A stretch of DNA of 64,000 nt. It comes from Paractinoplanes ovalisporus. Lineage in GTDB: Bacteria > Actinomycetota > Actinomycetes > Mycobacteriales > Micromonosporaceae. The stretch is taken from assembly GCF_016834655.1 (NCBI RefSeq), contig NZ_JAENHP010000003.1, positions 496,001-560,000 on the forward strand. Reading direction: 5' to 3'. Below, piece after piece: positions 1-64,000 of the stretch. A program made the position numbers and the translations under genes. A model generated the notes under the pieces. The model had not been told where the DNA came from and did no database searches. It saw nothing but the letters and a program-made list of their open reading frames with translations. Position 1 is the first letter of the stretch, and the number at the start of each line of letters is the position of its first letter.

Positions 1-526
1 GGCTTTGCACCACGCCCGTGTCTGGCTGAGCGGGAACGGCTGGCCGGCGTCGGTCGAACGGCGGCCCGACCCCGACCGGCCCGGCCTTCTGGCCCGGTTG
101 ACGCTGGGCGAACCGGCGCTCCCGGATTCTGAGGCCGCGCGCATGGCCCGCGTCATCCCGTACCGGCACACCGACCGGCGCCCGTTCGGCGATCGGATGG
201 TCAGCGACACCGAGATGACCAGACTGCGGCGGCTCGTCGAGGCGGAAGGCGCGTATCTGCACACCGTACGGCGTGATCAGGTTGCCGCTCTCGCGTTCGC
301 CACCGGCGCCGCGGCCCGAGCCGAGCTGAACAATCCGGACTACCGCTCGGAGCTACGTATCTGGACTCACCGGCCCGGTTCCCAGGGTGACGGCATCACT
401 TCCGCGACGGCGGTCGGGCCGGGCCCGCGGACAGTCCCGATCCGCGACTTCTACCCGGCCGGCCCCGATCCCGCTCCGCCGTCGCCCCGCCGTGAGCTGC
501 GCGACATCGTCACCGTCGTGACCTGA
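1..526 (+). pseudogene. Acg-type nitroreductase, 5' end outside window, 3' end truncated
   Basis: The frame is open from the first bases and reads ALHHA, then LLARLTLG and a YRHTDRRPF segment. These align with the middle of the nitroreductase at 2278-3237 (AALHHALVH, LLARITLG, RRRTDRR). Acg-family proteins are FMN-binding nitroreductase-fold proteins of the mycobacterial dormancy regulon. The frame stops at RELRDIVTVVT, where relatives continue through a TVLTT...WLQAGQALQ segment for about 90 more residues, so the C-terminal part of the fold is missing. Nothing downstream resumes it in another frame before the universal stress gene at 628. It is most likely a 3'-deleted remnant, though a short functional variant cannot be excluded. 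Confidence 0.7.
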
Positions 527-536
527 CGCCGTCGCA

Positions 537-553
537 GCGGACTTCCGGCCCGG
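537..553 (+). promoter_or_regulatory. DosR-like box upstream of universal stress gene
   Basis: GGACTTCCGGCCC is one of about eleven related imperfect palindromes in the window (consensus about GGGACYTTCGGCCCT). It lies about 75-90 bases before the ATG at 628. It also sits directly after the truncated end of the upstream nitroreductase. Confidence 0.5.
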
Positions 554-627
554 CCACAGAGGTCGTGCCGCCCTGTCGTGCCGCCGTGCCCGGGCCCGAC
601 GATGGGCGGACGAGGAGGGGGACGGCG

Positions 628-1497
628 ATGGTGAACAGGCAGATAGTCGTCGGCACCGACGGGGCGGGCACGAGCGCCGCCGCGGTCGACTGGTCCGCCC
701 ACGAGGCACAGCGCCGTCGAGTGCCCCTGCGGATCGTGCATGCTTTCCACCCGCAATGGGGTGACCTTCCGTCCGGCGCGACGGCCGGATCGGACGATGC
801 GGGCCGCCAGATCGCCGAAGTAGTCGCCGCGAACGCGTTCGACCGGGCCCGCGAGGTCGCACCGGACATCTCCATCGAGACCGACACCGTGACCGGGCCG
901 GCCGTGCCGCGCCTGCTCGAGGTCTCCCGGGGCGCGGAGCTGCTGGTGGTCGGCAACCGCGGCCGCGGCGGATTCGCCGGCCTGCTCCTCGGTTCGGTGA
1001 GCCGGCGTGTCGCCACCCAGGCGCTGTGCCCGGTTGTCGTCGTCCGGGGTCGCCGTACTGCCGCCGGCGGCCCGATCGTGGCCGGGGTGGACCACTCCCC
1101 CGACGCCGACCTGGTCCTGCAGCCGGCGTTCGCGGCCGCGAGTGACCAGGGCTGTCCGATCGTCGTCGTCCGCGCCTACGAACCGATGATCCCGCTGTCG
1201 CTGTCACCCGCGGTTCCCCGCCGCGTGGACATTCCGGCGCAGGACGACGCCGAGCGCTCGCGACTGGAGGCACGGCTCGCGCCCTGGCGGGCGAAATACC
1301 CGGAGCTCTCCGTCCGGGAGGTCATCAGTCACGAAAGCGCCGCGGCCGCGCTTGTGCAGGCCTCCCGGGACGCACGCCTGGTCGTCATCGGCAGCCACGG
1401 CCACGGCCTGATCACCGGCGGTCTGATCGGGTCAACCGGGCTCCAGCTGCTGCATCACGCCGCCTGCCCCGTCCAGATTGCCCGCCGGCCGGGCTGA
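628..1497 (+). CDS. Tandem-domain universal stress protein
   Basis: 289 residues with two UspA domains in tandem, about 1-145 and 148-289. Each ends with the ATP-binding G-x2-G-x9-G(S) signature: VVGNRGRGGFAGLLLGS in the first and VIGSHGHGLITGGLIGS in the second. Proteins of this length and layout resemble the mycobacterial Rv2005c/Rv2623 group induced by hypoxia and nitric oxide; some bind ATP and modulate growth arrest. The ATG at 628 is chosen because GAGGAGGGG precedes it by about 8 bases; an in-frame upstream ATG-less extension has no ribosome site. A DosR-like box lies upstream at 537. It heads a same-strand run with the broken acs remnant and the nitroreductase at 2278. Confidence 0.9.
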   Translation: MVNRQIVVGTDGAGTSAAAVDWSAHEAQRRRVPLRIVHAFHPQWGDLPSGATAGSDDAGRQIAEVVAANAFDRAREVAPDISIETDTVTGPAVPRLLEVSRGAELLVVGNRGRGGFAGLLLGSVSRRVATQALCPVVVVRGRRTAAGGPIVAGVDHSPDADLVLQPAFAAASDQGCPIVVVRAYEPMIPLSLSPAVPRRVDIPAQDDAERSRLEARLAPWRAKYPELSVREVISHESAAAALVQASRDARLVVIGSHGHGLITGGLIGSTGLQLLHHAACPVQIARRPG

Positions 1498-1510
1498 CCG
1501 GAGGTGTGCC

Positions 1511-2239
1511 ATGCACAACGGCGCGGTCATCCGAAAGGACGACGAGACCCGGGCCCGGGCCAACCTGACCAACCACGTCTGGACACGGCACGACTTCACC
1601 TGGGACCAGGCCCGCTCCTGGTTCAGCGGCCGGCCCGGTGATGGACTGAACATCGGGTACGAGACGGTGGACCGGCATGCACGGTCGAGCCGCCGTGACC
1701 GTGTGGCGCTCCGGTTCACCGGGTCACGCGCCGGGCCGCTCAAAGTCACCTACACCGAGCTGGCCCGGGCCACCAGCCAGTTCGCGAACCTGCTGGAAAG
1801 GTGCGGGGTGCGGCGCGGTGAACGCGTCTTCGTTCTGCTCGACGCGGTTCCGCAGGCGTATGTGGCCGGGCTGGCCGTCCTGCGTTTCGGGGCCGTCCTG
1901 ACCACCCTGCCGATGACAGGCTCTCAGGGCACGGTGTCCGGCGTCGTCCATCCCCACGAGGCGGTCGTCGGTCACCTGGCCTCCGCGGTGTACGCCCTGG
2001 ACCTGCATGACGACGACACCGTGCAGATGTCGGTCCCCGCGGGACGACTGACCCACACCGCGTACAGCGTGATCGCAACTCTGACGGCCGGGGCCACCTC
2101 GCTGATCGACACCCGCTCCGGCTCCCCGAAGGTTCCGGCCGACCCCGGTGTCATCCCGGGCGCACCGCGGCCTGCTTCGCCGACGGCTGGTATCTCACCG
2201 GCGACCTCGCCCTCCAGGATCCGGGCGGCTACTTCTGAT
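1511..2239 (+). pseudogene. acs: Acetyl-CoA synthetase remnant with internal deletions
   Basis: The N-terminus matches acetyl-CoA synthetases (DFTWDQARSWF, GLNIGYETVDRHA, RDRVALRF, VTYTELARATSQFANLLE). After AVLTTLP it jumps to GVVHPHEAVVGH...ALDLHDDDT, losing about 100 residues that include the AMP-binding TSGTTG loop. After TSLID it degenerates; at about 2158-2239 another frame reads AACFADGWYLTGDLALQDPGGYF and hits a stop where relatives continue with the hinge and C-terminal lysine domain. Two deletions, a frameshift and a premature stop make acyl adenylation impossible. It has its own GGAGGT site before the ATG at 1511, so a short peptide may still be translated. Confidence 0.85.
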
Positions 2240-2277
2240 ACGCCGGGCGAGCCCCGGTCGCCTGAGGGGAGACGACC

Positions 2278-3237
2278 ATGACAACCGATCCGCTGGCCCG
2301 GGCCGCGGTCGTCTCCGGGCAGGCACCGTCCCTGCACAACAGCCAGCCCTGGCGGTGGATCCATGCCGGCCGGACATTGGAACTCCGGCTCGAGCCGCGC
2401 CGGGTCCTGCGCATCAGTGATCCGAACGCCCGCCTGGCCGTCCTGAGCTGCGGAGCGGCCCTGCATCACGCGTTGGTGCACCTCGCTGCGACCGGCTGGC
2501 AGACGGAGATCCGCCGGCTACCGGACGATGACGATCCGGACCTTCTCGCCCGCATCACCCTGGGTCCGGAGGCGCCGGCCGACCACGACGGGGCCCGGCT
2601 CGACCGGCAGGTTTCCCGCCGGCGCACGGACCGGCGTACTCCGCCCGGCCCGCCGTTGGATCTCCATCTGGTGCGCTCCATCCAGCAGGCGGTGCACGGC
2701 CAGGGCGCCGATCTGGCCGTGCTTGTGCCCCGGCAGGTGTTCGCTCTGGCCGACGCCGCCGAGAAGGCCCGCGGCGTCGAAGCTGAGGATCCAAGCTGGC
2801 AGGTGGAGGTCGCCGACTGGGTGGGCCGGCAACGCCGCGAGGGGGCCGGGATCCCGCCGGCTGCCCTGCCCGACGACCCGTTCCTGTTGACCGCGCCGGC
2901 CCAGGCCCTGCGGCGGGCCGGCGCCGAGCTCATCGCCGAGACCCATCACCACTCAGCCACCTTCACGGTTCTCTCCAGCGCCCGGGACGACCGGTCCGGC
3001 TGGCTGGCCGCTGGTGAAGGGCTCTCCGCCGGCTGGCTCACCGCCACTGCATTGTGCGTGTCCGTGCTTCCGCTCAGCATCGTCACAGAGGTGACGGCCA
3101 GCCGCGCCACGATCCGACGGCTGCTCGGCTGGAACGGCTACCCGCACCTGGTTCTCCGTCTGTCCTCCGGCACGTGCGACGACGCCCCGCCCGCGACTCC
3201 CCGCCTGCGGACCACCGACTACATCACCTACGTCTGA
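2278..3237 (+). CDS. Acg-type nitroreductase family protein
   Basis: 319 residues, full family length. It opens with the hallmark APSLHNSQPWR found in Acg/Rv2032-type proteins (here QAPSLHNSQPWRW near residue 16), followed by the paired half-domain fold typical of a fused nitroreductase dimer. These proteins bind FMN, but several Acg members have a lid that closes the site and lack measurable nitroreductase activity, so they may store flavin. GAGGGGAGACGACC precedes the ATG at 2278. It is the most divergent of the copies here: the central LRDF-type segment is replaced by an Asp/Pro-rich stretch and the C-terminal tail ends TTDYITYV instead of the usual EVL. It lies directly after the acs remnant, probably in the same transcript as the stress protein. 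Confidence 0.85.
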   Translation: MTTDPLARAAVVSGQAPSLHNSQPWRWIHAGRTLELRLEPRRVLRISDPNARLAVLSCGAALHHALVHLAATGWQTEIRRLPDDDDPDLLARITLGPEAPADHDGARLDRQVSRRRTDRRTPPGPPLDLHLVRSIQQAVHGQGADLAVLVPRQVFALADAAEKARGVEAEDPSWQVEVADWVGRQRREGAGIPPAALPDDPFLLTAPAQALRRAGAELIAETHHHSATFTVLSSARDDRSGWLAAGEGLSAGWLTATALCVSVLPLSIVTEVTASRATIRRLLGWNGYPHLVLRLSSGTCDDAPPATPRLRTTDYITYV

Positions 3238-3285
3238 AACGCTGAGCGTACGGCCGGCACGAACAAGGTCCGGCGGAGGTGTGCC

Positions 3286-3913
3286 ATGTCCGATCAACCG
3301 ACTGTCCCGTTCCCACCGCTCCGGCCGCCCAGTCGGCGCCGTGCCGGCCGGCACGTTGTTCTTGTCGCCACGCTGGTCGCCGTCATCCTTGCTCTGCCTG
3401 TCGCCATCTATCTGCTGGTGCACGACGGCACCACGCCCATGACCCCCGGCCCGGCATCACACACACCTACAGTCAGTACCGAGCCGTCTGAACCTCCGGC
3501 CACCACATCCCGGCCGGTACCGGTTATACCGGACGGCCACATCGCTCTGTCCGTCCTGCGGAACGCGACCCTGCTCATCCCGTCGTGGCCGGCGGACAAC
3601 GTCCAAGGGTCTTGGGGCCGTCTCCGGTTCCGGGATCAGAATCGGGTTCTCCCGCGATGCCGGGCTGGACCCGGCCGGCATCTCATGGCCGCCGATCACC
3701 CTGTCGCCGACCGGCCGCTGGTACAGCGTGACGGTCGATGCGCCGCCTCTGCGCGGCGCGTCGACCCTCACCTGCACCTTCCGCCGGGCCGCCGACGGCA
3801 CGGCGCGCCCGCTCGAGATCGAGGTCGCCGCCCTGAACGGCCGTAGCGTGCTCATCAGCGAACCGATGGGCTGGAACAACGGCGCCGCGGTGCCGGTCCG
3901 CACGGTGGACTAA
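3286..3913 (+). pseudogene. Membrane-anchored secreted protein, frameshifted
   Basis: The start at 3286 has a clear GGAGGTG site. The first frame gives a basic N-terminus, one membrane segment at about residues 22-45 (HVVLVATLVAVILALPVAIYLL), a Pro/Thr linker and a segment ALSVLRNATLLIPSWPADN. Sensible protein then continues in a different frame from about 3630: IRIGFSRDAGLD, WYSVTVDAPPLRG, LTCTFRRAADGT, ending VPVRTVD at 3913. The first frame instead becomes Arg-rich nonsense and runs to 3846. I infer a single-base-type frameshift between about 3600 and 3640, either real or a sequencing error. The function is unknown; similar short anchored proteins often accompany actinobacterial kinase or stress genes. 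Its TAA overlaps the stop of the convergent gene. Confidence 0.6.
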
Positions 3914-4884
3914 ACCTCAGAAGCCGGGGCGAGCAGCACCTCGGTGACCGGCCGGCGCGGCGTCGCGGCGGCCGGTGGCCCGTAGCCGAGCCGGATGACC
4001 ATCTGCGCCCACCGGCCGGTCCGCGGATCCGACAGCACATCGCGGATCGCGGGAATCTCCACGGGCTGGCTGATGGGCGTGGTCGCCAGGTGCAGACGGG
4101 TGGCGACCAGCAGGATCCGCTGCAATGCCTGACCCGCCTGCAACCACTGGGCGGGCGCGTCCCCGACCGTGGTCAGCACCGTGATGGTGGGGAACGCCTC
4201 GAACTCCTCGCCCCGCCGCGACGGCTGGGAGTCGACCACGCCGAAGTCGCGCATCGGGATGCGTTCGAGTGCGTCCCACGGTCCGATGGCGTGGGCTGGG
4301 ATCCCGTCCAGGCGCCCCGGCACCGGACGCGTCCAGCGGTTGAGCTCCGCGAAGTATCCGCCCCGGCGGCGCAACCGGTCGGCCGCGGCCCGGCCCAGGC
4401 TGACGATCACCGTCCGGCTGGCCCCGCCGGCCACGGCCAGGCGTGCACCCTCATGAATGGCCGCCTCCTTCAGCTTGTCGACCGCGTCGGCCGGGACGAC
4501 GGCCGCGGTGAACGGCCGCCGGCTGGTATGCCGCCGGTCGATCGCGGCCGCGAGCTCCAGTGCGTCCGGGCCGGGCTCGGCGATCCGCCCCGGCCGGACC
4601 CGGGCGACCAGGTCCGGCACGCCGGGATCGGGAAAGGCCGCCACGGCCGGGATCCGGCCCGCAGCCCGGATCGCCGCGCGCAGCGTGAACAGAGCCGCCC
4701 CGACACTGATGATCATTTCTCGCCCTTCCGGGTCGAGCACCTCCAGGCGGCGGGCCGGATCGGCGTACACCTCGACGGTGTCGCCGTCGACGCGGAATCG
4801 CCACGGCTGGCTGTTGTGCAGTGACGGCGCCAGCGTCGCCATCTCGATCCAGCGGGTCAGAGCTTTCCTGTCCACGGTGGCCAT
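3910..4884 (-). CDS. Acg-type nitroreductase family protein
   Basis: 324 residues from the ATG at 4884, which is preceded by GAGAGGAG; a longer reading to 5037 crosses the intergenic regulatory sites and is rejected. LAPSLHNSQPWRFRVD near residue 16 is the family signature. Further conserved blocks are the EMIISVGAALFTLR, RRHTSRRPF and WLQAGQALQRILL segments, and the C-terminus ends in EVLLAPASEV. It is closest in the window to the copy at 18907-19884. Two DosR-like boxes lie between its start and the divergent DUF4389 gene, so both genes are probably co-regulated. Its stop overlaps the stop of the convergent frameshifted gene by two bases. An FMN-binding role is inferred from the family; the substrate is unknown. 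Confidence 0.88.
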   Translation of the reverse strand: MATVDRKALTRWIEMATLAPSLHNSQPWRFRVDGDTVEVYADPARRLEVLDPEGREMIISVGAALFTLRAAIRAAGRIPAVAAFPDPGVPDLVARVRPGRIAEPGPDALELAAAIDRRHTSRRPFTAAVVPADAVDKLKEAAIHEGARLAVAGGASRTVIVSLGRAAADRLRRRGGYFAELNRWTRPVPGRLDGIPAHAIGPWDALERIPMRDFGVVDSQPSRRGEEFEAFPTITVLTTVGDAPAQWLQAGQALQRILLVATRLHLATTPISQPVEIPAIRDVLSDPRTGRWAQMVIRLGYGPPAAATPRRPVTEVLLAPASEV

Positions 4885-4933
4885 GACCGGCTCCTCTCCG
4901 CCTCGACGGTAGGCCGGGCCCGGCCCGGTGGTC

Positions 4934-4951
4934 AGAGTCTTAGGGCCCGAC
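4934..4951 (+). promoter_or_regulatory. DosR-like box 1 in divergent promoter region
   Basis: AGAGTCTTAGGGCCCGAC is a degenerate copy of the recurring palindrome. It lies 50 bases upstream of the nitroreductase start at 4884 on the minus strand. The paired site is 33 bases away, about three helical turns. Confidence 0.4.
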
Positions 4952-4966
4952 CTGCCCGGCACGCAA

Positions 4967-4984
4967 CGACTTCCGGCCCTGCCC
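4967..4984 (+). promoter_or_regulatory. DosR-like box 2 in divergent promoter region
   Basis: ACGACTTCCGGCCCTGCC matches the consensus GGGACYTTCGGCCCT well. It lies 52 bases before the ATG at 5036 of the DUF4389 gene. Confidence 0.5.
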
Positions 4985-5035
4985 CGGGCGGCTGGGCGGC
5001 GGTCTGCTGAGAGGAAAGCCTTCCTGGGAGGTGAC

Positions 5036-6457
5036 ATGAACCGCTATCCCCTGCGGGTCGAGGCACACCGCGACGCGACGCTGAGCCGCTGGCTGTGGCT
5101 CGTCAAATGGTTGCTACTCGTCCCGCACTACATCGTCCTGGCGGTGCTGTGGACCGGCGTGGTGGTGGTCACCCTGGTGGCCTACCTGGCGGTCCTGTTC
5201 ACCGGCCGCTATCCGGCCTCGTTGCGCGCCTACAACCTCGGTGTGCTGCGCTGGAGCTGGCGCGTCGGGTACTACGGGTACCAGGCGCTCGGCACCGACA
5301 CCTACCCGCCGTTCACCTTCGCCGACGTCCCGGACCATCCGGCCCGGGTGCACCTCGAACCCAGTGAGCCGCCGCCGCGCTGGCTGCCGTTGGTGGCCTG
5401 GCTGTTCGCGATCCCGCACCTGGTCATCCTGGGTGCGCTCACCGCGGCCGGGACCCGCGACGACAACACCCGCATCAGCGTGCTCGGGGCCGCGGTGCTC
5501 ATCGCCGGCCTGGCGCTGCTGTTCACCGGCCGCTATCCGCAAGGCCTGCACGATCTGCTGGTCGGCATCGCCCGCTGGAACCTGCGAGTGATCGGGTATC
5601 TGACCCTGCTCACTCCCCGCTACCCGCCCTTCCGGCTGGACCAGGGCGAGACGGAACCGGACCCGCAGCCGGACGACCCGGCCGATGCCGTACGCCCCCC
5701 GGCCGCGGCCCACCAGGGCTCCGTCGCCGGACCGGTCGTCGCTCTGGTGGCCGGCGTGCTGCTGCTGTTCCCGGCCATCGGGCTCGGGGCCGGCGGCGGC
5801 GTGCTGCTGGGCCTCGACTCGGCCCGCGACCGCGCCGGTTACGTCGACTCGCCGACGCTGCAGTTGAGCACGGCCACCGCCGCGGTGACCGCGGAGAACC
5901 TCAGCATCACTGACACCGGACTCTGGACCCGCAACCTCGCCGACGTCGGCGGTCTGCGGGTGACCGTGGACTCACAGAGCGGCAAGCCACTGTTCATCGG
6001 CATCGCCCCGCAGCGAGCCGTCGACGCCTGGCTGGCCGGCACCGCACACGACCAGCTGGCCGGTTTCACCTCCGGCGCGGGCCGGTACGACCGGGCCTCC
6101 GGCGCCACCCGCACGCTCGCCGACCCGGCCGCACAGTCGTTCTGGCTCGCCACCGGCCGCGGTTCCGGGGCCACCCTGCAATGGGAGGTGACCGACGGGG
6201 ACTATGCCGTCGTCGTCGCCAACCTGGACGGGACGCTCGGCGTGGCCGCCGATGTGCGGGGAGCCGTACAGATCCCCGACCTGACCGGCCTCGGCGCCGG
6301 CCTGCTCGCGACCGGAATCGTCTTGGGCCTGCTCGCCATCGGCCTGATCGTGCTGGGCGGGGCCGGCATCGGCCGCCGGCACAGCCCACCGCCGCCGGCC
6401 GCCGGTCCGACCGGGCCGGCACCGCAACAGACACCCCCGGTGTCCGTGGGGTCGTAA
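5036..6457 (+). CDS. DUF4389 domain membrane protein (two repeats)
   Basis: 473 residues. Two DUF4389 units are visible: the first at about 10-95 (WLWLVKWLLLVPHYIVL, LFTGRYPASLRAYNLGVLRW) and the second at about 115-200 (LFAIPHLVIL, LFTGRYPQGLHDLLVGIARW), each with two membrane helices. A further membrane segment at about 230-260 precedes an extracytoplasmic domain, and a last helix lies near 415-440 before a Pro-rich tail. The family is common in actinobacteria and has no known activity. The ATG at 5036 has GGGAGGTG in front. It is divergent from the nitroreductase at 3910-4884 and shares the double DosR-like box region; the small 2TM gene follows 18 bases later, probably co-transcribed. Confidence 0.85.
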   Translation: MNRYPLRVEAHRDATLSRWLWLVKWLLLVPHYIVLAVLWTGVVVVTLVAYLAVLFTGRYPASLRAYNLGVLRWSWRVGYYGYQALGTDTYPPFTFADVPDHPARVHLEPSEPPPRWLPLVAWLFAIPHLVILGALTAAGTRDDNTRISVLGAAVLIAGLALLFTGRYPQGLHDLLVGIARWNLRVIGYLTLLTPRYPPFRLDQGETEPDPQPDDPADAVRPPAAAHQGSVAGPVVALVAGVLLLFPAIGLGAGGGVLLGLDSARDRAGYVDSPTLQLSTATAAVTAENLSITDTGLWTRNLADVGGLRVTVDSQSGKPLFIGIAPQRAVDAWLAGTAHDQLAGFTSGAGRYDRASGATRTLADPAAQSFWLATGRGSGATLQWEVTDGDYAVVVANLDGTLGVAADVRGAVQIPDLTGLGAGLLATGIVLGLLAIGLIVLGGAGIGRRHSPPPPAAGPTGPAPQQTPPVSVGS

Positions 6458-6475
6458 GAAGAAAGGAGGCCGGCC

Positions 6476-6754
6476 ATGACCGACACTCGGCTACCGACTG
6501 ACCTGCGCGAGGCGGCCGTCATCCGGCTGCGCAAGAAGCGCGACCTGCAGGCCCACCTGCTGGCGTTCGTACTGGTCAACCTGTTCCTCAACGGGATCTG
6601 GCTGCTGACCACCCCGGGCGGCTTCTATTGGCCGATGTTCCCTCTGCTCGGCTGGGGCATCGGACTCGCCTTCCACGTCTGGGACGTCTACGTCGGCTCG
6701 AACCCGTCGGAGGAGGCGATCCGGGCCGAGATGGACCGGCTGGGTCACCGTTGA
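6476..6754 (+). CDS. Small 2TM domain protein
   Basis: 92 residues with a charged N-terminus (REAAVIRLRKKRDLQAH), two membrane helices at about 29-48 and 54-72 separated by TTPGGFYWPMFP, and an acidic amphipathic tail. This is the layout of the 2TM domain family, often found at the N-terminus of histidine kinases or alone. AAAGGAGG stands 6-8 bases before the ATG. It follows the DUF4389 gene closely and is probably in its transcript. The role is unknown. Confidence 0.8.
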   Translation: MTDTRLPTDLREAAVIRLRKKRDLQAHLLAFVLVNLFLNGIWLLTTPGGFYWPMFPLLGWGIGLAFHVWDVYVGSNPSEEAIRAEMDRLGHR

Positions 6755-6768
6755 GGGCAGTGACGAGT

Positions 6769-6796
6769 CGTGGCCCGGGCCGGAACCCGGGCCACG
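6769..6796. terminator. Bidirectional hairpin terminator
   Basis: A perfect 11-base stem (CGTGGCCCGGG at 6769-6779 with CCCGGGCCACG at 6786-6796) and a 6-base loop lie between two convergent genes. The + side is followed by GCTCTGTTATC. The position and strength fit a factor-independent terminator serving both strands. Confidence 0.75.
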
Positions 6797-6812
6797 GCTC
6801 TGTTATCGCCGT

Positions 6813-7502
6813 TCAGGCGATGCCCGTACCCATGTGGACGCCGCGCATCTGCCGGTCGTCGTATCCCCAGGCGATCGAGGACCGTACGTCGACGACCCCC
6901 GCCACCTGCCGGGTCATGCGCTCGGCGATGTCGGCCGACGACCACCGGTCGACCCGGCCGGACAGGGTGACCACGCCATCGGTCACGGCCGCCGTCACGT
7001 TGGTGTTCTCGTCGTCGACGTACGGGCGCAGGACACCCGACTCGATGTCGGCCAGAATCTCGTCGTCCGGCCGCAGGTGCGCCTTCAGCAGGTCGGCGCG
7101 GGAGACGATCCCGATCAGCCGGCCGAGGTCGTCGACGACGGGCAGGCGTTTGACGTTCTCCTGGTCCATCTGCCGCGCGGCGGCGGCGATCGACGAGCCG
7201 CTGAGCGCCACCACGGCGGGCGCGCTCATCAGGTCTTCGACGGTCAGGGCGCGGGACTTGCGCCGCTCACCGCGGCGTTTACGGCTCTCGAAGAGCCGGG
7301 GCTCCTCGTCGCCCGCGTATTCGATCTTGCGAAGCAGGTCGGCCTCGGAGACCACGCCGACGACATGCTGGAAGGCGTCGATCACCGGCGCCGCGCTCAG
7401 CCTGTTCTCGATCAGCAGATCGACCACATCGCGGTAGGAGGCGGCCGCGTCCACGGACCGGACCGCCTTGGTCATCACATCGTCGACGCTCCAGCTCTTC
7501 AC
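6813..7502 (-). CDS. CBS-pair and BON domain protein
   Basis: 229 residues. CBS domain 1 spans about 8-65 (DVMTKAVRSV...VVGVVSEADLL), CBS domain 2 about 90-148 (DLMSAPAVV...LIGIVSRADLL), and a BON domain about 155-220 (VTDGVVTLSGRVDRWSSA...VAGVVDVRSSI). CBS pairs bind adenine nucleotides; BON domains bind membranes or phospholipid. The layout recalls mycobacterial Hrp1/Rv2626c, a dormancy-regulon CBS protein, with a BON addition. The GTG at 7502 is chosen because AAGGAGGAG lies just before it; longer readings run through the regulatory box and the SDR gene. A DosR-like box lies 60-78 bases upstream. Confidence 0.9.
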   Translation of the reverse strand: MKSWSVDDVMTKAVRSVDAAASYRDVVDLLIENRLSAAPVIDAFQHVVGVVSEADLLRKIEYAGDEEPRLFESRKRRGERRKSRALTVEDLMSAPAVVALSGSSIAAAARQMDQENVKRLPVVDDLGRLIGIVSRADLLKAHLRPDDEILADIESGVLRPYVDDENTNVTAAVTDGVVTLSGRVDRWSSADIAERMTRQVAGVVDVRSSIAWGYDDRQMRGVHMGTGIA

Positions 7503-7561
7503 CGCGCTCCTCCTTCGTCCGTTGCCTGCCCCGACCGTACGGCCGGGCGGATTCACGGCAT

Positions 7562-7580
7562 CAGGGCCGAAGGTCCTGCC
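7562..7580 (-). promoter_or_regulatory. DosR-like box upstream of CBS-BON gene
   Basis: On the minus strand this reads GCAGGACCTTCGGCCCTG, one of the best matches to the shared motif. It lies 60 bases upstream of the GTG start at 7502. Confidence 0.6.
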
Positions 7581-7594
7581 CGGCCGGGACCTGC

Positions 7595-8338
7595 CTACCG
7601 GGCGGTGTAGCCGCCGTCGGTCAGGAAGTAGGAGCCGGTGGTGTTCGACGCCCGGTCCGAGGCCAGGAACGCGACGAGCTCGGCGACCTCCGCGGACCGG
7701 CCCAGCCGGCCGAGCGGGTGCAGCGCGCTCACCCCGGCGATGACCTCCTGGTCGGCCGTGGCCAGCAGAGGCGTGTCGATGAAGCCGGGCCCCACGCTGT
7801 TGATCCGGATGCCCTGCTCGGCGTACTCGATCGCCGCCGACTTGGTCATCCCGACCACGCCGTGCTTGGCCGCGACGTAGGCGACCGCCATGCCGAAGCC
7901 GACCGAGCCCAGGATCGACGCCATGTTGACGATCGCCCCGCCGCCGGTCGCGAGCATGGCCGGGATCTCGGCCCGCATGCTGTAGAACACGCCGCTCAGG
8001 TTGACCCCGATCACCCGTTCCCAGCCGTCCAGCGGGTATTCGCCGGTGGGCGCCTGGGGCCCGCCGATGCCCGCGTTGTTCACGGCGATGTCGAGCCGGC
8101 CGAACGCCGCGACCGCCGCCTGCACCATCGCGTCGCAGCCCTGCGGGTCGGAGACGTCGACCGGGTAGGCCTGCGCCGCCTCGCCGATCTGCTTGGCGAC
8201 CCGGTAGGCCGCCTCGGCGTCCCAGTCGGCGACGAACACCTGCGCGCCGCGCTCGGCCAGCAGCAGAGCCGTCGCTTCCCCGATGCCCGAGCCGCCTCCG
8301 GTCACGATCGCCACTCTGCCCGCGAAGTCCTGGTCCAT
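7595..8338 (-). CDS. Short-chain dehydrogenase/reductase
   Basis: 247 residues, a classical SDR. The NAD(P) site TGGGSGIG is near residue 13, NNAG near 86, the catalytic Ser lies in the NMASILGS block, and the Tyr/Lys pair is in YVAAKHG. An Asp at the end of beta-2 (VADWDAE) favours NAD over NADP. The C-terminus ends FLTDGGYTAR, as in 3-oxoacyl-ACP reductase-like and glucose dehydrogenase-like members; the substrate is not predictable. The ATG at 8338 follows GAGGAGGACGAC. A DosR-like box lies 57-75 bases upstream, so it probably has its own promoter rather than reading through from the acetyltransferase. Confidence 0.88.
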   Translation of the reverse strand: MDQDFAGRVAIVTGGGSGIGEATALLLAERGAQVFVADWDAEAAYRVAKQIGEAAQAYPVDVSDPQGCDAMVQAAVAAFGRLDIAVNNAGIGGPQAPTGEYPLDGWERVIGVNLSGVFYSMRAEIPAMLATGGGAIVNMASILGSVGFGMAVAYVAAKHGVVGMTKSAAIEYAEQGIRINSVGPGFIDTPLLATADQEVIAGVSALHPLGRLGRSAEVAELVAFLASDRASNTTGSYFLTDGGYTAR

Positions 8339-8394
8339 GTCGTCCTCCTCGTTCGATCTCCCTCCGACCGTCCGCCGCCACAACCTTTCCCGGT

Positions 8395-8413
8395 ACGGCC
8401 ATTGGTCCCGGCC
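8395..8413 (-). promoter_or_regulatory. DosR-like box upstream of SDR gene
   Basis: The minus strand reads GGGACCAATGGCC, matching the GGGAC and GGCC half-sites with a different centre. It lies about 57 bases upstream of the ATG at 8338. Confidence 0.5.
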
Positions 8414-8428
8414 GGGCAGGTTCCCCGG

Positions 8429-9007
8429 TCACGCCCCGAGCTCGTGCAGCGCCGCCTCCACCCGCAGCCGGTCGAGCCCGACCGCCGCCTCGGCCAGACC
8501 CTCCTTGATCAATTGCCGTCCGCCGCCGAGCCGGTCGACCAGGGCGGCCACCGGCCGGTTCCCGGCGAGGTAGTAGGCGCTGAAGGTCGTGATGCCCCGA
8601 TCCAGCGCCGCCTCGGCCAGCAGCTCGATCAGCGCCGTGGCCAGCCCGGCACCGCGCCAGCCGGGATCGACAGCGACGGCGACCTCGGCCGCTCCAGCGG
8701 TCGTCGCCTCGTAGCGGGCGATGGCGACGCCTTGCCCGGACGCGGGGTCCAGCGCCACCAACGCGAAACGGCCGCGGTAATCCACGGTGCACAGACGCGT
8801 CAGCAGCGCCGCGGTCAGCGGAGGCGGCGAGCCCACGAACCGGCGGTACAGGGTGTCCGGGTCGGCCCGGCGGATGGCCTCGGCCAGCTGGGCGGCATCC
8901 TCGGGAACGATCGGGCGCAGCCGGACCGTGCGCCCGTCCGGCAGGCGCAGATCCCGCTCGTACTCACGCGGATATCCCGGCGGAACCGTTCGGTCCATGC
9001 CTTCCAT
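8429..9007 (-). CDS. GNAT family N-acetyltransferase
   Basis: 192 residues from the ATG at 9007; an ATG three codons later at 8998 is equally possible because neither has a strong ribosome site. The core shows VRLRPIVPEDAAQL, the acetyl-CoA pyrophosphate loop VDPGWRGAGLATALIELLAEAA (motif A), and ITTFSAYYLAGNRPVAALVDRLG (motif B). The family transfers acetyl from acetyl-CoA to an amine or protein lysine. Related domains regulate acetyl-CoA synthetase in actinobacteria, but that link is inference. It is divergent from the phosphoglycerate mutase gene, with one DosR-like box in the shared 105-base region. Confidence 0.8.
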   Translation of the reverse strand: MEGMDRTVPPGYPREYERDLRLPDGRTVRLRPIVPEDAAQLAEAIRRADPDTLYRRFVGSPPPLTAALLTRLCTVDYRGRFALVALDPASGQGVAIARYEATTAGAAEVAVAVDPGWRGAGLATALIELLAEAALDRGITTFSAYYLAGNRPVAALVDRLGGGRQLIKEGLAEAAVGLDRLRVEAALHELGA

Positions 9008-9033
9008 GCTGACGGCATCCGCCCGGCGGCACT

Positions 9034-9051
9034 CGGGCCGAAGGACCCTGG
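9034..9051. promoter_or_regulatory. DosR-like box between divergent GNAT and phosphoglycerate mutase genes
   Basis: CGGGCCGAAGGACCCTGG reads GGGTCCTTCGGCCCG on the minus strand. It lies 27 bases from the GNAT start and 62 bases from the mutase start, so one site could serve both. Confidence 0.55.
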
Positions 9052-9112
9052 CGCGCACCACTTGTGACCCCCAGACTGCGGGCGGGCGGCCGGACGACGG
9101 AGGGGGCCTGAC

Positions 9113-9910
9113 ATGGCCTACAGCACCGCCGACGTGATGGCCGCCCTGGCCGGCGGGGCCCTGATTCTGCTGCGGCACGGGCAGAGCTCGGCCAACGCGG
9201 CCGACGTCTTCACCGGCTGGCATGACGCCGGCCTCAGCCCGCTCGGCGTCGCGCAGGCCCGGGACGCCGCCGCGACCCTGCGCGCGTGCGGCGTGCGACC
9301 GACGAGCGTGCACACGTCGTTGCTACGCCGGTCGATCGTCACCGCCGAAATCGTCACCGACGCGCTGGGGTGCGGCTGGGTGCCGGTGGACCGGTCGTGG
9401 CGCCTCAACGAGCGGCATTACGGTGCCCTCACCGGGCTGAGCAAGACGGCCGTGGCCGGGTGGGCCGGCGCGACGGCGTTCCACGCGTGGCGACGCTCGT
9501 ACGCGGTCGCGCCGCCACCGATGAGTGACGAGGCGGCGGCCGGGATGTACGCCGACGCACGCTACGCCGGGCTGCCCACCGGCGCGTGGCCGCGCACCGA
9601 GAGCCTGGCCGACGTCCGGGCCAGGCTGCTGCCCTACTGGACCGACGTGTTGTACCCACTGCTCCGGGCCGGCGGGACGCCGCTGGTGGCCGGTCACGGC
9701 AACAGCCTGCGCGCGTTCGTGATGCACCTGGAGGGCCTGAGCCCGGCCGAGGTGGAGCACCTAGACATCCCCACCGCCGCGCCGATGCGCTATGTGCTCG
9801 ACCGGCGGGGCCGGCCGGTCGTGGGGGCCCGGGAACGCTACCTCGACCCGGTCAGCGCGGGTGAGCCCGTACGCATCGGTCCCGTCGATGCGGGCCTTCC
9901 GGCTCTGTGA
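9113..9910 (+). CDS. gpm: 2,3-bisphosphoglycerate-dependent phosphoglycerate mutase
   Basis: 265 residues of the histidine phosphatase superfamily. LLRHGQSSAN holds the phospho-accepting His, RRSIVTAEI and NERHYGALTGLSK are the dPGM substrate segments, and GHGNSLRAFVMHLEGLS holds the second catalytic His. It interconverts 3- and 2-phosphoglycerate in glycolysis and gluconeogenesis. About 14 extra residues precede the catalytic core. The ATG at 9113 follows GGAGGGGGCCTGAC. A DosR-like box lies 62 bases upstream, and an enolase lies in the same island, suggesting a dedicated lower-glycolysis set for oxygen limitation; that reading is inference. Confidence 0.9.
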   Translation: MAYSTADVMAALAGGALILLRHGQSSANAADVFTGWHDAGLSPLGVAQARDAAATLRACGVRPTSVHTSLLRRSIVTAEIVTDALGCGWVPVDRSWRLNERHYGALTGLSKTAVAGWAGATAFHAWRRSYAVAPPPMSDEAAAGMYADARYAGLPTGAWPRTESLADVRARLLPYWTDVLYPLLRAGGTPLVAGHGNSLRAFVMHLEGLSPAEVEHLDIPTAAPMRYVLDRRGRPVVGARERYLDPVSAGEPVRIGPVDAGLPAL

Positions 9911-9912
9911 CA

Positions 9913-9948
9913 CCCCGTCGCCGCGGGGACAGGCTCGAGGCGACGGGG
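9913..9948. terminator. Hairpin between mutase and GH65 genes
   Basis: A perfect 10-base stem (CCCCGTCGCC at 9913-9922, GGCGACGGGG at 9939-9948) with a 16-base loop begins two bases after the mutase stop. There is no T-run. It may attenuate or stabilise the transcript between the two genes. Confidence 0.5.
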
Positions 9949-9989
9949 CCGGCCCCGGGGGCCCGGTCCGCAGTCCCGGAGGTGAAGCC

Positions 9990-12392
9990 GTGAACCGGCC
10001 CCAGGTGTACGCCATCGAGCCCTGGCAGCTTCGGGAGACCCACCTGGACCTCCGGTTGCAGGCCCGCTCGGAGTCGCTGTTCTCGCTCTCCAACGGTCAT
10101 CTCGGCATGCGCGGCAACCTCGACGAGGGCTACCCGCACGCGCTGCCCGGCACCTACCTCAACTCCTTCTACGAACTGCGGCCACTCCCGTACGCCGAGG
10201 GCGGCTACGGCTACCCGGAGTCCGGCCAGACGATCGTCAACGTCACCGACGGCAAGGTGATCCGGCTGCTGGTCGACGACGAGCCCTTCGACGTCCGCGA
10301 CGGCCGTCTGCTGCGCCACGAGCGTGTTTTGGACCTGCGCGACGGCGTGCTGCGCCGCGAGGTCGAGTGGCGCTCCCCGGCCGGGTCGGTGATCCGAGTC
10401 CGCTCGACCCGGCTGGTGTCGCTGACACACCCCTCGACCGCCGCCATTGCGTACGAGGTGGAACCGGTCGACGCCCCGGTGCGCGTGATCGTGCAGTCCG
10501 AGCTGGTCGCGAACGAGGAGCTGCCCGGCCCGTTGCGGGATCCGCGGGTCTCGGCGGTGCTACGGGCGCCGCTGGTACCGGAGCTGAGCCGGGGCGACGG
10601 CACCGGCGCCCTGCTCATGCACGTCACGCGCGAGAGCGGTCTGCACCTGGCGGCCGCGATGGACCACATCGTCACCGGGCCGCCCGAGCTGCGCTGCACG
10701 AGCGAGGCTCACGAGGATCTGGCCCGCACCACGGTCGTGTGCCGCCTGGCCCCGGGGCAACGGCTGCGCCTGGTCAAGCTGCTGGCCTACAGCTGGTCGG
10801 AGCGCCGATCACGGGCCGCCCTGCGCGACCGGGTCGCCGCCGCCCTCGCAGGCGCCCGGTACGAGGGCTGGGACGGACTGCTCCGGGCTCAACGCGCCAC
10901 CCTGGACACCTTCTGGGACAGCGCCGACGTCGAGGTGGACGGCGACGCCGAGGTGCAGCAGGCGGTCCGGCTGGCCCTGTTCCATGTGCTGCAGGCGGGT
11001 GCCCAAAGCCACGGCCGCCCGATCGCGGCCAAAGGCCTGACCGGACCGGGGTACGACGGGCACGTCTTCTGGGACACCGAGCGGTTCGTGCTGCCGGTGC
11101 TGACCGCCATCCGGCCCGAGGCGGCGGAGCAGGCGTTGCGGTGGCGGCACTCCACGCTCGGTCTGGCCCGGGAACGCGCCGCCACCCTGGGCTGGGCCGG
11201 CGCCGCCTTCCCGTGGCGGACCATCCGGGGTCAGGAGTGCTCCGGCTACTGGCCGGCCGGCACCGCGGCCCTGCACGTGGGCGCCGACATCGCCGACGCG
11301 GTGGTGCGCTATGTCGACGCGACCGCGGACACGGTCTTCGAGCGGGACGTCGGCGTCGATCTGCTCGTGGAGACGGCACGGCTGTGGGCCTCGTTCGGCC
11401 ACCACGACCGCGACGGCGCCTTCCATCTGGACGGTGTGACCGGTCCCGACGAGTACACCGCGATCGCCGACGACAACGTCTACACCAATCTGATGGCCCG
11501 GCGGAATCTGACCGCGGCGGCCGACGCCGTCGAGCGTCACCCGGACCGGGCCGACGCGCTCGGCGTGAGCGACACCGAGATCACCGCCTGGCGTGCCGCG
11601 GCGGCCGCCATGAGCATCCCGTACGACGATCAGCTCGGCGTGCACCCGCAAGTGCACGGCTTCACCCTGCGCCGGGAGTGGGACTTCGGCGGCACCCGCC
11701 CCGACGAGTATCCGTTGCTGCTCCATTTCCCCTATCTCGACCTCTACCGTTCCCAGGTCGTCAAGCAGGCGGATCTGGTGCTGGCCCTGCACTGGTGCGG
11801 GGACGCGTTCTCGCCCGGGGAGAAGGCCCGCGACTTCGCCTACTACGAGCAGCGTACGGTCCGGGACTCCTCGCTGTCGGCGTGCGCCCAGGCGGTGGTC
11901 GCCGCCGAGGTCGGGCACCTGGAGCTCGCGCACGACTACATCGGCGAGGCCGTGCTGACCGACCTGTACGACCTGCACCGCAACACCCGCGACGGGCTGC
12001 ACATCGCGTCTCTCGCGGGCGCCTGGCTGTCGCTGGTCGCCGGGCTGGGCGGCATGCGCGACCACCACGGGGTGCTGTCGTTCGCTCCCCGGCTGCCCCG
12101 GGGGATCGAGCGGCTCGCCTTCTCCCTGCTGTGGCGTGGGCTGCGCCTGCGGGTGACGATCCGGCCGCACGAGGCCGTCTACTCCTTGCGCGGCGCCGAT
12201 GGCGGCGACGCCAAGCTCGAGCTGTGGCACCACGGCACTCCTCTGCTGCTCACCACCGATGCCGCGGTGTCCCGGCCGATCCCGCCCGTCGTGCCGCTGA
12301 CCCCCGAGCCGTCGCAACCCGCCGGGCGCGGGCCGGTCCGGCGGCGCACGATCACGACTCGTCCCGGCGCCACACGGGACCTCCGACCCTGA
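9990..12392 (+). CDS. Glycoside hydrolase family 65 disaccharide phosphorylase
   Basis: 800 residues in the usual GH65 order: N-terminal beta-sandwich (IEPWQLRETHLDL...LSNGHLGMRGNLDE), linker, (alpha/alpha)6 catalytic barrel and C-terminal beta cap. The barrel shows KGLTGPGYDGHVFWDTE and the general-acid Glu in DGVTGPDEYTAIADDNVYTN. The phosphate-binding segment near residues 640-650 and HIASLAGAW further support it. The family phosphorolyses alpha-linked disaccharides (maltose, trehalose, kojibiose or nigerose) to beta-glucose 1-phosphate plus glucose, saving ATP. The specificity cannot be read here, and no beta-phosphoglucomutase is adjacent. The GTG at 9990 is chosen for the GGAGGTGAA site just before it. 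Spacing suggests co-transcription with the mutase. Confidence 0.9.
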   Translation: MNRPQVYAIEPWQLRETHLDLRLQARSESLFSLSNGHLGMRGNLDEGYPHALPGTYLNSFYELRPLPYAEGGYGYPESGQTIVNVTDGKVIRLLVDDEPFDVRDGRLLRHERVLDLRDGVLRREVEWRSPAGSVIRVRSTRLVSLTHPSTAAIAYEVEPVDAPVRVIVQSELVANEELPGPLRDPRVSAVLRAPLVPELSRGDGTGALLMHVTRESGLHLAAAMDHIVTGPPELRCTSEAHEDLARTTVVCRLAPGQRLRLVKLLAYSWSERRSRAALRDRVAAALAGARYEGWDGLLRAQRATLDTFWDSADVEVDGDAEVQQAVRLALFHVLQAGAQSHGRPIAAKGLTGPGYDGHVFWDTERFVLPVLTAIRPEAAEQALRWRHSTLGLARERAATLGWAGAAFPWRTIRGQECSGYWPAGTAALHVGADIADAVVRYVDATADTVFERDVGVDLLVETARLWASFGHHDRDGAFHLDGVTGPDEYTAIADDNVYTNLMARRNLTAAADAVERHPDRADALGVSDTEITAWRAAAAAMSIPYDDQLGVHPQVHGFTLRREWDFGGTRPDEYPLLLHFPYLDLYRSQVVKQADLVLALHWCGDAFSPGEKARDFAYYEQRTVRDSSLSACAQAVVAAEVGHLELAHDYIGEAVLTDLYDLHRNTRDGLHIASLAGAWLSLVAGLGGMRDHHGVLSFAPRLPRGIERLAFSLLWRGLRLRVTIRPHEAVYSLRGADGGDAKLELWHHGTPLLLTTDAAVSRPIPPVVPLTPEPSQPAGRGPVRRRTITTRPGATRDLRP

Positions 12393-12449
12393 ACGCACGC
12401 GCCGCCGAGCGGCACGGTGATGGAGAAGCCCCTGACGGAGGTATGCACC

Positions 12450-13436
12450 GTGACTCACCCCGAGCACGCCCGCGTGGCCCGTCCGACGCCCCCGCCGTCG
12501 TACGGCGACGCAGAGCTCCACGAGGCAGCGCTCGCGGCGATTCGCGCGCCCTCGATGCACAACAGCCAGCCATGGCGGCTCCGCCTGCGCGACGGTGCGA
12601 TCGAGGTTCTGGCCGACCCCGGCCGGCGGCTCACCGTCGCCGACCGTACGGGCTGGGCCGTCCTGATCGCCTGTGGCGCGGCCACCTTCAACGCCCGTTT
12701 GGCGCTGGCCGTCCGCGGTCGCCCGGCCGAGGTCCGTCTGCTTCCGGCGGCGGACGTCGTCGCCCGGCTCTCCCCCGGCCGGGAGCGACCGGCCACCTAC
12801 GCCGAGGAGGCCCTGTACGCCAGGATCCCCCAACGGCACAGCAACCGGTCGCCCTTCTGGCCCGAGCCCGTGCCGCGTGACATCCGGCGCCGACTGGCCC
12901 GGGCGGCCGACAGCGAGCAGGCCTGGCTCGATCTTGTGGTCGACCGGCCCGCCCTGACACAGCTCGCCGAGATCGCCGTCAGCGCCGACGAGGTCCTGCG
13001 GCGAGATGACAACTATCAAGCCGAACTGCTCGCGTGGACGCACACCGACAGCGCCGCCGATGGGGTGCCGGTCCGGGCCGGCGGCGTGCGTCCGGAGCCA
13101 CAGGATCTGCTGCCGCAACGGGGTTTCGGTGGCCGGACACGCGCGCCGGGGCGTGACTACGAGGCCGAGCCCCTCGTCGGGGTCCTCGGCATGTCCGGCG
13201 ACCGGCCGGCCGACCAGGTCCAGGCCGGTCAGGCCCTGGAGAAAGTGTTGCTGACGGCGACGGATTCCGGCTTGGCCGTCTCGCTGATCTCACAGCCCAT
13301 CGAGGTTGCGGCCGCGCGCGCCCGGTTACGCCGATTCCTCAACCGTCCCGGCTGGCCGCAGATGGTGCTGCGGCTCGGCTACGGCGTTCCGGGACGGGCG
13401 GGCCCCCGGCGCCGCCTCTCCGAGGTCCTTACTTGA
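12450..13436 (+). CDS. Acg-type nitroreductase family protein
   Basis: 328 residues from a GTG at 12450, which lies 8 bases after GGAGG; an ATG at 12417 is in frame but has no ribosome site. The family signature appears as APSMHNSQPWRLRLRD (Met replaces Leu). The IPQRHSNRSPF, VQAGQALEKVLLTATDSGLAVSLISQPIEV and WPQMVLRLGYG blocks are all present, and the C-terminus ends SEVLT. It follows the GH65 gene by 57 bases and precedes the kinase by 21, so it probably shares a transcript with one or both. Flavin binding is inferred from the family; the physiological electron acceptor is unknown. Confidence 0.87.
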   Translation: MTHPEHARVARPTPPPSYGDAELHEAALAAIRAPSMHNSQPWRLRLRDGAIEVLADPGRRLTVADRTGWAVLIACGAATFNARLALAVRGRPAEVRLLPAADVVARLSPGRERPATYAEEALYARIPQRHSNRSPFWPEPVPRDIRRRLARAADSEQAWLDLVVDRPALTQLAEIAVSADEVLRRDDNYQAELLAWTHTDSAADGVPVRAGGVRPEPQDLLPQRGFGGRTRAPGRDYEAEPLVGVLGMSGDRPADQVQAGQALEKVLLTATDSGLAVSLISQPIEVAAARARLRRFLNRPGWPQMVLRLGYGVPGRAGPRRRLSEVLT

Positions 13437-13457
13437 CGACAAGGAAGGTGACTGGCG

Positions 13458-14798
13458 ATGTCCCACCAGGCCGGAGAATTGCTGGACGGCCGTTACCGGC
13501 TGGGTGACCGGATCGCCTCGGGTGGCATGGGCGACGTGTGGCAAGGCACCGACGTGCTGCTCAACCGGGCCGTCGCGGTCAAGACCCTGCGCGACGACCG
13601 GGCCACCGACCCGCATTTCCACCGTCGCTTCCAGAACGAGGCCCGCGTCATGGCGGCCCTGCACCACCCCGGCATCGCCGACGTGTACGACTTCGGCCGC
13701 CGCCCGGGAGATCCCTATCTCGTCATGGCGTTCGTGCACGGTCAGCCGCTGGACCGTCGGCTGGCCGGGCACGGCCGGATCCCGGTCGGCGAGACCATGG
13801 CGATCGTCGCTCAGGTGGCACGGGCGCTGCAGGCCGCACACGACGTGGGAATCGTGCATCGCGACGTGAAGCCGGGCAACATCATCGTCCAGCCGGACGG
13901 CACGGCGGTCCTGGTCGACTTCGGTATCGCCCACTCCGCCGGGTCGGCCGACCTCACCGCCACCAAGGAGGTGCTGGGCACCCCGCACTACCTGGCCCCC
14001 GAGCGACTGTCCAAGCAGGGTGCCGGTCCCGCCGCGGACCTGTACGCGCTCGGCGCTGTCGCCTACCACTGCCTGGCCGGACAGCCCCCGTTCACGGCCG
14101 AGGACACCCTGGCCATCGCGATGCAACACCTGCGGGAGGAACCACCGCGTCTGCCGCCCGACATCCCGGCGGCGGCCCGCGACGTCGTGACGACGGCCCT
14201 GGCCAAGGATCCGGCGGACCGCTTCCCGTCGGCCGCGACGATGGCCGACGCGGCACAGCGGGCCGCGGGCTCGGCGTTCGCGGCGGCTACCACGGTGCTG
14301 CGTCCCGGTCGCACCGAACCACCCGAAGCGCCCACGGTGCGCTTGAGGGGCCGTCACAGTAAGGCCCTGATGCTCGTCCTGGTGGCCCTGGCTCTGGTGG
14401 CCGGTTTCACGACTCTGGCGGTCGCCGGGCCGTTCGGCCACGGACCCGGATCGCCGGTCCCGTCGGTCTCCGTCCCGGCCGGCCCGCCCTCGGCCACGCC
14501 GGACGGCCACGGCGCCGGTGGCACGACCACCCGTACGCCGGCCTCTCCTCAGCAGACCGCGACGAGCCGGCCCACCACGCCGGCGCCGACCACCCCTCGC
14601 ACGACGCCCACGACCACGCCACCGACGACGCCGCCGGCCACCACCCCACCGGCCACCACTCCCCCAACCACGACGCCGCCGCCCACAACCGCACCGGTCA
14701 CCACGGCACCGCCTTCACCGCCGCCGGCCACGACCCCCACCGGACCTCAGGCGGGCCTGCCGCAACGCCCAGCGCAAGGCGGCGACAGCGGCCTGTGA
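13458..14798 (+). CDS. Membrane Ser/Thr protein kinase with Thr/Pro-rich tail
   Basis: 446 residues. The kinase domain (about 10-270) is complete: glycine loop IASGGMGDVWQG, Lys in AVAVKTL, catalytic HRDVKPGNI, DFGIAH in place of DFG-LA, and the APE motif in YLAPERL. A juxtamembrane stretch is followed by one helix at about 295-318, then about 90 residues dominated by TTP/PTT repeats, probably an extracytoplasmic stalk. No PASTA domain is present. AAGGAAGGTGACTGGCG precedes the ATG. The last 18 codons overlap, antisense, the remnant of a universal stress gene (14747-14858), so the original C-terminus may have been replaced by recombination. It may phosphorylate regulators of the surrounding stress genes; that is inference. 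Confidence 0.87.
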   Translation: MSHQAGELLDGRYRLGDRIASGGMGDVWQGTDVLLNRAVAVKTLRDDRATDPHFHRRFQNEARVMAALHHPGIADVYDFGRRPGDPYLVMAFVHGQPLDRRLAGHGRIPVGETMAIVAQVARALQAAHDVGIVHRDVKPGNIIVQPDGTAVLVDFGIAHSAGSADLTATKEVLGTPHYLAPERLSKQGAGPAADLYALGAVAYHCLAGQPPFTAEDTLAIAMQHLREEPPRLPPDIPAAARDVVTTALAKDPADRFPSAATMADAAQRAAGSAFAAATTVLRPGRTEPPEAPTVRLRGRHSKALMLVLVALALVAGFTTLAVAGPFGHGPGSPVPSVSVPAGPPSATPDGHGAGGTTTRTPASPQQTATSRPTTPAPTTPRTTPTTTPPTTPPATTPPATTPPTTTPPPTTAPVTTAPPSPPPATTPTGPQAGLPQRPAQGGDSGL

Positions 14799-14858
14799 AC
14801 CGTCCACGCCCACCACGATGTCGGTGTCCCTGACGTCGGGCACCAGGTGCTGAGTCAT
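14747..14858 (-). pseudogene. Universal stress protein remnant (first 37 codons)
   Basis: On the minus strand the ATG at 14858 overlaps the TGA of the MFS gene and begins MTQHLVPDVRDTDIVVGVDG, then SQAAVAALRWALRQARLR. This is the unmistakable N-terminus of a UspA domain (IVVGVDGS...ALRWA). After that the frame runs into the antisense of the kinase Thr/Pro tail and has no Usp character. The gene was therefore cut off by the kinase arriving from the other side or by a deletion. It would have been the last gene of the enolase-MFS operon. Confidence 0.75.
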
Positions 14859-16261
14859 CTCGTCCTCCGATCTGCCGAGCCGGCCCGGTGCTGCACGCGG
14901 CGCCGCTCGAGTTCGCGTCTCCCCGCCCGGTACAGCGACACGATGTCCGCGCCGGCCATCTGCCGCAGCGCGACCAGGCCCACCGTGACGCCGCACAGTC
15001 CCGCCACCGCGTAGAGCAGGCGGCTGTCGGCCAGCCGGACGGAGTAGGGGCCCAGGATGAGCCGGTGCGGGGATCCGGCCCCGGCCAGCGCGCTCGCCGA
15101 CGCGACGGCGAGCAGCAGCATGGCCCGGGCCGCGGTCTGCACAAAGGCGAAGACCCGGCCGCGTACGGCGTCGTCGACGTCGCCTCCGATGATCGTCACG
15201 CCGCACAGGAAGGCCAGACCGGCGCCGAACCCGACGACCACGACCTCGGCGAGGGCCGCGGCCAGGTGGACGGTGACGGACAACAGCACCACGGCCAGGC
15301 CGGCCAGCTGCACCGACAGACCGAACACCAGCCGCCGCGGCACCTGGGCGGACAGCTTGGGCCCGGCCAGCACGCCGGCTCCGAACCCGACGAAGAGCGC
15401 CGCGAACAGCAGCCCGAACGTGGCGTCACCGCCGCCGAGCGACCGGCTGTAGAAACGCGCCCCGCCGACCACGATGCCGGCGCCGGCGAAGGCCCCCAGC
15501 AGGCCGATGACCAGTCCCCGCAGCATCGGTGTCCCGGTCAGGTAGCGCCACCCGGTGCGCAGTGCCGCGCCGGCTGATTCCGTGCGGGCCGACGCGGGTG
15601 CGCCCCGCCCGGAGATCTCCGGCACCCCGAAGTGGACGACCGCTGCCGAGGCCAGGAACGTCAAGGCATCAAAATAGAGCGCGAAGGCGGCCGCGTCGGT
15701 GCCGCCGAGGCTCGGCAGACGCGCCGCCCCGGCGAACGCCAGCGCCGCGAGCACCGGGGTGATCCCGTACGTGGTGATGATGGTCAGTTGGTTGGCGGTC
15801 TCGAGCCGGTGGCGGGGAATCAGGTTGGGAACGGCGGCTTCCTTGGCCGGGTTCCACACCATCGCGGCCGCCTGCGCGGTGAACGAGGCGGCCGCGGCCC
15901 ACCCGACCACGATCGCGTGGTCGTGCGACAGCAGTGCCGCGGTCGGGATCGAGGCGAACAACAGGAAACGGGCCACGTCGACCGACACCATCGTGTGGCG
16001 CCGGTCGAACCGGTCGGCCAGCACACCGGCGACCGGCCCGAGCAGCAACGACGGCAGCAACTGGACGGCGATCACGGCACCGAAGGCCGCGCCCTGAGCC
16101 GCCGGCGAGCCCATCTGGGCCGAGGCGAACGACGAGGTCGCCAGCAGGCCCAGCCAGTCGCCGAGGGACGACAACCCGAAGACGAGCCAGAGCCGCCGGA
16201 ACGGGCGCAGCCGGACCACCTCCGCCAGCGCGGAGGAGTTCAGGTGCGTCGCCGGCGCCAT
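14855..16261 (-). CDS. MFS transporter
   Basis: 468 residues with about 12 hydrophobic helices. It has the N-terminal FRRLWLVFGLSSLGDWLGLLA, the loop ADRFDRRHTM (the MFS motif between helices 2 and 3), and an NxxxPxxE-like segment in WNPAKEAAVPNLIPRHRL. It resembles the MFS half of the actinobacterial MFS/dTMP-kinase fusion proteins and related macrolide-type exporters, but there is no kinase domain: the last 40 residues are a basic cytoplasmic tail. The substrate is unknown. It lies 11 bases downstream of enolase and overlaps the truncated stress gene by four bases (ATGA), so it is the middle of a minus-strand operon that probably starts near 18067. Confidence 0.83.
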   Translation of the reverse strand: MAPATHLNSSALAEVVRLRPFRRLWLVFGLSSLGDWLGLLATSSFASAQMGSPAAQGAAFGAVIAVQLLPSLLLGPVAGVLADRFDRRHTMVSVDVARFLLFASIPTAALLSHDHAIVVGWAAAASFTAQAAAMVWNPAKEAAVPNLIPRHRLETANQLTIITTYGITPVLAALAFAGAARLPSLGGTDAAAFALYFDALTFLASAAVVHFGVPEISGRGAPASARTESAGAALRTGWRYLTGTPMLRGLVIGLLGAFAGAGIVVGGARFYSRSLGGGDATFGLLFAALFVGFGAGVLAGPKLSAQVPRRLVFGLSVQLAGLAVVLLSVTVHLAAALAEVVVVGFGAGLAFLCGVTIIGGDVDDAVRGRVFAFVQTAARAMLLLAVASASALAGAGSPHRLILGPYSVRLADSRLLYAVAGLCGVTVGLVALRQMAGADIVSLYRAGRRELERRRVQHRAGSADRRTR

Positions 16262-16272
16262 GAGCCCGCCCG

Positions 16273-17532
16273 TCAGGTCAAGCCGTACGGAAGCGAGCCG
16301 GCGGCCTCGATCTCGATCAGCCGGTTGTACTTGGCGACCCGCTCACCGCGGGCCGGAGCCCCGGTCTTGATCTGCCCGCAGCCGGTGGCGACGGCGAGAT
16401 CCGCGATGAAGGTGTCCTCGGTCTCGCCCGAGCGGTGCGAGACCATCTGCGCCCATCCGGCTTCCCGGCCGACGCGCATGGCCTCCAGCGTCTCGGTGAC
16501 GGTCCCGATCTGGTTCAGTTTGATCAGGGCCGCGTTGGCCGCGTGCCGGTCGAGGGCCTCGGCGACGATGGCCGGGTTCGTGACCAGCAAGTCGTCGCCG
16601 ACGAGCTGGACACGCGGGCCGAGCCGTTCGGTCAGCCGGATCCAGCCGTCCCAGTCCCCTTCGGCCAGTCCGTCCTCGATGCTCCAGACCGGATAGCGGC
16701 GCACCATCGCCTCGTACCGGTCGATCATATCGTCGCTGGTCAGCTTCTCGGTGGCGACGTGGTAGAGGCCGTCACGGCAGAATTCGCTGGCGGCCGGGTC
16801 GAGCGCGATGGCGACACCGTCCCGGCCCGGCCGGTATCCGGCCTCGGTGATGGCGTCGACCAGCAGCCCGAGCACGTCCTCGGGGGCGTCGATCTCGGGG
16901 GCGAAGCCGCCCTCGTCGCCCAGACCGGTGGCGTACCCCTTGTCGCTGAGCCGGCGCCGCAACGCCGTGTAGACCTCGGCACCGGCACGGACCGCCTCCG
17001 ACAGACTCGGCGCGCCCACCGGCGCGATCATGAACTCCTGGAAGTCCAGGCGGTTGGGTGCGTGCACGCCCCCGTTGACGACGTTGAAGTGCGGCACCGG
17101 CAGGCGCGCCGCGATCCCGGCCGGGGCCAGATAGCGCCACAACGGCTGATCGGCCAGCAGGGCGAAGGCGCGGGCCGCGGCCATGGAGACACCGACGACG
17201 GCGTTGGCCCCCAGGCGCGCCTTGGTGCTGGTCGCGTCGGCCTCGATCAGCGTCCGGTCCACCGCCGCGATGTCGGCGAAGTGCCGTCCGGTCAGGAGGT
17301 CCTGAATCTCACCGTTGACGTTCCCGGCGGCCCGCAGCACGCCCTGACCCGAGTAGCGGTGGGGATCGCCGTCCCGCAGCTCGACGGCCTCGCGACTGCC
17401 GGTCGACGCCCCGGACGGCACCCCGGCGCGTACGGTCCGCCCGTCGGCCAGCCGCAGTGTCACGGCCAGGGTGGGACGTCCCCGGGAATCGAGCACTTCC
17501 ACGGCCTTCAGGCCGGCGATGGTCAATGTCAT
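16273..17532 (-). CDS. eno: Enolase
   Basis: 419 residues. N-terminal domain VLDSRGRPTLAV, GVPSGASTGSREAVELRDGD; metal and catalytic residues lie in ALDPAASEF, IEDGLAEGDW, GDDLLVTNP, LIKLNQIGTVTETLEA (catalytic Lys), SHRSGETEDTFIADLAV and IKTGAPARGERVAKYN. It converts 2-phosphoglycerate to phosphoenolpyruvate with Mg2+. It is slightly shorter and more divergent than typical housekeeping actinobacterial enolase, and its neighbours are stress genes rather than ftsB/divIC-type cell-division genes, so it is probably a second, condition-specific enolase. It follows a broken universal stress gene by 15 bases in a minus-strand operon. Confidence 0.92.
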   Translation of the reverse strand: MTLTIAGLKAVEVLDSRGRPTLAVTLRLADGRTVRAGVPSGASTGSREAVELRDGDPHRYSGQGVLRAAGNVNGEIQDLLTGRHFADIAAVDRTLIEADATSTKARLGANAVVGVSMAAARAFALLADQPLWRYLAPAGIAARLPVPHFNVVNGGVHAPNRLDFQEFMIAPVGAPSLSEAVRAGAEVYTALRRRLSDKGYATGLGDEGGFAPEIDAPEDVLGLLVDAITEAGYRPGRDGVAIALDPAASEFCRDGLYHVATEKLTSDDMIDRYEAMVRRYPVWSIEDGLAEGDWDGWIRLTERLGPRVQLVGDDLLVTNPAIVAEALDRHAANAALIKLNQIGTVTETLEAMRVGREAGWAQMVSHRSGETEDTFIADLAVATGCGQIKTGAPARGERVAKYNRLIEIEAAGSLPYGLT

Positions 17533-17547
17533 GACAGTCTCCTGACC

Positions 17548-17842
17548 TCAGCGGACAACCGCGACGGTGGCCGGCACATGATGCAGCACATATCTCGTGA
17601 CTGAGCCGAGCCGCAGAGCGGAGAAACCGCCTTTGCCGCGTGCCCCGAGCACGACCATCCGGGACCGCACGCCGGCCTCGGCGAGGACCCGGTACGGATG
17701 ACCGATGACGGCTTCGGCCCGGACCTCGACGGTGGGGTACCGCCTCCGCACCGGTGCGGGCGGCCTCGTCCAGCGCCCACCACAGCGCCAGCTCCGCGTC
17801 ACGCGACCCGTCGTAACCGACGACGATCGGGGTGTCCGGCAT
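17548..17842 (-). pseudogene. Universal stress protein with internal deletion and frameshift
   Basis: The ATG at 17842 begins MPDTPIVVGYDGSRDAELAL, then WWALDEAARTGA, the start of a UspA domain. In the next frame, from about 17740, it continues YPTVEVRAEAVIGHPYRVLAEAG, then VVLGARGKGGFSALRLGSVTRYVLHHVPATVAVV, a complete Usp C-terminus including the G-x2-G-x9-G(S) ATP motif. About 70 central residues are missing and the halves are out of frame. The remaining frames are preserved well enough to suggest recent damage. It precedes enolase by 15 bases on the same strand. Confidence 0.8.
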
Positions 17843-17866
17843 GGTTCACACCTCCGGTCGCCGAGG

Positions 17867-18067
17867 TCAGCCCGAGATGAAGCGGAACAGGTCGTAGACC
17901 ATGAAGGCGGGCCAGACGAACGCCTTGAGCATGCCGATGACGCCCTGGGCGAAGCCGTCCGCCTGACTGATGTAGTAGACCAAGGCGCCGATCACACCGA
18001 GGCCGTAGACGGCATCGCCGCCGCCCACACCGCGAACCACGCTCATGCGCTGCATCGTGTCGCTCAT
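17867..18067 (-). CDS. Small membrane protein
   Basis: 66 residues. A charged N-terminus with Gly-rich VRGVGGGDAVYGLG is followed by one helix (VIGALVYYISQ) and a second hydrophobic stretch (VIGMLKAFVWPAFMVYDLFRFI). GAGAGGAGCCTCCG stands before the ATG at 18067. Short two-helix proteins of this type often sit next to universal stress genes in actinobacteria; no function is known. It is probably the first gene of the minus-strand set running through the broken usp, eno and MFS. A candidate DosR-like box lies about 80 bases upstream. Confidence 0.75.
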   Translation of the reverse strand: MSDTMQRMSVVRGVGGGDAVYGLGVIGALVYYISQADGFAQGVIGMLKAFVWPAFMVYDLFRFISG

Positions 18068-18144
18068 CGGAGGCTCCTCTCCGCGCAGCCCGGCCCGGTG
18101 CGAGCCGGATGCCTCCAGCGTGCGCGCGGCACTCAGCGCCCCGG

Positions 18145-18162
18145 CAGAGTCGTTGGTCCTGC
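18145..18162 (-). promoter_or_regulatory. Weak DosR-like box for the minus-strand operon
   Basis: CAGAGTCGTTGGTCCTGC resembles the box at 4934 (CAGAGTC then TTAGGGCCC). On the minus strand it reads AGGACCAACGACTC. It lies about 78-95 bases upstream of the start at 18067. Confidence 0.35.
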
Positions 18163-18272
18163 GGCAGGGTGACTGCGCGAAGACCGGCCGGACCGTCGCG
18201 CAGTCCGCCCTCGCCCGTACGCCGTCACGCGGGCATCTCCAGCACAGTCAGGAGCGTCGTCCCACACTGATC

Positions 18273-18291
18273 GTCGGGACCTTCGGCCCTG
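18273..18291 (+). promoter_or_regulatory. DosR-like box upstream of cNMP-domain gene
   Basis: GGGACCTTCGGCCCT at its core differs from the mycobacterial DosR half-consensus GGGACTTTNGNCCC only at the sixth base. It lies about 86 bases before the ATG at 18377. Confidence 0.65.
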
Positions 18292-18376
18292 CCCCGGGGT
18301 CCGTCCCACCGGCCACAGTGGCGTCAGCGGGTGCACGATCCCCGGCACGTGCCGGGATGCAGGGACGGGGGCGACG

Positions 18377-18910
18377 ATGGTTTCAGACATCACAGTGTTC
18401 GACCGTCTCGCCCTGCATCCGCTGGTGGCGGATATGCCCGGTTTCTGGTTGCGGCGTCTGGCCGCGCTCGGCACCGCGGTCACCTGGCCGGCGGCGACCC
18501 GGCTGATCCGCGAGGGCGCCCCGCTCGACAAGGTGTGGCTGCCCTGGACGGGAGTCGTGCTGATCGACATGTACGTTCCCGGGCGGGGTGATGTGCCGAT
18601 CACCGTGACCGGTGCGGATGGTGTGCTGGGCTGGTCCGGCCTGATCCCGCCGTACCGATCGACGGTGGGCGCGTTCGTCGTCGAGGAGTGCCGGGCGGTC
18701 GAGCTGCGGGCCGGCGGCCTGCGCAATCTGATCGCCGAGGATCCGGCGATCGGCGCCGAGTTCACCGGCCGTCTTCTGTCGATCGCGACAAACCAGTTGC
18801 ACGCCGCCCAGCGGCGGATCGCCGACTTCCGCCGCCCTTCCGCGGCCGGCCGAGGTCCGGGGATCGGTTCCGTCGCAGCGCACCGCACGGCTGATCTGGA
18901 GGAGCCATGA
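18377..18910 (+). CDS. Cyclic-nucleotide-binding-domain protein without DNA-binding domain
   Basis: 177 residues. A Crp-like beta-roll covers about 15-135 (RLIREGAPLDKVWLPWTGVVLIDM...VLGWSGLIPPYRS...AVELRAGGL). It ends in a helix and a short polar tail, with no helix-turn-helix, so it cannot act as a classical Crp. The phosphate-binding cassette of true cAMP receptors (GE..L...R.A) is not recognisable. The LGWS.L.PPYR stretch is shared with the hydrogenase-operon protein at 26663-27142, so the two belong to one subfamily. The ATG at 18377 follows GGGACGGGGGCGACG. Its TGA overlaps the next ATG (ATGA), so it is translationally coupled to the nitroreductase. Confidence 0.8.
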   Translation: MVSDITVFDRLALHPLVADMPGFWLRRLAALGTAVTWPAATRLIREGAPLDKVWLPWTGVVLIDMYVPGRGDVPITVTGADGVLGWSGLIPPYRSTVGAFVVEECRAVELRAGGLRNLIAEDPAIGAEFTGRLLSIATNQLHAAQRRIADFRRPSAAGRGPGIGSVAAHRTADLEEP

Positions 18911-19884
18911 AGACTCGGGCGCTCACACCGTCGGGCAAGGTGCTGATGCAGTGCGTGCGCGCGGCCACGTCGGCGCCGTCACTGCACAACAGCCAGCCCT
19001 GGCGATTCGCCGTCGTGGGCAACGCCGTCGAGGTCTACGCCGACCCGGAACGCAGGCTCCGGGTGCTCGACCCGGCCGGCCGTGAGCAGATGATCAGCGT
19101 GGGCGCGGCCCTTTTCACCCTGCGGCTGGCCGTGTCGCGAGCCGGCTTCGACTCCCGGACCCGGCTGTTCCCGGTCCCCGAGAAACCCGACCTGGTGGCC
19201 CGGGTGACCGTCAAGGGGCGAGCCACGGTCAGCCCGGCCGCGCAGGCCTTGGCGGCCGCGATTCCGCAGCGCCACACCAACCGATGGGCCTTCAGCCCCG
19301 ACCCGGTCCCGGAGTCTGCTCTGGACAGTCTCCGGGATGCTGCCCGACAGGAGAAGGCCGTGCTGACCGTGGCGTCGGCCACGGCCCGGCCGGCCATCCT
19401 CGGGCTGGCCCGTTCGGCCGATCGCTGGCTGCGCGCCCGGCCCGGCTACCGGGAGGAGCTGTCCCGCTGGAGCACGGCCGAGGGCAGCCGCGACGGCGTG
19501 ACCGGTCGGGCCGCCGGCGCGGCCGACGCCACCGGGTTCATGCCGTTGCGTGACTTCACCGAAGCGTCCGGGCTGTTCCGGCCGGTCGAGACGTTCGAGC
19601 AGCGCCCCACCATCCTGGCTCTCGCCACCGAGGGCGACCGCCAGCCGGACTGGGTGCGTGCTGGGCAGGCCCTGCAACGGATGCTGCTCACCGCGACGTG
19701 CCTGAAACTCGCGGCCATGCCGATCAGCCAGCTCGTGGAGGTTCCAGCGGTGCGCAACGTGCTTTCCGGCGCGGCGGGCGGGTTGTCGGTGCAGATGGTG
19801 CTGCGGGTTGGCTACGGCCGCACACCGGCGAGTACTCCCCGCCGCCCGCCCGCCGAGGTCCTGGTCGCCGCGACCACCCTGTAG
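18907..19884 (+). CDS. Acg-type nitroreductase family protein
   Basis: 325 residues with SAPSLHNSQPWRFAVVG near residue 22, REQMISVGAALFTLRLAV, IPQRHTNRWAFSPDPVP, MPLRDFTEASGLFRPVETFEQRPTIL, VRAGQALQRMLLTATCLKLAAMPISQLVEVPAVRNVL and a C-terminus ending AEVLVAATTL. It is the best-preserved copy and can serve as a reference for the truncated one at the left end. Translation is coupled to the preceding cNMP-domain gene by ATGA overlap, which suggests that the two products act together, perhaps with the nucleotide domain sensing energy or redox status. Flavin binding is known for the family; the coupling role is inference. Confidence 0.9.
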   Translation: MKTRALTPSGKVLMQCVRAATSAPSLHNSQPWRFAVVGNAVEVYADPERRLRVLDPAGREQMISVGAALFTLRLAVSRAGFDSRTRLFPVPEKPDLVARVTVKGRATVSPAAQALAAAIPQRHTNRWAFSPDPVPESALDSLRDAARQEKAVLTVASATARPAILGLARSADRWLRARPGYREELSRWSTAEGSRDGVTGRAAGAADATGFMPLRDFTEASGLFRPVETFEQRPTILALATEGDRQPDWVRAGQALQRMLLTATCLKLAAMPISQLVEVPAVRNVLSGAAGGLSVQMVLRVGYGRTPASTPRRPPAEVLVAATTL

Positions 19885-19906
19885 GGTCGGGCCGCGACGT
19901 GGGAAA

Positions 19907-20272
19907 TCAGGCCGTACTCCGTGCCTTGGCGTGCTCCTCGTGGAACTCGCGGAAGGCGTCGAAGGCCCGGGCCCCGTAGACGGTGGCCGGGCCGCCGTTC
20001 ATCAGGAAAGTGACGCCGATCGCCTCGGCGGCCTCCTGCGGCGTCGCGCCGTGGCGGACCGCCGCGTGGGCGTGGGCGGCGATGCAACCGTCGCACTCCT
20101 TGCTGACCGCTATGGCGAGCGCGATCAGCTCCTTCGTCCGGGCGTCGAGGGCGCCCGGCGCGAGGGCGGAGTCGTGCAGCTGACGGTAGCCCTCGTACAC
20201 GTCCGGAATGGTCTGGCGCAACGCGCGGGTGGGTCCTCGCAACGCGTCGCGGACTGCTTTGCCGTGGTTCAT
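19907..20272 (-). CDS. AhpD-like carboxymuconolactone decarboxylase family protein
   Basis: 121 residues, all helical. SKECDGCIAAHAHAAVRHGAT carries the C-x-x-C-x3-H redox motif of AhpD-type peroxidase partners, and ELIALAIAVSKEC precedes it as usual. The C-terminus MNGGPATVYGARAFDAFREFHEE fits the single-domain subfamily. Such proteins reduce disulfides or peroxides or act as small thiol reductases. GGAGGACGAGGAGCG precedes the ATG at 20272. It is convergent with the nitroreductase and 22 bases from it. The secreted GH18 gene on the same strand lies upstream, so co-transcription is possible but functionally odd. Confidence 0.87.
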   Translation of the reverse strand: MNHGKAVRDALRGPTRALRQTIPDVYEGYRQLHDSALAPGALDARTKELIALAIAVSKECDGCIAAHAHAAVRHGATPQEAAEAIGVTFLMNGGPATVYGARAFDAFREFHEEHAKARSTA

Positions 20273-20302
20273 CGCTCCTCGTCCTCCCTGATTCCGGCCT
20301 CG

Positions 20303-21964
20303 TCATGTCACGCGAAGCCGCACTGCGGCGCTGTAACCGGCGGCGTTCACCGACGTGCCGGGAACGACGACGCGGTAGGTGTAGGTCCCCGCCGTGCGCC
20401 AGGTGAACGAGAACCCATACGTCCCGCCGGAACCGACGGTGGTGGAGGCGACGGTGGTCCAGGCACCGTCGGCGTACCGCTGACGCCGTACGGGGGTGCC
20501 GGCCCGGACCGGCGCTACTTTCCCCGTGAGACGGACCGTGGCGCCGCGGGGCACCGTGGCGTGCTGCAACGCCGCCGAGACGCACCAGCGCACGATGGTC
20601 GTGACCGGAGCGCTGACCGCCGCCAGGTAGGCCCAGGAGGACGGTGCGGACAGCCGGAAGGCGCCGTTCGCGCCGGGGGCGTACCGCAGCGAGACCGCCC
20701 CGGTGGACGACGAGGACCCGGTCGCCACGGTGGCCCAGGCCGTGGTGCCCGCCCGGCGCCACTGCAGGACGACCTGGTGACCGCTCACCGCGGCGCCGGC
20801 GGTCGTCGTGAGCCGGCCGGAGACGGTCAGAGTGGTGCCGTGGACGATGGCCGTCGCGGCGCTCACGGTGAGCTCGGTGCTCTTCTGCACCGCGTAGGAG
20901 CGCAGGACCGGCCACTGCCGTACGTCCTCGAAGCCGACCGCCCAGAAGGCGAGACCCCGGACGCCGTACTTCTCGACGAGGGTCATCTTCGCCGTGGTGG
21001 CATCGGCGTCGTTGTACCAGACGACGTGCGGCACGCCGGCGGTGTCGGTGTAGGTGAACCAGGGCGCCGCGTCAGTGCCGGACCACTGCCGGACCGCGCC
21101 GTACTGGAGGCGCAACGCCTCGGCCTGCTGGTAGTTCCGCGACGTGGCGGTCCCGTAGCCGTCCGGCTGGGACGGGTCGGCGGGCCAGTCGTACCCGTAA
21201 AGCGGAAGGCCGATCTCGATCTTGTCGCGGGTCACCGCCGACACCGCGTACGTGAGGACGGTGTTGACCCAGGGCAGGGGCGCGACCGCGCCCGGAGAGC
21301 CGCCCCGCCAGTGGTAGTCGTACGTCATGATGCGGAATCGGTCGGCGGACGGCCCGATACCGGCGTAGTCGAACACAGCCCAGTTGGGGTCGTCGGCTCG
21401 GGTGCGTGGCCCGACGGTGACCGACAGCAGGCGTCCCTGTGCCGCCAGGGCGGGCTTCAACTCGCGCAGGAGCGTGACGAAACCGCTGCGGACGGCGGCC
21501 TTGTCGGTGGCGGTGCCGGCGGTGTTCATCGTCTCGTAGTCGAGGTCGATGCCGTCGTACCCGTGGGTGGTCACGAGATCGACCAGTGCCGTCACGTGGG
21601 CCGCCCGCTGCGCCGGGGCGGTGAGCAGGGCGGCCATGGCCGGTGCGGTCAGCGCCTCGGTGACGGTGGGTACGACCTTGATGCCGCGGCTGCGCAGGGC
21701 GTCGACGACAGCGGGATCGCCCGCCCCGGCCTGCGCGCTGATCGTCGCCGCGCCGGTGGCGCGGTACCAGAACGGCGACGCCTCACCCCACAGGTCGGCG
21801 TTGCCCGTGACCGAGGTCAGGGACTCCGCCATCGTCCAGTAGGGCAGCCAGCCGTTGACTATCCGGCGGGGTGCGGTGTCGGCCGCGGCCCGGCCGGGGA
21901 CGAGTGATCCGGCTAGGACGAGCAACGCCGCGGCCAGCCCGGCGACGGTACGTCTTCGCGTCAC
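20303..21964 (-). CDS. Secreted glycoside hydrolase family 18 protein
   Basis: 553 residues from a GTG at 21964, 8 bases after GGAGG; an ATG at 22003 lies upstream of that site and is disfavoured. A signal peptide (RRRTVAGLAAALLVLAGS...GRAAA) is followed by a GH18 barrel: GWLPYW, DGIDLDYE with the catalytic Glu near residue 155, MTYDYHW, GLPLYGYDW and the C-terminal FWAVGFED. Two beta-sandwich modules follow (about 375-465 and 470-553) that look like bacterial Ig or pre-peptidase-type domains. It resembles YaaH/SLG-type cortical or chitinase-like enzymes acting on N-acetylglucosamine polymers. No DosR-like box was found on its side of the 226-base divergent region. Confidence 0.88.
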   Translation of the reverse strand: MTRRRTVAGLAAALLVLAGSLVPGRAAADTAPRRIVNGWLPYWTMAESLTSVTGNADLWGEASPFWYRATGAATISAQAGAGDPAVVDALRSRGIKVVPTVTEALTAPAMAALLTAPAQRAAHVTALVDLVTTHGYDGIDLDYETMNTAGTATDKAAVRSGFVTLLRELKPALAAQGRLLSVTVGPRTRADDPNWAVFDYAGIGPSADRFRIMTYDYHWRGGSPGAVAPLPWVNTVLTYAVSAVTRDKIEIGLPLYGYDWPADPSQPDGYGTATSRNYQQAEALRLQYGAVRQWSGTDAAPWFTYTDTAGVPHVVWYNDADATTAKMTLVEKYGVRGLAFWAVGFEDVRQWPVLRSYAVQKSTELTVSAATAIVHGTTLTVSGRLTTTAGAAVSGHQVVLQWRRAGTTAWATVATGSSSSTGAVSLRYAPGANGAFRLSAPSSWAYLAAVSAPVTTIVRWCVSAALQHATVPRGATVRLTGKVAPVRAGTPVRRQRYADGAWTTVASTTVGSGGTYGFSFTWRTAGTYTYRVVVPGTSVNAAGYSAAVRLRVT

Positions 21965-22102
21965 CTCGACCACCTCCGGGGAAGGAATCGGCGACGTTGT
22001 CAACCTGCCGGACGCGCACCTGGACGGTCACGGGGCGAGGGTCCCGTCCTGGACGGCCGAACGACCCGCCGTCCCGGGCAAAGGTCCGGTCGGCCGGTCA
22101 CC

Positions 22103-22121
22103 GGGGACGAACGGCCCTGGT
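22103..22121 (+). promoter_or_regulatory. DosR-like box upstream of acyltransferase-hydrogenase operon
   Basis: GGGACGAACGGCCCTG keeps both half-sites. It lies 69 bases upstream of the ATG at 22190. A weaker related element (AAAGGTCCGGTCGGCC) is at 22081-22096. Confidence 0.55.
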
Positions 22122-22189
22122 TCGGACCGGCGTTCCCGGAGCGACGCTGGACGGACGACCCACCCATCGCGCACCCCTGCGAGGCGACG

Positions 22190-24037
22190 ATGAACAGCGC
22201 TGTCAACGGCCAGTCCCTGATCCGGGGCGCCCGGGGGCCCGGCCCGGGCGACGAGATCGCGGCCGCCCGCCCGACGGATCCGCCGGAGATCGCGGCGCTG
22301 CTCGGCGACGACCGTTTCGCGGCGGCGCTGGCCGAGCTGGCCCGGTCACTCGGCCGCGACCGGCATGCCGTACGGGCCGAGGCCGCCGGGTATCTGCGCG
22401 AGATGGGCGCCACCCACACCCGGAGGGCGACCAGCGACTGGGCCCGGTTCGGGCGCTGGCTGACCCGGGCCCACGAGCTGATTCTCGACCCCGAGCAGGC
22501 GCGGCAGCTGCGGCAGCTCGACCGCGGGCAGTCGCTGCTGTTCCCGTTCTCGCACCGCTCCTACCTCGACGGCATCACGGTGCCGGCGGCGATCTCACGC
22601 AGCGGCATCACGCCGCCGTTCGTGCTGGCCGGCGCCAATCTCGACGTGTTCCCGTTCAACCACCTGCTGCGCCGCTCCGGGTTCGTCTACGTGCGGCGGT
22701 CCACCACGGACAACCCGGTCTACCGGTGCGCTCTGCGCTGGTACGTCCTTCAGCTGATCCGGAACAAGCGGAACCTGTGCTGGTCGATCGAGGGCGGGCG
22801 CACCCGTACGGGAAAGCTCCGCCCACCGGCGTACGGGCTGCTCCGCTACGTGGTCGACGCGCTGGGCGCCGAGGCCGGCGGGCGGGCACTCATCGTGCCG
22901 GTGTCCATCGTCTACGAGCAGCTGCACGAGGTCGCGCTGGTGACGACCGAGGCGCGCGGGGCGGGCAAACGACCGGAGGACCTGCGCTGGCTGTGGAACT
23001 TCGGCTGGTCTCAGCGGCAGCGGTTCGGCCGGGCCTACGTGGAGTTCGGCGAGACTCTGCCGCTGACCGGTCGCCTCAGCGAGCTGCGCCCGAAGGCGCC
23101 GACCGTGGAACAGGTCGCCCTGGAGACCTGCCATCGCATCAACCGCGCCACTCCCGTGACCACGACCGCCGTCGTCTGCCTGGCCCTGCTGGCGGCCGAC
23201 CGCGGACTGACGCTCGACGAGGTGCTGGCCACGGTGGCCCCGCTGGCCCGCTACCTGGCCCAGCGCGGCCGGCCGGTGGCCGGGGCGGCCGACCTGACCG
23301 ACCGGGCCACCGTGCGGCGCGCGCTCGACGACCTGGTGCGCTCGGGCGTGCTGACCGGCTTCGACGGCGGCACCGACACGGTCTGGGCGATCGCGCCCGG
23401 CCAGCATCTGGTCGCCGCGTTCTACCGCAACACCGCCGTGCACACGCTGGTCGACCGGGCGATCGGCGAGCTGGGCCTGATGGCCGCGGCCGAGGACGGC
23501 CCGGACGGCCTGGTCACCGCCAACCGCGAGACCTTCCGCCTGCGCGACCTGCTCAAGTTCGACTTCTTCTTCCCGTCGCGCGACGAGTTCGCCCGGGAGA
23601 TGACCGCGGAGCTGGCCCTGGTCGACCCGCGTCAGGCGGGCGGCCTGCACGGGTTCACCCCGGCCGACGCCGCCCGCTGGCTGCGCGAGAGCGACCTGCT
23701 GGTCGCCCATCTCGTGCTGCGCCCCTTCCTGGAGGCCTATCTGATCGTGGCCGAGCGGCTGGCCGCCTGGGAGCCCGGCGAACCGTTCGACCGGGACCGG
23801 TTCCTGGACGAATGTCTGCGCCTGGGCCGGCAGTGGGCGTTGCAGAAACGCGTGGCCAGCGAGGAGTCGGTGTCGCTGGAGCTGTTCCGGCCCGCGCTGC
23901 GGCTGGCCGAGCATCGGGGCCTGGTCGAGCCGGGTGATACGACGGCTCAGCGGCGCCGGGCATTCCGCGAGGAGCTTCGGGAGACCGTACGCCGGGTGAC
24001 CGTGATCGCCGGGCTGCACCGGCCGGAGCGGTCATGA
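22190..24037 (+). CDS. plsB: PlsB-type glycerol-3-phosphate acyltransferase
   Basis: 615 residues. The acyltransferase blocks are clear: FSHRSYLDG (H-x4-D, near residue 122), GFVYVRRST, IEGGRTRTGKL (substrate-binding Glu-Gly-Gly) and IVPVSIVYEQL. Long helical flanks match PlsB, which acylates glycerol 3-phosphate at position 1 at the inner membrane face; mycobacterial PlsB2 is similar. The product feeds phospholipid or triacylglycerol synthesis. It is the first gene of an eight-gene run in which every junction overlaps or abuts, and a DosR-like box lies 69 bases upstream. By analogy, storage lipid formation is a hallmark of DosR-controlled dormancy in mycobacteria, but there through Tgs1. Confidence 0.88.
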   Translation: MNSAVNGQSLIRGARGPGPGDEIAAARPTDPPEIAALLGDDRFAAALAELARSLGRDRHAVRAEAAGYLREMGATHTRRATSDWARFGRWLTRAHELILDPEQARQLRQLDRGQSLLFPFSHRSYLDGITVPAAISRSGITPPFVLAGANLDVFPFNHLLRRSGFVYVRRSTTDNPVYRCALRWYVLQLIRNKRNLCWSIEGGRTRTGKLRPPAYGLLRYVVDALGAEAGGRALIVPVSIVYEQLHEVALVTTEARGAGKRPEDLRWLWNFGWSQRQRFGRAYVEFGETLPLTGRLSELRPKAPTVEQVALETCHRINRATPVTTTAVVCLALLAADRGLTLDEVLATVAPLARYLAQRGRPVAGAADLTDRATVRRALDDLVRSGVLTGFDGGTDTVWAIAPGQHLVAAFYRNTAVHTLVDRAIGELGLMAAAEDGPDGLVTANRETFRLRDLLKFDFFFPSRDEFAREMTAELALVDPRQAGGLHGFTPADAARWLRESDLLVAHLVLRPFLEAYLIVAERLAAWEPGEPFDRDRFLDECLRLGRQWALQKRVASEESVSLELFRPALRLAEHRGLVEPGDTTAQRRRAFREELRETVRRVTVIAGLHRPERS

Positions 24038-25524
24038 CCGTCACCGAGGTTCTGGACACCGTCCGGGCCGGGACGGCCGGGCCGAAGACCGCCGCTTTTT
24101 TCGATCTCGACGGGACCCTGGTGCGCGGCTACACCGCCGCCGGCATCGTCCTCGACCAGGTGCGCCGGGGTGAGGTCGGCCCGGCCGAGCTCGCCGGCAT
24201 GATCGCCGCCGTCGCCGGGGGTGCCGAAGCGATGGGCCCGGCCGGGATCGCGGCGCTGCGCGGCCGCCGGGTCGACGACGCGACCGAGGTCGGCGAGCGT
24301 CTGTTCGTCGACCACATCGCCGGCACGATCCGCCCCGAGGCCCGCGACCTCGTCCGGGCCCACCGCCGGATGGGGCACACCGTGGTCGTGGCCTCCTCGG
24401 CCACCCGCATGCAGATCGCCCCGATCGCCCGTGACCTCGGCATCGAGCACATCGTCTGCACCGAGCTGGAGGCCGTCAGCGGCGTGCTCACCGGCCGCAG
24501 CCTCAGCGGCATGCTCTGGGGTGAGGCGAAGGCAGCGGCCGTGCGTGGCTTCGCCGATGCGCACGAGATCGACCTCGCGAGCAGCTACGGCTACGCCAAC
24601 GGGCTGGAGGACGCCGCTTTCCTGGAGACGGTCGGTCACCCGTACGCGGTGAACCCGCACCCGGGTCTGCTGCGCACCGCCGGTGACCGCGGCTGGCCCG
24701 TGCTGACCCTGCGTGAGCCCCGCACCCCGGGGTTGCGGGCCTGCCTGGGCACCCTGGCCGGGCTGTTCGGGGTGAACGTCGGGCTGACCACCGGACTCGG
24801 GTGCGGGTGGCTCACCGGCGACCGGCGCCTGGGCGCCAACGCGGGCATCGGGTTGTCGGCCGACCTCGCGCTGGCCTTCACCGGCGTGCGGCTCCACACC
24901 ATCGGCGGGGAGAACCTGGAGAAGGCCCGTCCGGCCGTCTTCGTCGCCAACCACCAGAGCACCCTCGACGTGCTCGTGCTGGCCGCGCTGCTGCGGCACG
25001 ACTTCACCGCCGTCGCCAAGAAGGAGGCACGCCTCGACCCGCGCATGCTCGTCATCGGCGCGACCATGGATCCGGTCTGGATCGACCGGTCCAATCTGGT
25101 CAAGGCCAAGGCGAGCCTCGACGGCGCGGTGCGGCGGCTGCGCGCGGGCACCTCGATCCTGATCCTGCCCGAGGGCACCCGCATGCCGACCCCGACGCCG
25201 GGCCCGTTCAAGAAGGGCGCCTTCCGCATCGCCGTGCAGGCGGGCGTCCCGATCGTGCCGATCGTGCTGCGCAACACCGGCGAGCTGGCCTGGCGAAGGT
25301 CGCTGGTGGTCAACCCGGGCACGGTCGACGTCGCCGTGCTGGACCCGATCCCCACCGCCGGGTGGCGCACCGACGAGCTGCGCCGCCGCACGGCTGAGGT
25401 GCGTGAGTTGTTCGTCGACACGCTCGAGAACTGGCCGTCCGCCGGGACCGGGGCTTTCGCCTCTACCACGCCCGCGGAGCGCGAGCCTACCTTCGGCTGG
25501 ACTGTCCCGAGGGAGGCGACATGA
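24034..25524 (+). CDS. plsC: HAD phosphatase-PlsC acyltransferase fusion
   Basis: 496 residues. The N-terminal half (about 18-240) is a HAD-IB (SerB-like) phosphatase: FFDLDGTLVRGY, VVASSATRMQ and GYANGLEDAAFLETVG. The C-terminal half (about 265-470) is a 1-acylglycerol-3-phosphate acyltransferase: FVANHQSTLDVLVL (H-x4-D), KKEARLDP and LPEGTRMPTP. The same fusion occurs in mycobacteria next to PlsB2 (Rv2483c). It would acylate lysophosphatidate; the phosphatase could dephosphorylate phosphatidate or another phosphoester. It overlaps plsB by four bases (ATGA) and hyhB by four. Confidence 0.9.
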   Translation: MTVTEVLDTVRAGTAGPKTAAFFDLDGTLVRGYTAAGIVLDQVRRGEVGPAELAGMIAAVAGGAEAMGPAGIAALRGRRVDDATEVGERLFVDHIAGTIRPEARDLVRAHRRMGHTVVVASSATRMQIAPIARDLGIEHIVCTELEAVSGVLTGRSLSGMLWGEAKAAAVRGFADAHEIDLASSYGYANGLEDAAFLETVGHPYAVNPHPGLLRTAGDRGWPVLTLREPRTPGLRACLGTLAGLFGVNVGLTTGLGCGWLTGDRRLGANAGIGLSADLALAFTGVRLHTIGGENLEKARPAVFVANHQSTLDVLVLAALLRHDFTAVAKKEARLDPRMLVIGATMDPVWIDRSNLVKAKASLDGAVRRLRAGTSILILPEGTRMPTPTPGPFKKGAFRIAVQAGVPIVPIVLRNTGELAWRRSLVVNPGTVDVAVLDPIPTAGWRTDELRRRTAEVRELFVDTLENWPSAGTGAFASTTPAEREPTFGWTVPREAT

Positions 25525-26666
25525 CGGCCACGACCGACGTGTCAGCGAACCAGCCGGTCCTGATCGACGTGAGCGCGCTCGCGCTGCTGTTCGAGACGCT
25601 GCGCGAGCAGGGGTACACCGTCGTCGGTCCCACCGTCCGCGACGGCGCGGTGGTCACGGCCGTGCTCGATTCGGCGGACCAGCTCCCGTACGGCGTGGGG
25701 GTCGAGACCGAGGCCGGGCGGTACCGTCTGCGTGATCGCGCCGACCGGGCCGCGTTCGCCCATTCGGCCGGCCCGCAGTCGTGGAAGAACGTCCTGCTCC
25801 CGGCCCGCACCCGGCGCTGGTCGGCCGACCGCTCGCCGGACGGCACGATGGTCGTGAGCGGGCCGGACGAACCCCGGCGGTACGCGCTGCTCGGGGTCCG
25901 TGCCTGCGACCTCGCCGCCATCGGTGTGCTGGACCGCGTGCTCGCCGGCGGCCGGCACACCGACCCGGTCTACGCCGGCCGCCGCGACGGCAACCTGATC
26001 ATCGCCGTGGAGTGCACCGAGCCCGGGGCGACCTGCTTCTGCGCCTCGATGGGCACCGGTCCGCAGTGCGGCGCCGGCTTCGACCTGGCGATGACCGAGC
26101 TGGTCGACGACGACGGCCACCGGTTCCTGGTCCGGGCCGGCACACCGGCCGGGGCCGGGATTCTCGCGGCACTCCCCGGTCGTCCGGCCGGACCGGCGAG
26201 CGTCGGACAGGCCCGGGACGCGGTCGCGGCGGCGGCAGCCCGGATGGGCCGCACGATGCCGGCGGTGAACCTGCCCGGCCTGCTCGCCGCGAACCGGCAG
26301 TCCCCGCACTGGGACGACGTCGCCTCCCGCTGCCTCACCTGCGGCAATTGCACGATGGTGTGCCCCACGTGCTTCTGCACCTCCACCGAGGACGTCACCG
26401 ACCTCACCGGCGACCACGCCGAACGGTGGCAGCGCTGGGCGTCCTGCTTCGACCTGGACTTCTCCTACCTGCACGGCGGCAGCGTGCGCACCAGCGGCCA
26501 GGCCCGCTACCGGCAGTGGATCAGCCACAAGCTCGGCACCTGGCACGACCAGTTCGGCATGTCCGGGTGTGTCGGGTGCGGGCGGTGCATCGCGTGGTGC
26601 CCGGCCGGCATCGACCTCACCCAGGAGGTGGACGCGCTCGCCGCGGCCGCCGCGGTGACGTCATGA
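25521..26666 (+). CDS. hyhB: Group 3b hydrogenase beta subunit (iron-sulfur protein)
   Basis: 381 residues. The N-terminal part carries a Cys-rich segment CTEPGATCFCASMGTGPQC (about 168-188) and the C-terminal third has two ferredoxin-like clusters: CLTCGNCTMVCPTCFC (about 271-286) and CVGCGRCIAWCP (about 351-362). This matches the HydB/HyhB electron-transfer subunit of NADP-linked sulfhydrogenases. It passes electrons between the [NiFe] dimer and the flavin subunit. Overlap of ATGA with plsC and with the cNMP-domain gene shows tight operon packing. In Mycobacterium smegmatis the homologous hyhBGSL set is DosR-dependent and evolves H2 under hypoxia (established there); the same role here is inferred. 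Confidence 0.9.
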   Translation: MTATTDVSANQPVLIDVSALALLFETLREQGYTVVGPTVRDGAVVTAVLDSADQLPYGVGVETEAGRYRLRDRADRAAFAHSAGPQSWKNVLLPARTRRWSADRSPDGTMVVSGPDEPRRYALLGVRACDLAAIGVLDRVLAGGRHTDPVYAGRRDGNLIIAVECTEPGATCFCASMGTGPQCGAGFDLAMTELVDDDGHRFLVRAGTPAGAGILAALPGRPAGPASVGQARDAVAAAAARMGRTMPAVNLPGLLAANRQSPHWDDVASRCLTCGNCTMVCPTCFCTSTEDVTDLTGDHAERWQRWASCFDLDFSYLHGGSVRTSGQARYRQWISHKLGTWHDQFGMSGCVGCGRCIAWCPAGIDLTQEVDALAAAAAVTS

Positions 26667-27142
26667 CCGCGCCGCTGCTCACCCGAGTGGCCCGCCTGCC
26701 GTTCGCGTCCGGGTTCGAGCCGGCCCAGCTGCGGCGGCTGTGCGCGACCGGGCGGTCCGCGGCGTACCGGCCGGGTGAGCGGATCTTCACCGAGGGCGGT
26801 GCCGCCGACCGGTTCTGGCTGATCGAAAACGGCCGGGTGGCGCTGGACCTGCGGGTGCCCGGCCGGGGCGATCAGGTGATCGAGACGCTGGCCACCGGCG
26901 CCGTGCTGGGCTGGTCGTGGCTGCATCCGCCGTACCGGTGGCAGTTCGGCTGCGAGACCCGGGGCCCGGTGGACACGGTCATGTTCGACGCGGCGGCGGT
27001 GCGGGAACTCTGCGACGCCGACCCCGCTTTCGGCTACGCCATGCTGCGCCGGTTCGTCCCGGTCATCACCGGACGGCTGCACGCGACCCGACTGCGCCTG
27101 CTGGACCTCTACGCGGCACCGGCTGCGAAGGCACGGCCATGA
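26663..27142 (+). CDS. Cyclic-nucleotide-binding-domain protein inside hydrogenase operon
   Basis: 159 residues, almost entirely one Crp-type beta-roll: AAYRPGERIFTEGGAADRFWLIENGRVAL, IETLATGAVLGWSWLHPPYRW, then a C-terminal helix HATRLRLLDLYAAP. There is no helix-turn-helix. The VLGWS.LHPPYRW segment replaces the canonical cAMP phosphate cassette and recurs in the protein at 18377-18910. It overlaps hyhB and hyhG by four bases on each side. Being translated between two hydrogenase subunits suggests a structural or allosteric role in the complex, sensing a nucleotide or another ligand; that is inference. Confidence 0.82.
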   Translation: MTAPLLTRVARLPFASGFEPAQLRRLCATGRSAAYRPGERIFTEGGAADRFWLIENGRVALDLRVPGRGDQVIETLATGAVLGWSWLHPPYRWQFGCETRGPVDTVMFDAAAVRELCDADPAFGYAMLRRFVPVITGRLHATRLRLLDLYAAPAAKARP

Positions 27143-27993
27143 GCACATCGCTCGCCTCCCGCGTGACCGGTGCGGAGCTTCCGCTGCCGTACCGGGTCAT
27201 CGCCCGCCACGCCGACACGGACGACACGGTCACGCTCGAGCTGGCGTACGAGACCGCACCGCTGCCCGCGTTCGCGCCCGGCCAGTTCGCCATGCTCACC
27301 GCGTACGGGATCGGTGAGGTGCCCATCTCGCTGAGCGGCCTGCCCGCCCCGCACGAGACCGCCCGCCGGTTGACGCACACGCTGCGAGCGGTCGGCGCGG
27401 TGACGCGGGCCCTGCACGCGGCCGGACCGGGCACGGTGATCGGCGTGCGGGGCCCGTTCGGCACCACCTGGGACGTGCCGTCGGCGGCCGGCCACGACGT
27501 GGTGGTCGTCGCCGGCGGCATCGGCCTGGCCCCGGTCCGGCCGATCGTGCAGGCCGTGCTGGCCGAACGCGACCGCTACGGCGAGGTGGTGCTGCTGGTC
27601 GGCGCCCGCACCCCGGCCGACCTGCTGTACCGCGACGATCTCGACCGCTGGGCCGCGGCCGGCGTCCAGGTGGGTGTCACCGTGGACCGGCCCGCGGAGG
27701 GCTGGAACGGTCATGTCGGTGTGGTGCCGGCGCTCGTCGCATCCGCGCGTTTCCGGCCCGGCCGCAGCGTGGGCTTCGTCTGCGGCCCCGAGGTGATGAT
27801 GCGGTTCACCGCACGGGCGCTGACCGACCGGGGTGTGCCCGCGTCGCGGGTGCGGGTGTCGCTCGAGCGCAACATGCGCTGCGGGGCCGGCTGGTGCGGT
27901 CACTGCCAGCTGGGGCCGTTGCTGCTGTGCCGGGACGGCCCGGTGGTCGACTACGCCCGGGCCGAACCGCTGCTCGACGTGCGGGAGTTGTGA
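27139..27993 (+). CDS. hyhG: Group 3b hydrogenase gamma subunit (FAD/NAD(P) reductase)
   Basis: 284 residues. The FAD-binding barrel has [23 protein letters not shown] (about 45-67), the NAD(P) domain has [17 protein letters not shown] and [17 protein letters not shown], then [12 protein letters not shown]. The C-terminal cluster [17 protein letters not shown] (four Cys, about 253-269) binds a [2Fe-2S] centre, as in dihydroorotate dehydrogenase electron-transfer subunits and HydG. It links NAD(P)H to the hydrogenase. Start at 27139 by ATGA overlap with the cNMP gene; the stop overlaps the next ATG by one base (TGATG). Confidence 0.92.
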
Positions 27994-28802
27994 TGACGAC
28001 GCTGGCGGTGTGGAAATTCGCGTCCTGCGACGGATGCCAGTTGAGCCTGCTCGACTGCGAGGACGAGTTGCTGGCCGTGGCGGGCCGGGTGGAGATCGCG
28101 CATTTCCTGGAGGCCACCCGCGCCGTCGAGCCCGGCCCGTACGACGTGTCACTGGTGGAGGGCTCGATCACCACGCCGGAGGACGCCGAGCGGATCCGCC
28201 ATGTCCGTGAGATGTCGCGCGTGCTGGTCACCCTCGGCGCATGCGCCACCGCGGGCGGCGTGCAGGCCCTGCGCAACTTCGCCGACATCGACGAGTTCCG
28301 GTCGGTGGTCTACGCCCGTCCCGACTACGTGTCCACCTTGGCCACCTCGACCCCGATCGCGGCGCACGTCGACGTGGACTACGAACTGCACGGCTGCCCG
28401 ATCGACCGGCGCCAGCTGCTCGACCTGATCACCTCCCTGCTGCTGGGCCGGCGCCCCGACCTGCCCGGGCACAGCGTCTGCTTCGAGTGCAAGCGGCGCG
28501 GATCCGTCTGCGTGGTGGTCGCCCACGGCACGCCCTGCCTGGGCCCGGTCACCCGGGCCGGCTGCGGCGCGATCTGCCCGGCCTACCAGCGCGGCTGCTT
28601 CGGCTGCTTCGGCCCCGCCGAAACCCCGAACGCCGCGGCCCAGGCCGGTCTGCTGCGGGCCACCGGCATGGCCGAGGACGACGTGGTCCGCGCCTATCGC
28701 ACGTACAACGCCGCCGACCCGACGTTCATCGAGCTGTCCCGGGTCATGGCCGGACCGGCGCCGGGCGCGGGCCCCGGCGGCACCGGGCAGGAGGAGACAT
28801 GA
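27993..28802 (+). CDS. hyhS: Group 3b [NiFe] hydrogenase small subunit
   Basis: 269 residues. The N-terminal [15 protein letters not shown] holds the proximal-cluster Cys pair; GACATAGG and the [14 protein letters not shown] segment supply further ligands, and the C-terminal Cys-rich stretch ([41 protein letters not shown]) fits three [4Fe-4S] clusters. There is no Tat signal, as expected for a cytoplasmic group 3b enzyme. It begins one base inside the hyhG stop and overlaps hyhL by four bases, giving stoichiometric translation of the dimer. Confidence 0.93.
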
Positions 28803-30097
28803 CGCACCGCTCCGAACGGGTCCTGGACGTGCGGTCGCTGGCCCGGGTCGAGGGCGAGGGCGCCATGCACGTCCGCGTGCGCGACGGCGCCGTCGCCGAC
28901 GTCCGCCTCGACATCTACGAGCCGCCCCGGTTCTTCGAGGCGCTGCTGCGCGGACGCCGGCACACCGAGCCGCCCGACATCACCGCCCGGATCTGCGGGA
29001 TCTGCCCGGTCGCCTATCAGATGAGCGCCTGCGCGGCCGTCGAGGACGCCTGCGGCGTGAGCGTGGACCCGGCCGTCGCGACCCTGCGGCGGCTGCTCTA
29101 CTGCGGCGAGTGGATCGAGAGCCACACGCTGCACATCTACCTGCTGCACGCCCCCGACTTCCTCGGGTACGCCGGTGCCCTGGAGATGGCCCAGGACCGC
29201 CGTGACCTGGTCGAGCGTGGCCTGTCGACGAAGCAGGCCGGCAACGAGATCGTGGAGCTGCTCGGCGGCCGGGCCATCCACCCGGTGAACATCCGGGTCG
29301 GCGGCTTCTACCGGACGCCGTCGCGCGCGGAGCTGACGGCCCTGCGCGAGCGGCTACGGAAAGCGTTGGACCAGGCGGTCGAGACGGTGCAGTGGGTGGC
29401 CGGGTTCGACTTTCCCGACTTCCACCACGACCACGAGATGCTGGCGCTGAGCACGCCCGGGCGGTATGCGATCGAATCGGGTGACGTCGCCACCACCGGC
29501 GGGCTCACCTTCGACGTACGCCGGTTCGAGGAGCACATCATCGAGGAGCAGGTCCCGCATTCCACCGCCCTGCACGCGCGTATCGCCGGGCGGGGCCGCT
29601 ACATCGTAGGCCCCACCGCCCGCTTCACGCTCAACCGGCAGTGGCTGAGCCCTCTGGCGCAGGAGGTGGCGTCGGCGGCCGGGCTGGGGGCCGACTGCCG
29701 CAACCCCTACCGCAGCATCGTGGTCCGGGCGGTGGAGACGGTGTACGCGCTGGACGAGGCGATCCGGCTGATCGACCGGTACGAGCCACCGGCCCGCCCG
29801 TACGCCGAGGTCCCGCCGCGCGAGGCGGCCGGGTACGGCGCGACCGAGGCGCCGCGCGGCATCCTGTTCCACCGCTACGGCATCGGCGCCGACGGTCTGA
29901 TCACCTCGGCCCGGATCGTGCCGCCCACCTCCCAGAACCAGGCCGGCATCGAGGACGACCTGCGGCGCTTCGTCGGCGGCCGGCTGCACCTGGACGACGA
30001 GCACCTGACCTGGCAGTGCGAGCAGGCCATCCGCAACTACGACCCGTGCATCTCGTGCTCGACGCACTTCCTCGACCTGACGGTGGACCGGCGATGA
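28799..30097 (+). CDS. hyhL: Group 3b [NiFe] hydrogenase large subunit
   Basis: 432 residues. Both nickel-binding motifs are intact: [10 protein letters not shown] (about 62-71) and [13 protein letters not shown] near the C-terminus. [11 protein letters not shown] at the start and the central [11 protein letters not shown] block are also typical. The protein would bind Ni-Fe(CN)2CO and evolve or oxidise H2 with NADP(H). Only nine residues (FLDLTVDRR) follow the His of the second motif, a very short tail compared with the roughly 15-residue extension usually cut off by maturation proteases. A protease gene nevertheless overlaps its stop by four bases. Confidence 0.94.
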
Positions 30098-30687
30098 GCC
30101 TGGCCGACGGCGACCGGCGGGTGGTCATCGGGATCGGCAACGACTACCGCCGCGACGACGGCTTCGGGCCGGCGGTCGTCGCCGACCTGGCGGGCCGTCG
30201 CGCGTCCGACCCGCGGCTGTCCGGGGTGGACCTGCGCGTCAGCGACGGCGAGCCGGCCCGGCTGATCGGTCTGTGGACCGGATGCGCTCTCGCCGTCGTC
30301 GTCGACGTCGTCCCTGGCCCGGCCGACCACGCGGGCGACCGCCACGAGCTGGCGCCGGCCCACATCGGCGCCGGCGCGGGCGGTTCGCACGCCGTCAGCC
30401 TGGGCAGCACCGTGGCCCTGGGCCGGGCGCTCGACCGCCTGCCCGGCCGGCTGGTCGTGCTGGCCGTCTCGGGCACCGAGTTCGGCTTCGGCCAAGGTCT
30501 GACCCCGCCGGTCGCCGCCGCCGTCCCGGCGGTCGCGGAGCGCGTCTGCGACCTGGTGGGCCAGCACGGCGAATGTCCGGGGCGGCGGCGTACAGCACCA
30601 CCGGCGCTCCCCAGGTCTCCTACGACTGGTAGGAACGAACAATCCCCGGCAGGTGCCGCCCCGCCGGCGTGCGGTACGGTCGGATAA
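30094..30687 (+). CDS. Hydrogenase maturation protease
   Basis: 197 residues. VIGIGNDYRRDDGFGPAVVADLAGR is the N-terminal nickel-sensing Asp/Glu segment of the HycI/HyaD family; CALAVVVDVVPG and GSHAVSLGS supply the other two metal ligands (Asp and His). The catalytic core ends near residue 155; the last 40 residues (GRRRTAPPALPRSP...) are Pro/Arg-rich and look like read-through without fold. It normally cleaves the large-subunit C-terminus after nickel insertion. No hypABCDEF maturation genes occur in the window, so these must lie elsewhere. Confidence 0.87.
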   Translation: MSLADGDRRVVIGIGNDYRRDDGFGPAVVADLAGRRASDPRLSGVDLRVSDGEPARLIGLWTGCALAVVVDVVPGPADHAGDRHELAPAHIGAGAGGSHAVSLGSTVALGRALDRLPGRLVVLAVSGTEFGFGQGLTPPVAAAVPAVAERVCDLVGQHGECPGRRRTAPPALPRSPTTGRNEQSPAGAAPPACGTVG

Positions 30688-30703
30688 ATACCCCCGGGGG
30701 TAT
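30688..30703. promoter_or_regulatory. CstR/CsoR-type operator 1
   Basis: ATACCCCCGGGGGTAT is a perfect 16-base palindrome, 30 bases before the ATG at 30734. An identical palindrome lies at 32128. This is the recognised operator shape of the CsoR/CstR repressor family. Confidence 0.8.
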
Positions 30704-30733
30704 AAGCGAGGCACCGAGCATGAGGGGGCGAGC

Positions 30734-30895
30734 ATGTGCCGTCAGGTCACCTGCCGTAAATGCGGCAAGACGACATGGACCGGCTGCGGACAACACGTTG
30801 ATCAGGTGATGCGGGGAGTGCCGGCGGACGAGCGCTGCGCCGGCCACGACAAAGAGACCTCGACCAGCCTGCTCGCCCGGCTGTTCCGGCGCTGA
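30734..30895 (+). CDS. Small four-cysteine zinc-ribbon-like protein
   Basis: 53 residues: CRQVTCRKCGKTTWTGCGQHVDQVMRG, ERCAGHDKE, then LLARLFRR. The spacing of Cys residues (C-x4-C-x2-C, then C with a following His, then C-x2-H) suggests a small metal- or persulfide-handling domain. The short protein is common beside rhodanese and CsoR-type genes in actinobacteria. The ATG at 30734 has GAGGGGGCGAGC in front. An operator for the regulator at 31762-32028 stands immediately upstream, so expression is probably induced by persulfide stress. The longer in-frame reading to 30653 crosses the operator and is rejected. Confidence 0.75.
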   Translation: MCRQVTCRKCGKTTWTGCGQHVDQVMRGVPADERCAGHDKETSTSLLARLFRR

Positions 30896-30998
30896 CCGGG
30901 CGGAGCCTCCGCGCCGGACCTCCACGTGATCTGCATACCGGCTGCACTCCGCCGCCATGCCGGCTAGCCATCGTGAGAGGGCAAGGAGGGGAGGAGCC

Positions 30999-31691
30999 AT
31001 GAAGACCAACAACCGCCGGGCCGCCATGGTGGTGACGGTCGGCGCGATCGGCCTCACCGGCATCGCGATCGCGGCACCGGCGCTGGCCGACGACGACACC
31101 TACCGCCCCCGCCCGGCGAGCACCGCCACGGCGAACCCCGGCGGTTATGGCATGGGAATCGGCCAGGGCATGGGCTCCGGGTCCGGCTTCGGCTTCGGCT
31201 TCGGCTTCGGCGGGGGAATGTGCGGCCGGCTGCCGGTCACCGCACCCCAGGGCACCCTGACCGCCGCGCAGAAGGCCACCCTGGCGTCCATGGCGCAGGA
31301 GGAGAAGCTCGCCCAGGACCTGCACGGAAACCTCGGCGCCCGCTACGACGCGTTCGTCTTCGAACACATCGCCGTCGCGGAGACTCAGCACCTGAATGCG
31401 GTCCGCGCCATGCTGCAGCGCTACCGCATCACCGATCCGACCGCAGGTCAGGCGCCGGGCGCGTTCACCGACTCCACCGTGCAGGCCACCTACGACAAGC
31501 TGCTGGCACAGGGGACGCGGAGCCGGGCCGCCGCCCTGGCCGTCGGGCAGCAGGTCGAGCGGGACGACATCGCCGCCCTGAACGCGGCCGCCGACGGGCT
31601 CACCGCACCTGACGTCCAGCAGCTCTACGCTCGTTTGAGCGCAGGCTCCCAGCGGCACCTCGCCGCCTTCACACACTGGGCAGACCGGTAA
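30999..31691 (+). CDS. Secreted DUF2202 ferritin-like protein
   Basis: 230 residues. A signal peptide (AAMVVTVGAIGLTGIAIAAPALA) is followed by a Gly/Phe-rich linker (SGFGFGFGFGGGM) and a helical DUF2202 domain at about 85-228: LASMAQEEKLAQDLHGNLG, FEHIAVAETQHLNAVRAML, QQVERDDIAALN. The Glu and His residues in EEKLAQDL and AETQH are placed like di-iron ligands of ferritin-like folds. The function is unknown. AAGGAGGGGAGGAGCC precedes the ATG at 30999. A hairpin terminator follows at 31710. Confidence 0.88.
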   Translation: MKTNNRRAAMVVTVGAIGLTGIAIAAPALADDDTYRPRPASTATANPGGYGMGIGQGMGSGSGFGFGFGFGGGMCGRLPVTAPQGTLTAAQKATLASMAQEEKLAQDLHGNLGARYDAFVFEHIAVAETQHLNAVRAMLQRYRITDPTAGQAPGAFTDSTVQATYDKLLAQGTRSRAAALAVGQQVERDDIAALNAAADGLTAPDVQQLYARLSAGSQRHLAAFTHWADR

Positions 31692-31696
31692 GGAGA

Positions 31697-31713
31697 ACGG
31701 CCGGAAGTCCGGT
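31697..31713 (-). promoter_or_regulatory. DosR-like motif between convergent genes
   Basis: The minus strand reads CCGGACTTCCGGCC, nearly the same core as the box at 537. It is not upstream of any gene (both neighbours end here), so it may be a relic or chance. Confidence 0.25.
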
Positions 31714-31731
31714 TCCGCCGTACGGGAACCG
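31710..31731. terminator. Hairpin between convergent genes
   Basis: A 7-base perfect stem (CGGTTCC with GGAACCG) and an 8-base loop lie 18 bases after the DUF2202 stop and 30 bases after the convergent regulator's stop. It is followed by GAGCTTCTTG. It is a plausible terminator for both strands. Confidence 0.6.
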
Positions 31732-31761
31732 AGCTTCTTGCCGTTCCGCCCCGGGACATGT

Positions 31762-32031
<270 letters not shown>

Positions 32032-32061
32032 TCACGCTCCCGTTGACGGCTCCGTCGGATG

Positions 32062-32077
32062 GTACCCCGTGGGGTAT
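32062..32077. promoter_or_regulatory. CstR/CsoR-type operator 2 (autoregulatory)
   Basis: GTACCCCGTGGGGTAT is a shorter-stemmed version of the operator, 34-49 bases upstream of the regulator's start at 32028. Confidence 0.7.
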
Positions 32078-32127
32078 GCGACCCCAGCTTGACAGGACCC
32101 CCGAGCGACGCGTTACCGTCGTGACAG

Positions 32128-32143
32128 ATACCCCCGGGGGTAT
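32128..32143. promoter_or_regulatory. CstR/CsoR-type operator 3
   Basis: ATACCCCCGGGGGTAT, identical to operator 1, lies 26 bases before the start of the persulfide dioxygenase remnant. Confidence 0.8.
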
Positions 32144-32168
32144 ACGAACCGCGGAGGGAGCCCGCATC

Positions 32169-33045
32169 GTGTTCCGCATCCTGCCCATCGACACTCCGTC
32201 GCTCGGCGATCGCAGCTACCTCGTTCACGACGGCGCGGTGCTGCTCGGCGACCCAGTCCGAGGCCGCCGCCTCCACCATCGGCGCCGAGAAACGCGCGAA
32301 CCCCGCGCTGCGCCGGCCCGAGCAGGAGTTCGTGCACGAACTGCTCGCCGGGCTGGACGCCTGGCCCGCGTACTACGCGCACATGGCCCCGGCCAACAGC
32401 GCCGGCCCGGCCGCGCCCGACCTGAGCCCACCCGCCCGGGCCGACGCCGACCAGCTGCGCAAACGCCTCGCCGACGGCGAATGGGTGGTCGACCTCCGCC
32501 ATCGGGTCGCGTTCGCGGACGGGCACGTCGCCGGCACTCTCAACTTCGGCCTCGACGGCAGCTTCGCCACCTACCTCGGCTGGCTCATTGGATGGGGCAC
32601 GCCGCTGACCCTGCTCGCCGACACCCCCGGGCAGGTCGCCGAGGCCCAGCGGGAACTGGTGCGCATCGGCATCGACCGGCCCGCTGCCCACGCCACCGGC
32701 GCCCCCGCCGACTGGGCCGCCGGATCCGGCCTCGAGTCCTTCCCCCGGGCCACGTTCGCCGACCTGGCGCAGGTCCGTCACCACCGCCCGGTCGTCGTGC
32801 TCGACACCCGCCGCAGGCTGGAGGTCGCCGAGGGCCACCTCGACGGCGCGGTCCATGTTCCGCTGCACGAGCTGCCCGGCCGCCTGGCCGAGGTGCCGGA
32901 CGGCGAGGTGTGGGTGCACTGCGCCGCCGGCTACCGCGCCTCGATCGCCGCGTCCCTGCTGGCCGCCGCGGGCCGCCGCGTGGTCACGATCGACGACGAC
33001 TTCGACCACGCCACGGCAGCCGGCCTCTCCGTCGTACGGCCATGA
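32169..33045 (+). pseudogene. Persulfide dioxygenase-rhodanese fusion, metallo-beta-lactamase domain deleted
   Basis: From the GTG at 32169 the first 30 codons read FRILPIDTPSLGDRSYLVHDGAVLLGDP, the start of an ETHE1/CstB-type metallo-beta-lactamase domain. The next recognisable sequence, in another frame from about 32256, is SEAAASTIGAEKRANPAL, the end of that domain. About 200 residues with the HxHxDH iron ligands are gone. After it, two rhodanese-like domains are intact: EWVVDLRHRVAFADGHVAGTLNFG (first, no active Cys seen) and VVVLDTRRRLEVAEGHLDGAVHVP...VHCAAGYRASIAASLL (second, Cys present). A GTG at 32332 could still yield a 237-residue rhodanese protein. Its stop overlaps the next ATG. 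Confidence 0.8.
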
Positions 33046-34283
33046 ACCTCACGGTCGTCCTGACCGTCATCCTGGCCGCGGGCGTCGGAGTCAGCCTGGG
33101 ACTGCTCGGCGGCGGAGGCTCCATCCTCGCCGTCCCGCTGCTGGTCCACGTGACCGGGCTACCCGCCGACGAGGCCATCGCCACCTCGCTGCTCGTCGTC
33201 GGCGCCACCGCCGGCGCCGCCCTGATCCCGCACGCCCGAGCCGGGCGGATCCGATGGCGTACGGGCATGGTCTTCGGGCCGGCGGGGATGGCCGGGGCCT
33301 ACGCCGGTGGCCGGGTCGCCGGGTCCGTACCCGACGGTGTTCTGCTCATCGGCTTCGCATTGATGATGCTGGCCACCGCCGCCCCGATGATCTGCGGCCG
33401 ACGTTCCGAGCCCGCCGGTCGCCGGGCGCCACTCCCCCGCACGATCGCCGCCGGCATCGTGATCGGCGCGGTGTCCGGCCTGATCGGCACGGGTGGGGGC
33501 TTCCTCATCGTCCCCGCCCTCAGCCTGCTCGGTGGGCTGGCCGTAGCCGAGGCGATCGGCACGTCGCTGCTGGTCATCGCCTTGCAGTCCGTCGCCGGTC
33601 TGGCCGGGCACCTCACGAACGGGCGCCCTCCCTGGGCTCTGGCCGCCGCCGTCACCGTCGCCGCGGCCGCGGGAAGCCTGCTCGGCGGCCGGCTCACCGG
33701 CCGCGTCCCGGCAGCTGCGCTCCGCCGATCCTTCGGCTGGTTCGTGGTCGCGATGGGCGTCCTCGTCCTCGCCCGGCAGCTGGCGTGGGCTTCGCCCCTG
33801 CTGTGGACCATCGCGGCGATGGCCACTGCTCTTCCTCTCGCGTGCCGACTGATCTCGGTTCGGCAGCATCCCAGCTCGTTCTCGGTGCCACGGTTGTCAC
33901 CGCGGCGTCGTAGCCCGGCGGAGTCTTCCGTGGCACCGGCCAGGGCGGTACTGAGATCGAGCTCTGTAGTTCATCGGATCTCACCGCGTCAATCAGGTTG
34001 GCGGGGGCTTCTTCCGGCGGATTTCGCCTTGCCGCAAGCGCGGGCCAGGCTGGCCGATGCGCGCCCCTTGGCCGATCAGATCCAGCTCCGCTTGAGTCCC
34101 GAACTGGTCGCGGCCTCGGCGGCTCGTGACGTCGTCGGCGCGATCTGCAAGGAGTGGGACATGGAGCCGCTGCTGGCACCTGCCCGGCTGGTCGCGTCGG
34201 AGCTGGTCACCAACGCGGTCGAGCACGCCGGCACCTTCATCGAGTTCGTCGTCACCCGGCTCGGCCCGCTCCGTCGCGGGTGA
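33042..34283 (+). CDS. TauE/SafE family exporter fused in frame to an ATPase-domain remnant
   Basis: 413 residues from the ATG at 33042 (ATGA overlap with the rhodanese). Residues 1-265 are a TauE/SafE permease with about eight helices and the twin motifs SLGLLGGGGSILAVPLLVH and SGLIGTGGGFLIVPALSLLGG. Such proteins export sulfite, thiosulfate or sulfoacetate-type anions; next to rhodanese and CstR they are usually part of sulfide detoxification. From about residue 270 the sequence changes to hydrophilic text and at 340-410 becomes RIQL-type SPELVAASAARDVVGAICKEW, then LLAPARLVASELVTNAVEHAGT, the N-box of a GHKL/anti-sigma-type ATPase. A deletion probably joined two unrelated genes. Confidence 0.75.
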   Translation: MNLTVVLTVILAAGVGVSLGLLGGGGSILAVPLLVHVTGLPADEAIATSLLVVGATAGAALIPHARAGRIRWRTGMVFGPAGMAGAYAGGRVAGSVPDGVLLIGFALMMLATAAPMICGRRSEPAGRRAPLPRTIAAGIVIGAVSGLIGTGGGFLIVPALSLLGGLAVAEAIGTSLLVIALQSVAGLAGHLTNGRPPWALAAAVTVAAAAGSLLGGRLTGRVPAAALRRSFGWFVVAMGVLVLARQLAWASPLLWTIAAMATALPLACRLISVRQHPSSFSVPRLSPRRRSPAESSVAPARAVLRSSSVVHRISPRQSGWRGLLPADFALPQARARLADARPLADQIQLRLSPELVAASAARDVVGAICKEWDMEPLLAPARLVASELVTNAVEHAGTFIEFVVTRLGPLRRG

Positions 34284-34520
34284 AGCCGGCAGACCAGCCG
34301 GCTTCGCATCGCCGTCTACGACCTTGATCCTCACCTGCCGGACATGCTGTCACCCGACATGCCACCAGGTCACGGGCTCGGCCGGCGAGGGTACGGACTG
34401 CGCATCGTCGATGCTGCCGCGCGCGTCTGGGGCGCCCTGCCGACACCTGCGGGCAAGGTCGTCTGGGCCGTGCTCTACGACGATCCCCCGGTCGGCGCGG
34501 AGCCCGGACCTCAAGGATGA
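34284..34520 (+). pseudogene. GHKL ATPase-domain remnant (3' part, other frame)
   Basis: After the stop at 34283 a different frame continues the ATPase: LRIAVYDLDPHLPD, then HGLGRRGYGLRIVDAAARVWG, then PTPAGKVVWAVLYDD, ending at a TGA near 34517. These are the G1/G2 boxes and C-terminal strand of the anti-sigma-factor-like ATPases common in actinobacteria. Together with the N-box in the preceding frame this is one gene split by a frameshift and missing its own front. Confidence 0.65.
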
Positions 34521-34680
34521 GCGGCATCCAGCCGCGAGCCCGGCCGAATCGCCGAGCGGCACGCTGTCCTTGCTGGTGGGCGCGCATCAGCACCCGGACG
34601 GTTCCCGTCACCGGTCCGGGTGACACCGCATGATGTACCGATGGCCGTGTGCCGGCTGATCGTGTCTCGGCGGGCCCGGA

Positions 34681-34700
34681 GGGGGCCGGAAGTCACGGAC
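34681..34700 (-). promoter_or_regulatory. DosR-like box 1 upstream of MerR gene
   Basis: The minus strand reads GTGACTTCCGGCCCCC, close to the boxes at 537 and 4967. It is the first of a pair about 22 bases apart, two helical turns. Confidence 0.45.
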
Positions 34701-34701
34701 C

Positions 34702-34721
34702 GGCGGGACCGAAGGCCTGTC
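34702..34721 (+). promoter_or_regulatory. DosR-like box 2 upstream of MerR gene
   Basis: GGGACCGAAGGCCTG keeps GGGACC and GGCC halves. It ends about 14 bases before the putative -35 of the MerR promoter. Confidence 0.5.
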
Positions 34722-34724
34722 TTC

Positions 34725-34762
34725 GTTGACTGTTACGCAACGTCGCGGTCGACACTGACTGG
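34725..34762 (+). promoter_or_regulatory. MerR-type promoter and operator
   Basis: TTGACT and GACACT are separated by 19 bases, the overlong spacer typical of MerR-activated promoters. Inside the spacer ACGCAACGT forms the short dyad usual for TipA-like MerR operators. The GTG start follows within about 9 bases, so the transcript may be nearly leaderless. Confidence 0.55.
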
Positions 34763-35572
34763 GTGCGCATCAAGGAGCTCGCCGAGCTGACCGGCGTCAC
34801 TGTCCGGACCGTTCGGTACTACCACCAGATCGGCCTGGTCCCGGTTCCACCGACCCGGGACGGGGTCCGGGACTACGGCATGGTCCACGTGGCCCGTGTC
34901 GTCCGGGTCCGGTGGCTGGCCGAGGCCGGCGTCGGGCTGGCGCGGGTCGGAAGCCTGCTGCACGATCCCGCGGCGACGCCCGGGGCGGCCCGCCGGTCGG
35001 TGCTGGCCGATCTCGAGAGCACGGTCACCGCCCTCGACGACCAGATCGCCCGGCTGGGGGCGCAGCGGGAACGGATGCGGGGACTCATGTCCACCGTGGA
35101 GCAGGGTGGCGCGCTCTCCCCCATGCCGGCCGGCATCGCCCGGTTCTACGACGACATCGCGGCTCGGGCCACCGACCGCCCGGCCCGGCGGGCGATCCGG
35201 CGGGAACGCGACTTCGTCGAGCTCGCTTTCTACCGCGGCGACATGCCGCCCGAGGCTGCCGTGCTCTACGAGGGACTGACCGAGGCGGCCAAGGCACACA
35301 GCCTGCACCTGTTCGGACAGGTCGCCGCCCGCTCCGGCGAAAGCACGGCGTACGACGACGAGCAGGTCGCCCGGATCGCCGCGGCCGTCGTGAACCGTAT
35401 CCGCGACTCCCTCGGCGACGATCTGCCGACCGTCTTCCGCTCGATCGATCTGGCCGTGGCCCGACGGGCGGCCGAGCTCTATCTGCGGCTCTCCGGCGCG
35501 CACGAGCGCCGCGTCGACCGGGCGATCGCCGACGCCCTTCTGTCGGCCATCGAGAAGGAGCATCAGTCATGA
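34763..35572 (+). CDS. MerR family transcriptional regulator
   Basis: 269 residues. The N-terminal winged helix has IKELAELTGVTVRTVRYYHQIGLVP, followed by RDYGMVHVARVVRVRWLAEAGVGLARV, and then a dimerisation coiled coil (SVLADLESTVTALDDQIARLGAQRERM). The C-terminal half (about 115-269) is a helical ligand-binding region as in TipAS-like regulators. The GTG at 34763 is chosen because the MerR-type promoter ends immediately before it. Its stop overlaps the ABC ATPase start by four bases, so it most likely controls its own operon in response to an exported compound. Confidence 0.88.
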   Translation: MRIKELAELTGVTVRTVRYYHQIGLVPVPPTRDGVRDYGMVHVARVVRVRWLAEAGVGLARVGSLLHDPAATPGAARRSVLADLESTVTALDDQIARLGAQRERMRGLMSTVEQGGALSPMPAGIARFYDDIAARATDRPARRAIRRERDFVELAFYRGDMPPEAAVLYEGLTEAAKAHSLHLFGQVAARSGESTAYDDEQVARIAAAVVNRIRDSLGDDLPTVFRSIDLAVARRAAELYLRLSGAHERRVDRAIADALLSAIEKEHQS

Positions 35573-36477
35573 CAACGGGCCCGGTCATCGAGGTTCGCGG
35601 GTTGGTGAAGCGGTTCGGCGCCCTCGCCGCCGTCGACGGCGTCGACCTGCTGGTCCGCGAGGGCGAGGTGCACGGCTTCCTCGGCCCCAACGGCGCCGGC
35701 AAGTCCACGACCATCCGTGTGCTGCTCGGCCTCTACCGGGCGAACGCCGGGCTCGTGCGCGTGCTGGGGCTCGACCCCGCCTCGCACGCCGCCGAGGTGA
35801 CCCGCCAGATCTCGTACGTACCGGGAGAGGTCTTTCTGTGGCCCACGCTGACCGGGCAGGAGGTTCTGGACGCGCTGGCCGGCCTGCGGGGTGCCCGTGA
35901 CGTCGCCGCCGAGCAGCGGCTCACCGAGGCCTTCGCGCTGGACACCCGGAAGCGGATACGGACCTACTCGAAGGGCAACCGGCAGAAGGTCGTCCTGGTC
36001 GCCTCGTTCGCGGCCCCGACCCGGTTGCTGATCCTCGACGAGCCCACGTCCGGACTCGACCCGCTCATGGAGGAGGTCTTCCAGCAGTGCGTCCGGGAGG
36101 CGGCCGCGGCCGGGCGCACGGTGCTGCTTTCCAGCCACCTTCTGGAGGAGGTCGAGGATGTCTGCTCCGCGGTCACCATCATCAAGGACGGCCGGCTGGT
36201 GGAGTCCGGGCGGCTGGCCGACATGCGGCACCTCGCGGCGTCGACCATCACCGCGCACCTGCCGGACGAAGCGCGCGCAGCCATCGACGTACGGCTGCGG
36301 TCGTGGGGTCTGGCCGGGAACGCCCCGGCCGAGCGCCGGCTCGTGCTGAACGTGCCCCGTGATCGGGTGGCCGCGGTGCTGGGCGTTCTCGCCGAGGCCG
36401 GGGCGGCCGACATCACGTGCACCCCGGCCCGCCTGGAGGATCTTTTCCTGCGTCACTACCAGGTGGCCGCGCGATGA
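35569..36477 (+). CDS. ABC exporter ATP-binding protein
   Basis: 302 residues. Walker A GPNGAGKSTT (near 41), Q-loop region ISYVPGEVFLWP (Q replaced by E), signature TYSKGNRQKV (SKGN in place of SGGQ), Walker B LLILDEPTSGLDP and the H-loop LLSSHLLEEVE. It has the C-terminal extension of the DrrA/CcmA-type drug and lipid exporters. It pairs with the large permease downstream, overlapping by four bases. The altered signature motif is common in this subfamily. Confidence 0.9.
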   Translation: MTTGPVIEVRGLVKRFGALAAVDGVDLLVREGEVHGFLGPNGAGKSTTIRVLLGLYRANAGLVRVLGLDPASHAAEVTRQISYVPGEVFLWPTLTGQEVLDALAGLRGARDVAAEQRLTEAFALDTRKRIRTYSKGNRQKVVLVASFAAPTRLLILDEPTSGLDPLMEEVFQQCVREAAAAGRTVLLSSHLLEEVEDVCSAVTIIKDGRLVESGRLADMRHLAASTITAHLPDEARAAIDVRLRSWGLAGNAPAERRLVLNVPRDRVAAVLGVLAEAGAADITCTPARLEDLFLRHYQVAAR

Positions 36478-38048
36478 CCCTGCTGCTGCTCATGGCCCGC
36501 CGCCATCGCCTTCCGATCCTGTGCTGGGTCGCGCTGCTCATCGCGCTGAGCGGCCCCACCCTGCCGGCCTACCGGTCCACCTACGCCACCGTGGCCGATC
36601 GCCGGATCGCCGTCGCCCTGGCCCAGCACGACGCCGCCACCACCCTGATGTACGGCCGGCTGCCCGATCCGGGTACTCCGGCACTGATGTTCGCCTGGGA
36701 GATCGGCGCGATCGTCACCGTGCTCGCGGCCGTCGCGGCGGTGCTGCTGGCGACCATGCTGACCCGCGCGGCCGAGGACAACGGCACGCTGGAGCTCGTC
36801 CGCGCCTGCGGCGTCCCACCCCATTTCCCCGTACGGGATGCGCTCGTGCTCCTCGCCGCCGTGGCGAGCGTCCTCACCGCCGGCTGCACCGCCGCCGCCG
36901 TGGTGTCCGGCGCCCACGTCGAGGGCGCCGACCTGACCGGTGCCCTCAGCTTCGGCGCCGTCATCGGGATCACCTTCCTGCTGTTCGGTGTGCTCACCGT
37001 CGGCCTGGCCCAGGTCGCCGCGACCGCCGGACAGACCCGCCTGCTGGGCTTCCTCGCCGTCGGTGCGGCCTTCGCCGTACGGGCCATGGCCGACACCCGC
37101 GACCTCGCCTGGCTCAACGGTTTCACTCCCCTCGGTCTGCGCGCCACGACCCAGCCCTTCGGCGCCGACCGATGGATTCCGCCGGTCGTCGCCCTGACCG
37201 TCACCGCTGCCCTGGCCGTCGCGGCGGCCGCGACGGCAGCACATCGCGAATACGGCGCGGGCATTCTCCCCCGCCGTGACACCAGCACCCGTCGGCTTCC
37301 CGTACGGACGGTGGCCGCTCTCTCCGCCCGTCTCACCCGAACGAGCCTGATCGCCTGGACGGCGGCCGTCACCGCGATCAGCGGCCTGTTCTGCGCCATG
37401 GGAGCGGGCGCCGTCACCCAGCCCGACCTCGGCGGCTTCCTCGGCGCCCAGGTCGGCGCCGGTGACCGCGTCGCCGGCTACCTCTCCTATTGCGGCACGG
37501 TCACCGGCATCATCGTCTCTGTCTTCGGCATCCTGGCCATGCTGACGGCCGGGCACGACGAACGCACCGGCCTGACCGCCCTCGTCCTGACCACCGGCCG
37601 CCGCCGCTGGGCACCCCTGGGCGCCCAGGCGGCCGTCACCGCTGCCGGCGGCGCGATCGTGCTTCTGGCCGCCGCGGCGCTGAGCGCGGTGATCGCCCCC
37701 GTGGTCATCGACGGCCCCGACGTCACCGTGCGGACCCTGGGCTATCTCCTCGGCCAGTGGCCCGCGGTCGTCGCCTTGATCGGCATCACCACGCTGCTGC
37801 TCGGCCTGCGGCCGTCCTGGGCCGGGCTGGCCTGGCTGCCCCTGACCGCAGGCGCCCTGTTCGCCCTGCTCGGCGATCTGTTCGACATTCCCGGCGCCGT
37901 CCAGCGCCTCGGCGTCTTCCGGCATGTCCCCGACGTGGCCGCCGCCGACGGCGTTCCGCTCGGCCTGATCGCGCTGCTGGCCGTCGGAGCCGCGACGTGC
38001 CTACTCGGCCTGCTCGCCGCGCGCCGCCGCGACCTGGTGGCCGGCTGA
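36474..38048 (+). CDS. ABC exporter permease
   Basis: 524 residues with about 12 hydrophobic helices arranged as two six-helix halves, matching the polyketide/antibiotic exporter membrane component family (duplicated ABC-2 type). The N-terminus begins MTLLLLMARRHRLPILCWV. The long halves are separated by a basic loop near 275 (GILPRRDTSTRRLPVRT). It overlaps the ATPase gene by four bases. The substrate is unknown; the MerR gene upstream suggests a hydrophobic drug-like molecule. It ends 15 bases before the convergent peptidase gene. Confidence 0.85.
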   Translation: MTLLLLMARRHRLPILCWVALLIALSGPTLPAYRSTYATVADRRIAVALAQHDAATTLMYGRLPDPGTPALMFAWEIGAIVTVLAAVAAVLLATMLTRAAEDNGTLELVRACGVPPHFPVRDALVLLAAVASVLTAGCTAAAVVSGAHVEGADLTGALSFGAVIGITFLLFGVLTVGLAQVAATAGQTRLLGFLAVGAAFAVRAMADTRDLAWLNGFTPLGLRATTQPFGADRWIPPVVALTVTAALAVAAAATAAHREYGAGILPRRDTSTRRLPVRTVAALSARLTRTSLIAWTAAVTAISGLFCAMGAGAVTQPDLGGFLGAQVGAGDRVAGYLSYCGTVTGIIVSVFGILAMLTAGHDERTGLTALVLTTGRRRWAPLGAQAAVTAAGGAIVLLAAAALSAVIAPVVIDGPDVTVRTLGYLLGQWPAVVALIGITTLLLGLRPSWAGLAWLPLTAGALFALLGDLFDIPGAVQRLGVFRHVPDVAAADGVPLGLIALLAVGAATCLLGLLAARRRDLVAG

Positions 38049-38062
38049 GCCGAGCGGCCTCG

Positions 38063-38857
38063 TCACTTGTTGGTGAGACTGAAATGCATGTAGTCCTTCA
38101 GGCTGGTCCAGCGACCACCCCAGTAGAAGTCGTTCCACGTGAAGGCCCGGGCCGCGCCCTCCGGATGGACCATCCCGATCAGGTAGCGGTTGCGCTCGAG
38201 ATAGAACTGGCTGCCGGCCGGGGACACGGAGCGGCCCCGGATCATCGGGTTCTGGAACGGGTTGATGTCGATGGCGGTGCCGGTGGCGTGCTCGGACCAG
38301 ACCTTGGTGCCGCCGACCGCACGGCAGTTGTAGCCGGCCGTGACCGTGGCCATGTTCGACTCGGTGGGGTTGTTGATCCTCATCGGGGCCATTCCCATGA
38401 TGCGGAAGCGCCAGCGATAGAGGGTGCCGAAGACCTGCTGGGCGCGGGCCGCGACGTCCTTGCGGACGATCACGCTCCCGTCGCGGTAGGCGCCGTTGAA
38501 GTCGATGTAGGAAACCCAGACGCGACGCAGGTTGATCGGTAGCACGGGGCAGCGTTTGAGCGGCTTCCAGTTCACCGCGGCCGGAGTCACCGTCTCGACG
38601 CGCGTCTGGAAGGCGGGCAGTGGCTCGGCGGGCGCGTTCAGCCGCAACACGGCGTCAACCTGCACGGGCACGTCCGCCGGGATACCGTTCCAGGCGGTCA
38701 GCTGCTGCACGCTGACCCCGCGCAGCGCGGCGATGTAGGCCAGCGTCTCGCCCGGGCGTACGACGTGCCACACCGTGCCTGCTGCTCCGGCCGAAGAGGG
38801 CGTGAGTACCGGCAGGAGCAGCAGGGCCGTGACGACGGCGATCAGACGTTTGCGCAC
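38063..38857 (-). CDS. Secreted LysM and M15-type peptidase
   Basis: 264 residues. A signal peptide (RLIAVVTALLLLPVLTPSSAGA) is followed by a LysM domain at about 28-75 (HVVRPGETLAYIAALRGVSVQQLTAWNGI) and an M15C-like zinc peptidase. Metal ligands are visible in WSEHATGTAIDIN (His and Asp) and DYMHFS (final His). It would cleave peptidoglycan peptide stems (D-Ala or L-Ala-D-Glu type bonds), the LysM anchoring it to the wall. Phage endolysins share the fold, but the Sec signal and lack of phage neighbours argue for a host enzyme. Confidence 0.88.
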   Translation of the reverse strand: MRKRLIAVVTALLLLPVLTPSSAGAAGTVWHVVRPGETLAYIAALRGVSVQQLTAWNGIPADVPVQVDAVLRLNAPAEPLPAFQTRVETVTPAAVNWKPLKRCPVLPINLRRVWVSYIDFNGAYRDGSVIVRKDVAARAQQVFGTLYRWRFRIMGMAPMRINNPTESNMATVTAGYNCRAVGGTKVWSEHATGTAIDINPFQNPMIRGRSVSPAGSQFYLERNRYLIGMVHPEGAARAFTWNDFYWGGRWTSLKDYMHFSLTNK

Positions 38858-38908
38858 GGCTACAGACCGTACGAAGCGTCCCGGGCGAGTCGCAGCGAAA
38901 CGCGGAAA

Positions 38909-39928
38909 TCAGGCCAGCGCGACGGGACTGGGCTGCAGGGTTATCCGTACCGGAGTGCCCGGCGCCAGAGACGCCAGACGGTCGGTCGCCACCTGCGCCA
39001 CCACCAGCTGCTCCCCGACCGTCACGGTCACCTTGCTGATCGGTCCCAGGAAGCTGGTTGTCAGCACCCGTCCCTCGCCCGTGTCATCCGGCGTGACCTG
39101 CACAGACTCCGGTCGTACGAGGGCCGTGACCGACGGCGACGAGGCGGGCGAGAGCAGCGGCAGCCGCGTCCCCAGCACCTCGACCTCGTTGCCCACAACC
39201 GTGCCGGGCAGCCGGTTGCTCAGCCCCACGAACTCGGCCACGAACGGCGTCGCCGGAGTCAGGTAGATGTCGGCCGGCGAGGCCAGCTGCTCCAGCTTGC
39301 CCGAGCGCATCACCCCCACCCGGTCGGCCACCGCCAGCGCCTCCTCCTGGTCGTGCGTGACGAACAGCGTCGTCGTGCCGACCTCGGTCTGGATGCGGCG
39401 GATCTCGTCGCGCAGCTGCACGCGCACCTTGGCGTCGAGCGCCGACAGCGGCTCGTCGAGCAGCAGCACACTCGGCTCGATGGCGAGCGCGCGGGCCAGG
39501 GCGACACGCTGCTGCTGCCCACCGGAGAGCTGATGCGGGTAGCGGTCGGCGAACTGGCTGATCCCGACCAGTTCGAGCATCTCCTTGGCGCGAGCGACGT
39601 TCTTGGAGCGTCCCCGCAGCGACAACCCGAACGAGACGTTGGCCAGGGCGGTCAGATGCGGAAAGAGACTGTACGCCTGGAAGACCATCCCCATGTCGCG
39701 CCGGTTCGCCGGCAGGGCCGTCATGTCCCGGCCGCCGACGAGCACCTGACCGCTGTCGGCGTCCTCGAGGCCGGCCAGCACGCGCAGCGCCGTCGTCTTG
39801 CCGCAGCCGGAGGGTCCGAGCAGCGCCACGAACTCGCCCGGTTCGATCGACAGGTCGAGGTTGTCGAGGGCGTGGACTGTGCCGAACGTGCGGCGCAGCC
39901 CGTTGAGTTGTACGGCGACGCCGGTCAT
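38909..39928 (-). CDS. ABC importer ATP-binding protein (Fe/polyamine type)
   Basis: 339 residues. Walker A LLGPSGCGKTT, Q-loop MVFQAYSLFPH, signature HQLSGGQQQRVALARAL, Walker B VLLLDEPLSALD, H-loop FVTHDQEEAL, then a TOBE domain from about 255. This is the PotA/FbpC-type ATPase that couples to two permeases. Start at 39928 by ATGA overlap with the permease gene. Gene order SBP, permease, permease, ATPase is the standard importer operon. Confidence 0.92.
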   Translation of the reverse strand: MTGVAVQLNGLRRTFGTVHALDNLDLSIEPGEFVALLGPSGCGKTTALRVLAGLEDADSGQVLVGGRDMTALPANRRDMGMVFQAYSLFPHLTALANVSFGLSLRGRSKNVARAKEMLELVGISQFADRYPHQLSGGQQQRVALARALAIEPSVLLLDEPLSALDAKVRVQLRDEIRRIQTEVGTTTLFVTHDQEEALAVADRVGVMRSGKLEQLASPADIYLTPATPFVAEFVGLSNRLPGTVVGNEVEVLGTRLPLLSPASSPSVTALVRPESVQVTPDDTGEGRVLTTSFLGPISKVTVTVGEQLVVAQVATDRLASLAPGTPVRITLQPSPVALA

Positions 39929-40728
39929 GCGGACTCCTTGAGGGACTTTCGGCGGCGCTCGCCGAGCAGGGACAGCAACAGCAGCAGGACGAAGGCCAGC
40001 AGCAGCGCGGTCAACGAGACCGCGACCGACATGGTGGCGCTGCTCTTGCCCAGGAAGTTGATCGCGACCTGCAGGTTGGTGCGGTTGAGCAGCGACGCGA
40101 TGGTGAACTCGCCGAGCACGAGGGCCACGGTCAGGAACGCCGCCGACAGCACGGCCGAGCGGATGTTGGGCAGCACGACCCGCCACATCACCGTGCCCCA
40201 CCCGGCGCCGAGCGAGCGGGCGGCCTCGGCGAGCGTCTTCACGTCGATCGCCGACAGTCCCGTGTCGATGGCGCGATAGGCATACGGCAACACCAGCACG
40301 GTGTACGCGAACACGAGGGTCAGTGACGAGCCACCCAGGAAGTACGTGACCCAGGCGTACACCGGCGCCAGCCCGACGACCAGCACGATGGCCGGGATCG
40401 TCAGCGGCAGCAGGCAGATGAACTCGACCAGCCGGCGCAGTTTCGGCAGGCGCAACCGCACCCACACGGCGGTCGGGACGAGCAACACCAGCATCAGTAC
40501 GGCGGTGAGCGCGGCCTGCAGCAGCGAGTTGGTGATGCCCTCGGCCAGCGCCGGGTAGCGTTCACTGAGCTCGGGCCAGTTCACCAGCAGCGGCCACGTT
40601 CCGGGGTCGCGGGTCGAGAACTCGATCATCGCGACGAACGGCAGCACGAAGAAGACGCCGAGCACGATCAGCACGGTCCAGCGGAAGATCCGCTGTTTGC
40701 GGGCCCGGCGGGCGATCACCCCAGCCAT
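39925..40728 (-). CDS. ABC importer permease 2
   Basis: 267 residues, six helices. The EAA-type loop that docks the ATPase is TLAEAARSLGAGWGTVMWRVVLPNIRS (about 170-196). It is of the PotC/FbpB family. The ATG at 40728 lies 13 bases inside the end of permease 1 and is preceded by GAGGACGTCGAA. It ends by overlapping the ATPase start. Confidence 0.9.
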   Translation of the reverse strand: MAGVIARRARKQRIFRWTVLIVLGVFFVLPFVAMIEFSTRDPGTWPLLVNWPELSERYPALAEGITNSLLQAALTAVLMLVLLVPTAVWVRLRLPKLRRLVEFICLLPLTIPAIVLVVGLAPVYAWVTYFLGGSSLTLVFAYTVLVLPYAYRAIDTGLSAIDVKTLAEAARSLGAGWGTVMWRVVLPNIRSAVLSAAFLTVALVLGEFTIASLLNRTNLQVAINFLGKSSATMSVAVSLTALLLAFVLLLLLSLLGERRRKSLKESA

Positions 40729-41615
40729 TTCGACGTCCTCTTCTGCAGCAGGGTGTAGAGCGCCATGACAACCGCGACCACGACGACCATGCCGAGGGCC
40801 ATCGCCTTGCCCAGGTTCTGTTGCCCGAGCACGACCTCGCTGGTCAGCGCGCCGCGGATCTGCAACGGCACGAGCGGGCTGCCCTGGCTGACCAGGGCGG
40901 CCGCGGTGGCGTACGCGGAGAAGCTGTTGGCGAACAGCAGCAGGGTCGAACCGAGGAACGCGGGGGCGAGCAGCGGGCCGGCCACGCGGGTCCAGTACTG
41001 CCACGTCGTCCCGCCCAGGCTCTCGGTCGCCTCCCGCCACTGGGGACGGATGCCGTCGAGGGCGGGCAGAAAGACGATGACCATGAGCGGGATCTGGAAG
41101 TACGTGTAGACCAGGGTGAGACCCGGCAGCTCGAACAGCCAGACGCCGTTCTCGTACAGGTCGATGGCGAACGTGTCCTGCAGCCACACGGTGACGAAGC
41201 CGGACAGGCCGATCGTGGCCAGGAACGCGAACGCCAGGGTGACGCCGCCGAACTGGGCGAGCACGCCGGCCGCCGCGGTCACCGTCCGGCGCAGCACACC
41301 CTCCGGCTTCGCGGTCACCAGGGCGTACGCGAGAAGGGCTCCCAGGACCGCGCCGACGAGCGCGCTGATGGCCGAGAGCGCGATGCTGCGCCCGAACGCA
41401 TCCAGGATGACGTCGTTGCCCAGCGCCCTGATGCTGTCCAGCGAGACGCCGCCGTCGTTGCCGGCGAACGCCCCGATCACGACGACCAGCGTCGGGATGA
41501 CCAAAAAGATCGTCACGTACGCGAAGAACGGCACCGTCCCGAGCAGGGAGGTGACGCCCCGCAGACGAGGCCGCCTGGCCACGGTCTGCGGGGCGGTGGC
41601 GGCAACCTCAGCCAA
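40716..41615 (-). CDS. ABC importer permease 1
   Basis: About 299 residues, six helices beginning LLGTVPFFAYVTIFLVIPTLVVVIGAF; the docking loop is EATESLGGTTWQYWTRVAGPLLAP. The start is uncertain: a TTG at 41615 overlapping the binding-protein stop and a GTG at 41582 are both possible, and neither has a clear ribosome site. I give the TTG because translational coupling is the rule in this operon. It is of the PotB/FbpB type. Confidence 0.85.
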   Translation of the reverse strand: MAEVAATAPQTVARRPRLRGVTSLLGTVPFFAYVTIFLVIPTLVVVIGAFAGNDGGVSLDSIRALGNDVILDAFGRSIALSAISALVGAVLGALLAYALVTAKPEGVLRRTVTAAAGVLAQFGGVTLAFAFLATIGLSGFVTVWLQDTFAIDLYENGVWLFELPGLTLVYTYFQIPLMVIVFLPALDGIRPQWREATESLGGTTWQYWTRVAGPLLAPAFLGSTLLLFANSFSAYATAAALVSQGSPLVPLQIRGALTSEVVLGQQNLGKAMALGMVVVVAVVMALYTLLQKRTSKWLG

Positions 41616-42726
41616 CGGTCTTGGCCCAGTTCGCCGAGAGGTACTCCTTGGCCTTCGTGTTCTGCGCCTCGGTCGGGACGACCGGCGTGCCCTCGATCTT
41701 GGGCAGGGCCTCGAACGCGGTCTTGTCGATCGTGCCGGCCTTCTCCATGGCCTCGGCCCGCACCGGGCGGGCGCCGCCCTTGAGCCACAGGTTCTGGCCC
41801 TCGTCGGAGTAGAGGAACTCCTGCCACAGACGCGCGGCGGCCGGGTGCGGGGCATCCTTGTTGATCGCCTGCACGTAGTACGAGCCGAGCACGGCGCCGT
41901 TGGGGACGAAGGTCTTCCAGGTCTTCAGCTTGGTCGCCTCGGACGCGTTCAGGTAGTCCCAGTCGAACACGACCGGGGTCTGACCCGACTGGATGCTGGC
42001 CGAGTCGGGGTCGACCGGCAGCAGGTTGCCCGCCTTCTTGAGCTCGCCGAAGAAGTCGACGCCGGGCTTGATGTCCTCGACCGTGCCGCCCTTGGCGATC
42101 GCCGCCATCTGGACGCCGCCGAACGCCGCGCCGGCCTGGGTCGGGTCGCCGTTCAGCGCGACCTTGCCCTTGTACTCGGGCTTGAGCAGGTCGTCGAGGC
42201 TGGTCGGGGCCGGCACCTTGGCGCTGTCGTAGCCGATCGACATGTAGCCGCCGTAGTCGTTGACCCAGGCGCCGTTGGCATCCTTCAGGTTGTCGGGGAC
42301 CTCGGCGAACTTCTCCACCTTGTACGGGGCGAACATGGCCACGTTGGCGGTGGCGACCGTCGCGCCCAGGTCGAACACGTCCGGAGCGCCGCCCTGCCCC
42401 TTGAGCTGGTTGGCCGCGTTGATCTCGTCCTGACTGGACCCGTCCGGCTGCGCCGAGTTGACCTTGATGCCGTACTTGTCGCCGAAGGTCTTGATGATCT
42501 CGCCGTAGTTGGCCCAGTTCGGGGGCAGCGCGATGACGTTGAGCTGGCCTTCGGCCTTGGCCGCCTCGACGAGCTTGTCGATCCCGCCCAGGTCCGCCGC
42601 GCTGGTCGCGCTCGCGGCGGAGGAGCCCGACGACTCGGTCTCCTTCTCGGGCGGCGAACAGGCCGCGATCGCGGCTATGGTGGTGGCCGCCACAGTGACG
42701 GCGATCGTGCGGGTAAAGGTACGCAC
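41608..42726 (-). CDS. ABC importer substrate-binding lipoprotein
   Basis: 372 residues. A signal peptide with lipobox IAAIAACSPP (Cys about 23) is followed by a type 2 periplasmic-binding fold. Blocks include LVEAAKAEGQLNVIALPPNWANYGE, VFDLGATVATANVAMFAPY, GYMSIGYDSAKVP and LWQEFLYSDEGQNLWLKGGARP. The family includes iron, polyamine and 2-aminoethylphosphonate binders; no diagnostic iron-ligand Tyr pair can be assigned. It is the first gene of the importer operon. Confidence 0.9.
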   Translation of the reverse strand: MRTFTRTIAVTVAATTIAAIAACSPPEKETESSGSSAASATSAADLGGIDKLVEAAKAEGQLNVIALPPNWANYGEIIKTFGDKYGIKVNSAQPDGSSQDEINAANQLKGQGGAPDVFDLGATVATANVAMFAPYKVEKFAEVPDNLKDANGAWVNDYGGYMSIGYDSAKVPAPTSLDDLLKPEYKGKVALNGDPTQAGAAFGGVQMAAIAKGGTVEDIKPGVDFFGELKKAGNLLPVDPDSASIQSGQTPVVFDWDYLNASEATKLKTWKTFVPNGAVLGSYYVQAINKDAPHPAAARLWQEFLYSDEGQNLWLKGGARPVRAEAMEKAGTIDKTAFEALPKIEGTPVVPTEAQNTKAKEYLSANWAKTVG

Positions 42727-43019
42727 CGTGTTCCTCCCTCTGCGCGCCCCGGGCCGGAACGCGCTGGGTGATCATGAAAGTGCTTGCTTGACAGCAGGCA
42801 TCCGGAACACGTCCGCACGGCAACATTCATTCGCTGATTCCGGCGGACTCCGCAACCCGCTCCCAGCCGTTGCCGTGATCGTATAGCCGCTCTTGATCGA
42901 TGCCTATAGCTGCGGTTCCCGCACCTGCAACACGTTCGGCCGACTCCATTCCGCCCCATCAAGGGCTAAAGTCGCGGTGATCCCCAGCTCGTGATCCTTT
43001 GACGGAATTGGTGTGATCC

Positions 43020-43385
43020 ATGCCGAGAGCGGATTTCCCCGTACGGATCCTGCACGCGACCGCCGATGCCGAAGAGCTGCAGGAACTCGCGTACAACCTC
43101 CGCGAGGCGCTGCTCGACTCCGATGTCGACGATGTACGGCCGGCGACCACGGACTCCCCCGCGGGCGCAAAATCCGGCCAGGCGCTCGCCGTCGGCACCC
43201 TGATCGTCACCTTGGCGCCAACCGTGGCCGAACACGTCATGGCGGTCATCTCGTCCTGGCTGAGCCGCCAGTCCAGCGAGATCGAGCTGGAAATCGACGG
43301 CAAGCGCTTCCAGGGCCGGGTGACCCGTTCCGAACGAGCCGAGCTGGTCGCCGCCTGGCTGCGCCACGTCGACCGCGAGCCGTGA
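43020..43385 (+). CDS. EACC1-like effector-associated constant component
   Basis: 121 residues with no membrane segment. The layout VRILHATADAEELQELAYNLREALL, then GTLIVTLAPTVAEHVMAVISSWLSRQSSEIELEIDGKRFQ matches the EACC1 family, which in actinobacteria is the invariant partner of variable effector domains in predicted immunity-like or signalling loci. Here no effector (caspase-like, trypsin-like, STAND) stands beside it; the next gene is convergent and encodes a membrane protein. The upstream 293 bases hold no recognised gene. The family assignment is by pattern recall, hence moderate confidence. Confidence 0.6.
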   Translation: MPRADFPVRILHATADAEELQELAYNLREALLDSDVDDVRPATTDSPAGAKSGQALAVGTLIVTLAPTVAEHVMAVISSWLSRQSSEIELEIDGKRFQGRVTRSERAELVAAWLRHVDREP

Positions 43386-43451
43386 CCCCCGCTCCCTGGC
43401 CCAGGTTCACCGGCCGCAATCCCGGGTCGGTCATGTCGCGAGCGTAACGAC

Positions 43452-44183
43452 TTACTCGACGGCGACCGCCTGGCCGGTTCGGACCGTTGTTCCCGGGGAG
43501 ATGTTCTGGTGGCTGATGCGGTCGCCGTTCAGGGGGCGCAGCACCAGGGTTATGGAACGGGCGGACGCCAGCTCGATCGCCTCGGCCGGGCTCTTGCCGT
43601 TCATGTCGGGGACGGTGGTGAGGGCGGCCTCAGCCTCCTCGAGGAGTTCGCGTACGCGAATCGTCGTCCACAAATAGCACAGCACGAAACCGGAAATGAG
43701 GCCGACCAGGACGACCGACAGGCCGATCGCGGCGCCGAACTGGGAGCCGCCCATCGGTTCGGTCAACGCGCTGCCGAGGCGGCGGGCGGCCGGGACGATC
43801 TCGTTCAGATTCGCAATGCCGAGGCCGACGATGATCGTGGTGACCCAATCCGAGACCTTGATGAAATTCGAGTTCGTGAGGTATTTCGCGCTGAGTGTGG
43901 CCTTCGACTGTTCGGGGGACGCCTCGGTGCCGGCGGTCAGGTCGGCCAGCCGCGACCGGGGCATGCCGTACAGGAAGCCCAGGAACGCGCCGACCGCCAT
44001 CGCCGCCGCGTACAGGATCAGGACCGTGGCCGTGACGAACAGGCCTTTGCGGGTCTCCTCCGATTCGGAGGCGAAGCCGGCGAGAGCGCCGACCGCAATG
44101 ATCCCGAGGGCCAGGAAGATCACCGAGGCGAGCACGACGGCCTGGATTTTCGAGCCGGCTTTCCGGGGCGGTTTGGTGGCCAT
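43452..44183 (-). CDS. Membrane protein with C-terminal PASTA domain
   Basis: 243 residues. There are helices at about 12-35, 45-72, 110-130 and 150-175; the last 55 residues (VPDMNGKSPAEAIELASARSITLVLRP...ISPGTTVRTGQAVAVE) form one PASTA repeat. PASTA domains normally bind muropeptides in kinases and PBPs; a PASTA attached to a multi-helix membrane protein without kinase or penicillin-binding domain is unusual. With four helices the tail is predicted cytoplasmic or external depending on topology I cannot settle. AAAGAATGG precedes no strong ribosome site; GGGAGAAAGAATG lies at the start. Confidence 0.75.
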   Translation of the reverse strand: MATKPPRKAGSKIQAVVLASVIFLALGIIAVGALAGFASESEETRKGLFVTATVLILYAAAMAVGAFLGFLYGMPRSRLADLTAGTEASPEQSKATLSAKYLTNSNFIKVSDWVTTIIVGLGIANLNEIVPAARRLGSALTEPMGGSQFGAAIGLSVVLVGLISGFVLCYLWTTIRVRELLEEAEAALTTVPDMNGKSPAEAIELASARSITLVLRPLNGDRISHQNISPGTTVRTGQAVAVE

Positions 44184-44285
44184 TCTTTCTCCCGCTTTCG
44201 TCGTTTCCGCGAAGGAGCGCGGCCCACATTAGAATCCGGCGGGCCGCCTGTCCATGGGGCGACCGGCGGAAAGCAGAATGACATC

Positions 44286-44861
44286 ATGAGCCACGTCCAT
44301 GTCGTCTTCGCCCATCCCGATCCGCTGAGTTTCACCGGCCGGGTGCTGCGCGCCTTCCTCGACCGCGTCACCGCCGAGGGCCATACGGTCACGGTCTCCG
44401 ACCTGTACGCGATGGGGTTCCGCGCCGAGATGAGCCGCGAGGAGTACGCCCGCGAGTCCGGCTACCACGCCGACCGGCCGGTCTCCCCCGACGTGGCGGC
44501 CGAACAGGCCAAGCTCGCGGCGGCCGACGTGTGGGCGTTCGTCTATCCGGTGTGGTGGGCCGACTGCCCCGCGATCCTCAAGGGCTGGTTCGACCGGGTC
44601 TGGACTGCCGGCTTCGCACACCATGCGCAGACCCCCGTCCGTACGGGGAAAGCCTTCGTGATCTGCACGGCCGGGTATCCGATCGCGCGGCTGGAGAAGG
44701 ACGGCCTCTACCAGGCGATGCGCGCGACCATGCTCACCGACCGCATCGGCGCCCGCGCCGGCGACTCCGGGTTCCTGCTGCTCACGAGGGACGACGACGT
44801 GGCGGCGTCAATCCTCGACCTCCCACTCGGGCGGGAGCCGGCGGTGGGACCGGATCGGTGA
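44286..44861 (+). CDS. NAD(P)H quinone oxidoreductase, flavodoxin fold
   Basis: 191 residues. FAHPDPLSFTGRVLRAFLD near the start, YPVWWADCPAILKGWFDRVWTAGFAH in the middle and FVICTAGYP follow the NQO1/MdaB family, which reduces quinones by two electrons using FAD or FMN. The ATG at 44286 is not preceded by a strong ribosome site (AAGCAGAATGACATC). The last 54 bases overlap the end of the convergent MFS gene. Confidence 0.87.
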   Translation: MSHVHVVFAHPDPLSFTGRVLRAFLDRVTAEGHTVTVSDLYAMGFRAEMSREEYARESGYHADRPVSPDVAAEQAKLAAADVWAFVYPVWWADCPAILKGWFDRVWTAGFAHHAQTPVRTGKAFVICTAGYPIARLEKDGLYQAMRATMLTDRIGARAGDSGFLLLTRDDDVAASILDLPLGREPAVGPDR

Positions 44862-46067
44862 CCTCAGCATGAGAACCAGCGGTACGGCGATGACGGCCAC
44901 GCTCAGCCAGAGCACGTTGGTCACGCCGACAGAGGTGGCGAGCAGACCACCGAGGAGCGCGCCGAGCGGGGTGGCACCCTGCGTGATGACTCCGCTCGCG
45001 GCCGACACCCGGCTGAGGTAGCGGTTCGGCGTGACGCGGGCGCGTAGCCCGGCCGCGGCGACCGATCGCCCGACCCCGGCGAAGCTCAGCACCACCTCGG
45101 CCACGGCGATGAAGGCAACCGCCAGGCCGTGGTGAACGCCGGCGAGGGGGATGCAGAGGACGGCGAAGGGCGCGAACCCGGAGAAGATCAGGGTCATGCG
45201 GACCTCGCCCAACCGCCGCCGCAGCGGTGGGCAGGCGACCGAGGCGACGAGACCGGCGACGGCCCCGACGGTCGAGAGCACGCCGAACAGCCACGGCGAG
45301 ATGCCGAGGGTCCGCAGGATGAAGACCGCGACGACGGACGCCATGAGCCCGATGCCGAAATTGTGGAAGGCGACCTGCCCGACCAGGAGCCGTAGCAGCG
45401 GTTGCCGGAAGGTGACCGCCACGCCCTCCCTGACCTCACGGCGGAAGTCCCGTCCCTCGATCTCGTCGCGTGACTTCGGCTTCTCGTGGGCGTCGACCGA
45501 ACGGATGAGGACGGCCGAGACCAGGTGGAAAATCGTCGACGCCGCGTACAGCAGCGGCGCGGCCACCACCGTTGTCAGGACTCCGGCGACGCCGGGTGAC
45601 GAGGCCTGGATGGCGCTCTCGGAGGTCTGCAACCGCGCCCGGGCGTCGGCGACGCGCCGCTTGGGCAGGATCAGCGGGAGGATGCTCGTGTGGGCGATGC
45701 TGAAGAACACGTTGGCCACGCTCATGACCAAGGCGACCGCGATCAGCTGCGGGACCGTGAGCACCCCGGCCACGTACGCGATCGGGATGGTCGCCAGTGA
45801 GACGAAGTACGCGATGTCCGCCCACATGAGCACGTCGCGTTTGACCCAGCGGTCGATCCACACCCCGGCCGGGAGTCCGATCAGCACGAAGCCGACGCGG
45901 CTGAAGACCACGATCAGGCTCATCTGGAACGCACTGGCGTGCAGGAGCGTGACCGCGGTGACCGGGAGCGCGAACGAGCTGACCTGGCCCGCCGAGTCGC
46001 GGAACGCGTTGGCCAGCCAGAGACGGCGGAAGCCAGGTTCACGCAGAACTTCCGGAGCCGCCGTCAT
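44808..46067 (-). CDS. MFS transporter
   Basis: 419 residues, about 12 helices. FRRLWLANAFRDSAGQVSSFALPVTAV and AGVWIDRWVKRDVLMWADI fit the MFS_3/enterobactin-exporter-like (EntS) family; the IDRWVKRD loop replaces the canonical DRxGRR motif. The substrate is unknown. Its 3' end overlaps the convergent quinone reductase by 54 bases, so simultaneous transcription of both would interfere. Confidence 0.86.
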   Translation of the reverse strand: MTAAPEVLREPGFRRLWLANAFRDSAGQVSSFALPVTAVTLLHASAFQMSLIVVFSRVGFVLIGLPAGVWIDRWVKRDVLMWADIAYFVSLATIPIAYVAGVLTVPQLIAVALVMSVANVFFSIAHTSILPLILPKRRVADARARLQTSESAIQASSPGVAGVLTTVVAAPLLYAASTIFHLVSAVLIRSVDAHEKPKSRDEIEGRDFRREVREGVAVTFRQPLLRLLVGQVAFHNFGIGLMASVVAVFILRTLGISPWLFGVLSTVGAVAGLVASVACPPLRRRLGEVRMTLIFSGFAPFAVLCIPLAGVHHGLAVAFIAVAEVVLSFAGVGRSVAAAGLRARVTPNRYLSRVSAASGVITQGATPLGALLGGLLATSVGVTNVLWLSVAVIAVPLVLMLRSPIRSHRRLPPEWEVED

Positions 46068-46087
46068 CGACGAGCCACTATACGGGC

Positions 46088-47887
<1,800 letters not shown>

Positions 47888-47898
47888 GACCTGGCTGA

Positions 47899-48483
47899 TT
47901 ACCCGGCCTGGCCTCCACTGAACATCTGCTGCGGCACGGAACGGCCCGGCCCGTACGTGGAACCGGCCCGATCCCTTTCCAGCCAGCCGGTCTCGACCAG
48001 CATGCGGCGGACCGCGGCCACATCGTCGGTCACCTCGGCCAGGCGGCGGTTGATCTCGTCCTCCCCGTAGAGGCCGTCGAGCCGCAGGAAGCGCGCCAGC
48101 AACTCGCCGAGCATCGTGTAACGCTCGCTCAACGTGGGCGGCATCGTGGACAGGCGACCGTGCGTGAAGTTGCCCCGCAACTGGGGGTAGTCGCCAAGAT
48201 AGGACGCGATCGGCTGGGACCGGTCGATGGCCTGGGCCGCCTCGCGCAACTCGCCCGGGGAGGCGCGGTAGATGCCGTTGCCGGTTCCGGTCGCCAGCCC
48301 GGCGCCGACCAGACGGGCCAAGGTCTCGCCCGCGACCTGCACCGTCACGTCGAGCGTGTACGCCAGCTCGGCGATCGACGCGCCCTCGGCGCCACGGTGC
48401 ACCAGTTCCGCGTACGCCCGCAATCGCAACGGGGTGGCGAGCTGGCTCAGGATTTCGGCGGCACGGGCGGCTTCGGAGGACAT
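47899..48483 (-). CDS. ArsR-like HTH protein with DUF2087 domain
   Basis: 194 residues. The N-terminal winged helix (ILSQLATPLRLRAYAELVHRGAEGASIAELAYTLDVTVQVAGETLARLV) is ArsR-like; the C-terminal half (about 100-175: RYTMLGELLARFLRLDGLYGEDEINRRLAEVTDDVAAVRRMLVETGWLERD) is the DUF2087 domain. The protein ends SVPQQMFSGGQAG. It probably represses or activates the adjacent GH15 gene, which starts 12 bases downstream. No metal-binding Cys were seen. Confidence 0.82.
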   Translation of the reverse strand: MSSEAARAAEILSQLATPLRLRAYAELVHRGAEGASIAELAYTLDVTVQVAGETLARLVGAGLATGTGNGIYRASPGELREAAQAIDRSQPIASYLGDYPQLRGNFTHGRLSTMPPTLSERYTMLGELLARFLRLDGLYGEDEINRRLAEVTDDVAAVRRMLVETGWLERDRAGSTYGPGRSVPQQMFSGGQAG

Positions 48484-48524
48484 TCCGTCAACCTAAGCCG
48501 ACCCGCGCCGCCTTAGCGACCCCT

Positions 48525-50741
48525 TTACAGGGCCGCCACGTAAGCCGCGATCCACGCCAGGGGCGCGTTCCAGTTGATCGTCAGCTCGTTCGTGGACCAG
48601 GACTGGATGTCGTCGATGTAGCAGAACTGCGCGACGCACCCGGTGAGCTTGCTCTGCGCGTACGGGTCCTGGATCGACGAGTTAGCGCCGCCGGCGAGCG
48701 TGCCCACCGGCGGGTTGGGCAGGGCCGGGTCGAGCTGCTTGGCGTACCAGCGGCTGTGCTGGTTGTGCGAGCTGACCTCACCGTAGCCGGTCACGTAGGA
48801 CATGTTGAGAGCGTTGCGCCCGAACATGTAGTCGAGCCCGGTGAGCACGCCGTCGCGGTACTTGTCCCGCCCGGTGAGTTCGTGCGCGGCCGCGATCACG
48901 ACCATGTTGTTGAGGATGACGCTGTTCGAGCCCCAGTCCCACATGTTGTTCGCGGGCGCGTACGGAACCCCGTACGGGTGCTGTCGCTGAACGGCCAGGT
49001 ACTTCTCCGCCCCCGCCACCACCGACGCCTTCACCTGCGCGAGCCCGGGCAGCCGGTTCGGCACCAGCGCCAGGTCGAGACGTCCGGCCGCGGCCGTGTT
49101 GCCCCAGTCGAAGGCGCCGGCGCCGAACACGTCGGCCGTGTGCTCGGGCGACGCGAGCACGTCGGCCTGGTACTGCTTCTCCCCCGTGGTGAGGAACAGT
49201 TCGGCGGCCGCCCAGTAGAAGTCGTCGGTCACCTTGTTGTCGTTGTACGCGCCGCCGCCCACGCCGTCGGACTCCGGTGCGTACAGCGCGGGGTTGGCCT
49301 TGGCCGCGGTGTACGCGGTGCGCGCGGCGTTCAGTGCTTTCTGCGCGAACGCGCGGTCGTACTTCTTGTAGATGCGCGCGGCCTGCGCGGCCGTGGCGGC
49401 CAGGTTGAGCGTGGCAGCCGTCGACACCGGGTGCAGCTCGCGCGGTTGCGGGTCGAGGTGCGGCAGCAGCGGCAGCCCCGTCCAGTTCTGGTCGTGGATC
49501 TTGTGATGAGCCATTCCCGCGTACGGCTTCACGGCCGGCACCTGCATCTTCAACAGGAAATCGAGCTCCCAGCGCACCTCGTTGAGCAGATCCGGGGTGC
49601 CGTTGCCGCTCTCCGGGATGGCCAGGCCGACCTTGCGCAGGCCCGGGGTGCGCTCGTACGCGTTCAGCAGCTGCCACACCGAGATGCCGCCATTGACGAC
49701 GTACTTGCCGTGGTCGCCCGCGTCGTACCAGCCGCCGCGCACGTCGAGCCGGTAGTCGCACACACCGGCCTGACACGGCACGTCCCCGTCACCCTGGTTG
49801 GGCGCCACGTCGACGTGCCCCGCCGGACGTCCGTAGCCCGGGCGCAGCGCCTCGTCGATCGCGATGCCGCTGCGCTGCGTGTAGTAGAACTTGAGCGCGT
49901 CGGTGCGGAGTTTCGCGTACGCGTCGGCGCCGATGTCGAACGGCCGGCTGGTCTCGCCGTCCGCCGTCAGCGTGTAGCCAGTGCCCTTCTTCGTCACACG
50001 CCCGAAGTCGATCGTGTGGACGTTCTGTCCCGAGCTGACATCCACGCCGCGCGGCTGCGACTTGCCGCTGGCTTGGGTTTTGCCTGTTTTGTCTTTGAGG
50101 ACCCAAGCGATTGGTGCCGTCGCGTCGGTCACGAGGGTCGCCACCTTGGGCCCGTCCGGCAGATAGGCGACCTGATTCACGCGCACCCGGGGCCCGGTGT
50201 CCGGGACGTACACCTCCGGCGGCACCCCGCCCACGAGCGACACGTTGTCCACGCAGAACCTCCACGGATCCGGGCTGCCACCGAGCTGGAACGCCACCTG
50301 CCCCTGGGCGGTCGAGGTGCTCGCCGTGAACGTCCACTCGTAGTGTGCGGTGTCCCCGAGAACGGGCGACTGCTCGAAGTACGTGTCGTACGGGTCGACC
50401 GCAAGCCCGACCACCGCCCGAACCGACTTGGCCGCGCTGCCGCTCGCGTCGAATGAGAACCGGTAGGTCTCCCCCGCCACCAGATCGATGTCGTTCTGCC
50501 CGAGAATGGCATCCCACTTGTTGGCGGTGCCACCCGGCACGTCCACACAGCCGCGACCCGCGTCGACCGCGAGCGTCATTCCCGCGTTGGCCCAGAACGG
50601 ATCCGTGCCGCTCTCAAAGCCCCCGTTGACTACTTGTTCCACCTCATCGGCAGCGCTGGCCGGCACCGCAGCCACCGCCGTCACGATCAGAACTGCCGCC
50701 CCGGCCACGGCCACACTTCGGGAGCGCTCCCATAGAGACAT
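48525..50741 (-). CDS. Secreted GH9 endoglucanase with CBM4-like domain
   Basis: 738 residues. A signal peptide ([22 protein letters not shown]) is followed by a CBM4/9 domain (about 35-170, [17 protein letters not shown]...VDNVSL), an Ig-like CelD-type module (about 180-275, [16 protein letters not shown]) and a GH9 (alpha/alpha)6 catalytic domain. Catalytic residues are visible in [13 protein letters not shown] (Asp base), [13 protein letters not shown] (His) and the final [17 protein letters not shown] (Glu acid). It would cut beta-1,4-glucan outside the cell, fitting a soil plant-litter degrader. Confidence 0.93.
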
Positions 50742-51065
50742 GGAGACATATTGATGGGCTCGTGACGCCGTGTCAACGAGGCGGAAACAGCGAGTTCACG
50801 GTAGCCCTTTCGAAAGATCAATTGCAGACACCATTCCGGGTACGGCATTTCGCCCGTAACGCCGCCCGGCCGCGTGGCTGCCGTCTGATCTCGTCCCCCA
50901 CCCCGGTCACTGGGTGGGGCGAGTAAACCAGCCAGGTACGACACTCTTCCGCCGCCCTCCACAGGCACCGCCGAGCCGTGCGTCGGCCAGTACATTCCCC
51001 ACCCCCGTCACTGGGTGGGGTGAGTAAACCAACCGGGTACGACACTTTTCCGGCGCCGTCCACAA
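50742..51065. other. 324-base intergenic stretch with duplicated element
   Basis: It lies between the GH9 gene (reading left) and a decapitated propeller gene (reading right). Its right two thirds are two copies of a hairpin repeat. The left third is somewhat AT-richer (TTTCGAAAGATCAATTG) than its surroundings. I recognise no gene in it. Confidence 0.6.
50896..50965. repeat. Hairpin-bearing direct repeat, copy 1
   Basis: CCCCACCC (50896-50903) and GGGTGGGG (50912-50919) form an 8-base perfect stem with loop CGGTCACT. It is followed by GAGTAAACCAGCCAGGTACG and a GACACT.TTCCG tail. The second copy is 101 bases to the right. Confidence 0.8.
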
Positions 51066-51066
51066 G
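50997..51066. repeat. Hairpin-bearing direct repeat, copy 2
   Basis: CCCCACCC (50997-51004) and GGGTGGGG (51013-51020) with loop CCGTCACT, then GAGTAAACCAACCGGGTACG. It matches copy 1 over about 70 bases with about nine differences. The open frame of the truncated propeller gene begins within its right end. Confidence 0.8.
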
Positions 51067-51707
51067 ACACCAGGACTTGGGGCACGGCCCTCTACGCCGC
51101 GACGAACGCGCCCGACACCACCTTCACCACCGGCCACCTCGAGATCGCCCGGGCCGACGGCACTGACGCCCATCGACTCACGCCGGCTGTCCCGGGTGCC
51201 CGCGACATTCTGCCCTCGATCTCCCCGGACGGTCGCCGCGTGATCTACCAACGGGACGGCGGCGAAGAGGCCGACCTGCGTAACGAGGACTTCGCCACCG
51301 CGCTGTTCCGGATGGATCTGCCGGGACGCCACGTACGGCAGCTCACCAGTTGGAGCCTTCCGGTCGAGGGCCCGGATCTCTCCCCGGCCCGGTCGGGACC
51401 CACCAAGGACCTGATCGTCTTCCAGGTCGCACGGCCGGGCTCCGACGGCCTGGACATCGCCACCGTGCCCGCCACATGCCGGTCGGAGGCGGACTGCACC
51501 AGCCGGATCAGGTACGTCACCGACGGGACCGGCCGCGCCACCAGCCCGAGCTGGTCGCCGGACGGCCGCCGCATCGCCTTCAGCTTCCGCACCGCCACCA
51601 CCGACCTCAACGGCGACGTGTGGACGATGCGCCCGGACGGCTCCGACCGGCGCCGGGTGTCCACCTCGCCGACGTTCGACTACGGCGCGGACTGGGGCCC
51701 CGCCTGA
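51066..51707 (+). pseudogene. TolB-like WD40/PD40 propeller protein, N-terminus lost
   Basis: The frame is open from a TGA inside repeat copy 2 (51021) and reads TALYAATNAPDTTF, then GHLEIARADGTDAHRLTPAVPGARDILPSISPDGRRVIYQRD, then SPSWSPDGRRIAFSF, then VWTMRPDGSDRRRVS, ending GADWGPA at 51707. These are PD40 propeller blades of the TolB kind, but only about three blades remain and there is no start codon or signal peptide before the first blade. A GTG at 51240 could start a shorter product. The repeat most likely replaced the front half. Confidence 0.75.
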
Positions 51708-51800
51708 AAGCGACCGGACCCAGCCTGAGATCGGACCGGGCCAGGACGGAAAGCGGGCTCGGCCCAGACGGAAACGGACCGGACCCCGCCTGACCCCGAA

Positions 51801-52889
51801 TCAACAAGGCTCGGCTCGCGGCGTGTCAGGGACAGACGCGCCGCGGGTCTTGGTCGGCACGCTGTTCACCAGGCGCTGGGCGCGCTGGTCCAGGTACTGC
51901 GTGAACAGTTGCTGCGCGAATCCGAACACCAGCGCGTACGCGAGAATCTGGATCGGTTTGTCGATGGCGCTGAACCCGGGCACGAACTCACCGGCCAGCA
52001 GGATGATCCCGACCAGGCCGGTCAGCGCCCCGGCCGGCAACTTCAGCAACGCCAGCGGAACCGTCACGTTGTAGGGTGTCGCGTTCGCGTAGAGGTCCCG
52101 GATGAACAGGGCGGACGAGAGCGCGCCGCCCATCAGGCCGAGCACGGCGACCGTGAAGAAGTCCAGCGACGACGGCGCGGTGTGCAGAAGTGTCAGGTTG
52201 TCGTTGCGGATCGACTTGACCGGGCAGACGATGTTCGGCAGGTTCGGACCGGCCGGCGGCGGGTTCTGCACGAAGCAGAGCGGCACCAGGTTGGGCCGCC
52301 ACGCCGCCAAGGCGACCAGGCAGATCAGCAGCAGGGCGGTCACGGCGAATCCGGTGATCAGCACGTTGCGGAACATGCGCAGCCGCGCGCGTTGCCGGTC
52401 GGCCGCCGCGTGCCCGGCCTCGATCAGTTTGGCCAGGTCGGACGCGTCGATGTGCTGGCCTTTCTCCCACGCCAGGAACATCCGATGGCACAGCGCCCGC
52501 ATCGGATCCCCCACCGCCAGCGACTCCTGGGCCCGCCGGACGGCTTCGGGCACCTCGGCCCGCAGAGCGCCCTGGTCATAGAGCGTCACCAGCACGGCCT
52601 CGGCGTTGTGCACGTGCCGGAACGCCGACTCGGTGCAGTTGCCCGACCACCAGCTGACCACCGGCACATATCGTGGCTTCCGGCCGCAGGCGGCGTCGGT
52701 GGCCAGGTCGAGCAGCCGCTTCGCCTCACCGGCGGCCACGGGAGCGTGGGCGTCCGGCGCGGGTGGGGACGACCATCGCCGCCGGGGGCGTTCCCGGACG
52801 TGCGTGGTCACCGCCAACCTCGCCCGGAAGTACTCGATCTCGGCCAGCGCGTCCTGGGCCCAGAGCTTGTGCCGCGCGCGATCACCCAT
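51801..52889 (-). CDS. Uncharacterised membrane protein
   Basis: 362 residues. The soluble N-terminal half (about 1-175) has a helical region with HNAEAVLVTLYDQGALRAEVPEAVRRAQESL and an acidic MFLAWEKGQHIDASDLAKLIEAGH segment. Helices lie at about 185-208, 250-272, 285-310 and 318-340. Two Cys flank the extracytoplasmic loop (LCFVQN...IVCPVK). The ATG at 52889 is preceded by GGGGGGTTCCG. Not recognised; similar layouts occur in actinobacterial proteins of unknown function. The right flank is a triple 25-base repeat. Confidence 0.7.
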   Translation of the reverse strand: MGDRARHKLWAQDALAEIEYFRARLAVTTHVRERPRRRWSSPPAPDAHAPVAAGEAKRLLDLATDAACGRKPRYVPVVSWWSGNCTESAFRHVHNAEAVLVTLYDQGALRAEVPEAVRRAQESLAVGDPMRALCHRMFLAWEKGQHIDASDLAKLIEAGHAAADRQRARLRMFRNVLITGFAVTALLLICLVALAAWRPNLVPLCFVQNPPPAGPNLPNIVCPVKSIRNDNLTLLHTAPSSLDFFTVAVLGLMGGALSSALFIRDLYANATPYNVTVPLALLKLPAGALTGLVGIILLAGEFVPGFSAIDKPIQILAYALVFGFAQQLFTQYLDQRAQRLVNSVPTKTRGASVPDTPRAEPC

Positions 52890-52968
52890 CGGAACCCCCC
52901 AATGCCGGAAGGCACCAGTAGACGACAGCCGCCGCCACTTCACTACCGGCCGGACCGACGGGTCATTC

Positions 52969-53030
52969 CGGGAGCGACGCCAAAAGATCAACCCGGGAGC
53001 GACGCCAAAGACTCACTTCGGGAGCGACGC
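52969..53030. repeat. Three 25-base tandem repeats at gene end
   Basis: CGGGAGCGACGC occurs at 52969, 52994 and 53019, exactly 25 bases apart, with CAAA following the first two copies. The rightmost copy encodes the last residues of the glycosyltransferase (ASLPK), so the other two look like slippage or recombination copies of the gene's 3' end. Confidence 0.75.
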
Positions 53031-54053
53031 GTAGAACTCCACGTGACGACGGGCCGCCGACTCCCAGGTGTGGGCGGCGGCCAGGGCGCGACCGGCCTCA
53101 CGCCGTACGGGGGAAGGCTCTTTGACCGCCCGGGTGAGCGCCGAAGCCAGCGAGGCCGGGTCATGACCGTAGAGGACGGCCGAACCGAACACCTCGCGCA
53201 GCACGGGCAGGTCGCGCACCACGACCGGCACCCCGGCGGCCAGGGCCTCCATCGCCGCCAGCCCGAAGCCCTCCTTGGTGGACGGGAAAGCGAACGCCGC
53301 CGCGCCCGCCACCAGCGAGGGCAGGAAGGAGTGGTCAACCGGTCCCAGCACCTCGGGGGCGACCGGAAGCGTGCGAGCCATGGCATCCCAGGACGAGCGG
53401 TATGCGCGGTAGTCGAACAGCGTCTCGCCGCCCGCGATGACCAGCCGGTGCGGGGTGTCCATCAGGGCGTAGGCGCGCAGCAGGTCGAGCGAACCCTTGC
53501 GCGGTTCGATGCCCCCGACGGACAGAACATACGGTTCGTCGCGCACCGCCGGTTCGGCCGAGGCGAAACGCGCATAGTCGACGCCGTTCGGAATGACCGT
53601 GGCCGGGATGCCCCACCCCGCGTGCAGTTCGGAAGCCACGGCCGAGGAGACACAGATGTGCGCGTACGGGCGTCGCAGTGCACGTTCGTGACAAGCGGCC
53701 AGTTCGGGTGTCGTGAACTGATCGATGTGATGCACGGTGCGAACACAACGGTCGACGGCGTTCGCGCTGATGCAGTCCTGGGCGTGCACGACGTCGTACG
53801 GGAAAGGGTCGAAAGCCTCCCGCAGCAGGGCGATCGACCGCAGGATGCGCGCGCCGACCGTCTCGCCCGGAATATCCGGGAACGGAACCGGGTGGAGGCG
53901 AATACGCGAATCCACCTCCCGGAAGAATCCGCCCCGGGCGAGCGTCCACACGTCGACGTCGTGACCCAGCTCGACGAGCGCCTCGGCCAGCGCGAGCGTA
54001 TGCACCACCCCGCCCCGGGGCCGGGTCGAATAGGTCAGCAGCGCGATTCTCAC
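53013..54053 (-). CDS. MSMEG_0565 family glycosyltransferase
   Basis: 346 residues, GT4 fold: IALLTYSTRPRGGVVHTLALAEALVELGHDV at the front, HAQDCISANAV, IPNGVDYARF, VLSVGGIEPRKGSLDLLRAYA and the donor-binding FAFPSTKEGFGLAAMEALAAGVPVVV (E-x7-E). It belongs to the glycosyltransferase always found with the MSMEG_0566-0572 nitrilase clusters. Acceptor and donor are unknown. It is last in the minus-strand operon and overlaps the second nitrilase by four bases. Confidence 0.9.
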   Translation of the reverse strand: MRIALLTYSTRPRGGVVHTLALAEALVELGHDVDVWTLARGGFFREVDSRIRLHPVPFPDIPGETVGARILRSIALLREAFDPFPYDVVHAQDCISANAVDRCVRTVHHIDQFTTPELAACHERALRRPYAHICVSSAVASELHAGWGIPATVIPNGVDYARFASAEPAVRDEPYVLSVGGIEPRKGSLDLLRAYALMDTPHRLVIAGGETLFDYRAYRSSWDAMARTLPVAPEVLGPVDHSFLPSLVAGAAAFAFPSTKEGFGLAAMEALAAGVPVVVRDLPVLREVFGSAVLYGHDPASLASALTRAVKEPSPVRREAGRALAAAHTWESAARRHVEFYASLPK

Positions 54054-54874
54054 CGATACACCTCCGGCCGCAGCTCACGTAGGTGGCTCAGCACCCGGCG
54101 CGCGCTCGCGATCTCCCCCTGCACGTCCAGCTCGGCCACCGCCAATCCCGCTTTCGCCCACGTACGGGCCAGGACGTTGCCCGCCGGCCCGACCACCTTG
54201 GCCTGCCCGAGGAAGCGCATGCCGCCGGCCGCCCCGGTCTGGTTGGACGACACGACAACCACCTGGTTCTCGGCCGCCCGGGCACAGTCGTAGAGGTCGA
54301 ACAGCCGCGACTGGCGGTCCTGCGACATCTTCGGGGCGGCGTTGGTGATGCTGGCCGGCCACGCCGACAGGCAGGCCACGATCTCGGCGCCGTCCCGGGC
54401 CAGGCTCCGCGCCGACTCGGGGAACGTCTTGTCGTAGTCGATCAGCATGCCGATCCGGCCGATCGGCGTGTCGAAGGCCGCGAACCGGTCCCCGGCCCGA
54501 TAGGCGACGCCCTCGGCCGCGGGCAGGTGCACCTTGCGATGCCGGCCGAGCACGCCGTCGCCGGTGAGGCAGACCGCCGCGTTGTAGCGGTCGTCGCCGT
54601 CGGCCTCGCAGAAACCGACGCAGACCACCATGTCGCGCGCGGCCGCGCCGATCTGCTCGAAGATCGGGTCGTCCGGTTTGAGGGCGGGCGGGAACGCGGA
54701 CGGGTCAGGGTGGCGCAGGTCGGCCAGGTAACCGCCGAGCGCGGCGTCGGGCAGCACGAGCAGCCCGGCCCCGGCCGCGCGGGCGTCGCCGATCAGCTTG
54801 CCGATGCGGCCGAGGTCGTGCTCGAGGTCCCGCCCGAAGTGCGCCGCCGCGGCCGCGATCCTGGTGCCGGCCAT
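54050..54874 (-). CDS. Nitrilase-superfamily protein with Asp in place of catalytic Glu
   Basis: 274 residues of the carbon-nitrogen hydrolase fold. The catalytic Lys is in GRHRKVHLP and the Cys in GAEIVACLSAWP, but the first catalytic position reads LLVLPDAALGGYLADL: Asp where the family has Glu. The neighbour at 54874-55689 keeps Glu in the same motif. Otherwise the two are alike over their whole length and evidently arose by duplication. The Asp could weaken or redirect hydrolysis, or the protein may act as a partner subunit in the nitrilase helix. It overlaps its neighbour by one base (TGATG). Confidence 0.88.
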   Translation of the reverse strand: MAGTRIAAAAAHFGRDLEHDLGRIGKLIGDARAAGAGLLVLPDAALGGYLADLRHPDPSAFPPALKPDDPIFEQIGAAARDMVVCVGFCEADGDDRYNAAVCLTGDGVLGRHRKVHLPAAEGVAYRAGDRFAAFDTPIGRIGMLIDYDKTFPESARSLARDGAEIVACLSAWPASITNAAPKMSQDRQSRLFDLYDCARAAENQVVVVSSNQTGAAGGMRFLGQAKVVGPAGNVLARTWAKAGLAVAELDVQGEIASARRVLSHLRELRPEVYR

Positions 54875-55689
54875 CAGATGTAGGCGGCCGGTCGGCGGTC
54901 GCGCAGGTGACCCATGTAGCGGCGGGCGGCCGCGAGCGAACCGGCGACGTCCACCGTGGCCACCGCCATGCCGGGTTCGCAGCCGGTGGTGGCGAGCACG
55001 TCCCCGCCCGGGTCGACGATCTTGGCGCTGCACACGAACCGGAGCGAGCCGAACGTCCCGGACTGGTTGGCCGACAGCCACACCACCTGGTTCTCGAGGG
55101 CGCGGGCGCGGTCGAACAGGTCGAACCGGCGGGTCCAGCGGTCCTCGGCGAGGTCGGCGGGTGCGTTCGTACGGGATCCGGGCCAGGCCGAGACGCAGAC
55201 GATGATCTCCGCGCCGTCCAGCGCCAGGGTGCGCGCCGACTCCGGGAACGCCTTGTCGTAGCAGATCATCAGCCCGATCCGCCCCACCGGCGTGTCGAAC
55301 GCCGTGAACGAGTCACCCGACGAGTAGCTGGCGTCCTCGCGCAGCGGCTGGTGCACCTTGCGGTGGTTGCCGAGCACGCGCCCCTCGCCGACGCAGACCA
55401 CGCTGTTGTAGCGGGCGCCGTCGCCGCCGGCCTCGCAGTAGCCCGCGCACACCACCATGTCGCCCGCAAGCTCGATGAGCCGCCCGATCTCCGGCCCGTC
55501 CAGGCGCAGCGCCGGCGGTTGTTCGGCCTTGCCGTTGAGGTCGGCCAGATAGCCCCCGAGACACGCTTCGGGAAGAGCCAGCAGCCGTACGCCGTCGGTC
55601 CGCGCCGCCGCGATCAGCTTCTCGATGCGGTGGAAGTCCTCGTCGAGGTCGCGGTCGAAGGCCTCCGCGACCGCCGCCACTCTGATCAT
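54874..55689 (-). CDS. Nit1C-type nitrilase
   Basis: 271 residues. The triad is complete: Glu in LLALPEACLGGYLADL, Lys in GNHRKVHQP and Cys in GAEIIVCVSAWPGS. It converts a nitrile to acid and ammonia or to an amide. The equivalent enzyme of the Pseudomonas Nit1C cluster is required for growth on cyanide (established there); its true substrate in actinobacteria is unknown. ATGA overlap with the GNAT-AIR fusion and one-base overlap with the second nitrilase. Confidence 0.92.
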   Translation of the reverse strand: MIRVAAVAEAFDRDLDEDFHRIEKLIAAARTDGVRLLALPEACLGGYLADLNGKAEQPPALRLDGPEIGRLIELAGDMVVCAGYCEAGGDGARYNSVVCVGEGRVLGNHRKVHQPLREDASYSSGDSFTAFDTPVGRIGLMICYDKAFPESARTLALDGAEIIVCVSAWPGSRTNAPADLAEDRWTRRFDLFDRARALENQVVWLSANQSGTFGSLRFVCSAKIVDPGGDVLATTGCEPGMAVATVDVAGSLAAARRYMGHLRDRRPAAYI

Positions 55690-57047
55690 GCCGCAGCCCC
55701 CATCCCTGTGACCCCACCGGAAACGGCGGGTGTGATCTCTCCGTCGGGCCAGCGCAGGCCGACCCCGCGACCGGCGACCAGTTCGCCGCACTCGGCGGTG
55801 ACGGCCGGTCCGGCCGGCGCGGGTCGTTGCGGTCCGGCCGTGAGCATCGCGAACCCGGGGAAACAGGTGAGCCAGTCCCCCATGGTCGCCGCCGCGGGCC
55901 GGGGAACCGACGCCACGTCCAGCACGGCCCCGCAGCCGCCGGCCTCGGCCAGCATGCCGAGCGTCCCGGCGATCCCGGCCATCGACACATCCTTGGCCGC
56001 CGCCGGTCCCGACGCGGCCACGAACTCCTGCATCTGCCGGAGCTCATCCGGTTGCCGCCAGGAGGTCGAATCCCACTGCCGTCCCTGATAGCCGGGCCGC
56101 CAGCCGCCACCGAGGTCGGCCGTGAGCCGGACGCGATGACCGGGCCGTCCACCGCCGCCCGGAACCGGCCGCGCGGTCCGTCCCAGCGCGGTCGCCGACA
56201 GCGCCGCCGGGACGCCGAGCTGGGTGTGTCCGCCGAGAATCGGGATCCCGTACGCGGTCGCCGCCTCCCGCAGCCCACTCAGGATCTTCGCCGCGGCCGT
56301 CGCGTCGCGCGCCCCGACCGCGTTGAGCAGCCCGACAGGTGCGGCGCCCATGGCCGCCAGGTCGTTCACATTGACGAGCACCGCGCACCATCCGGCCCAG
56401 TGCGGGTCGCGCTCGACCATCGACGGCAGGATCGCGTCGCACGCGGCGATCAGGTCGCTTCCCGGTACGGGGGCGCCGTCGTCCCCGACGAACCCCGCGC
56501 CGCCCGGGTTGAGGCCGTCGAGCAGCCCGCCGAGCGGGTTCTTGGTCGCCGCCGCGAGAGCCGCGATCCGCCCGATCGGCCACCGCATCAGGTGGTGGGG
56601 CTGCCCGGCCACGGTCACCGGCCGGATCGACAGCCAGCCCAGCCGTTCGAACATGCGCCGGAACCGGACCTGCACGGTCGCGTCGAAACGCAACGCGCCC
56701 GCCTGTTCGGCCGCCGCGCACGCCGCCCGAATGAGCGCCGGCCCGATCCGTTGCGCGCCGCGGACAGCCGGATCGACCACCAGGCGGCCGCCCTGCCACC
56801 AGCCGATGTCCGGACCGTCGGTGGCCGGACCCAGCCGTACGCCACCGAGCAGCGCGCCGCTCGCATCGCGCGCTTCGAGCACGATCGTGCGCGGATCGTC
56901 GTCCCGATCGTCGCGATCGCTCAAAGCGAACAGTCCCTGTTCGTGCACGAACACTTGCTGCCGCAACCGGTGGTAGTCGTTGCGCGTTCGCGCAGGTTCG
57001 ATCAGAAACCGCGGCGCCCCGAGCAGCGCCGGCACCAGATCCCTCAT
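55686..57047 (-). CDS. Fused GNAT acetyltransferase and AIR-synthase-like protein (MSMEG_0567/Sll0786-Sll0787 type)
   Basis: 453 residues. Residues about 1-165 are a GNAT domain (LVVDPAVRGAQRIGPALIRAACAAAEQAG is the acetyl-CoA loop region). Residues about 175-453 are an AIR-synthase/PurM-like domain (GDDGAPVPGSDLIAACDAILPSMV, VNVNDLAAMGAAPVGLLNA, ILGGHTQLGVP, AAKDVSMAGIAGTLGMLAEAGGCGAVLDV). The two occur as separate nitE- and nitF-type genes in many clusters. The ATG at 57047 follows GCGGCCGGCGGATG context by ATGA overlap with the radical SAM gene. The PurM domain suggests ATP-dependent ring formation or phosphorylation of a nitrogenous intermediate; inference. Confidence 0.88.
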   Translation of the reverse strand: MRDLVPALLGAPRFLIEPARTRNDYHRLRQQVFVHEQGLFALSDRDDRDDDPRTIVLEARDASGALLGGVRLGPATDGPDIGWWQGGRLVVDPAVRGAQRIGPALIRAACAAAEQAGALRFDATVQVRFRRMFERLGWLSIRPVTVAGQPHHLMRWPIGRIAALAAATKNPLGGLLDGLNPGGAGFVGDDGAPVPGSDLIAACDAILPSMVERDPHWAGWCAVLVNVNDLAAMGAAPVGLLNAVGARDATAAAKILSGLREAATAYGIPILGGHTQLGVPAALSATALGRTARPVPGGGGRPGHRVRLTADLGGGWRPGYQGRQWDSTSWRQPDELRQMQEFVAASGPAAAKDVSMAGIAGTLGMLAEAGGCGAVLDVASVPRPAAATMGDWLTCFPGFAMLTAGPQRPAPAGPAVTAECGELVAGRGVGLRWPDGEITPAVSGGVTGMGAAA

Positions 57048-58096
57048 CCGCCGGCCGCCTGCAACACGCCGCACGCCCCGCACGCGGCACAACCGGCGGC
57101 CTGGTCGGCGCCGAGCATCCCCGCCTCGCGCAGCAGCGCCGCCACGCGAGCGGACACATCCCGTACGAGGGAAGGGGGTGGACCTTGAATGCCGTCGCGC
57201 CGAGCCAGGGTGCCCGGCATCGGGCGGAACGGCACCACGAACGGATAGACGCCCCGCGCGATCAACTTGCGGCAGCCCTCGACCAGCTCGTCGGGATCCT
57301 CGCCGAGCCCGATCAGCAGATAGGTCGACACCTGGTTACGCCCGAACACCTCGACCGCATAGTCCCAGGCCGCCTCGTACTCGGCCATCGGCACCGACCC
57401 CTTGCCGGGCATCCAGCGCAGCCGGACGTCGTCGTCGAGCGCCTCGGCGTGGATGCCGATCGACACCGCCCCGGCGTCGCGCAGCTCCCGGATGACGGCC
57501 AGGTCGCCCGGCGGTTCGATCTGCACCTGGATCGGCAGGCCGGGAACCCGTTCGAGCACCGCGCGCACCGAACGCACAAGGTTGCGCGCCCCGCGATCCG
57601 GACCGGTCGTCGTGCCGGTGGTCATGACCATCTGCCGTACGCCGTCGAGCCGCACCGCCGCCTCGGCCACCTCGGCCAGCTGGGCCGGCGTCTTGGCCGC
57701 GACCGTGGCCCCGGCGCGCAGCGACTCCTCGATCGTGCAGAACCGGCACCGCTGGTCCTCCCCATACCGGATGCACGTTTGCACAACCGTCGTCGCGAGC
57801 ACGTCCCGACCGTGCAGACGCGCGATCTTCTCGTACGGAACCCCGTCCGCCGTGGACAGGTCGTAGAACCGGGGCCGGCGCACGACCGACAGCGAGAGCC
57901 CGGTGTCCGACTCGCCCAGCCACAGCTTGTTGTCCCGCACCTCGTACGGACTCCGGGGGTTGATCGGCAGGGCCGCGTTGCCGCCGTCGATCACCAGGTG
58001 CCCGTCGTCGCTGGGGCCGGCCCCCGCCGGGCGGTGCACGGGCGTAGGCACCCGCACACCGCGCACGGCGAGGTCCGCGCGAACGTCGATGCTCAT
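57044..58096 (-). CDS. MSMEG_0568 family radical SAM protein
   Basis: 350 residues. The cluster-binding segment is TCIRYGEDQRCRFCTIEES, a C-x8-C-x2-C arrangement rather than the usual C-x3-C-x2-C. Barrel segments follow (MVMTTGTTTGPDRGARNL, IQVQIEPPGDLAVIREL, GIHAEALDDDVRLRWMPGKG, STYLLIGLGEDPDELVEG, FVVPFRPMPGT). The C-terminus has a second Cys group CAACGACG. It presumably makes or cleaves a carbon-nitrogen containing substrate for the nitrilase. One-base overlap with the upstream gene. Confidence 0.9.
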   Translation of the reverse strand: MSIDVRADLAVRGVRVPTPVHRPAGAGPSDDGHLVIDGGNAALPINPRSPYEVRDNKLWLGESDTGLSLSVVRRPRFYDLSTADGVPYEKIARLHGRDVLATTVVQTCIRYGEDQRCRFCTIEESLRAGATVAAKTPAQLAEVAEAAVRLDGVRQMVMTTGTTTGPDRGARNLVRSVRAVLERVPGLPIQVQIEPPGDLAVIRELRDAGAVSIGIHAEALDDDVRLRWMPGKGSVPMAEYEAAWDYAVEVFGRNQVSTYLLIGLGEDPDELVEGCRKLIARGVYPFVVPFRPMPGTLARRDGIQGPPPSLVRDVSARVAALLREAGMLGADQAAGCAACGACGVLQAAGG

Positions 58097-58608
58097 CAGA
58101 ACATGTACGTCGAGTTGATGATCGCGCCCTTGCGTGCGTAGTGGATGAGCGCGTCCTGCACGTCCAGCGGGTGCGTCGGGATGACGCCCTCGATCAGGTC
58201 CTCCTCGCGGGCGCCGTGCAGCGACAGCCCGAACCGGCAGCAGTAGACCTTGCCGCCCTCGGCCATGAACGTCTTGAGCGAGTTGTTGATGTTGTGCTCG
58301 CCCGGGAAGGCCGAGTTGCCGGTGGTCGGGAAGCCGCGGGTGGCCAGGCAGTTCAGCGAACCCGGGCCATAGAAGTAGATAGCCGACTCGAATCCCTTGC
58401 GCAGCGCCCGGGTGGCCTGCAGGACGGCGACGAAGCTGACCGACGACTCGTGGGCGATGCCGTGCACGAGCGTGAAGTAGCTCTGCCCCTCCTCGGCTTT
58501 GTAGTCGGGGAAGACCTTGGTGCCGCCGTAGATGCTGGAACCCTCGGCCAGCGCCGGGTGCGGGATCTCGTTGAGGCTCTTCTGCTCGAGGTCGGTCAGG
58601 TCGGTCAT
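58096..58608 (-). CDS. MSMEG_0572/Sll0783 family nitrogen-starvation protein
   Basis: 170 residues, no membrane segment. Conserved text: LNEIPHPALAEGSSIYGGTKVFPDYKAEEGQSYFTLVHGIAHESSVSFVAVL, AIYFYGPGSLNCLATRGFPTTGNSAFPGEHNINNSL, VYCCRFGLSLHGAREEDLIEGVIPTHPLDVQDALI. It resembles a DsrE-like fold (CCRFGLSLHG). In Synechocystis Sll0783 is induced by nitrogen starvation and needed for polyhydroxybutyrate build-up. The biochemical role is unknown. GGAGATCAGC precedes the ATG at 58608. Confidence 0.88.
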   Translation of the reverse strand: MTDLTDLEQKSLNEIPHPALAEGSSIYGGTKVFPDYKAEEGQSYFTLVHGIAHESSVSFVAVLQATRALRKGFESAIYFYGPGSLNCLATRGFPTTGNSAFPGEHNINNSLKTFMAEGGKVYCCRFGLSLHGAREEDLIEGVIPTHPLDVQDALIHYARKGAIINSTYMF

Positions 58609-58618
58609 GCTGATCTCC

Positions 58619-59422
58619 TTAGTGGTAGAGCTTCGAGAAGTTGGTCTGGAAGACGGCGTCGGACAGTTCGCGTCCGGGGGCGGCCGCCTGGAGGCGGGCC
58701 AGTTCGCCGGCGTGGTCGCCCCACGGCTCGTCGCTGGCGAACAGCACCCGGTCGTGGCCGAGGCCGCGCCGGTCGATCTCCTGGGCCAGCCAACGCGGGG
58801 CGAATCCGATCGCCCACGACAGATCGGTGTAGACCTGTTTGCCGGCCGCGATCCAGTCGAAGAAGCGGCCGCCGACGAGCTTGATGTGGCCGCTCATCCC
58901 GCCCCCGAAGTGGACGAGGTGGATCTTCACGTCGTCGCCGTGGCGGTCGACCAGTTGCCCGACCTGGTCGATGTCGGAGGCGGCGCCGGGCGAGGTGTGC
59001 ACGTGGACGACCAGGTCGTGCTCACGGGCGGCGGCGAAGATCGGTTCCAGTCCCGGGTCGTCGATGCTGCCGCCCAGCAGGAAACTGATCTTCAGGGCCC
59101 GTACGCCGGGTTCGCCCGCGAGTTTCAGCGCCCGTTTCGTCCGCTCGGCGTCGCCGGCCTGGGCGCTCACCCACAAGCCGCACCGGATCCGGTCGTCCTT
59201 CTGCGCGGCCTCGACGACCAGGTCGTTGAAGCCGAACGCCACGTCGGGATCCGGTACGCCGTAGTTGGGCAGGATCAGCGCGCGTTCCGTGCCCTCGCGG
59301 TCGAGATCCTTGAGCAGCCCGTCGATCGTGGCCCGGGCCGTCACGTCCGGGTTGACCGGCGGCCCGCCATAGAACGGATACGCCGGAAGAACGCCGAGGT
59401 GCCGGTGAGCGTCAGACGTCAT
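58619..59422 (-). CDS. Amidohydrolase 2-type TIM-barrel hydrolase
   Basis: 267 residues. SDAHRHLG at the start carries the metal-binding His pair; KISFLLGGSIDDPGLEPIFAAAREHDLVVHVHTSPG and LVHFGGGMSGH supply further His, and VLFASDEPWGDHAGELARL the final Asp. It belongs to the amidohydrolase family found in MSMEG_0571-type clusters; it could hydrolyse or decarboxylate the ring product of the pathway. It is 10 bases upstream of the Sll0783-like gene start on the minus strand and 64 bases downstream of the flavoprotein stop. Confidence 0.87.
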   Translation of the reverse strand: MTSDAHRHLGVLPAYPFYGGPPVNPDVTARATIDGLLKDLDREGTERALILPNYGVPDPDVAFGFNDLVVEAAQKDDRIRCGLWVSAQAGDAERTKRALKLAGEPGVRALKISFLLGGSIDDPGLEPIFAAAREHDLVVHVHTSPGAASDIDQVGQLVDRHGDDVKIHLVHFGGGMSGHIKLVGGRFFDWIAAGKQVYTDLSWAIGFAPRWLAQEIDRRGLGHDRVLFASDEPWGDHAGELARLQAAAPGRELSDAVFQTNFSKLYH

Positions 59423-59486
59423 GCTGAATCTCCTGTGGCTTGCCTTCCTGGCCCTACGATCGCTTCGCTCACTCCGGTGCAGTCAG

Positions 59487-60779
59487 TCATGCCGCCCACT
59501 CCAGATCCGGGTAGGTCTCGGTCGGCGTGCCGGCCAGCCAGCTCACGCCCTCGGCCGCCTGCAAGCGCCGGGCCCGCGTGATCTGATCCGCCAGGTGCTC
59601 GGCGTCGCGGGCCACCCCGGCGAACCGTCCCGACCCCCACGTGTGCTGCCACGGCAACCCGAGGAAGTACAGCCCCGGGCAGCTGGTGACGCCGCGGTCG
59701 TGGGTCGGATAGCCACGGCCGTCGAAGACCGGCACCTCTATCCAACGGTGATCGCGGTGGAAGCCGGTCGCCCAGACGACCGCGCTGATGTTCTCGAGAC
59801 GCAGGGGTTCGGATACGCCGGGCGTCCACACCGGCTCGTACCGTTCCTCCGTCGGCGCTTCGATGCCGCTCCGCGCGATATACGCGTCGATGGCGTCCTT
59901 GATGCCCTCGGCCACGGCGTCCGCGTTGTCGAGGTTGCGTCCGAGGTCGTCCCCGAACACCACCGCCGAATCGACCGAGAGCAGGCGCCCGTACAGCCTC
60001 ATCCCCTCGGTCGCGAACCGCCGCAGATCGATGTCGCGCCCGCCCCCGCGTCCGGTCATGTAGTGGTTGGCCCGCAGACGCACCTCGTCCGCGTCGCCGA
60101 ACTCGTGCACGCTCTTGTCGTAGTGGCCCATCTCCTCGAGCCAGGCCAGCGTGTCGCGCCCCCGATAGCGGCGGGCCGCCCGCGGCGCACTCCCCACCGC
60201 GAGATGCACGCGGCGCCCGGCGAGGTGCAGGTCCTCCGCGATCTGGCATCCCGACTGCCCGGTCCCGACGACCAGCACCTCGCCGTCCGGCAGCTGCCCC
60301 GGGTTGCGGTACTGCGACGAGTGCACCTGCGCGATGTGCGGCGGGAACTTCTCGGCCAGGCGCGGCATCGCGGGCCGGTGGTAGCCACCCGTCGCGATCA
60401 CCACCTGGTCGGCGGTGATCCGGCCGTCGCTCGAGACCAGTTCAAAGACATTTCCCGTACGGCGGAGACGAGTCACCTCGACCCCTTCGCGCACCGGCGG
60501 GTCGAAGCCGGCCGCGTACTTCTCCAGGAAGGTGACCACCTCGGCCCCGGTCATGAACCCGTCCGGGTCGTCGCCGCTGTAGGACCAGCCCGGGAGGCGG
60601 CACTGCCAGTTCGGCGTGACCAGGCAGAACGAGTCCCAGCGGCGGTCGCGCCACTCGTGGCCGACCCGGTCCCGCTCGAACACCACGTGGTCGGCGCCGC
60701 GCTGCCGCAGAAACCAGCTCATGCTCAGGCCGGCCTGCCCGCCCCCGATCACCGCCACGCCCACGTGTTGGGTGCTCAT
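59487..60779 (-). CDS. MSMEG_0569 family flavin-dependent oxidoreductase
   Basis: 430 residues. FAD motif VAVIGGGQAGLSMSWFL at the N-terminus; NADPH motif VLVVGTGQSGCQIAEDL near 180; the monooxygenase-like ATGFHRD near 355 and WGSGRFAGVARDAEHLAD at the C-terminus. It resembles flavin-containing monooxygenases, which hydroxylate N or C atoms using NADPH and O2. In the Nit1C setting it may oxidise the nitrile or cyanide-derived adduct. The ATG at 60779 overlaps the stop of the small gene upstream (ATGA). Confidence 0.9.
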   Translation of the reverse strand: MSTQHVGVAVIGGGQAGLSMSWFLRQRGADHVVFERDRVGHEWRDRRWDSFCLVTPNWQCRLPGWSYSGDDPDGFMTGAEVVTFLEKYAAGFDPPVREGVEVTRLRRTGNVFELVSSDGRITADQVVIATGGYHRPAMPRLAEKFPPHIAQVHSSQYRNPGQLPDGEVLVVGTGQSGCQIAEDLHLAGRRVHLAVGSAPRAARRYRGRDTLAWLEEMGHYDKSVHEFGDADEVRLRANHYMTGRGGGRDIDLRRFATEGMRLYGRLLSVDSAVVFGDDLGRNLDNADAVAEGIKDAIDAYIARSGIEAPTEERYEPVWTPGVSEPLRLENISAVVWATGFHRDHRWIEVPVFDGRGYPTHDRGVTSCPGLYFLGLPWQHTWGSGRFAGVARDAEHLADQITRARRLQAAEGVSWLAGTPTETYPDLEWAA

Positions 60780-61054
60780 GACTCGATCCCCTCCACGAAC
60801 ACGTCGCCGGAAGGTTGCGCGGCGGCCCGGGCCTCGACCAGGGCGAGGCTGCGGGCGGCGTTTCCGCACGGGAAGCCGTACGTCTGACGCACCCGCTCGC
60901 TGGCTTCGGTCAGGGCCTTCCGGCTGGTCGCGACGAACTCGCCGACCGGAATCCGCTGCCCCGCCGAGAAGAAGTCCTCGACCACTGTCGAGGGTGAGTA
61001 GATCCGTTGCGCCACGCCGTCCGGCCAGCGCACCAACACGTACCGTTCCGGCAT
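60776..61054 (-). CDS. MSMEG_0570 family small protein
   Basis: 92 residues: RYVLVRWPDGVAQRIYSPSTVVEDFFSAGQRIPVGEFVATSRKALTEASERVRQTYGFPCGNAARSL. The PCG motif near 75 is conserved in my recollection of the family. The ATG at 61054 is chosen because GGAGGGG lies 7 bases before it; an ATG five codons earlier has none. It opens the nitrilase operon. The function is unknown. Confidence 0.87.
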   Translation of the reverse strand: MPERYVLVRWPDGVAQRIYSPSTVVEDFFSAGQRIPVGEFVATSRKALTEASERVRQTYGFPCGNAARSLALVEARAAAQPSGDVFVEGIES

Positions 61055-61252
61055 GGCGAACCCCTCCACCGGCCCGTCCGCCCAGGTCGGGCGGCTGGTG
61101 ATGGACCCCAGTCAGCCAATCCGCGGTTTCGGCGGAGTTTCATCCGGAACAACGCGTCGTTAGATGGCCCTCACTTCGGCCGCGGATGTCGGACGTGTTA
61201 CCGGCGATTCCCCTAGTCTTCGATCTTCTGACCCATTTCCCGGGAGCGGCTG
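61055..61252. other. 198-base divergent promoter region of nitrilase cluster
   Basis: It separates the first gene of the nitrilase operon (minus) and the STAND regulator (plus). No strong palindrome or known operator was recognised; it must hold both promoters. Confidence 0.5.
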
Positions 61253-63877
61253 ATGTCCCTGATGGAGCTGCCCGATCCGGCCGGCGCCAGGTCGGTCGAC
61301 GAGCTGGTGGAAAGTCTGCGGCTGCTCAAGCGGTGGGCCGGCGATCCCTCGTACGAGACGCTCAAGGAAAGGGTGAACGCGGCCTGGACCGCCGAGGGCC
61401 GCCCGCCGGCCGAACTGACCCCGCGGTCCACCCTGGCCAACGCCTTCGTGACCGGGCGGCGGCGCCTGAACACCGATCTGGTGCTGGCGATCGTGCGGGC
61501 CCTGCACCCCGATGACGGCTATGTCGACGCGTGGCGCCAGGCGCTGCGCGTGACGGCCGGCGAGATCGAGGCGGTGTCGCAGGTGCGGGTGCAGGGCAGT
61601 CTCCCGCCCGACCTGGCCGACTTCACCGGACGGGCCGGTGAGCTGGACACGCTCGGTGTCAGCGGCGGCGCGTTCGTCATCTCGGCGATCGAGGGCATGG
61701 CCGGGGTCGGTAAGACCCAGCTGGCCGTGCACGCCGCGCACCGGCTCCTCGCCCGCGAACCGTTCGAGCATGTCCTGTTCGTGAACCTGCGCGGCTTCCA
61801 TCCCGATCCGGCGCAGCCCCCGGCCGATCCGGCGGCGGTGCTCGACGGCTTCCTGCGGCTGCTCGGCGTGCCCGGGCACCGCGTCCCGCACGGCCTGCCC
61901 GCGCTCACCGAGGCCTACCGGCAACGGCTTTCCCGCGTACGGGCCCTGATCGTGCTCGACAACGCCGCCGACGCCGGACAGGTGCGTCCGCTGCTCCCGC
62001 ACGCCCCCGGCGTCGTCACCCTGATCACCAGCCGGCGACGGCTCGACGGCCTGCCGGAGGTGACCCACCTGGCGGTCGACGTCTTCACCCCCGACGAGGC
62101 CATCGCGTTCCTGGCCCGAGCGCTGCCGGACGTGCCGGTCGGTCCCGAGCCGCTGGCCCTCGCTCAGATCGCCCGCAGTTGCGGTCACCTGCCGCTCGCG
62201 CTGGGCCTGATCGCCGGGCACATCCGCAACACGCCCGGTTGGAACCTGACCGACCACGCCGACCGCCTCGACGAACGGCTCCGCGAACTCCGCCTCGACT
62301 CCGGCGTGGAACTGGCCCTGGAGCTGTCCTACCGTCATCTGCCGGCCGCTCAGCAGCGGGTGCTGCGCCTGGCCGCCCTGCACCCGGGGCAGGACTTCGA
62401 CGCGTACGCGATGGCCGCCCTGGACGGCGCCGCCTTGGCCGCCACCCGGGAACGGCTCGACGCGCTGCGCGCCGACCACCTGGTGCAGGAACCGATCCCC
62501 GGCCGGTACACGCTGCACGACCTGGTCCGGGCCTTCGCCACATCCCGCGCCCACGACCAGGACCGCCGCTCGGACCGGACCGCGGCGCTCACCCGGTTCT
62601 TCGACTGGTGCCTGGCCACCGCCGCGGCCGCCATGGACCGCCTGCACCCGGTCGAGTTCACGGAGTTGCGGGCGCGCATCCCCGAGGCCGGCTCGCCGGT
62701 TCCCGAGCTCGGCGACACCGGGTCGGCCCTGGCCTGGCTCGACGCCGAGCGCCCGACGCTGGTCGCGGTGGCCGCACACACCGCGGATCAGGGCTGGCCC
62801 GGCCATACCAGCCTGCTCGTCCGCACGCTGGCCCGCTACTTCGGCAGCGGCCACCAGGAGGACGCGCTCACCGTCTACAACCACGCGCTACGGGCAGCCC
62901 GCTCGGCCGGCGACCTCGAGGCGCAGGCGTTCGCGCTGACCGGGCTCGGCGATCTGGAGGGGCAGGTCGCACGCCCCGACCAGGCCGAGGACCACCTGCG
63001 CCAGGCGCTCGTCATCTTCCAGCGGCTGGACGACACCACCGGCGAGTCGACGGTCTTGTTCAACCTGGGCCGCCTGGCCGAGAAGAAGGGCAACTATCCG
63101 GCCGCGATCGACCACAAACTCCGGTCCCTGGCCCTCGACCGCGCAGCCGGCAACAAGATCGGCGAGGTCGGCGACCTGGCCGGCCTGGGCGCCACGATGG
63201 AACGGGCCGGACGGTACGACGAGTCGGCCGCCTACTACCAGCAGTCCCTCGACCTGGCCCTGGAGACCGGCGACCTGTGGGGCGGCGGTTACGCCAGCAG
63301 CGGCCTCGGCGACCTGGCCCTGCACTCCGGCGACTACCGGGCGGCCGGCGACCACCTGCGCGACGGCCTGCGGATGCACCGCCAGATCGGCAACATCTCC
63401 GGAGCGGGCGGCGCCCTCGACAGCCTCGGCCTCATGCATACCCGGCTCGGCGAGGTCGACCAGGCGGTCGCCTGCCACCTGGAGGCCCTGGAGATCTTCC
63501 GCAACACCGACGACGACCTGTACCAGGCCTTTTCACTGAACGGCCTGGGCGAGGCCGTACGGGTCTCCGGCCGCGACGCCGAGGCCCTGACCCACCACAC
63601 GGCCGCGTTGCGCCTGGCCACCGCCATCGGCAACCCGCACCAGCAGGCCCGCGCGGAAGTCGGCATCGGTCGTTCCCATCAGGCCTTGGGCGACACCGAG
63701 CAGGCGCGGTTCCACTACGAGCGGGCCTTGGCCCTCTACACCGACCTGGGCCTGCCCATCGAGGCGGCCGAGGTCGACGCACGCCTCACCGCGGTGGGGG
63801 ACCAGCCCCGCACCGGGGCGAAAGAATGGCGCGAGGCCGGTCCGTCCGCGGCCAGTCAGGGTTCTGGGGCTCCCTGA
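61253..63877 (+). CDS. STAND (NB-ARC) regulator with TPR repeats
   Basis: 874 residues. N-terminal helical domain (about 12-100, SVDELVESLRLLKRWAGDPSYETLKERV) resembles the XRE-like adaptor of actinobacterial STAND proteins. NB-ARC ATPase follows: Walker A GMAGVGKTQLA near 148, Walker B RALIVLDNAAD, sensor VVTLITSRRRL, CGHLPLALGLIAGH (the GLPLAL motif). From about 565 to 845 lie at least seven TPR units of about 40 residues (AQAFALTGLGDLEGQ, STVLFNLGRLAEKKGNY, GGYASSGLGDLALHSGDY and so on). There is no effector domain. Being divergent from the nitrilase operon, it may sense a ligand through the TPR array and control it. Confidence 0.9.
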   Translation: MSLMELPDPAGARSVDELVESLRLLKRWAGDPSYETLKERVNAAWTAEGRPPAELTPRSTLANAFVTGRRRLNTDLVLAIVRALHPDDGYVDAWRQALRVTAGEIEAVSQVRVQGSLPPDLADFTGRAGELDTLGVSGGAFVISAIEGMAGVGKTQLAVHAAHRLLAREPFEHVLFVNLRGFHPDPAQPPADPAAVLDGFLRLLGVPGHRVPHGLPALTEAYRQRLSRVRALIVLDNAADAGQVRPLLPHAPGVVTLITSRRRLDGLPEVTHLAVDVFTPDEAIAFLARALPDVPVGPEPLALAQIARSCGHLPLALGLIAGHIRNTPGWNLTDHADRLDERLRELRLDSGVELALELSYRHLPAAQQRVLRLAALHPGQDFDAYAMAALDGAALAATRERLDALRADHLVQEPIPGRYTLHDLVRAFATSRAHDQDRRSDRTAALTRFFDWCLATAAAAMDRLHPVEFTELRARIPEAGSPVPELGDTGSALAWLDAERPTLVAVAAHTADQGWPGHTSLLVRTLARYFGSGHQEDALTVYNHALRAARSAGDLEAQAFALTGLGDLEGQVARPDQAEDHLRQALVIFQRLDDTTGESTVLFNLGRLAEKKGNYPAAIDHKLRSLALDRAAGNKIGEVGDLAGLGATMERAGRYDESAAYYQQSLDLALETGDLWGGGYASSGLGDLALHSGDYRAAGDHLRDGLRMHRQIGNISGAGGALDSLGLMHTRLGEVDQAVACHLEALEIFRNTDDDLYQAFSLNGLGEAVRVSGRDAEALTHHTAALRLATAIGNPHQQARAEVGIGRSHQALGDTEQARFHYERALALYTDLGLPIEAAEVDARLTAVGDQPRTGAKEWREAGPSAASQGSGAP

Positions 63878-63913
63878 CCCCCGTGGCCATTCGCCCGCCA
63901 CCCGCCGGGTTCC

Positions 63914-63928
63914 GGGGCTCCCAGCCCC
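63914..63928. terminator. Hairpin after STAND gene
   Basis: GGGGCT, CCC, AGCCCC is a perfect 6-base stem with a 3-base loop, 37 bases after the stop. A related but imperfect copy (GGTTCTGGGGCTCCCTGAC) lies just before it and overlaps the stop, so the terminator may have duplicated. Confidence 0.55.
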
Positions 63929-64000
63929 CGCGACCGGCGACGCGCTACCCGTCGAGTCTCACCCCCGCCCGCCCGCCGCGGTCAAAGTCTGGACGATTCT

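Follow-up and report, generated by a model that had tools for sequence, protein, structure and literature searches.

An overlapping row of lipid and hydrogenase genes

We analyzed a 64,000-nucleotide stretch (referred to as the window) of the genome of Paractinoplanes ovalisporus, an Actinoplanes-like soil bacterium, and found eight + strand genes, spanning positions 22190 to 30687 and ordered plsB, HAD-plsC, hyhB, a CNB-domain gene, hyhG, hyhS, hyhL, and a maturation protease gene (Table 1). The sequence-only reading of this DNA had described a row joined by 1- or 4-base overlaps without any gap, and direct reading of the gene ends confirmed it: six junctions are 4-base ATGA overlaps (at 24034, 25521, 26663, 27139, 28799, and 30094), and the hyhG-hyhS junction is a 1-base TGATG overlap (at 27993). 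Overlaps of these two lengths recur in relatives and therefore exceed chance. Counting the relatives together with the window itself, with a few loci occurring in two of the stretches, we found them in 11/12 cases for plsB-plsC, 17/20 for hyhB-CNB, 20/20 for CNB-hyhG, 38/41 for hyhG-hyhS, 29/39 for hyhS-hyhL, and 21/33 for hyhL-protease. Six of the seven junctions are thus common in relatives, and plsC-hyhB is a single case. These overlaps are the evidence for joint translation of the lipid and H2 genes, and coupling across plsC-hyhB is putative.

Table 1. Features of the plsB-to-protease row, in window positions
Feature	Position	Strand	Basis
plsB-type glycerol-3-phosphate acyltransferase, 615 aa	22190..24037	+	NF008883; PF19277, PF01553; motifs
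HAD-PlsC bifunctional acyltransferase, 496 aa	24034..25524	+	PF01553 + PF12710
hyhB, Fe-S beta subunit, group 3b-like hydrogenase	25521..26666	+	PF17179; NF040833 / NF040829 below cut-offs
CNB-domain protein, 159 aa, hydrogenase companion	26663..27142	+	PF00027; alignment; adjacency in relatives
hyhG, FAD/NAD(P) gamma subunit	27139..27993	+	PF00175, PF10418
hyhS, small (delta) subunit	27993..28802	+	PF01058; NF040836 below cut-off
hyhL, large (alpha) catalytic subunit	28799..30097	+	PF00374; best solved relatives; L1/L2 motifs
Hydrogenase maturation protease	30094..30687	+	TIGR00072; no match in the Pfam profile search
DosR-type box GGGACGAACGGCCCT, 86 bp before plsB start	22104..22118	+	pattern match
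plsC 3' tail, 28 codons, hyhB-leader-like; probable rearrangement scar	25438..25521	+	alignment, composition
Possible decayed DosR-type box GGGGCTTTCGCCTCT, 71 bp before hyhB, two mismatches	25450..25464	+	pattern match

The two halves of the row

The PlsB protein scored 740 bits against NF008883 (the PRK11915 model; cut-off, 698) and 574 against PRK03355, below the cut-off of 721. Profile searches found GPAT_C and acyltransferase domains in PlsB, which has the intact motifs of a PlsB-type GPAT (HRSYLD for HX4D and EGGRTRTGK for EGxRTRxGK), and HAD and acyltransferase domains in PlsC, with DLDGT, NHQSTLD, and PEGTR intact. An alignment of PlsC ends showed that the portion common to all relatives stops at ENWP, near residue 468, and that the other tails also differ in length. 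Among 27 named PlsB loci, 20 have plsC at most 400 bp downstream, and in some relatives gpsA or a WS/DGAT gene extends the pair. The best gpsA-type matches within the genome itself (54% and 42% identical) are on other contigs and do not decide whether the island lost a gpsA gene.

The hydrogenase subunits belong to the Fer4_22/sulfhydrogenase beta, FAD/NAD plus 2Fe-2S gamma, Oxidored_q6 delta, and NiFe large subunit families, the four-subunit (alpha, beta, gamma, delta) set of a sulfhydrogenase-type group 3b enzyme. In the NCBIfam scans, sulfhydrogenase models ranked first for alpha, beta, and delta and were among the top matches for gamma, each with a score under the strict equivalog cut-off of its model (for HyhG, HyhS, HyhL, and the protease, the scanned sequences were longer open frames). 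HyhL has intact L1 and L2 cysteine motifs (RICGIC and DPCISCSTH), the latter followed by a C-terminal tail with FLDLTVDRR, as expected of a cleavable C terminus. Its best solved relatives are cytosolic or sulfhydrogenase alpha subunits (7e-70 to 2.5e-68) versus 3.5e-45 for the methyl-viologen-reducing type, which places it closer to group 3b by best match, given the subgroup labels (3b versus other group 3) that we take these structures to carry. We conclude that, as judged by best matches, this is a predicted group 3b-type, NAD(P)-linked [NiFe] hydrogenase. When its longer frame, 29641-30687, was scanned, the protease matched TIGR00072 with 84.9 bits against a cut-off of 47.45.

The cNMP_binding domain is the sole domain matched in the CNB protein, and its conserved GWSWLxPPYRW stretch lacks, to our knowledge, the canonical cNMP pocket signature; for these two reasons, a role as a cAMP-responsive transcription regulator is disfavored. 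A CNB match lies at most 4 kb from HyhL in 18 of 36 class genomes with HyhL, plus one partial match. The protein is a hydrogenase companion, HoxI-like by published name, with putative NADPH binding. Its sequence relation to Ralstonia HoxI is likewise putative; no Ralstonia/Cupriavidus record appeared among 24 plasmid matches.

A DosR-type island

We then looked at the regulators and boxes around the row. A regulator whose best match is the solved DevR (1e-72; next, 1.6e-40) and a kinase whose best matches are DevS-type GAF structures both lie at most 50 kb upstream of plsB (L104 and L105), and by best match only they count as DosR and DosS orthologues. The row has one intact box, before plsB. 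It is one of 21 GGGACN4GGCCCT sites genome-wide, a number no higher than for the reversed control (25); the sites are unusual by clustering alone, with 9 inside one 117-kb stretch, an interval picked post hoc. For the looser GGGACN4GNCCCT, the window holds 3 sites versus 0.55 expected, and 4/100 shuffles reach 3.

With the window excluded, a Mycobacterium tuberculosis-type box precedes hyhB in 9/18 assessable genus loci versus 19/2520 background windows, and plsB in 3/12 genus loci versus 15/1736; the strict form is missing from the remaining 9/18 hyhB and 9/12 plsB regions. These counts leave out L072 and L051 (both with a truncated best HyhB match), L073, and L057. Starts in relatives were extrapolated from tblastn matches, which may shift the positions by tens of bases, and one upstream scan was measured from the tblastn match itself. 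Since the island is DosR-type and boxes exceed background at both halves in relatives, joint induction of the two halves in hypoxia is plausible. The earlier proposal of a link between hypoxia or dormancy, lipid, and H2 is likewise plausible, but a conserved coupled operon is not supported.

The plsC tail resembles a hyhB leader

The last 28 plsC codons resemble the hyhB leader of L058, the relative with the closest hydrogenase (62/74 aligned bases identical, taking the in-frame hyhB start of L058). The semiglobal score of 55 was reached by 0/5000 dinucleotide shuffles and 0/9120 sliding windows, with a margin of one point over the best window (54), and the local score was reached by 2/5000 shuffles and 25/9120 windows. 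Among 18 leaders tried, L058 alone gave a clear match. Its matching block stops about 53 bases before hyhB, whereas the tail in the window abuts hyhB directly. The tail also has a lower GC3 than the rest of plsC (23/28 versus 442/468; p 0.018).

These features bear on whether the hyh genes are transcribed separately despite the overlap, from a promoter retained from an old hyhB leader inside plsC. Besides the leader-like tail, the two-mismatch box at 25450 would favor this, as would two relatives (L064 and L065) with an intact box within the 3' end of the open frame preceding hyhB. However, a two-mismatch match also occurs in 880/15930 (5.5%) background 85-nt windows and in 13.5% of shuffles, and in the alignment the window carries five additional bases that split the box of L058. 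We regard separate transcription as possible but rather doubtful. By the same background rates, the decayed box is too weak to serve as sole proof of a scar.

The plsC-hyhB junction is found in one genome

We surveyed gene order with one genome per species, in 67 genus genomes (all that a search for up to 400 returned) and in samples of 250 family and 394 class genomes from larger groups. The upstream gene was judged for the 39 family hyh loci minus L057, whose stretch lacks hyhB, and L073, in which the contig end truncates hyhB; L040, L054, L055, L057, and L073 are on short contigs. The plsC-hyhB junction occurred in 0/37 assessable family loci, in 0/10 other genus genomes holding both gene sets, and in 0/36 sampled class genomes with HyhL. 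The order plsB-plsC-hyhB was found in 1/67 genus genomes, that of the window. We therefore rejected a general, conserved plsBC-hyh operon. The sequence-only reading had named an order confined to this one strain as evidence against itself, and at one genome per species this is what the survey gave. The closest hydrogenase relative (G102) lacks a PlsB match at E <= 1e-60; we therefore saw no direct ancestral order, and flanking-gene synteny was uninformative for locating breakpoints because the islands are heavily shuffled.

Within the genus, PlsB occurs in 13 genomes, HyhB in 19, and both in 11 of the 67 (hypergeometric 3.5e-6, uncorrected for kinship). In the eight other genomes that carry both on a single contig, plsB and hyh are 1.5, 8, 17, 18, 18, 26, 40, and 43 kb apart and always on opposite strands. 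The co-occurrence, the seamless 4-nt plsC-hyhB overlap, and the prediction of both halves in one regulon would suit an adaptive, selected unit, in which one message ties glycerol-3-phosphate acylation to H2 and lipid and H2 are matched hypoxic electron sinks. Against this stand the restriction to a single species, the opposite strands in 8/8 genomes, and the absence of any plsB from 37 of the 39 fetched family hyh stretches, and we consider such selection unlikely. An assembly error is very improbable: the joint is known from one draft genome of 62 contigs, but it lies well within an 859-kb contig and is in frame, its ATGA overlap following hyhB-leader-like sequence, and plsB and hyhB each matched once in the genome.

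A probable rearrangement within a hypoxia regulon

We propose, as the probable explanation, that a species-level rearrangement brought the hyh operon to lie after plsBC and so linked two units of one predicted hypoxia regulon. This reading draws on the plsC-hyhB junction being in this genome only, on the genus co-occurrence and the separate opposite-strand units elsewhere, on the regulator and kinase best matches, on the boxes before both units, and on the likeness and GC3 of the tail. The locus appears to be a local rearrangement within a dormancy gene island of known type rather than a widespread new system.

Ancestrally, a plsB-plsC acylation unit and a hyhB-CNB-hyhG-hyhS-hyhL-protease unit would have stood separately in one DosR-type regulon. 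In this lineage, a rearrangement within the island probably set them head to tail; at the joint, a portion of the former hyhB leader probably became the last 28 codons of plsC and the hyhB box was probably damaged, leaving the single intact box before plsB. In hypoxia, DosS would activate DosR, whose predicted binding at 22104 would drive one eight-gene message. PlsB and PlsC would then acylate glycerol-3-phosphate to phosphatidate, presumably for membrane or storage lipid, while Hyh would link NAD(P)H to protons/H2 by electron exchange; both activities would reduce the burden of reductant and acyl chains.

More tentatively, a DosR-type regulon in Actinoplanes and relatives may cover the first committed glycerolipid step (plsB-plsC, with gpsA or WS/DGAT sharing the gene row in some species), coupled with NAD(P)H-linked H2 metabolism, here as one transcription unit with a single operator for both. 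The locus suggests that, in these filamentous actinomycetes, de novo glycerolipid acylation is under the hypoxia regulon alongside H2 metabolism. It would also be a case of operon growth in which two units of the same island, under one predicted regulator, are joined by rearrangement, the leader of the second becoming coding and its own box decaying.

Comparison with the nearest known systems

Like the mycobacterial plsB2-plsC pair, which we take to be Rv2482c-Rv2483c followed by a WS/DGAT gene, the window has plsB and then HAD-plsC; it differs in that its PlsB passes PRK11915 and fails PRK03355 and in that hyhB follows plsC, where gpsA or WS/DGAT would stand. Among the best-ranked matches in the open-licence literature, judged by title and start of abstract, no paper described the plsB-plsC-hyh order. 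The group 3b cluster of Rhodococcus equi 103S also combines hydrogenase subunits with a CNB-domain protein and a maturation protein, but the terms plsB and DosR are absent from the main text of that paper (PMC13332983). The terms hydrogenase, plsB, and acyltransferase are absent from the main text on the Streptomyces coelicolor OsdR regulon, which resembles the island in its DevR-type regulator, AGGGCCGATCGGCCCT-like sites, and nearby USP genes (PMC5069765). For Hyh of Mycobacterium smegmatis (Hyd3, MSMEG_3931-3927), the cited passage gives five genes, a CNB gene not among them (PMC2799521), and we found no CNB match beside HyhL in 10 g45 genomes (likely Mycobacterium) with HyhL. The M. smegmatis Hyh shares the beta-gamma-delta-alpha-protease order of the window, is induced at low oxygen (PMC2799521), and is counted in the dos regulon (PMC8125079).

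An eight-gene operon with acyltransferase and hydrogenase genes

The sequence-only reading had described eight genes joined by seven overlaps, and reading each junction in the sequence confirmed this exactly. The gene names match the protein families and motifs found by profile scans and a motif check: plsB, the first gene, encodes a PlsB-type acyltransferase scoring above the cut-off of the PRK11915 model, and the best solved relatives of the large subunit HyhL in structure-sequence matches are cytosolic or sulfhydrogenase-type alpha subunits. The window spans positions 496001-560000 of contig C33 in an 11.4-Mb genome. The perfect palindrome TACCCCCGGGGGTA, which we take to resemble CsoR/CstR-type operators, occurs directly after the operon and again ∼190 bases before a rhodanese-domain gene (0 in 100 shuffles).

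Positions of the features discussed (window coordinates unless a contig or locus is named)
Feature	Position	Remark
Operon	22190-30687	plus strand
DosR-type box before plsB	22104	
plsC tail	25438-25521	last 28 codons; hyhB junction at 25521
Two-mismatch box	25450	inside plsC tail
CNB gene	26663-27142	
Second CNB-like gene	18377-18910	PF00027, 25.6 bits, just under the cut-off of 27.5
Acg-family oxidoreductase gene	18907-19884	4-base overlap with the second CNB-like gene
DosR-type box	18276	precedes the second CNB-like gene
Palindrome, first copy	30689-30702	
Palindrome, second copy	32129-32142	
Clustered GGGACN4GGCCCT sites	C33:401612-518118	9 sites
hyh operons of G210	G210:C1 8419501 and 8464140	L061 and L068
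Genes between hyhB and plsB in L090 (G228)	9415-15313	

Distribution of the gene order

A HyhL search in 250 family genomes gave near-full-length matches at 40 places (38 genomes), one of which is the window, and the stretches around the other 39 were read for gene order. The hyh core was conserved across these loci, with or without the gene for a cNMP-binding-domain protein (CNB gene), and neither plsB nor plsC was the same-strand upstream neighbor of hyhB in any of the 37 assessable loci; in two, plsB lay on the opposite strand from hyh, at 1.5 kb (L074) and 8.3 kb (L067). Among 67 genus genomes (E ≤ 1e-60), PlsB was found in 13, HyhB in 19, and both in 11 (hypergeometric 3.5e-6, kinship ignored). 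The 10 other genomes with both carried them on the same contig (8 cases) or on different contigs (2 cases), and in all eight same-contig cases plsB and hyh were 1.5 to 43 kb apart on opposite strands. HyhL was present in 36/394 class genomes, own genome not counted; 12 of the 36 had a PlsB relative, 7 on other contigs only and 5 on the HyhL contig at a separation of at least ∼230 kb. Of 27 named PlsB loci, 20 had plsC within 400 bp downstream, and hyh genes were found, within the flanks examined, near only two (L110 and L114), on the opposite strand. The survey of gene order that the sequence-only reading had called for did not bear out a conserved plsBC-hyh order (0/37 in the family and none joined in the 10 other genus genomes), and plsBC-hyh does not look like a conserved lipid-hydrogenase system.

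Two of the 39 family loci (L059 and L072) have the hyh operon in two divergent halves, hyhB-hyhG-hyhS and, on the opposite strand, CNB-hyhL-protease. In one genus genome (G210), two hyh operons lie ∼44 kb from each other, and only one of them has the CNB gene inserted between hyhB and hyhG. GH65, DUF2202, and rhodanese genes lie around the operon in the window; since locus L090 carries relatives of these between hyhB and plsB, the island genes are reshuffled between species.

The two halves and their joint

In the alignment, the PlsC homology common to all relatives stops at ENWP and is followed by a 28-residue tail. The DNA of this tail aligns almost from end to end with the leader of hyhB in L058 (from G102), whose hydrogenase is the nearest relative (86% in HyhL); 62/74 aligned bases are identical. 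The semiglobal score of 55 was matched by 0/5000 dinucleotide shuffles (best 51) and 0/9120 sliding windows (best 54), and the local score by 2/5000 and 25/9120, respectively. The matching block stops ∼53 bases before the L058 hyhB start, and none of the other 17 hyhB leaders tried gave a comparable match. GC3 is lower in the tail (23/28) than in the rest of plsC (442/468; p 0.018). Together with the two-mismatch box inside the tail, the alignment and the lower GC3 make a fair, not decisive, case that the tail is a former hyhB leader. As L064 and L065 have an intact box within the 3' end of the open frame preceding hyhB, an internal promoter within plsC is possible.

In 4/12 genus relatives, plsC is directly followed, with a 4-base overlap, by gpsA (L087, L089, L095, and L096; the L089 protein was family-tested, and the other three are similar to it at their two ends) and in one (L100) by a WS/DGAT gene; neither follows in the other 7. 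A WS/DGAT gene also follows plsC in a more distant relative, L117 (Leekyejoonella). Such rows with 4-base overlaps form a compact glycerolipid or storage-lipid unit in some relatives. Because gpsA or WS/DGAT continues plsB-plsC there, the lipid half looks like a row of genes for making phosphatidate or triacylglycerol.

A DosR-type island

Upstream of the window, the island contains a response regulator with DevR as its best solved match (1e-72; VraR follows at 1.6e-40) and a GAF-GAF histidine kinase best matched by DevS-type structures. USP, Acg-like nitroreductase, and AdhE-like genes are also included, as are genes that, judged by their start sequences only, look like narGHJI. The pattern GGGACN4GGCCCT has 21 sites genome-wide, no more than the reversed control (25); 9 of them fall within ∼1% of the genome, an interval chosen after the sites were seen, with the plsB box as the final one. 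Within 200 bp before hyhB, an Mtb-type box is present in 9/18 assessable genus loci (19/2520 background windows) and in 4/19 loci of other genera (14/2494), and before plsB in 3/12 loci (15/1736) with the window locus left out, rates that count species as independent though they are related. A further DosR-type box precedes a second CNB-like gene, which overlaps an Acg-family gene.

The CNB gene

The CNB gene recurs in the family between hyhB and hyhG or beside hyhL, and most copies of its stand-alone protein conserve a GWSWLxPPYRW stretch. It lies within 4 kb of HyhL in 18/36 class genomes, plus one partial match, and beside HyhL in 0/10 genomes of one genus group, likely Mycobacterium. We read its product as a hydrogenase companion; that group excepted, the stand-alone protein repeatedly accompanies the group 3b-type hydrogenases of actinomycetes in the class sample. 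Excerpts of two reports place a CNB-domain protein in the 3b clusters of R. equi (PMC13332983) and of a methanotroph, where it is named HoxI and thought to bind NADP (PMC12319191).

A probable lineage-specific fusion

The best reading of the gene order is that two units of one predicted regulon were fused in this lineage. The order itself is real and of modest interest as operon evolution. By analogy with M. smegmatis Hyh, DosR would switch the operon on in hypoxia from the box before plsB, and the operon would serve glycerolipid synthesis and H2 metabolism together; the M. smegmatis enzyme is described, in excerpts of the respective papers, as induced under oxygen limitation (PMC2799521) and is assigned to the dos regulon (PMC8125079).
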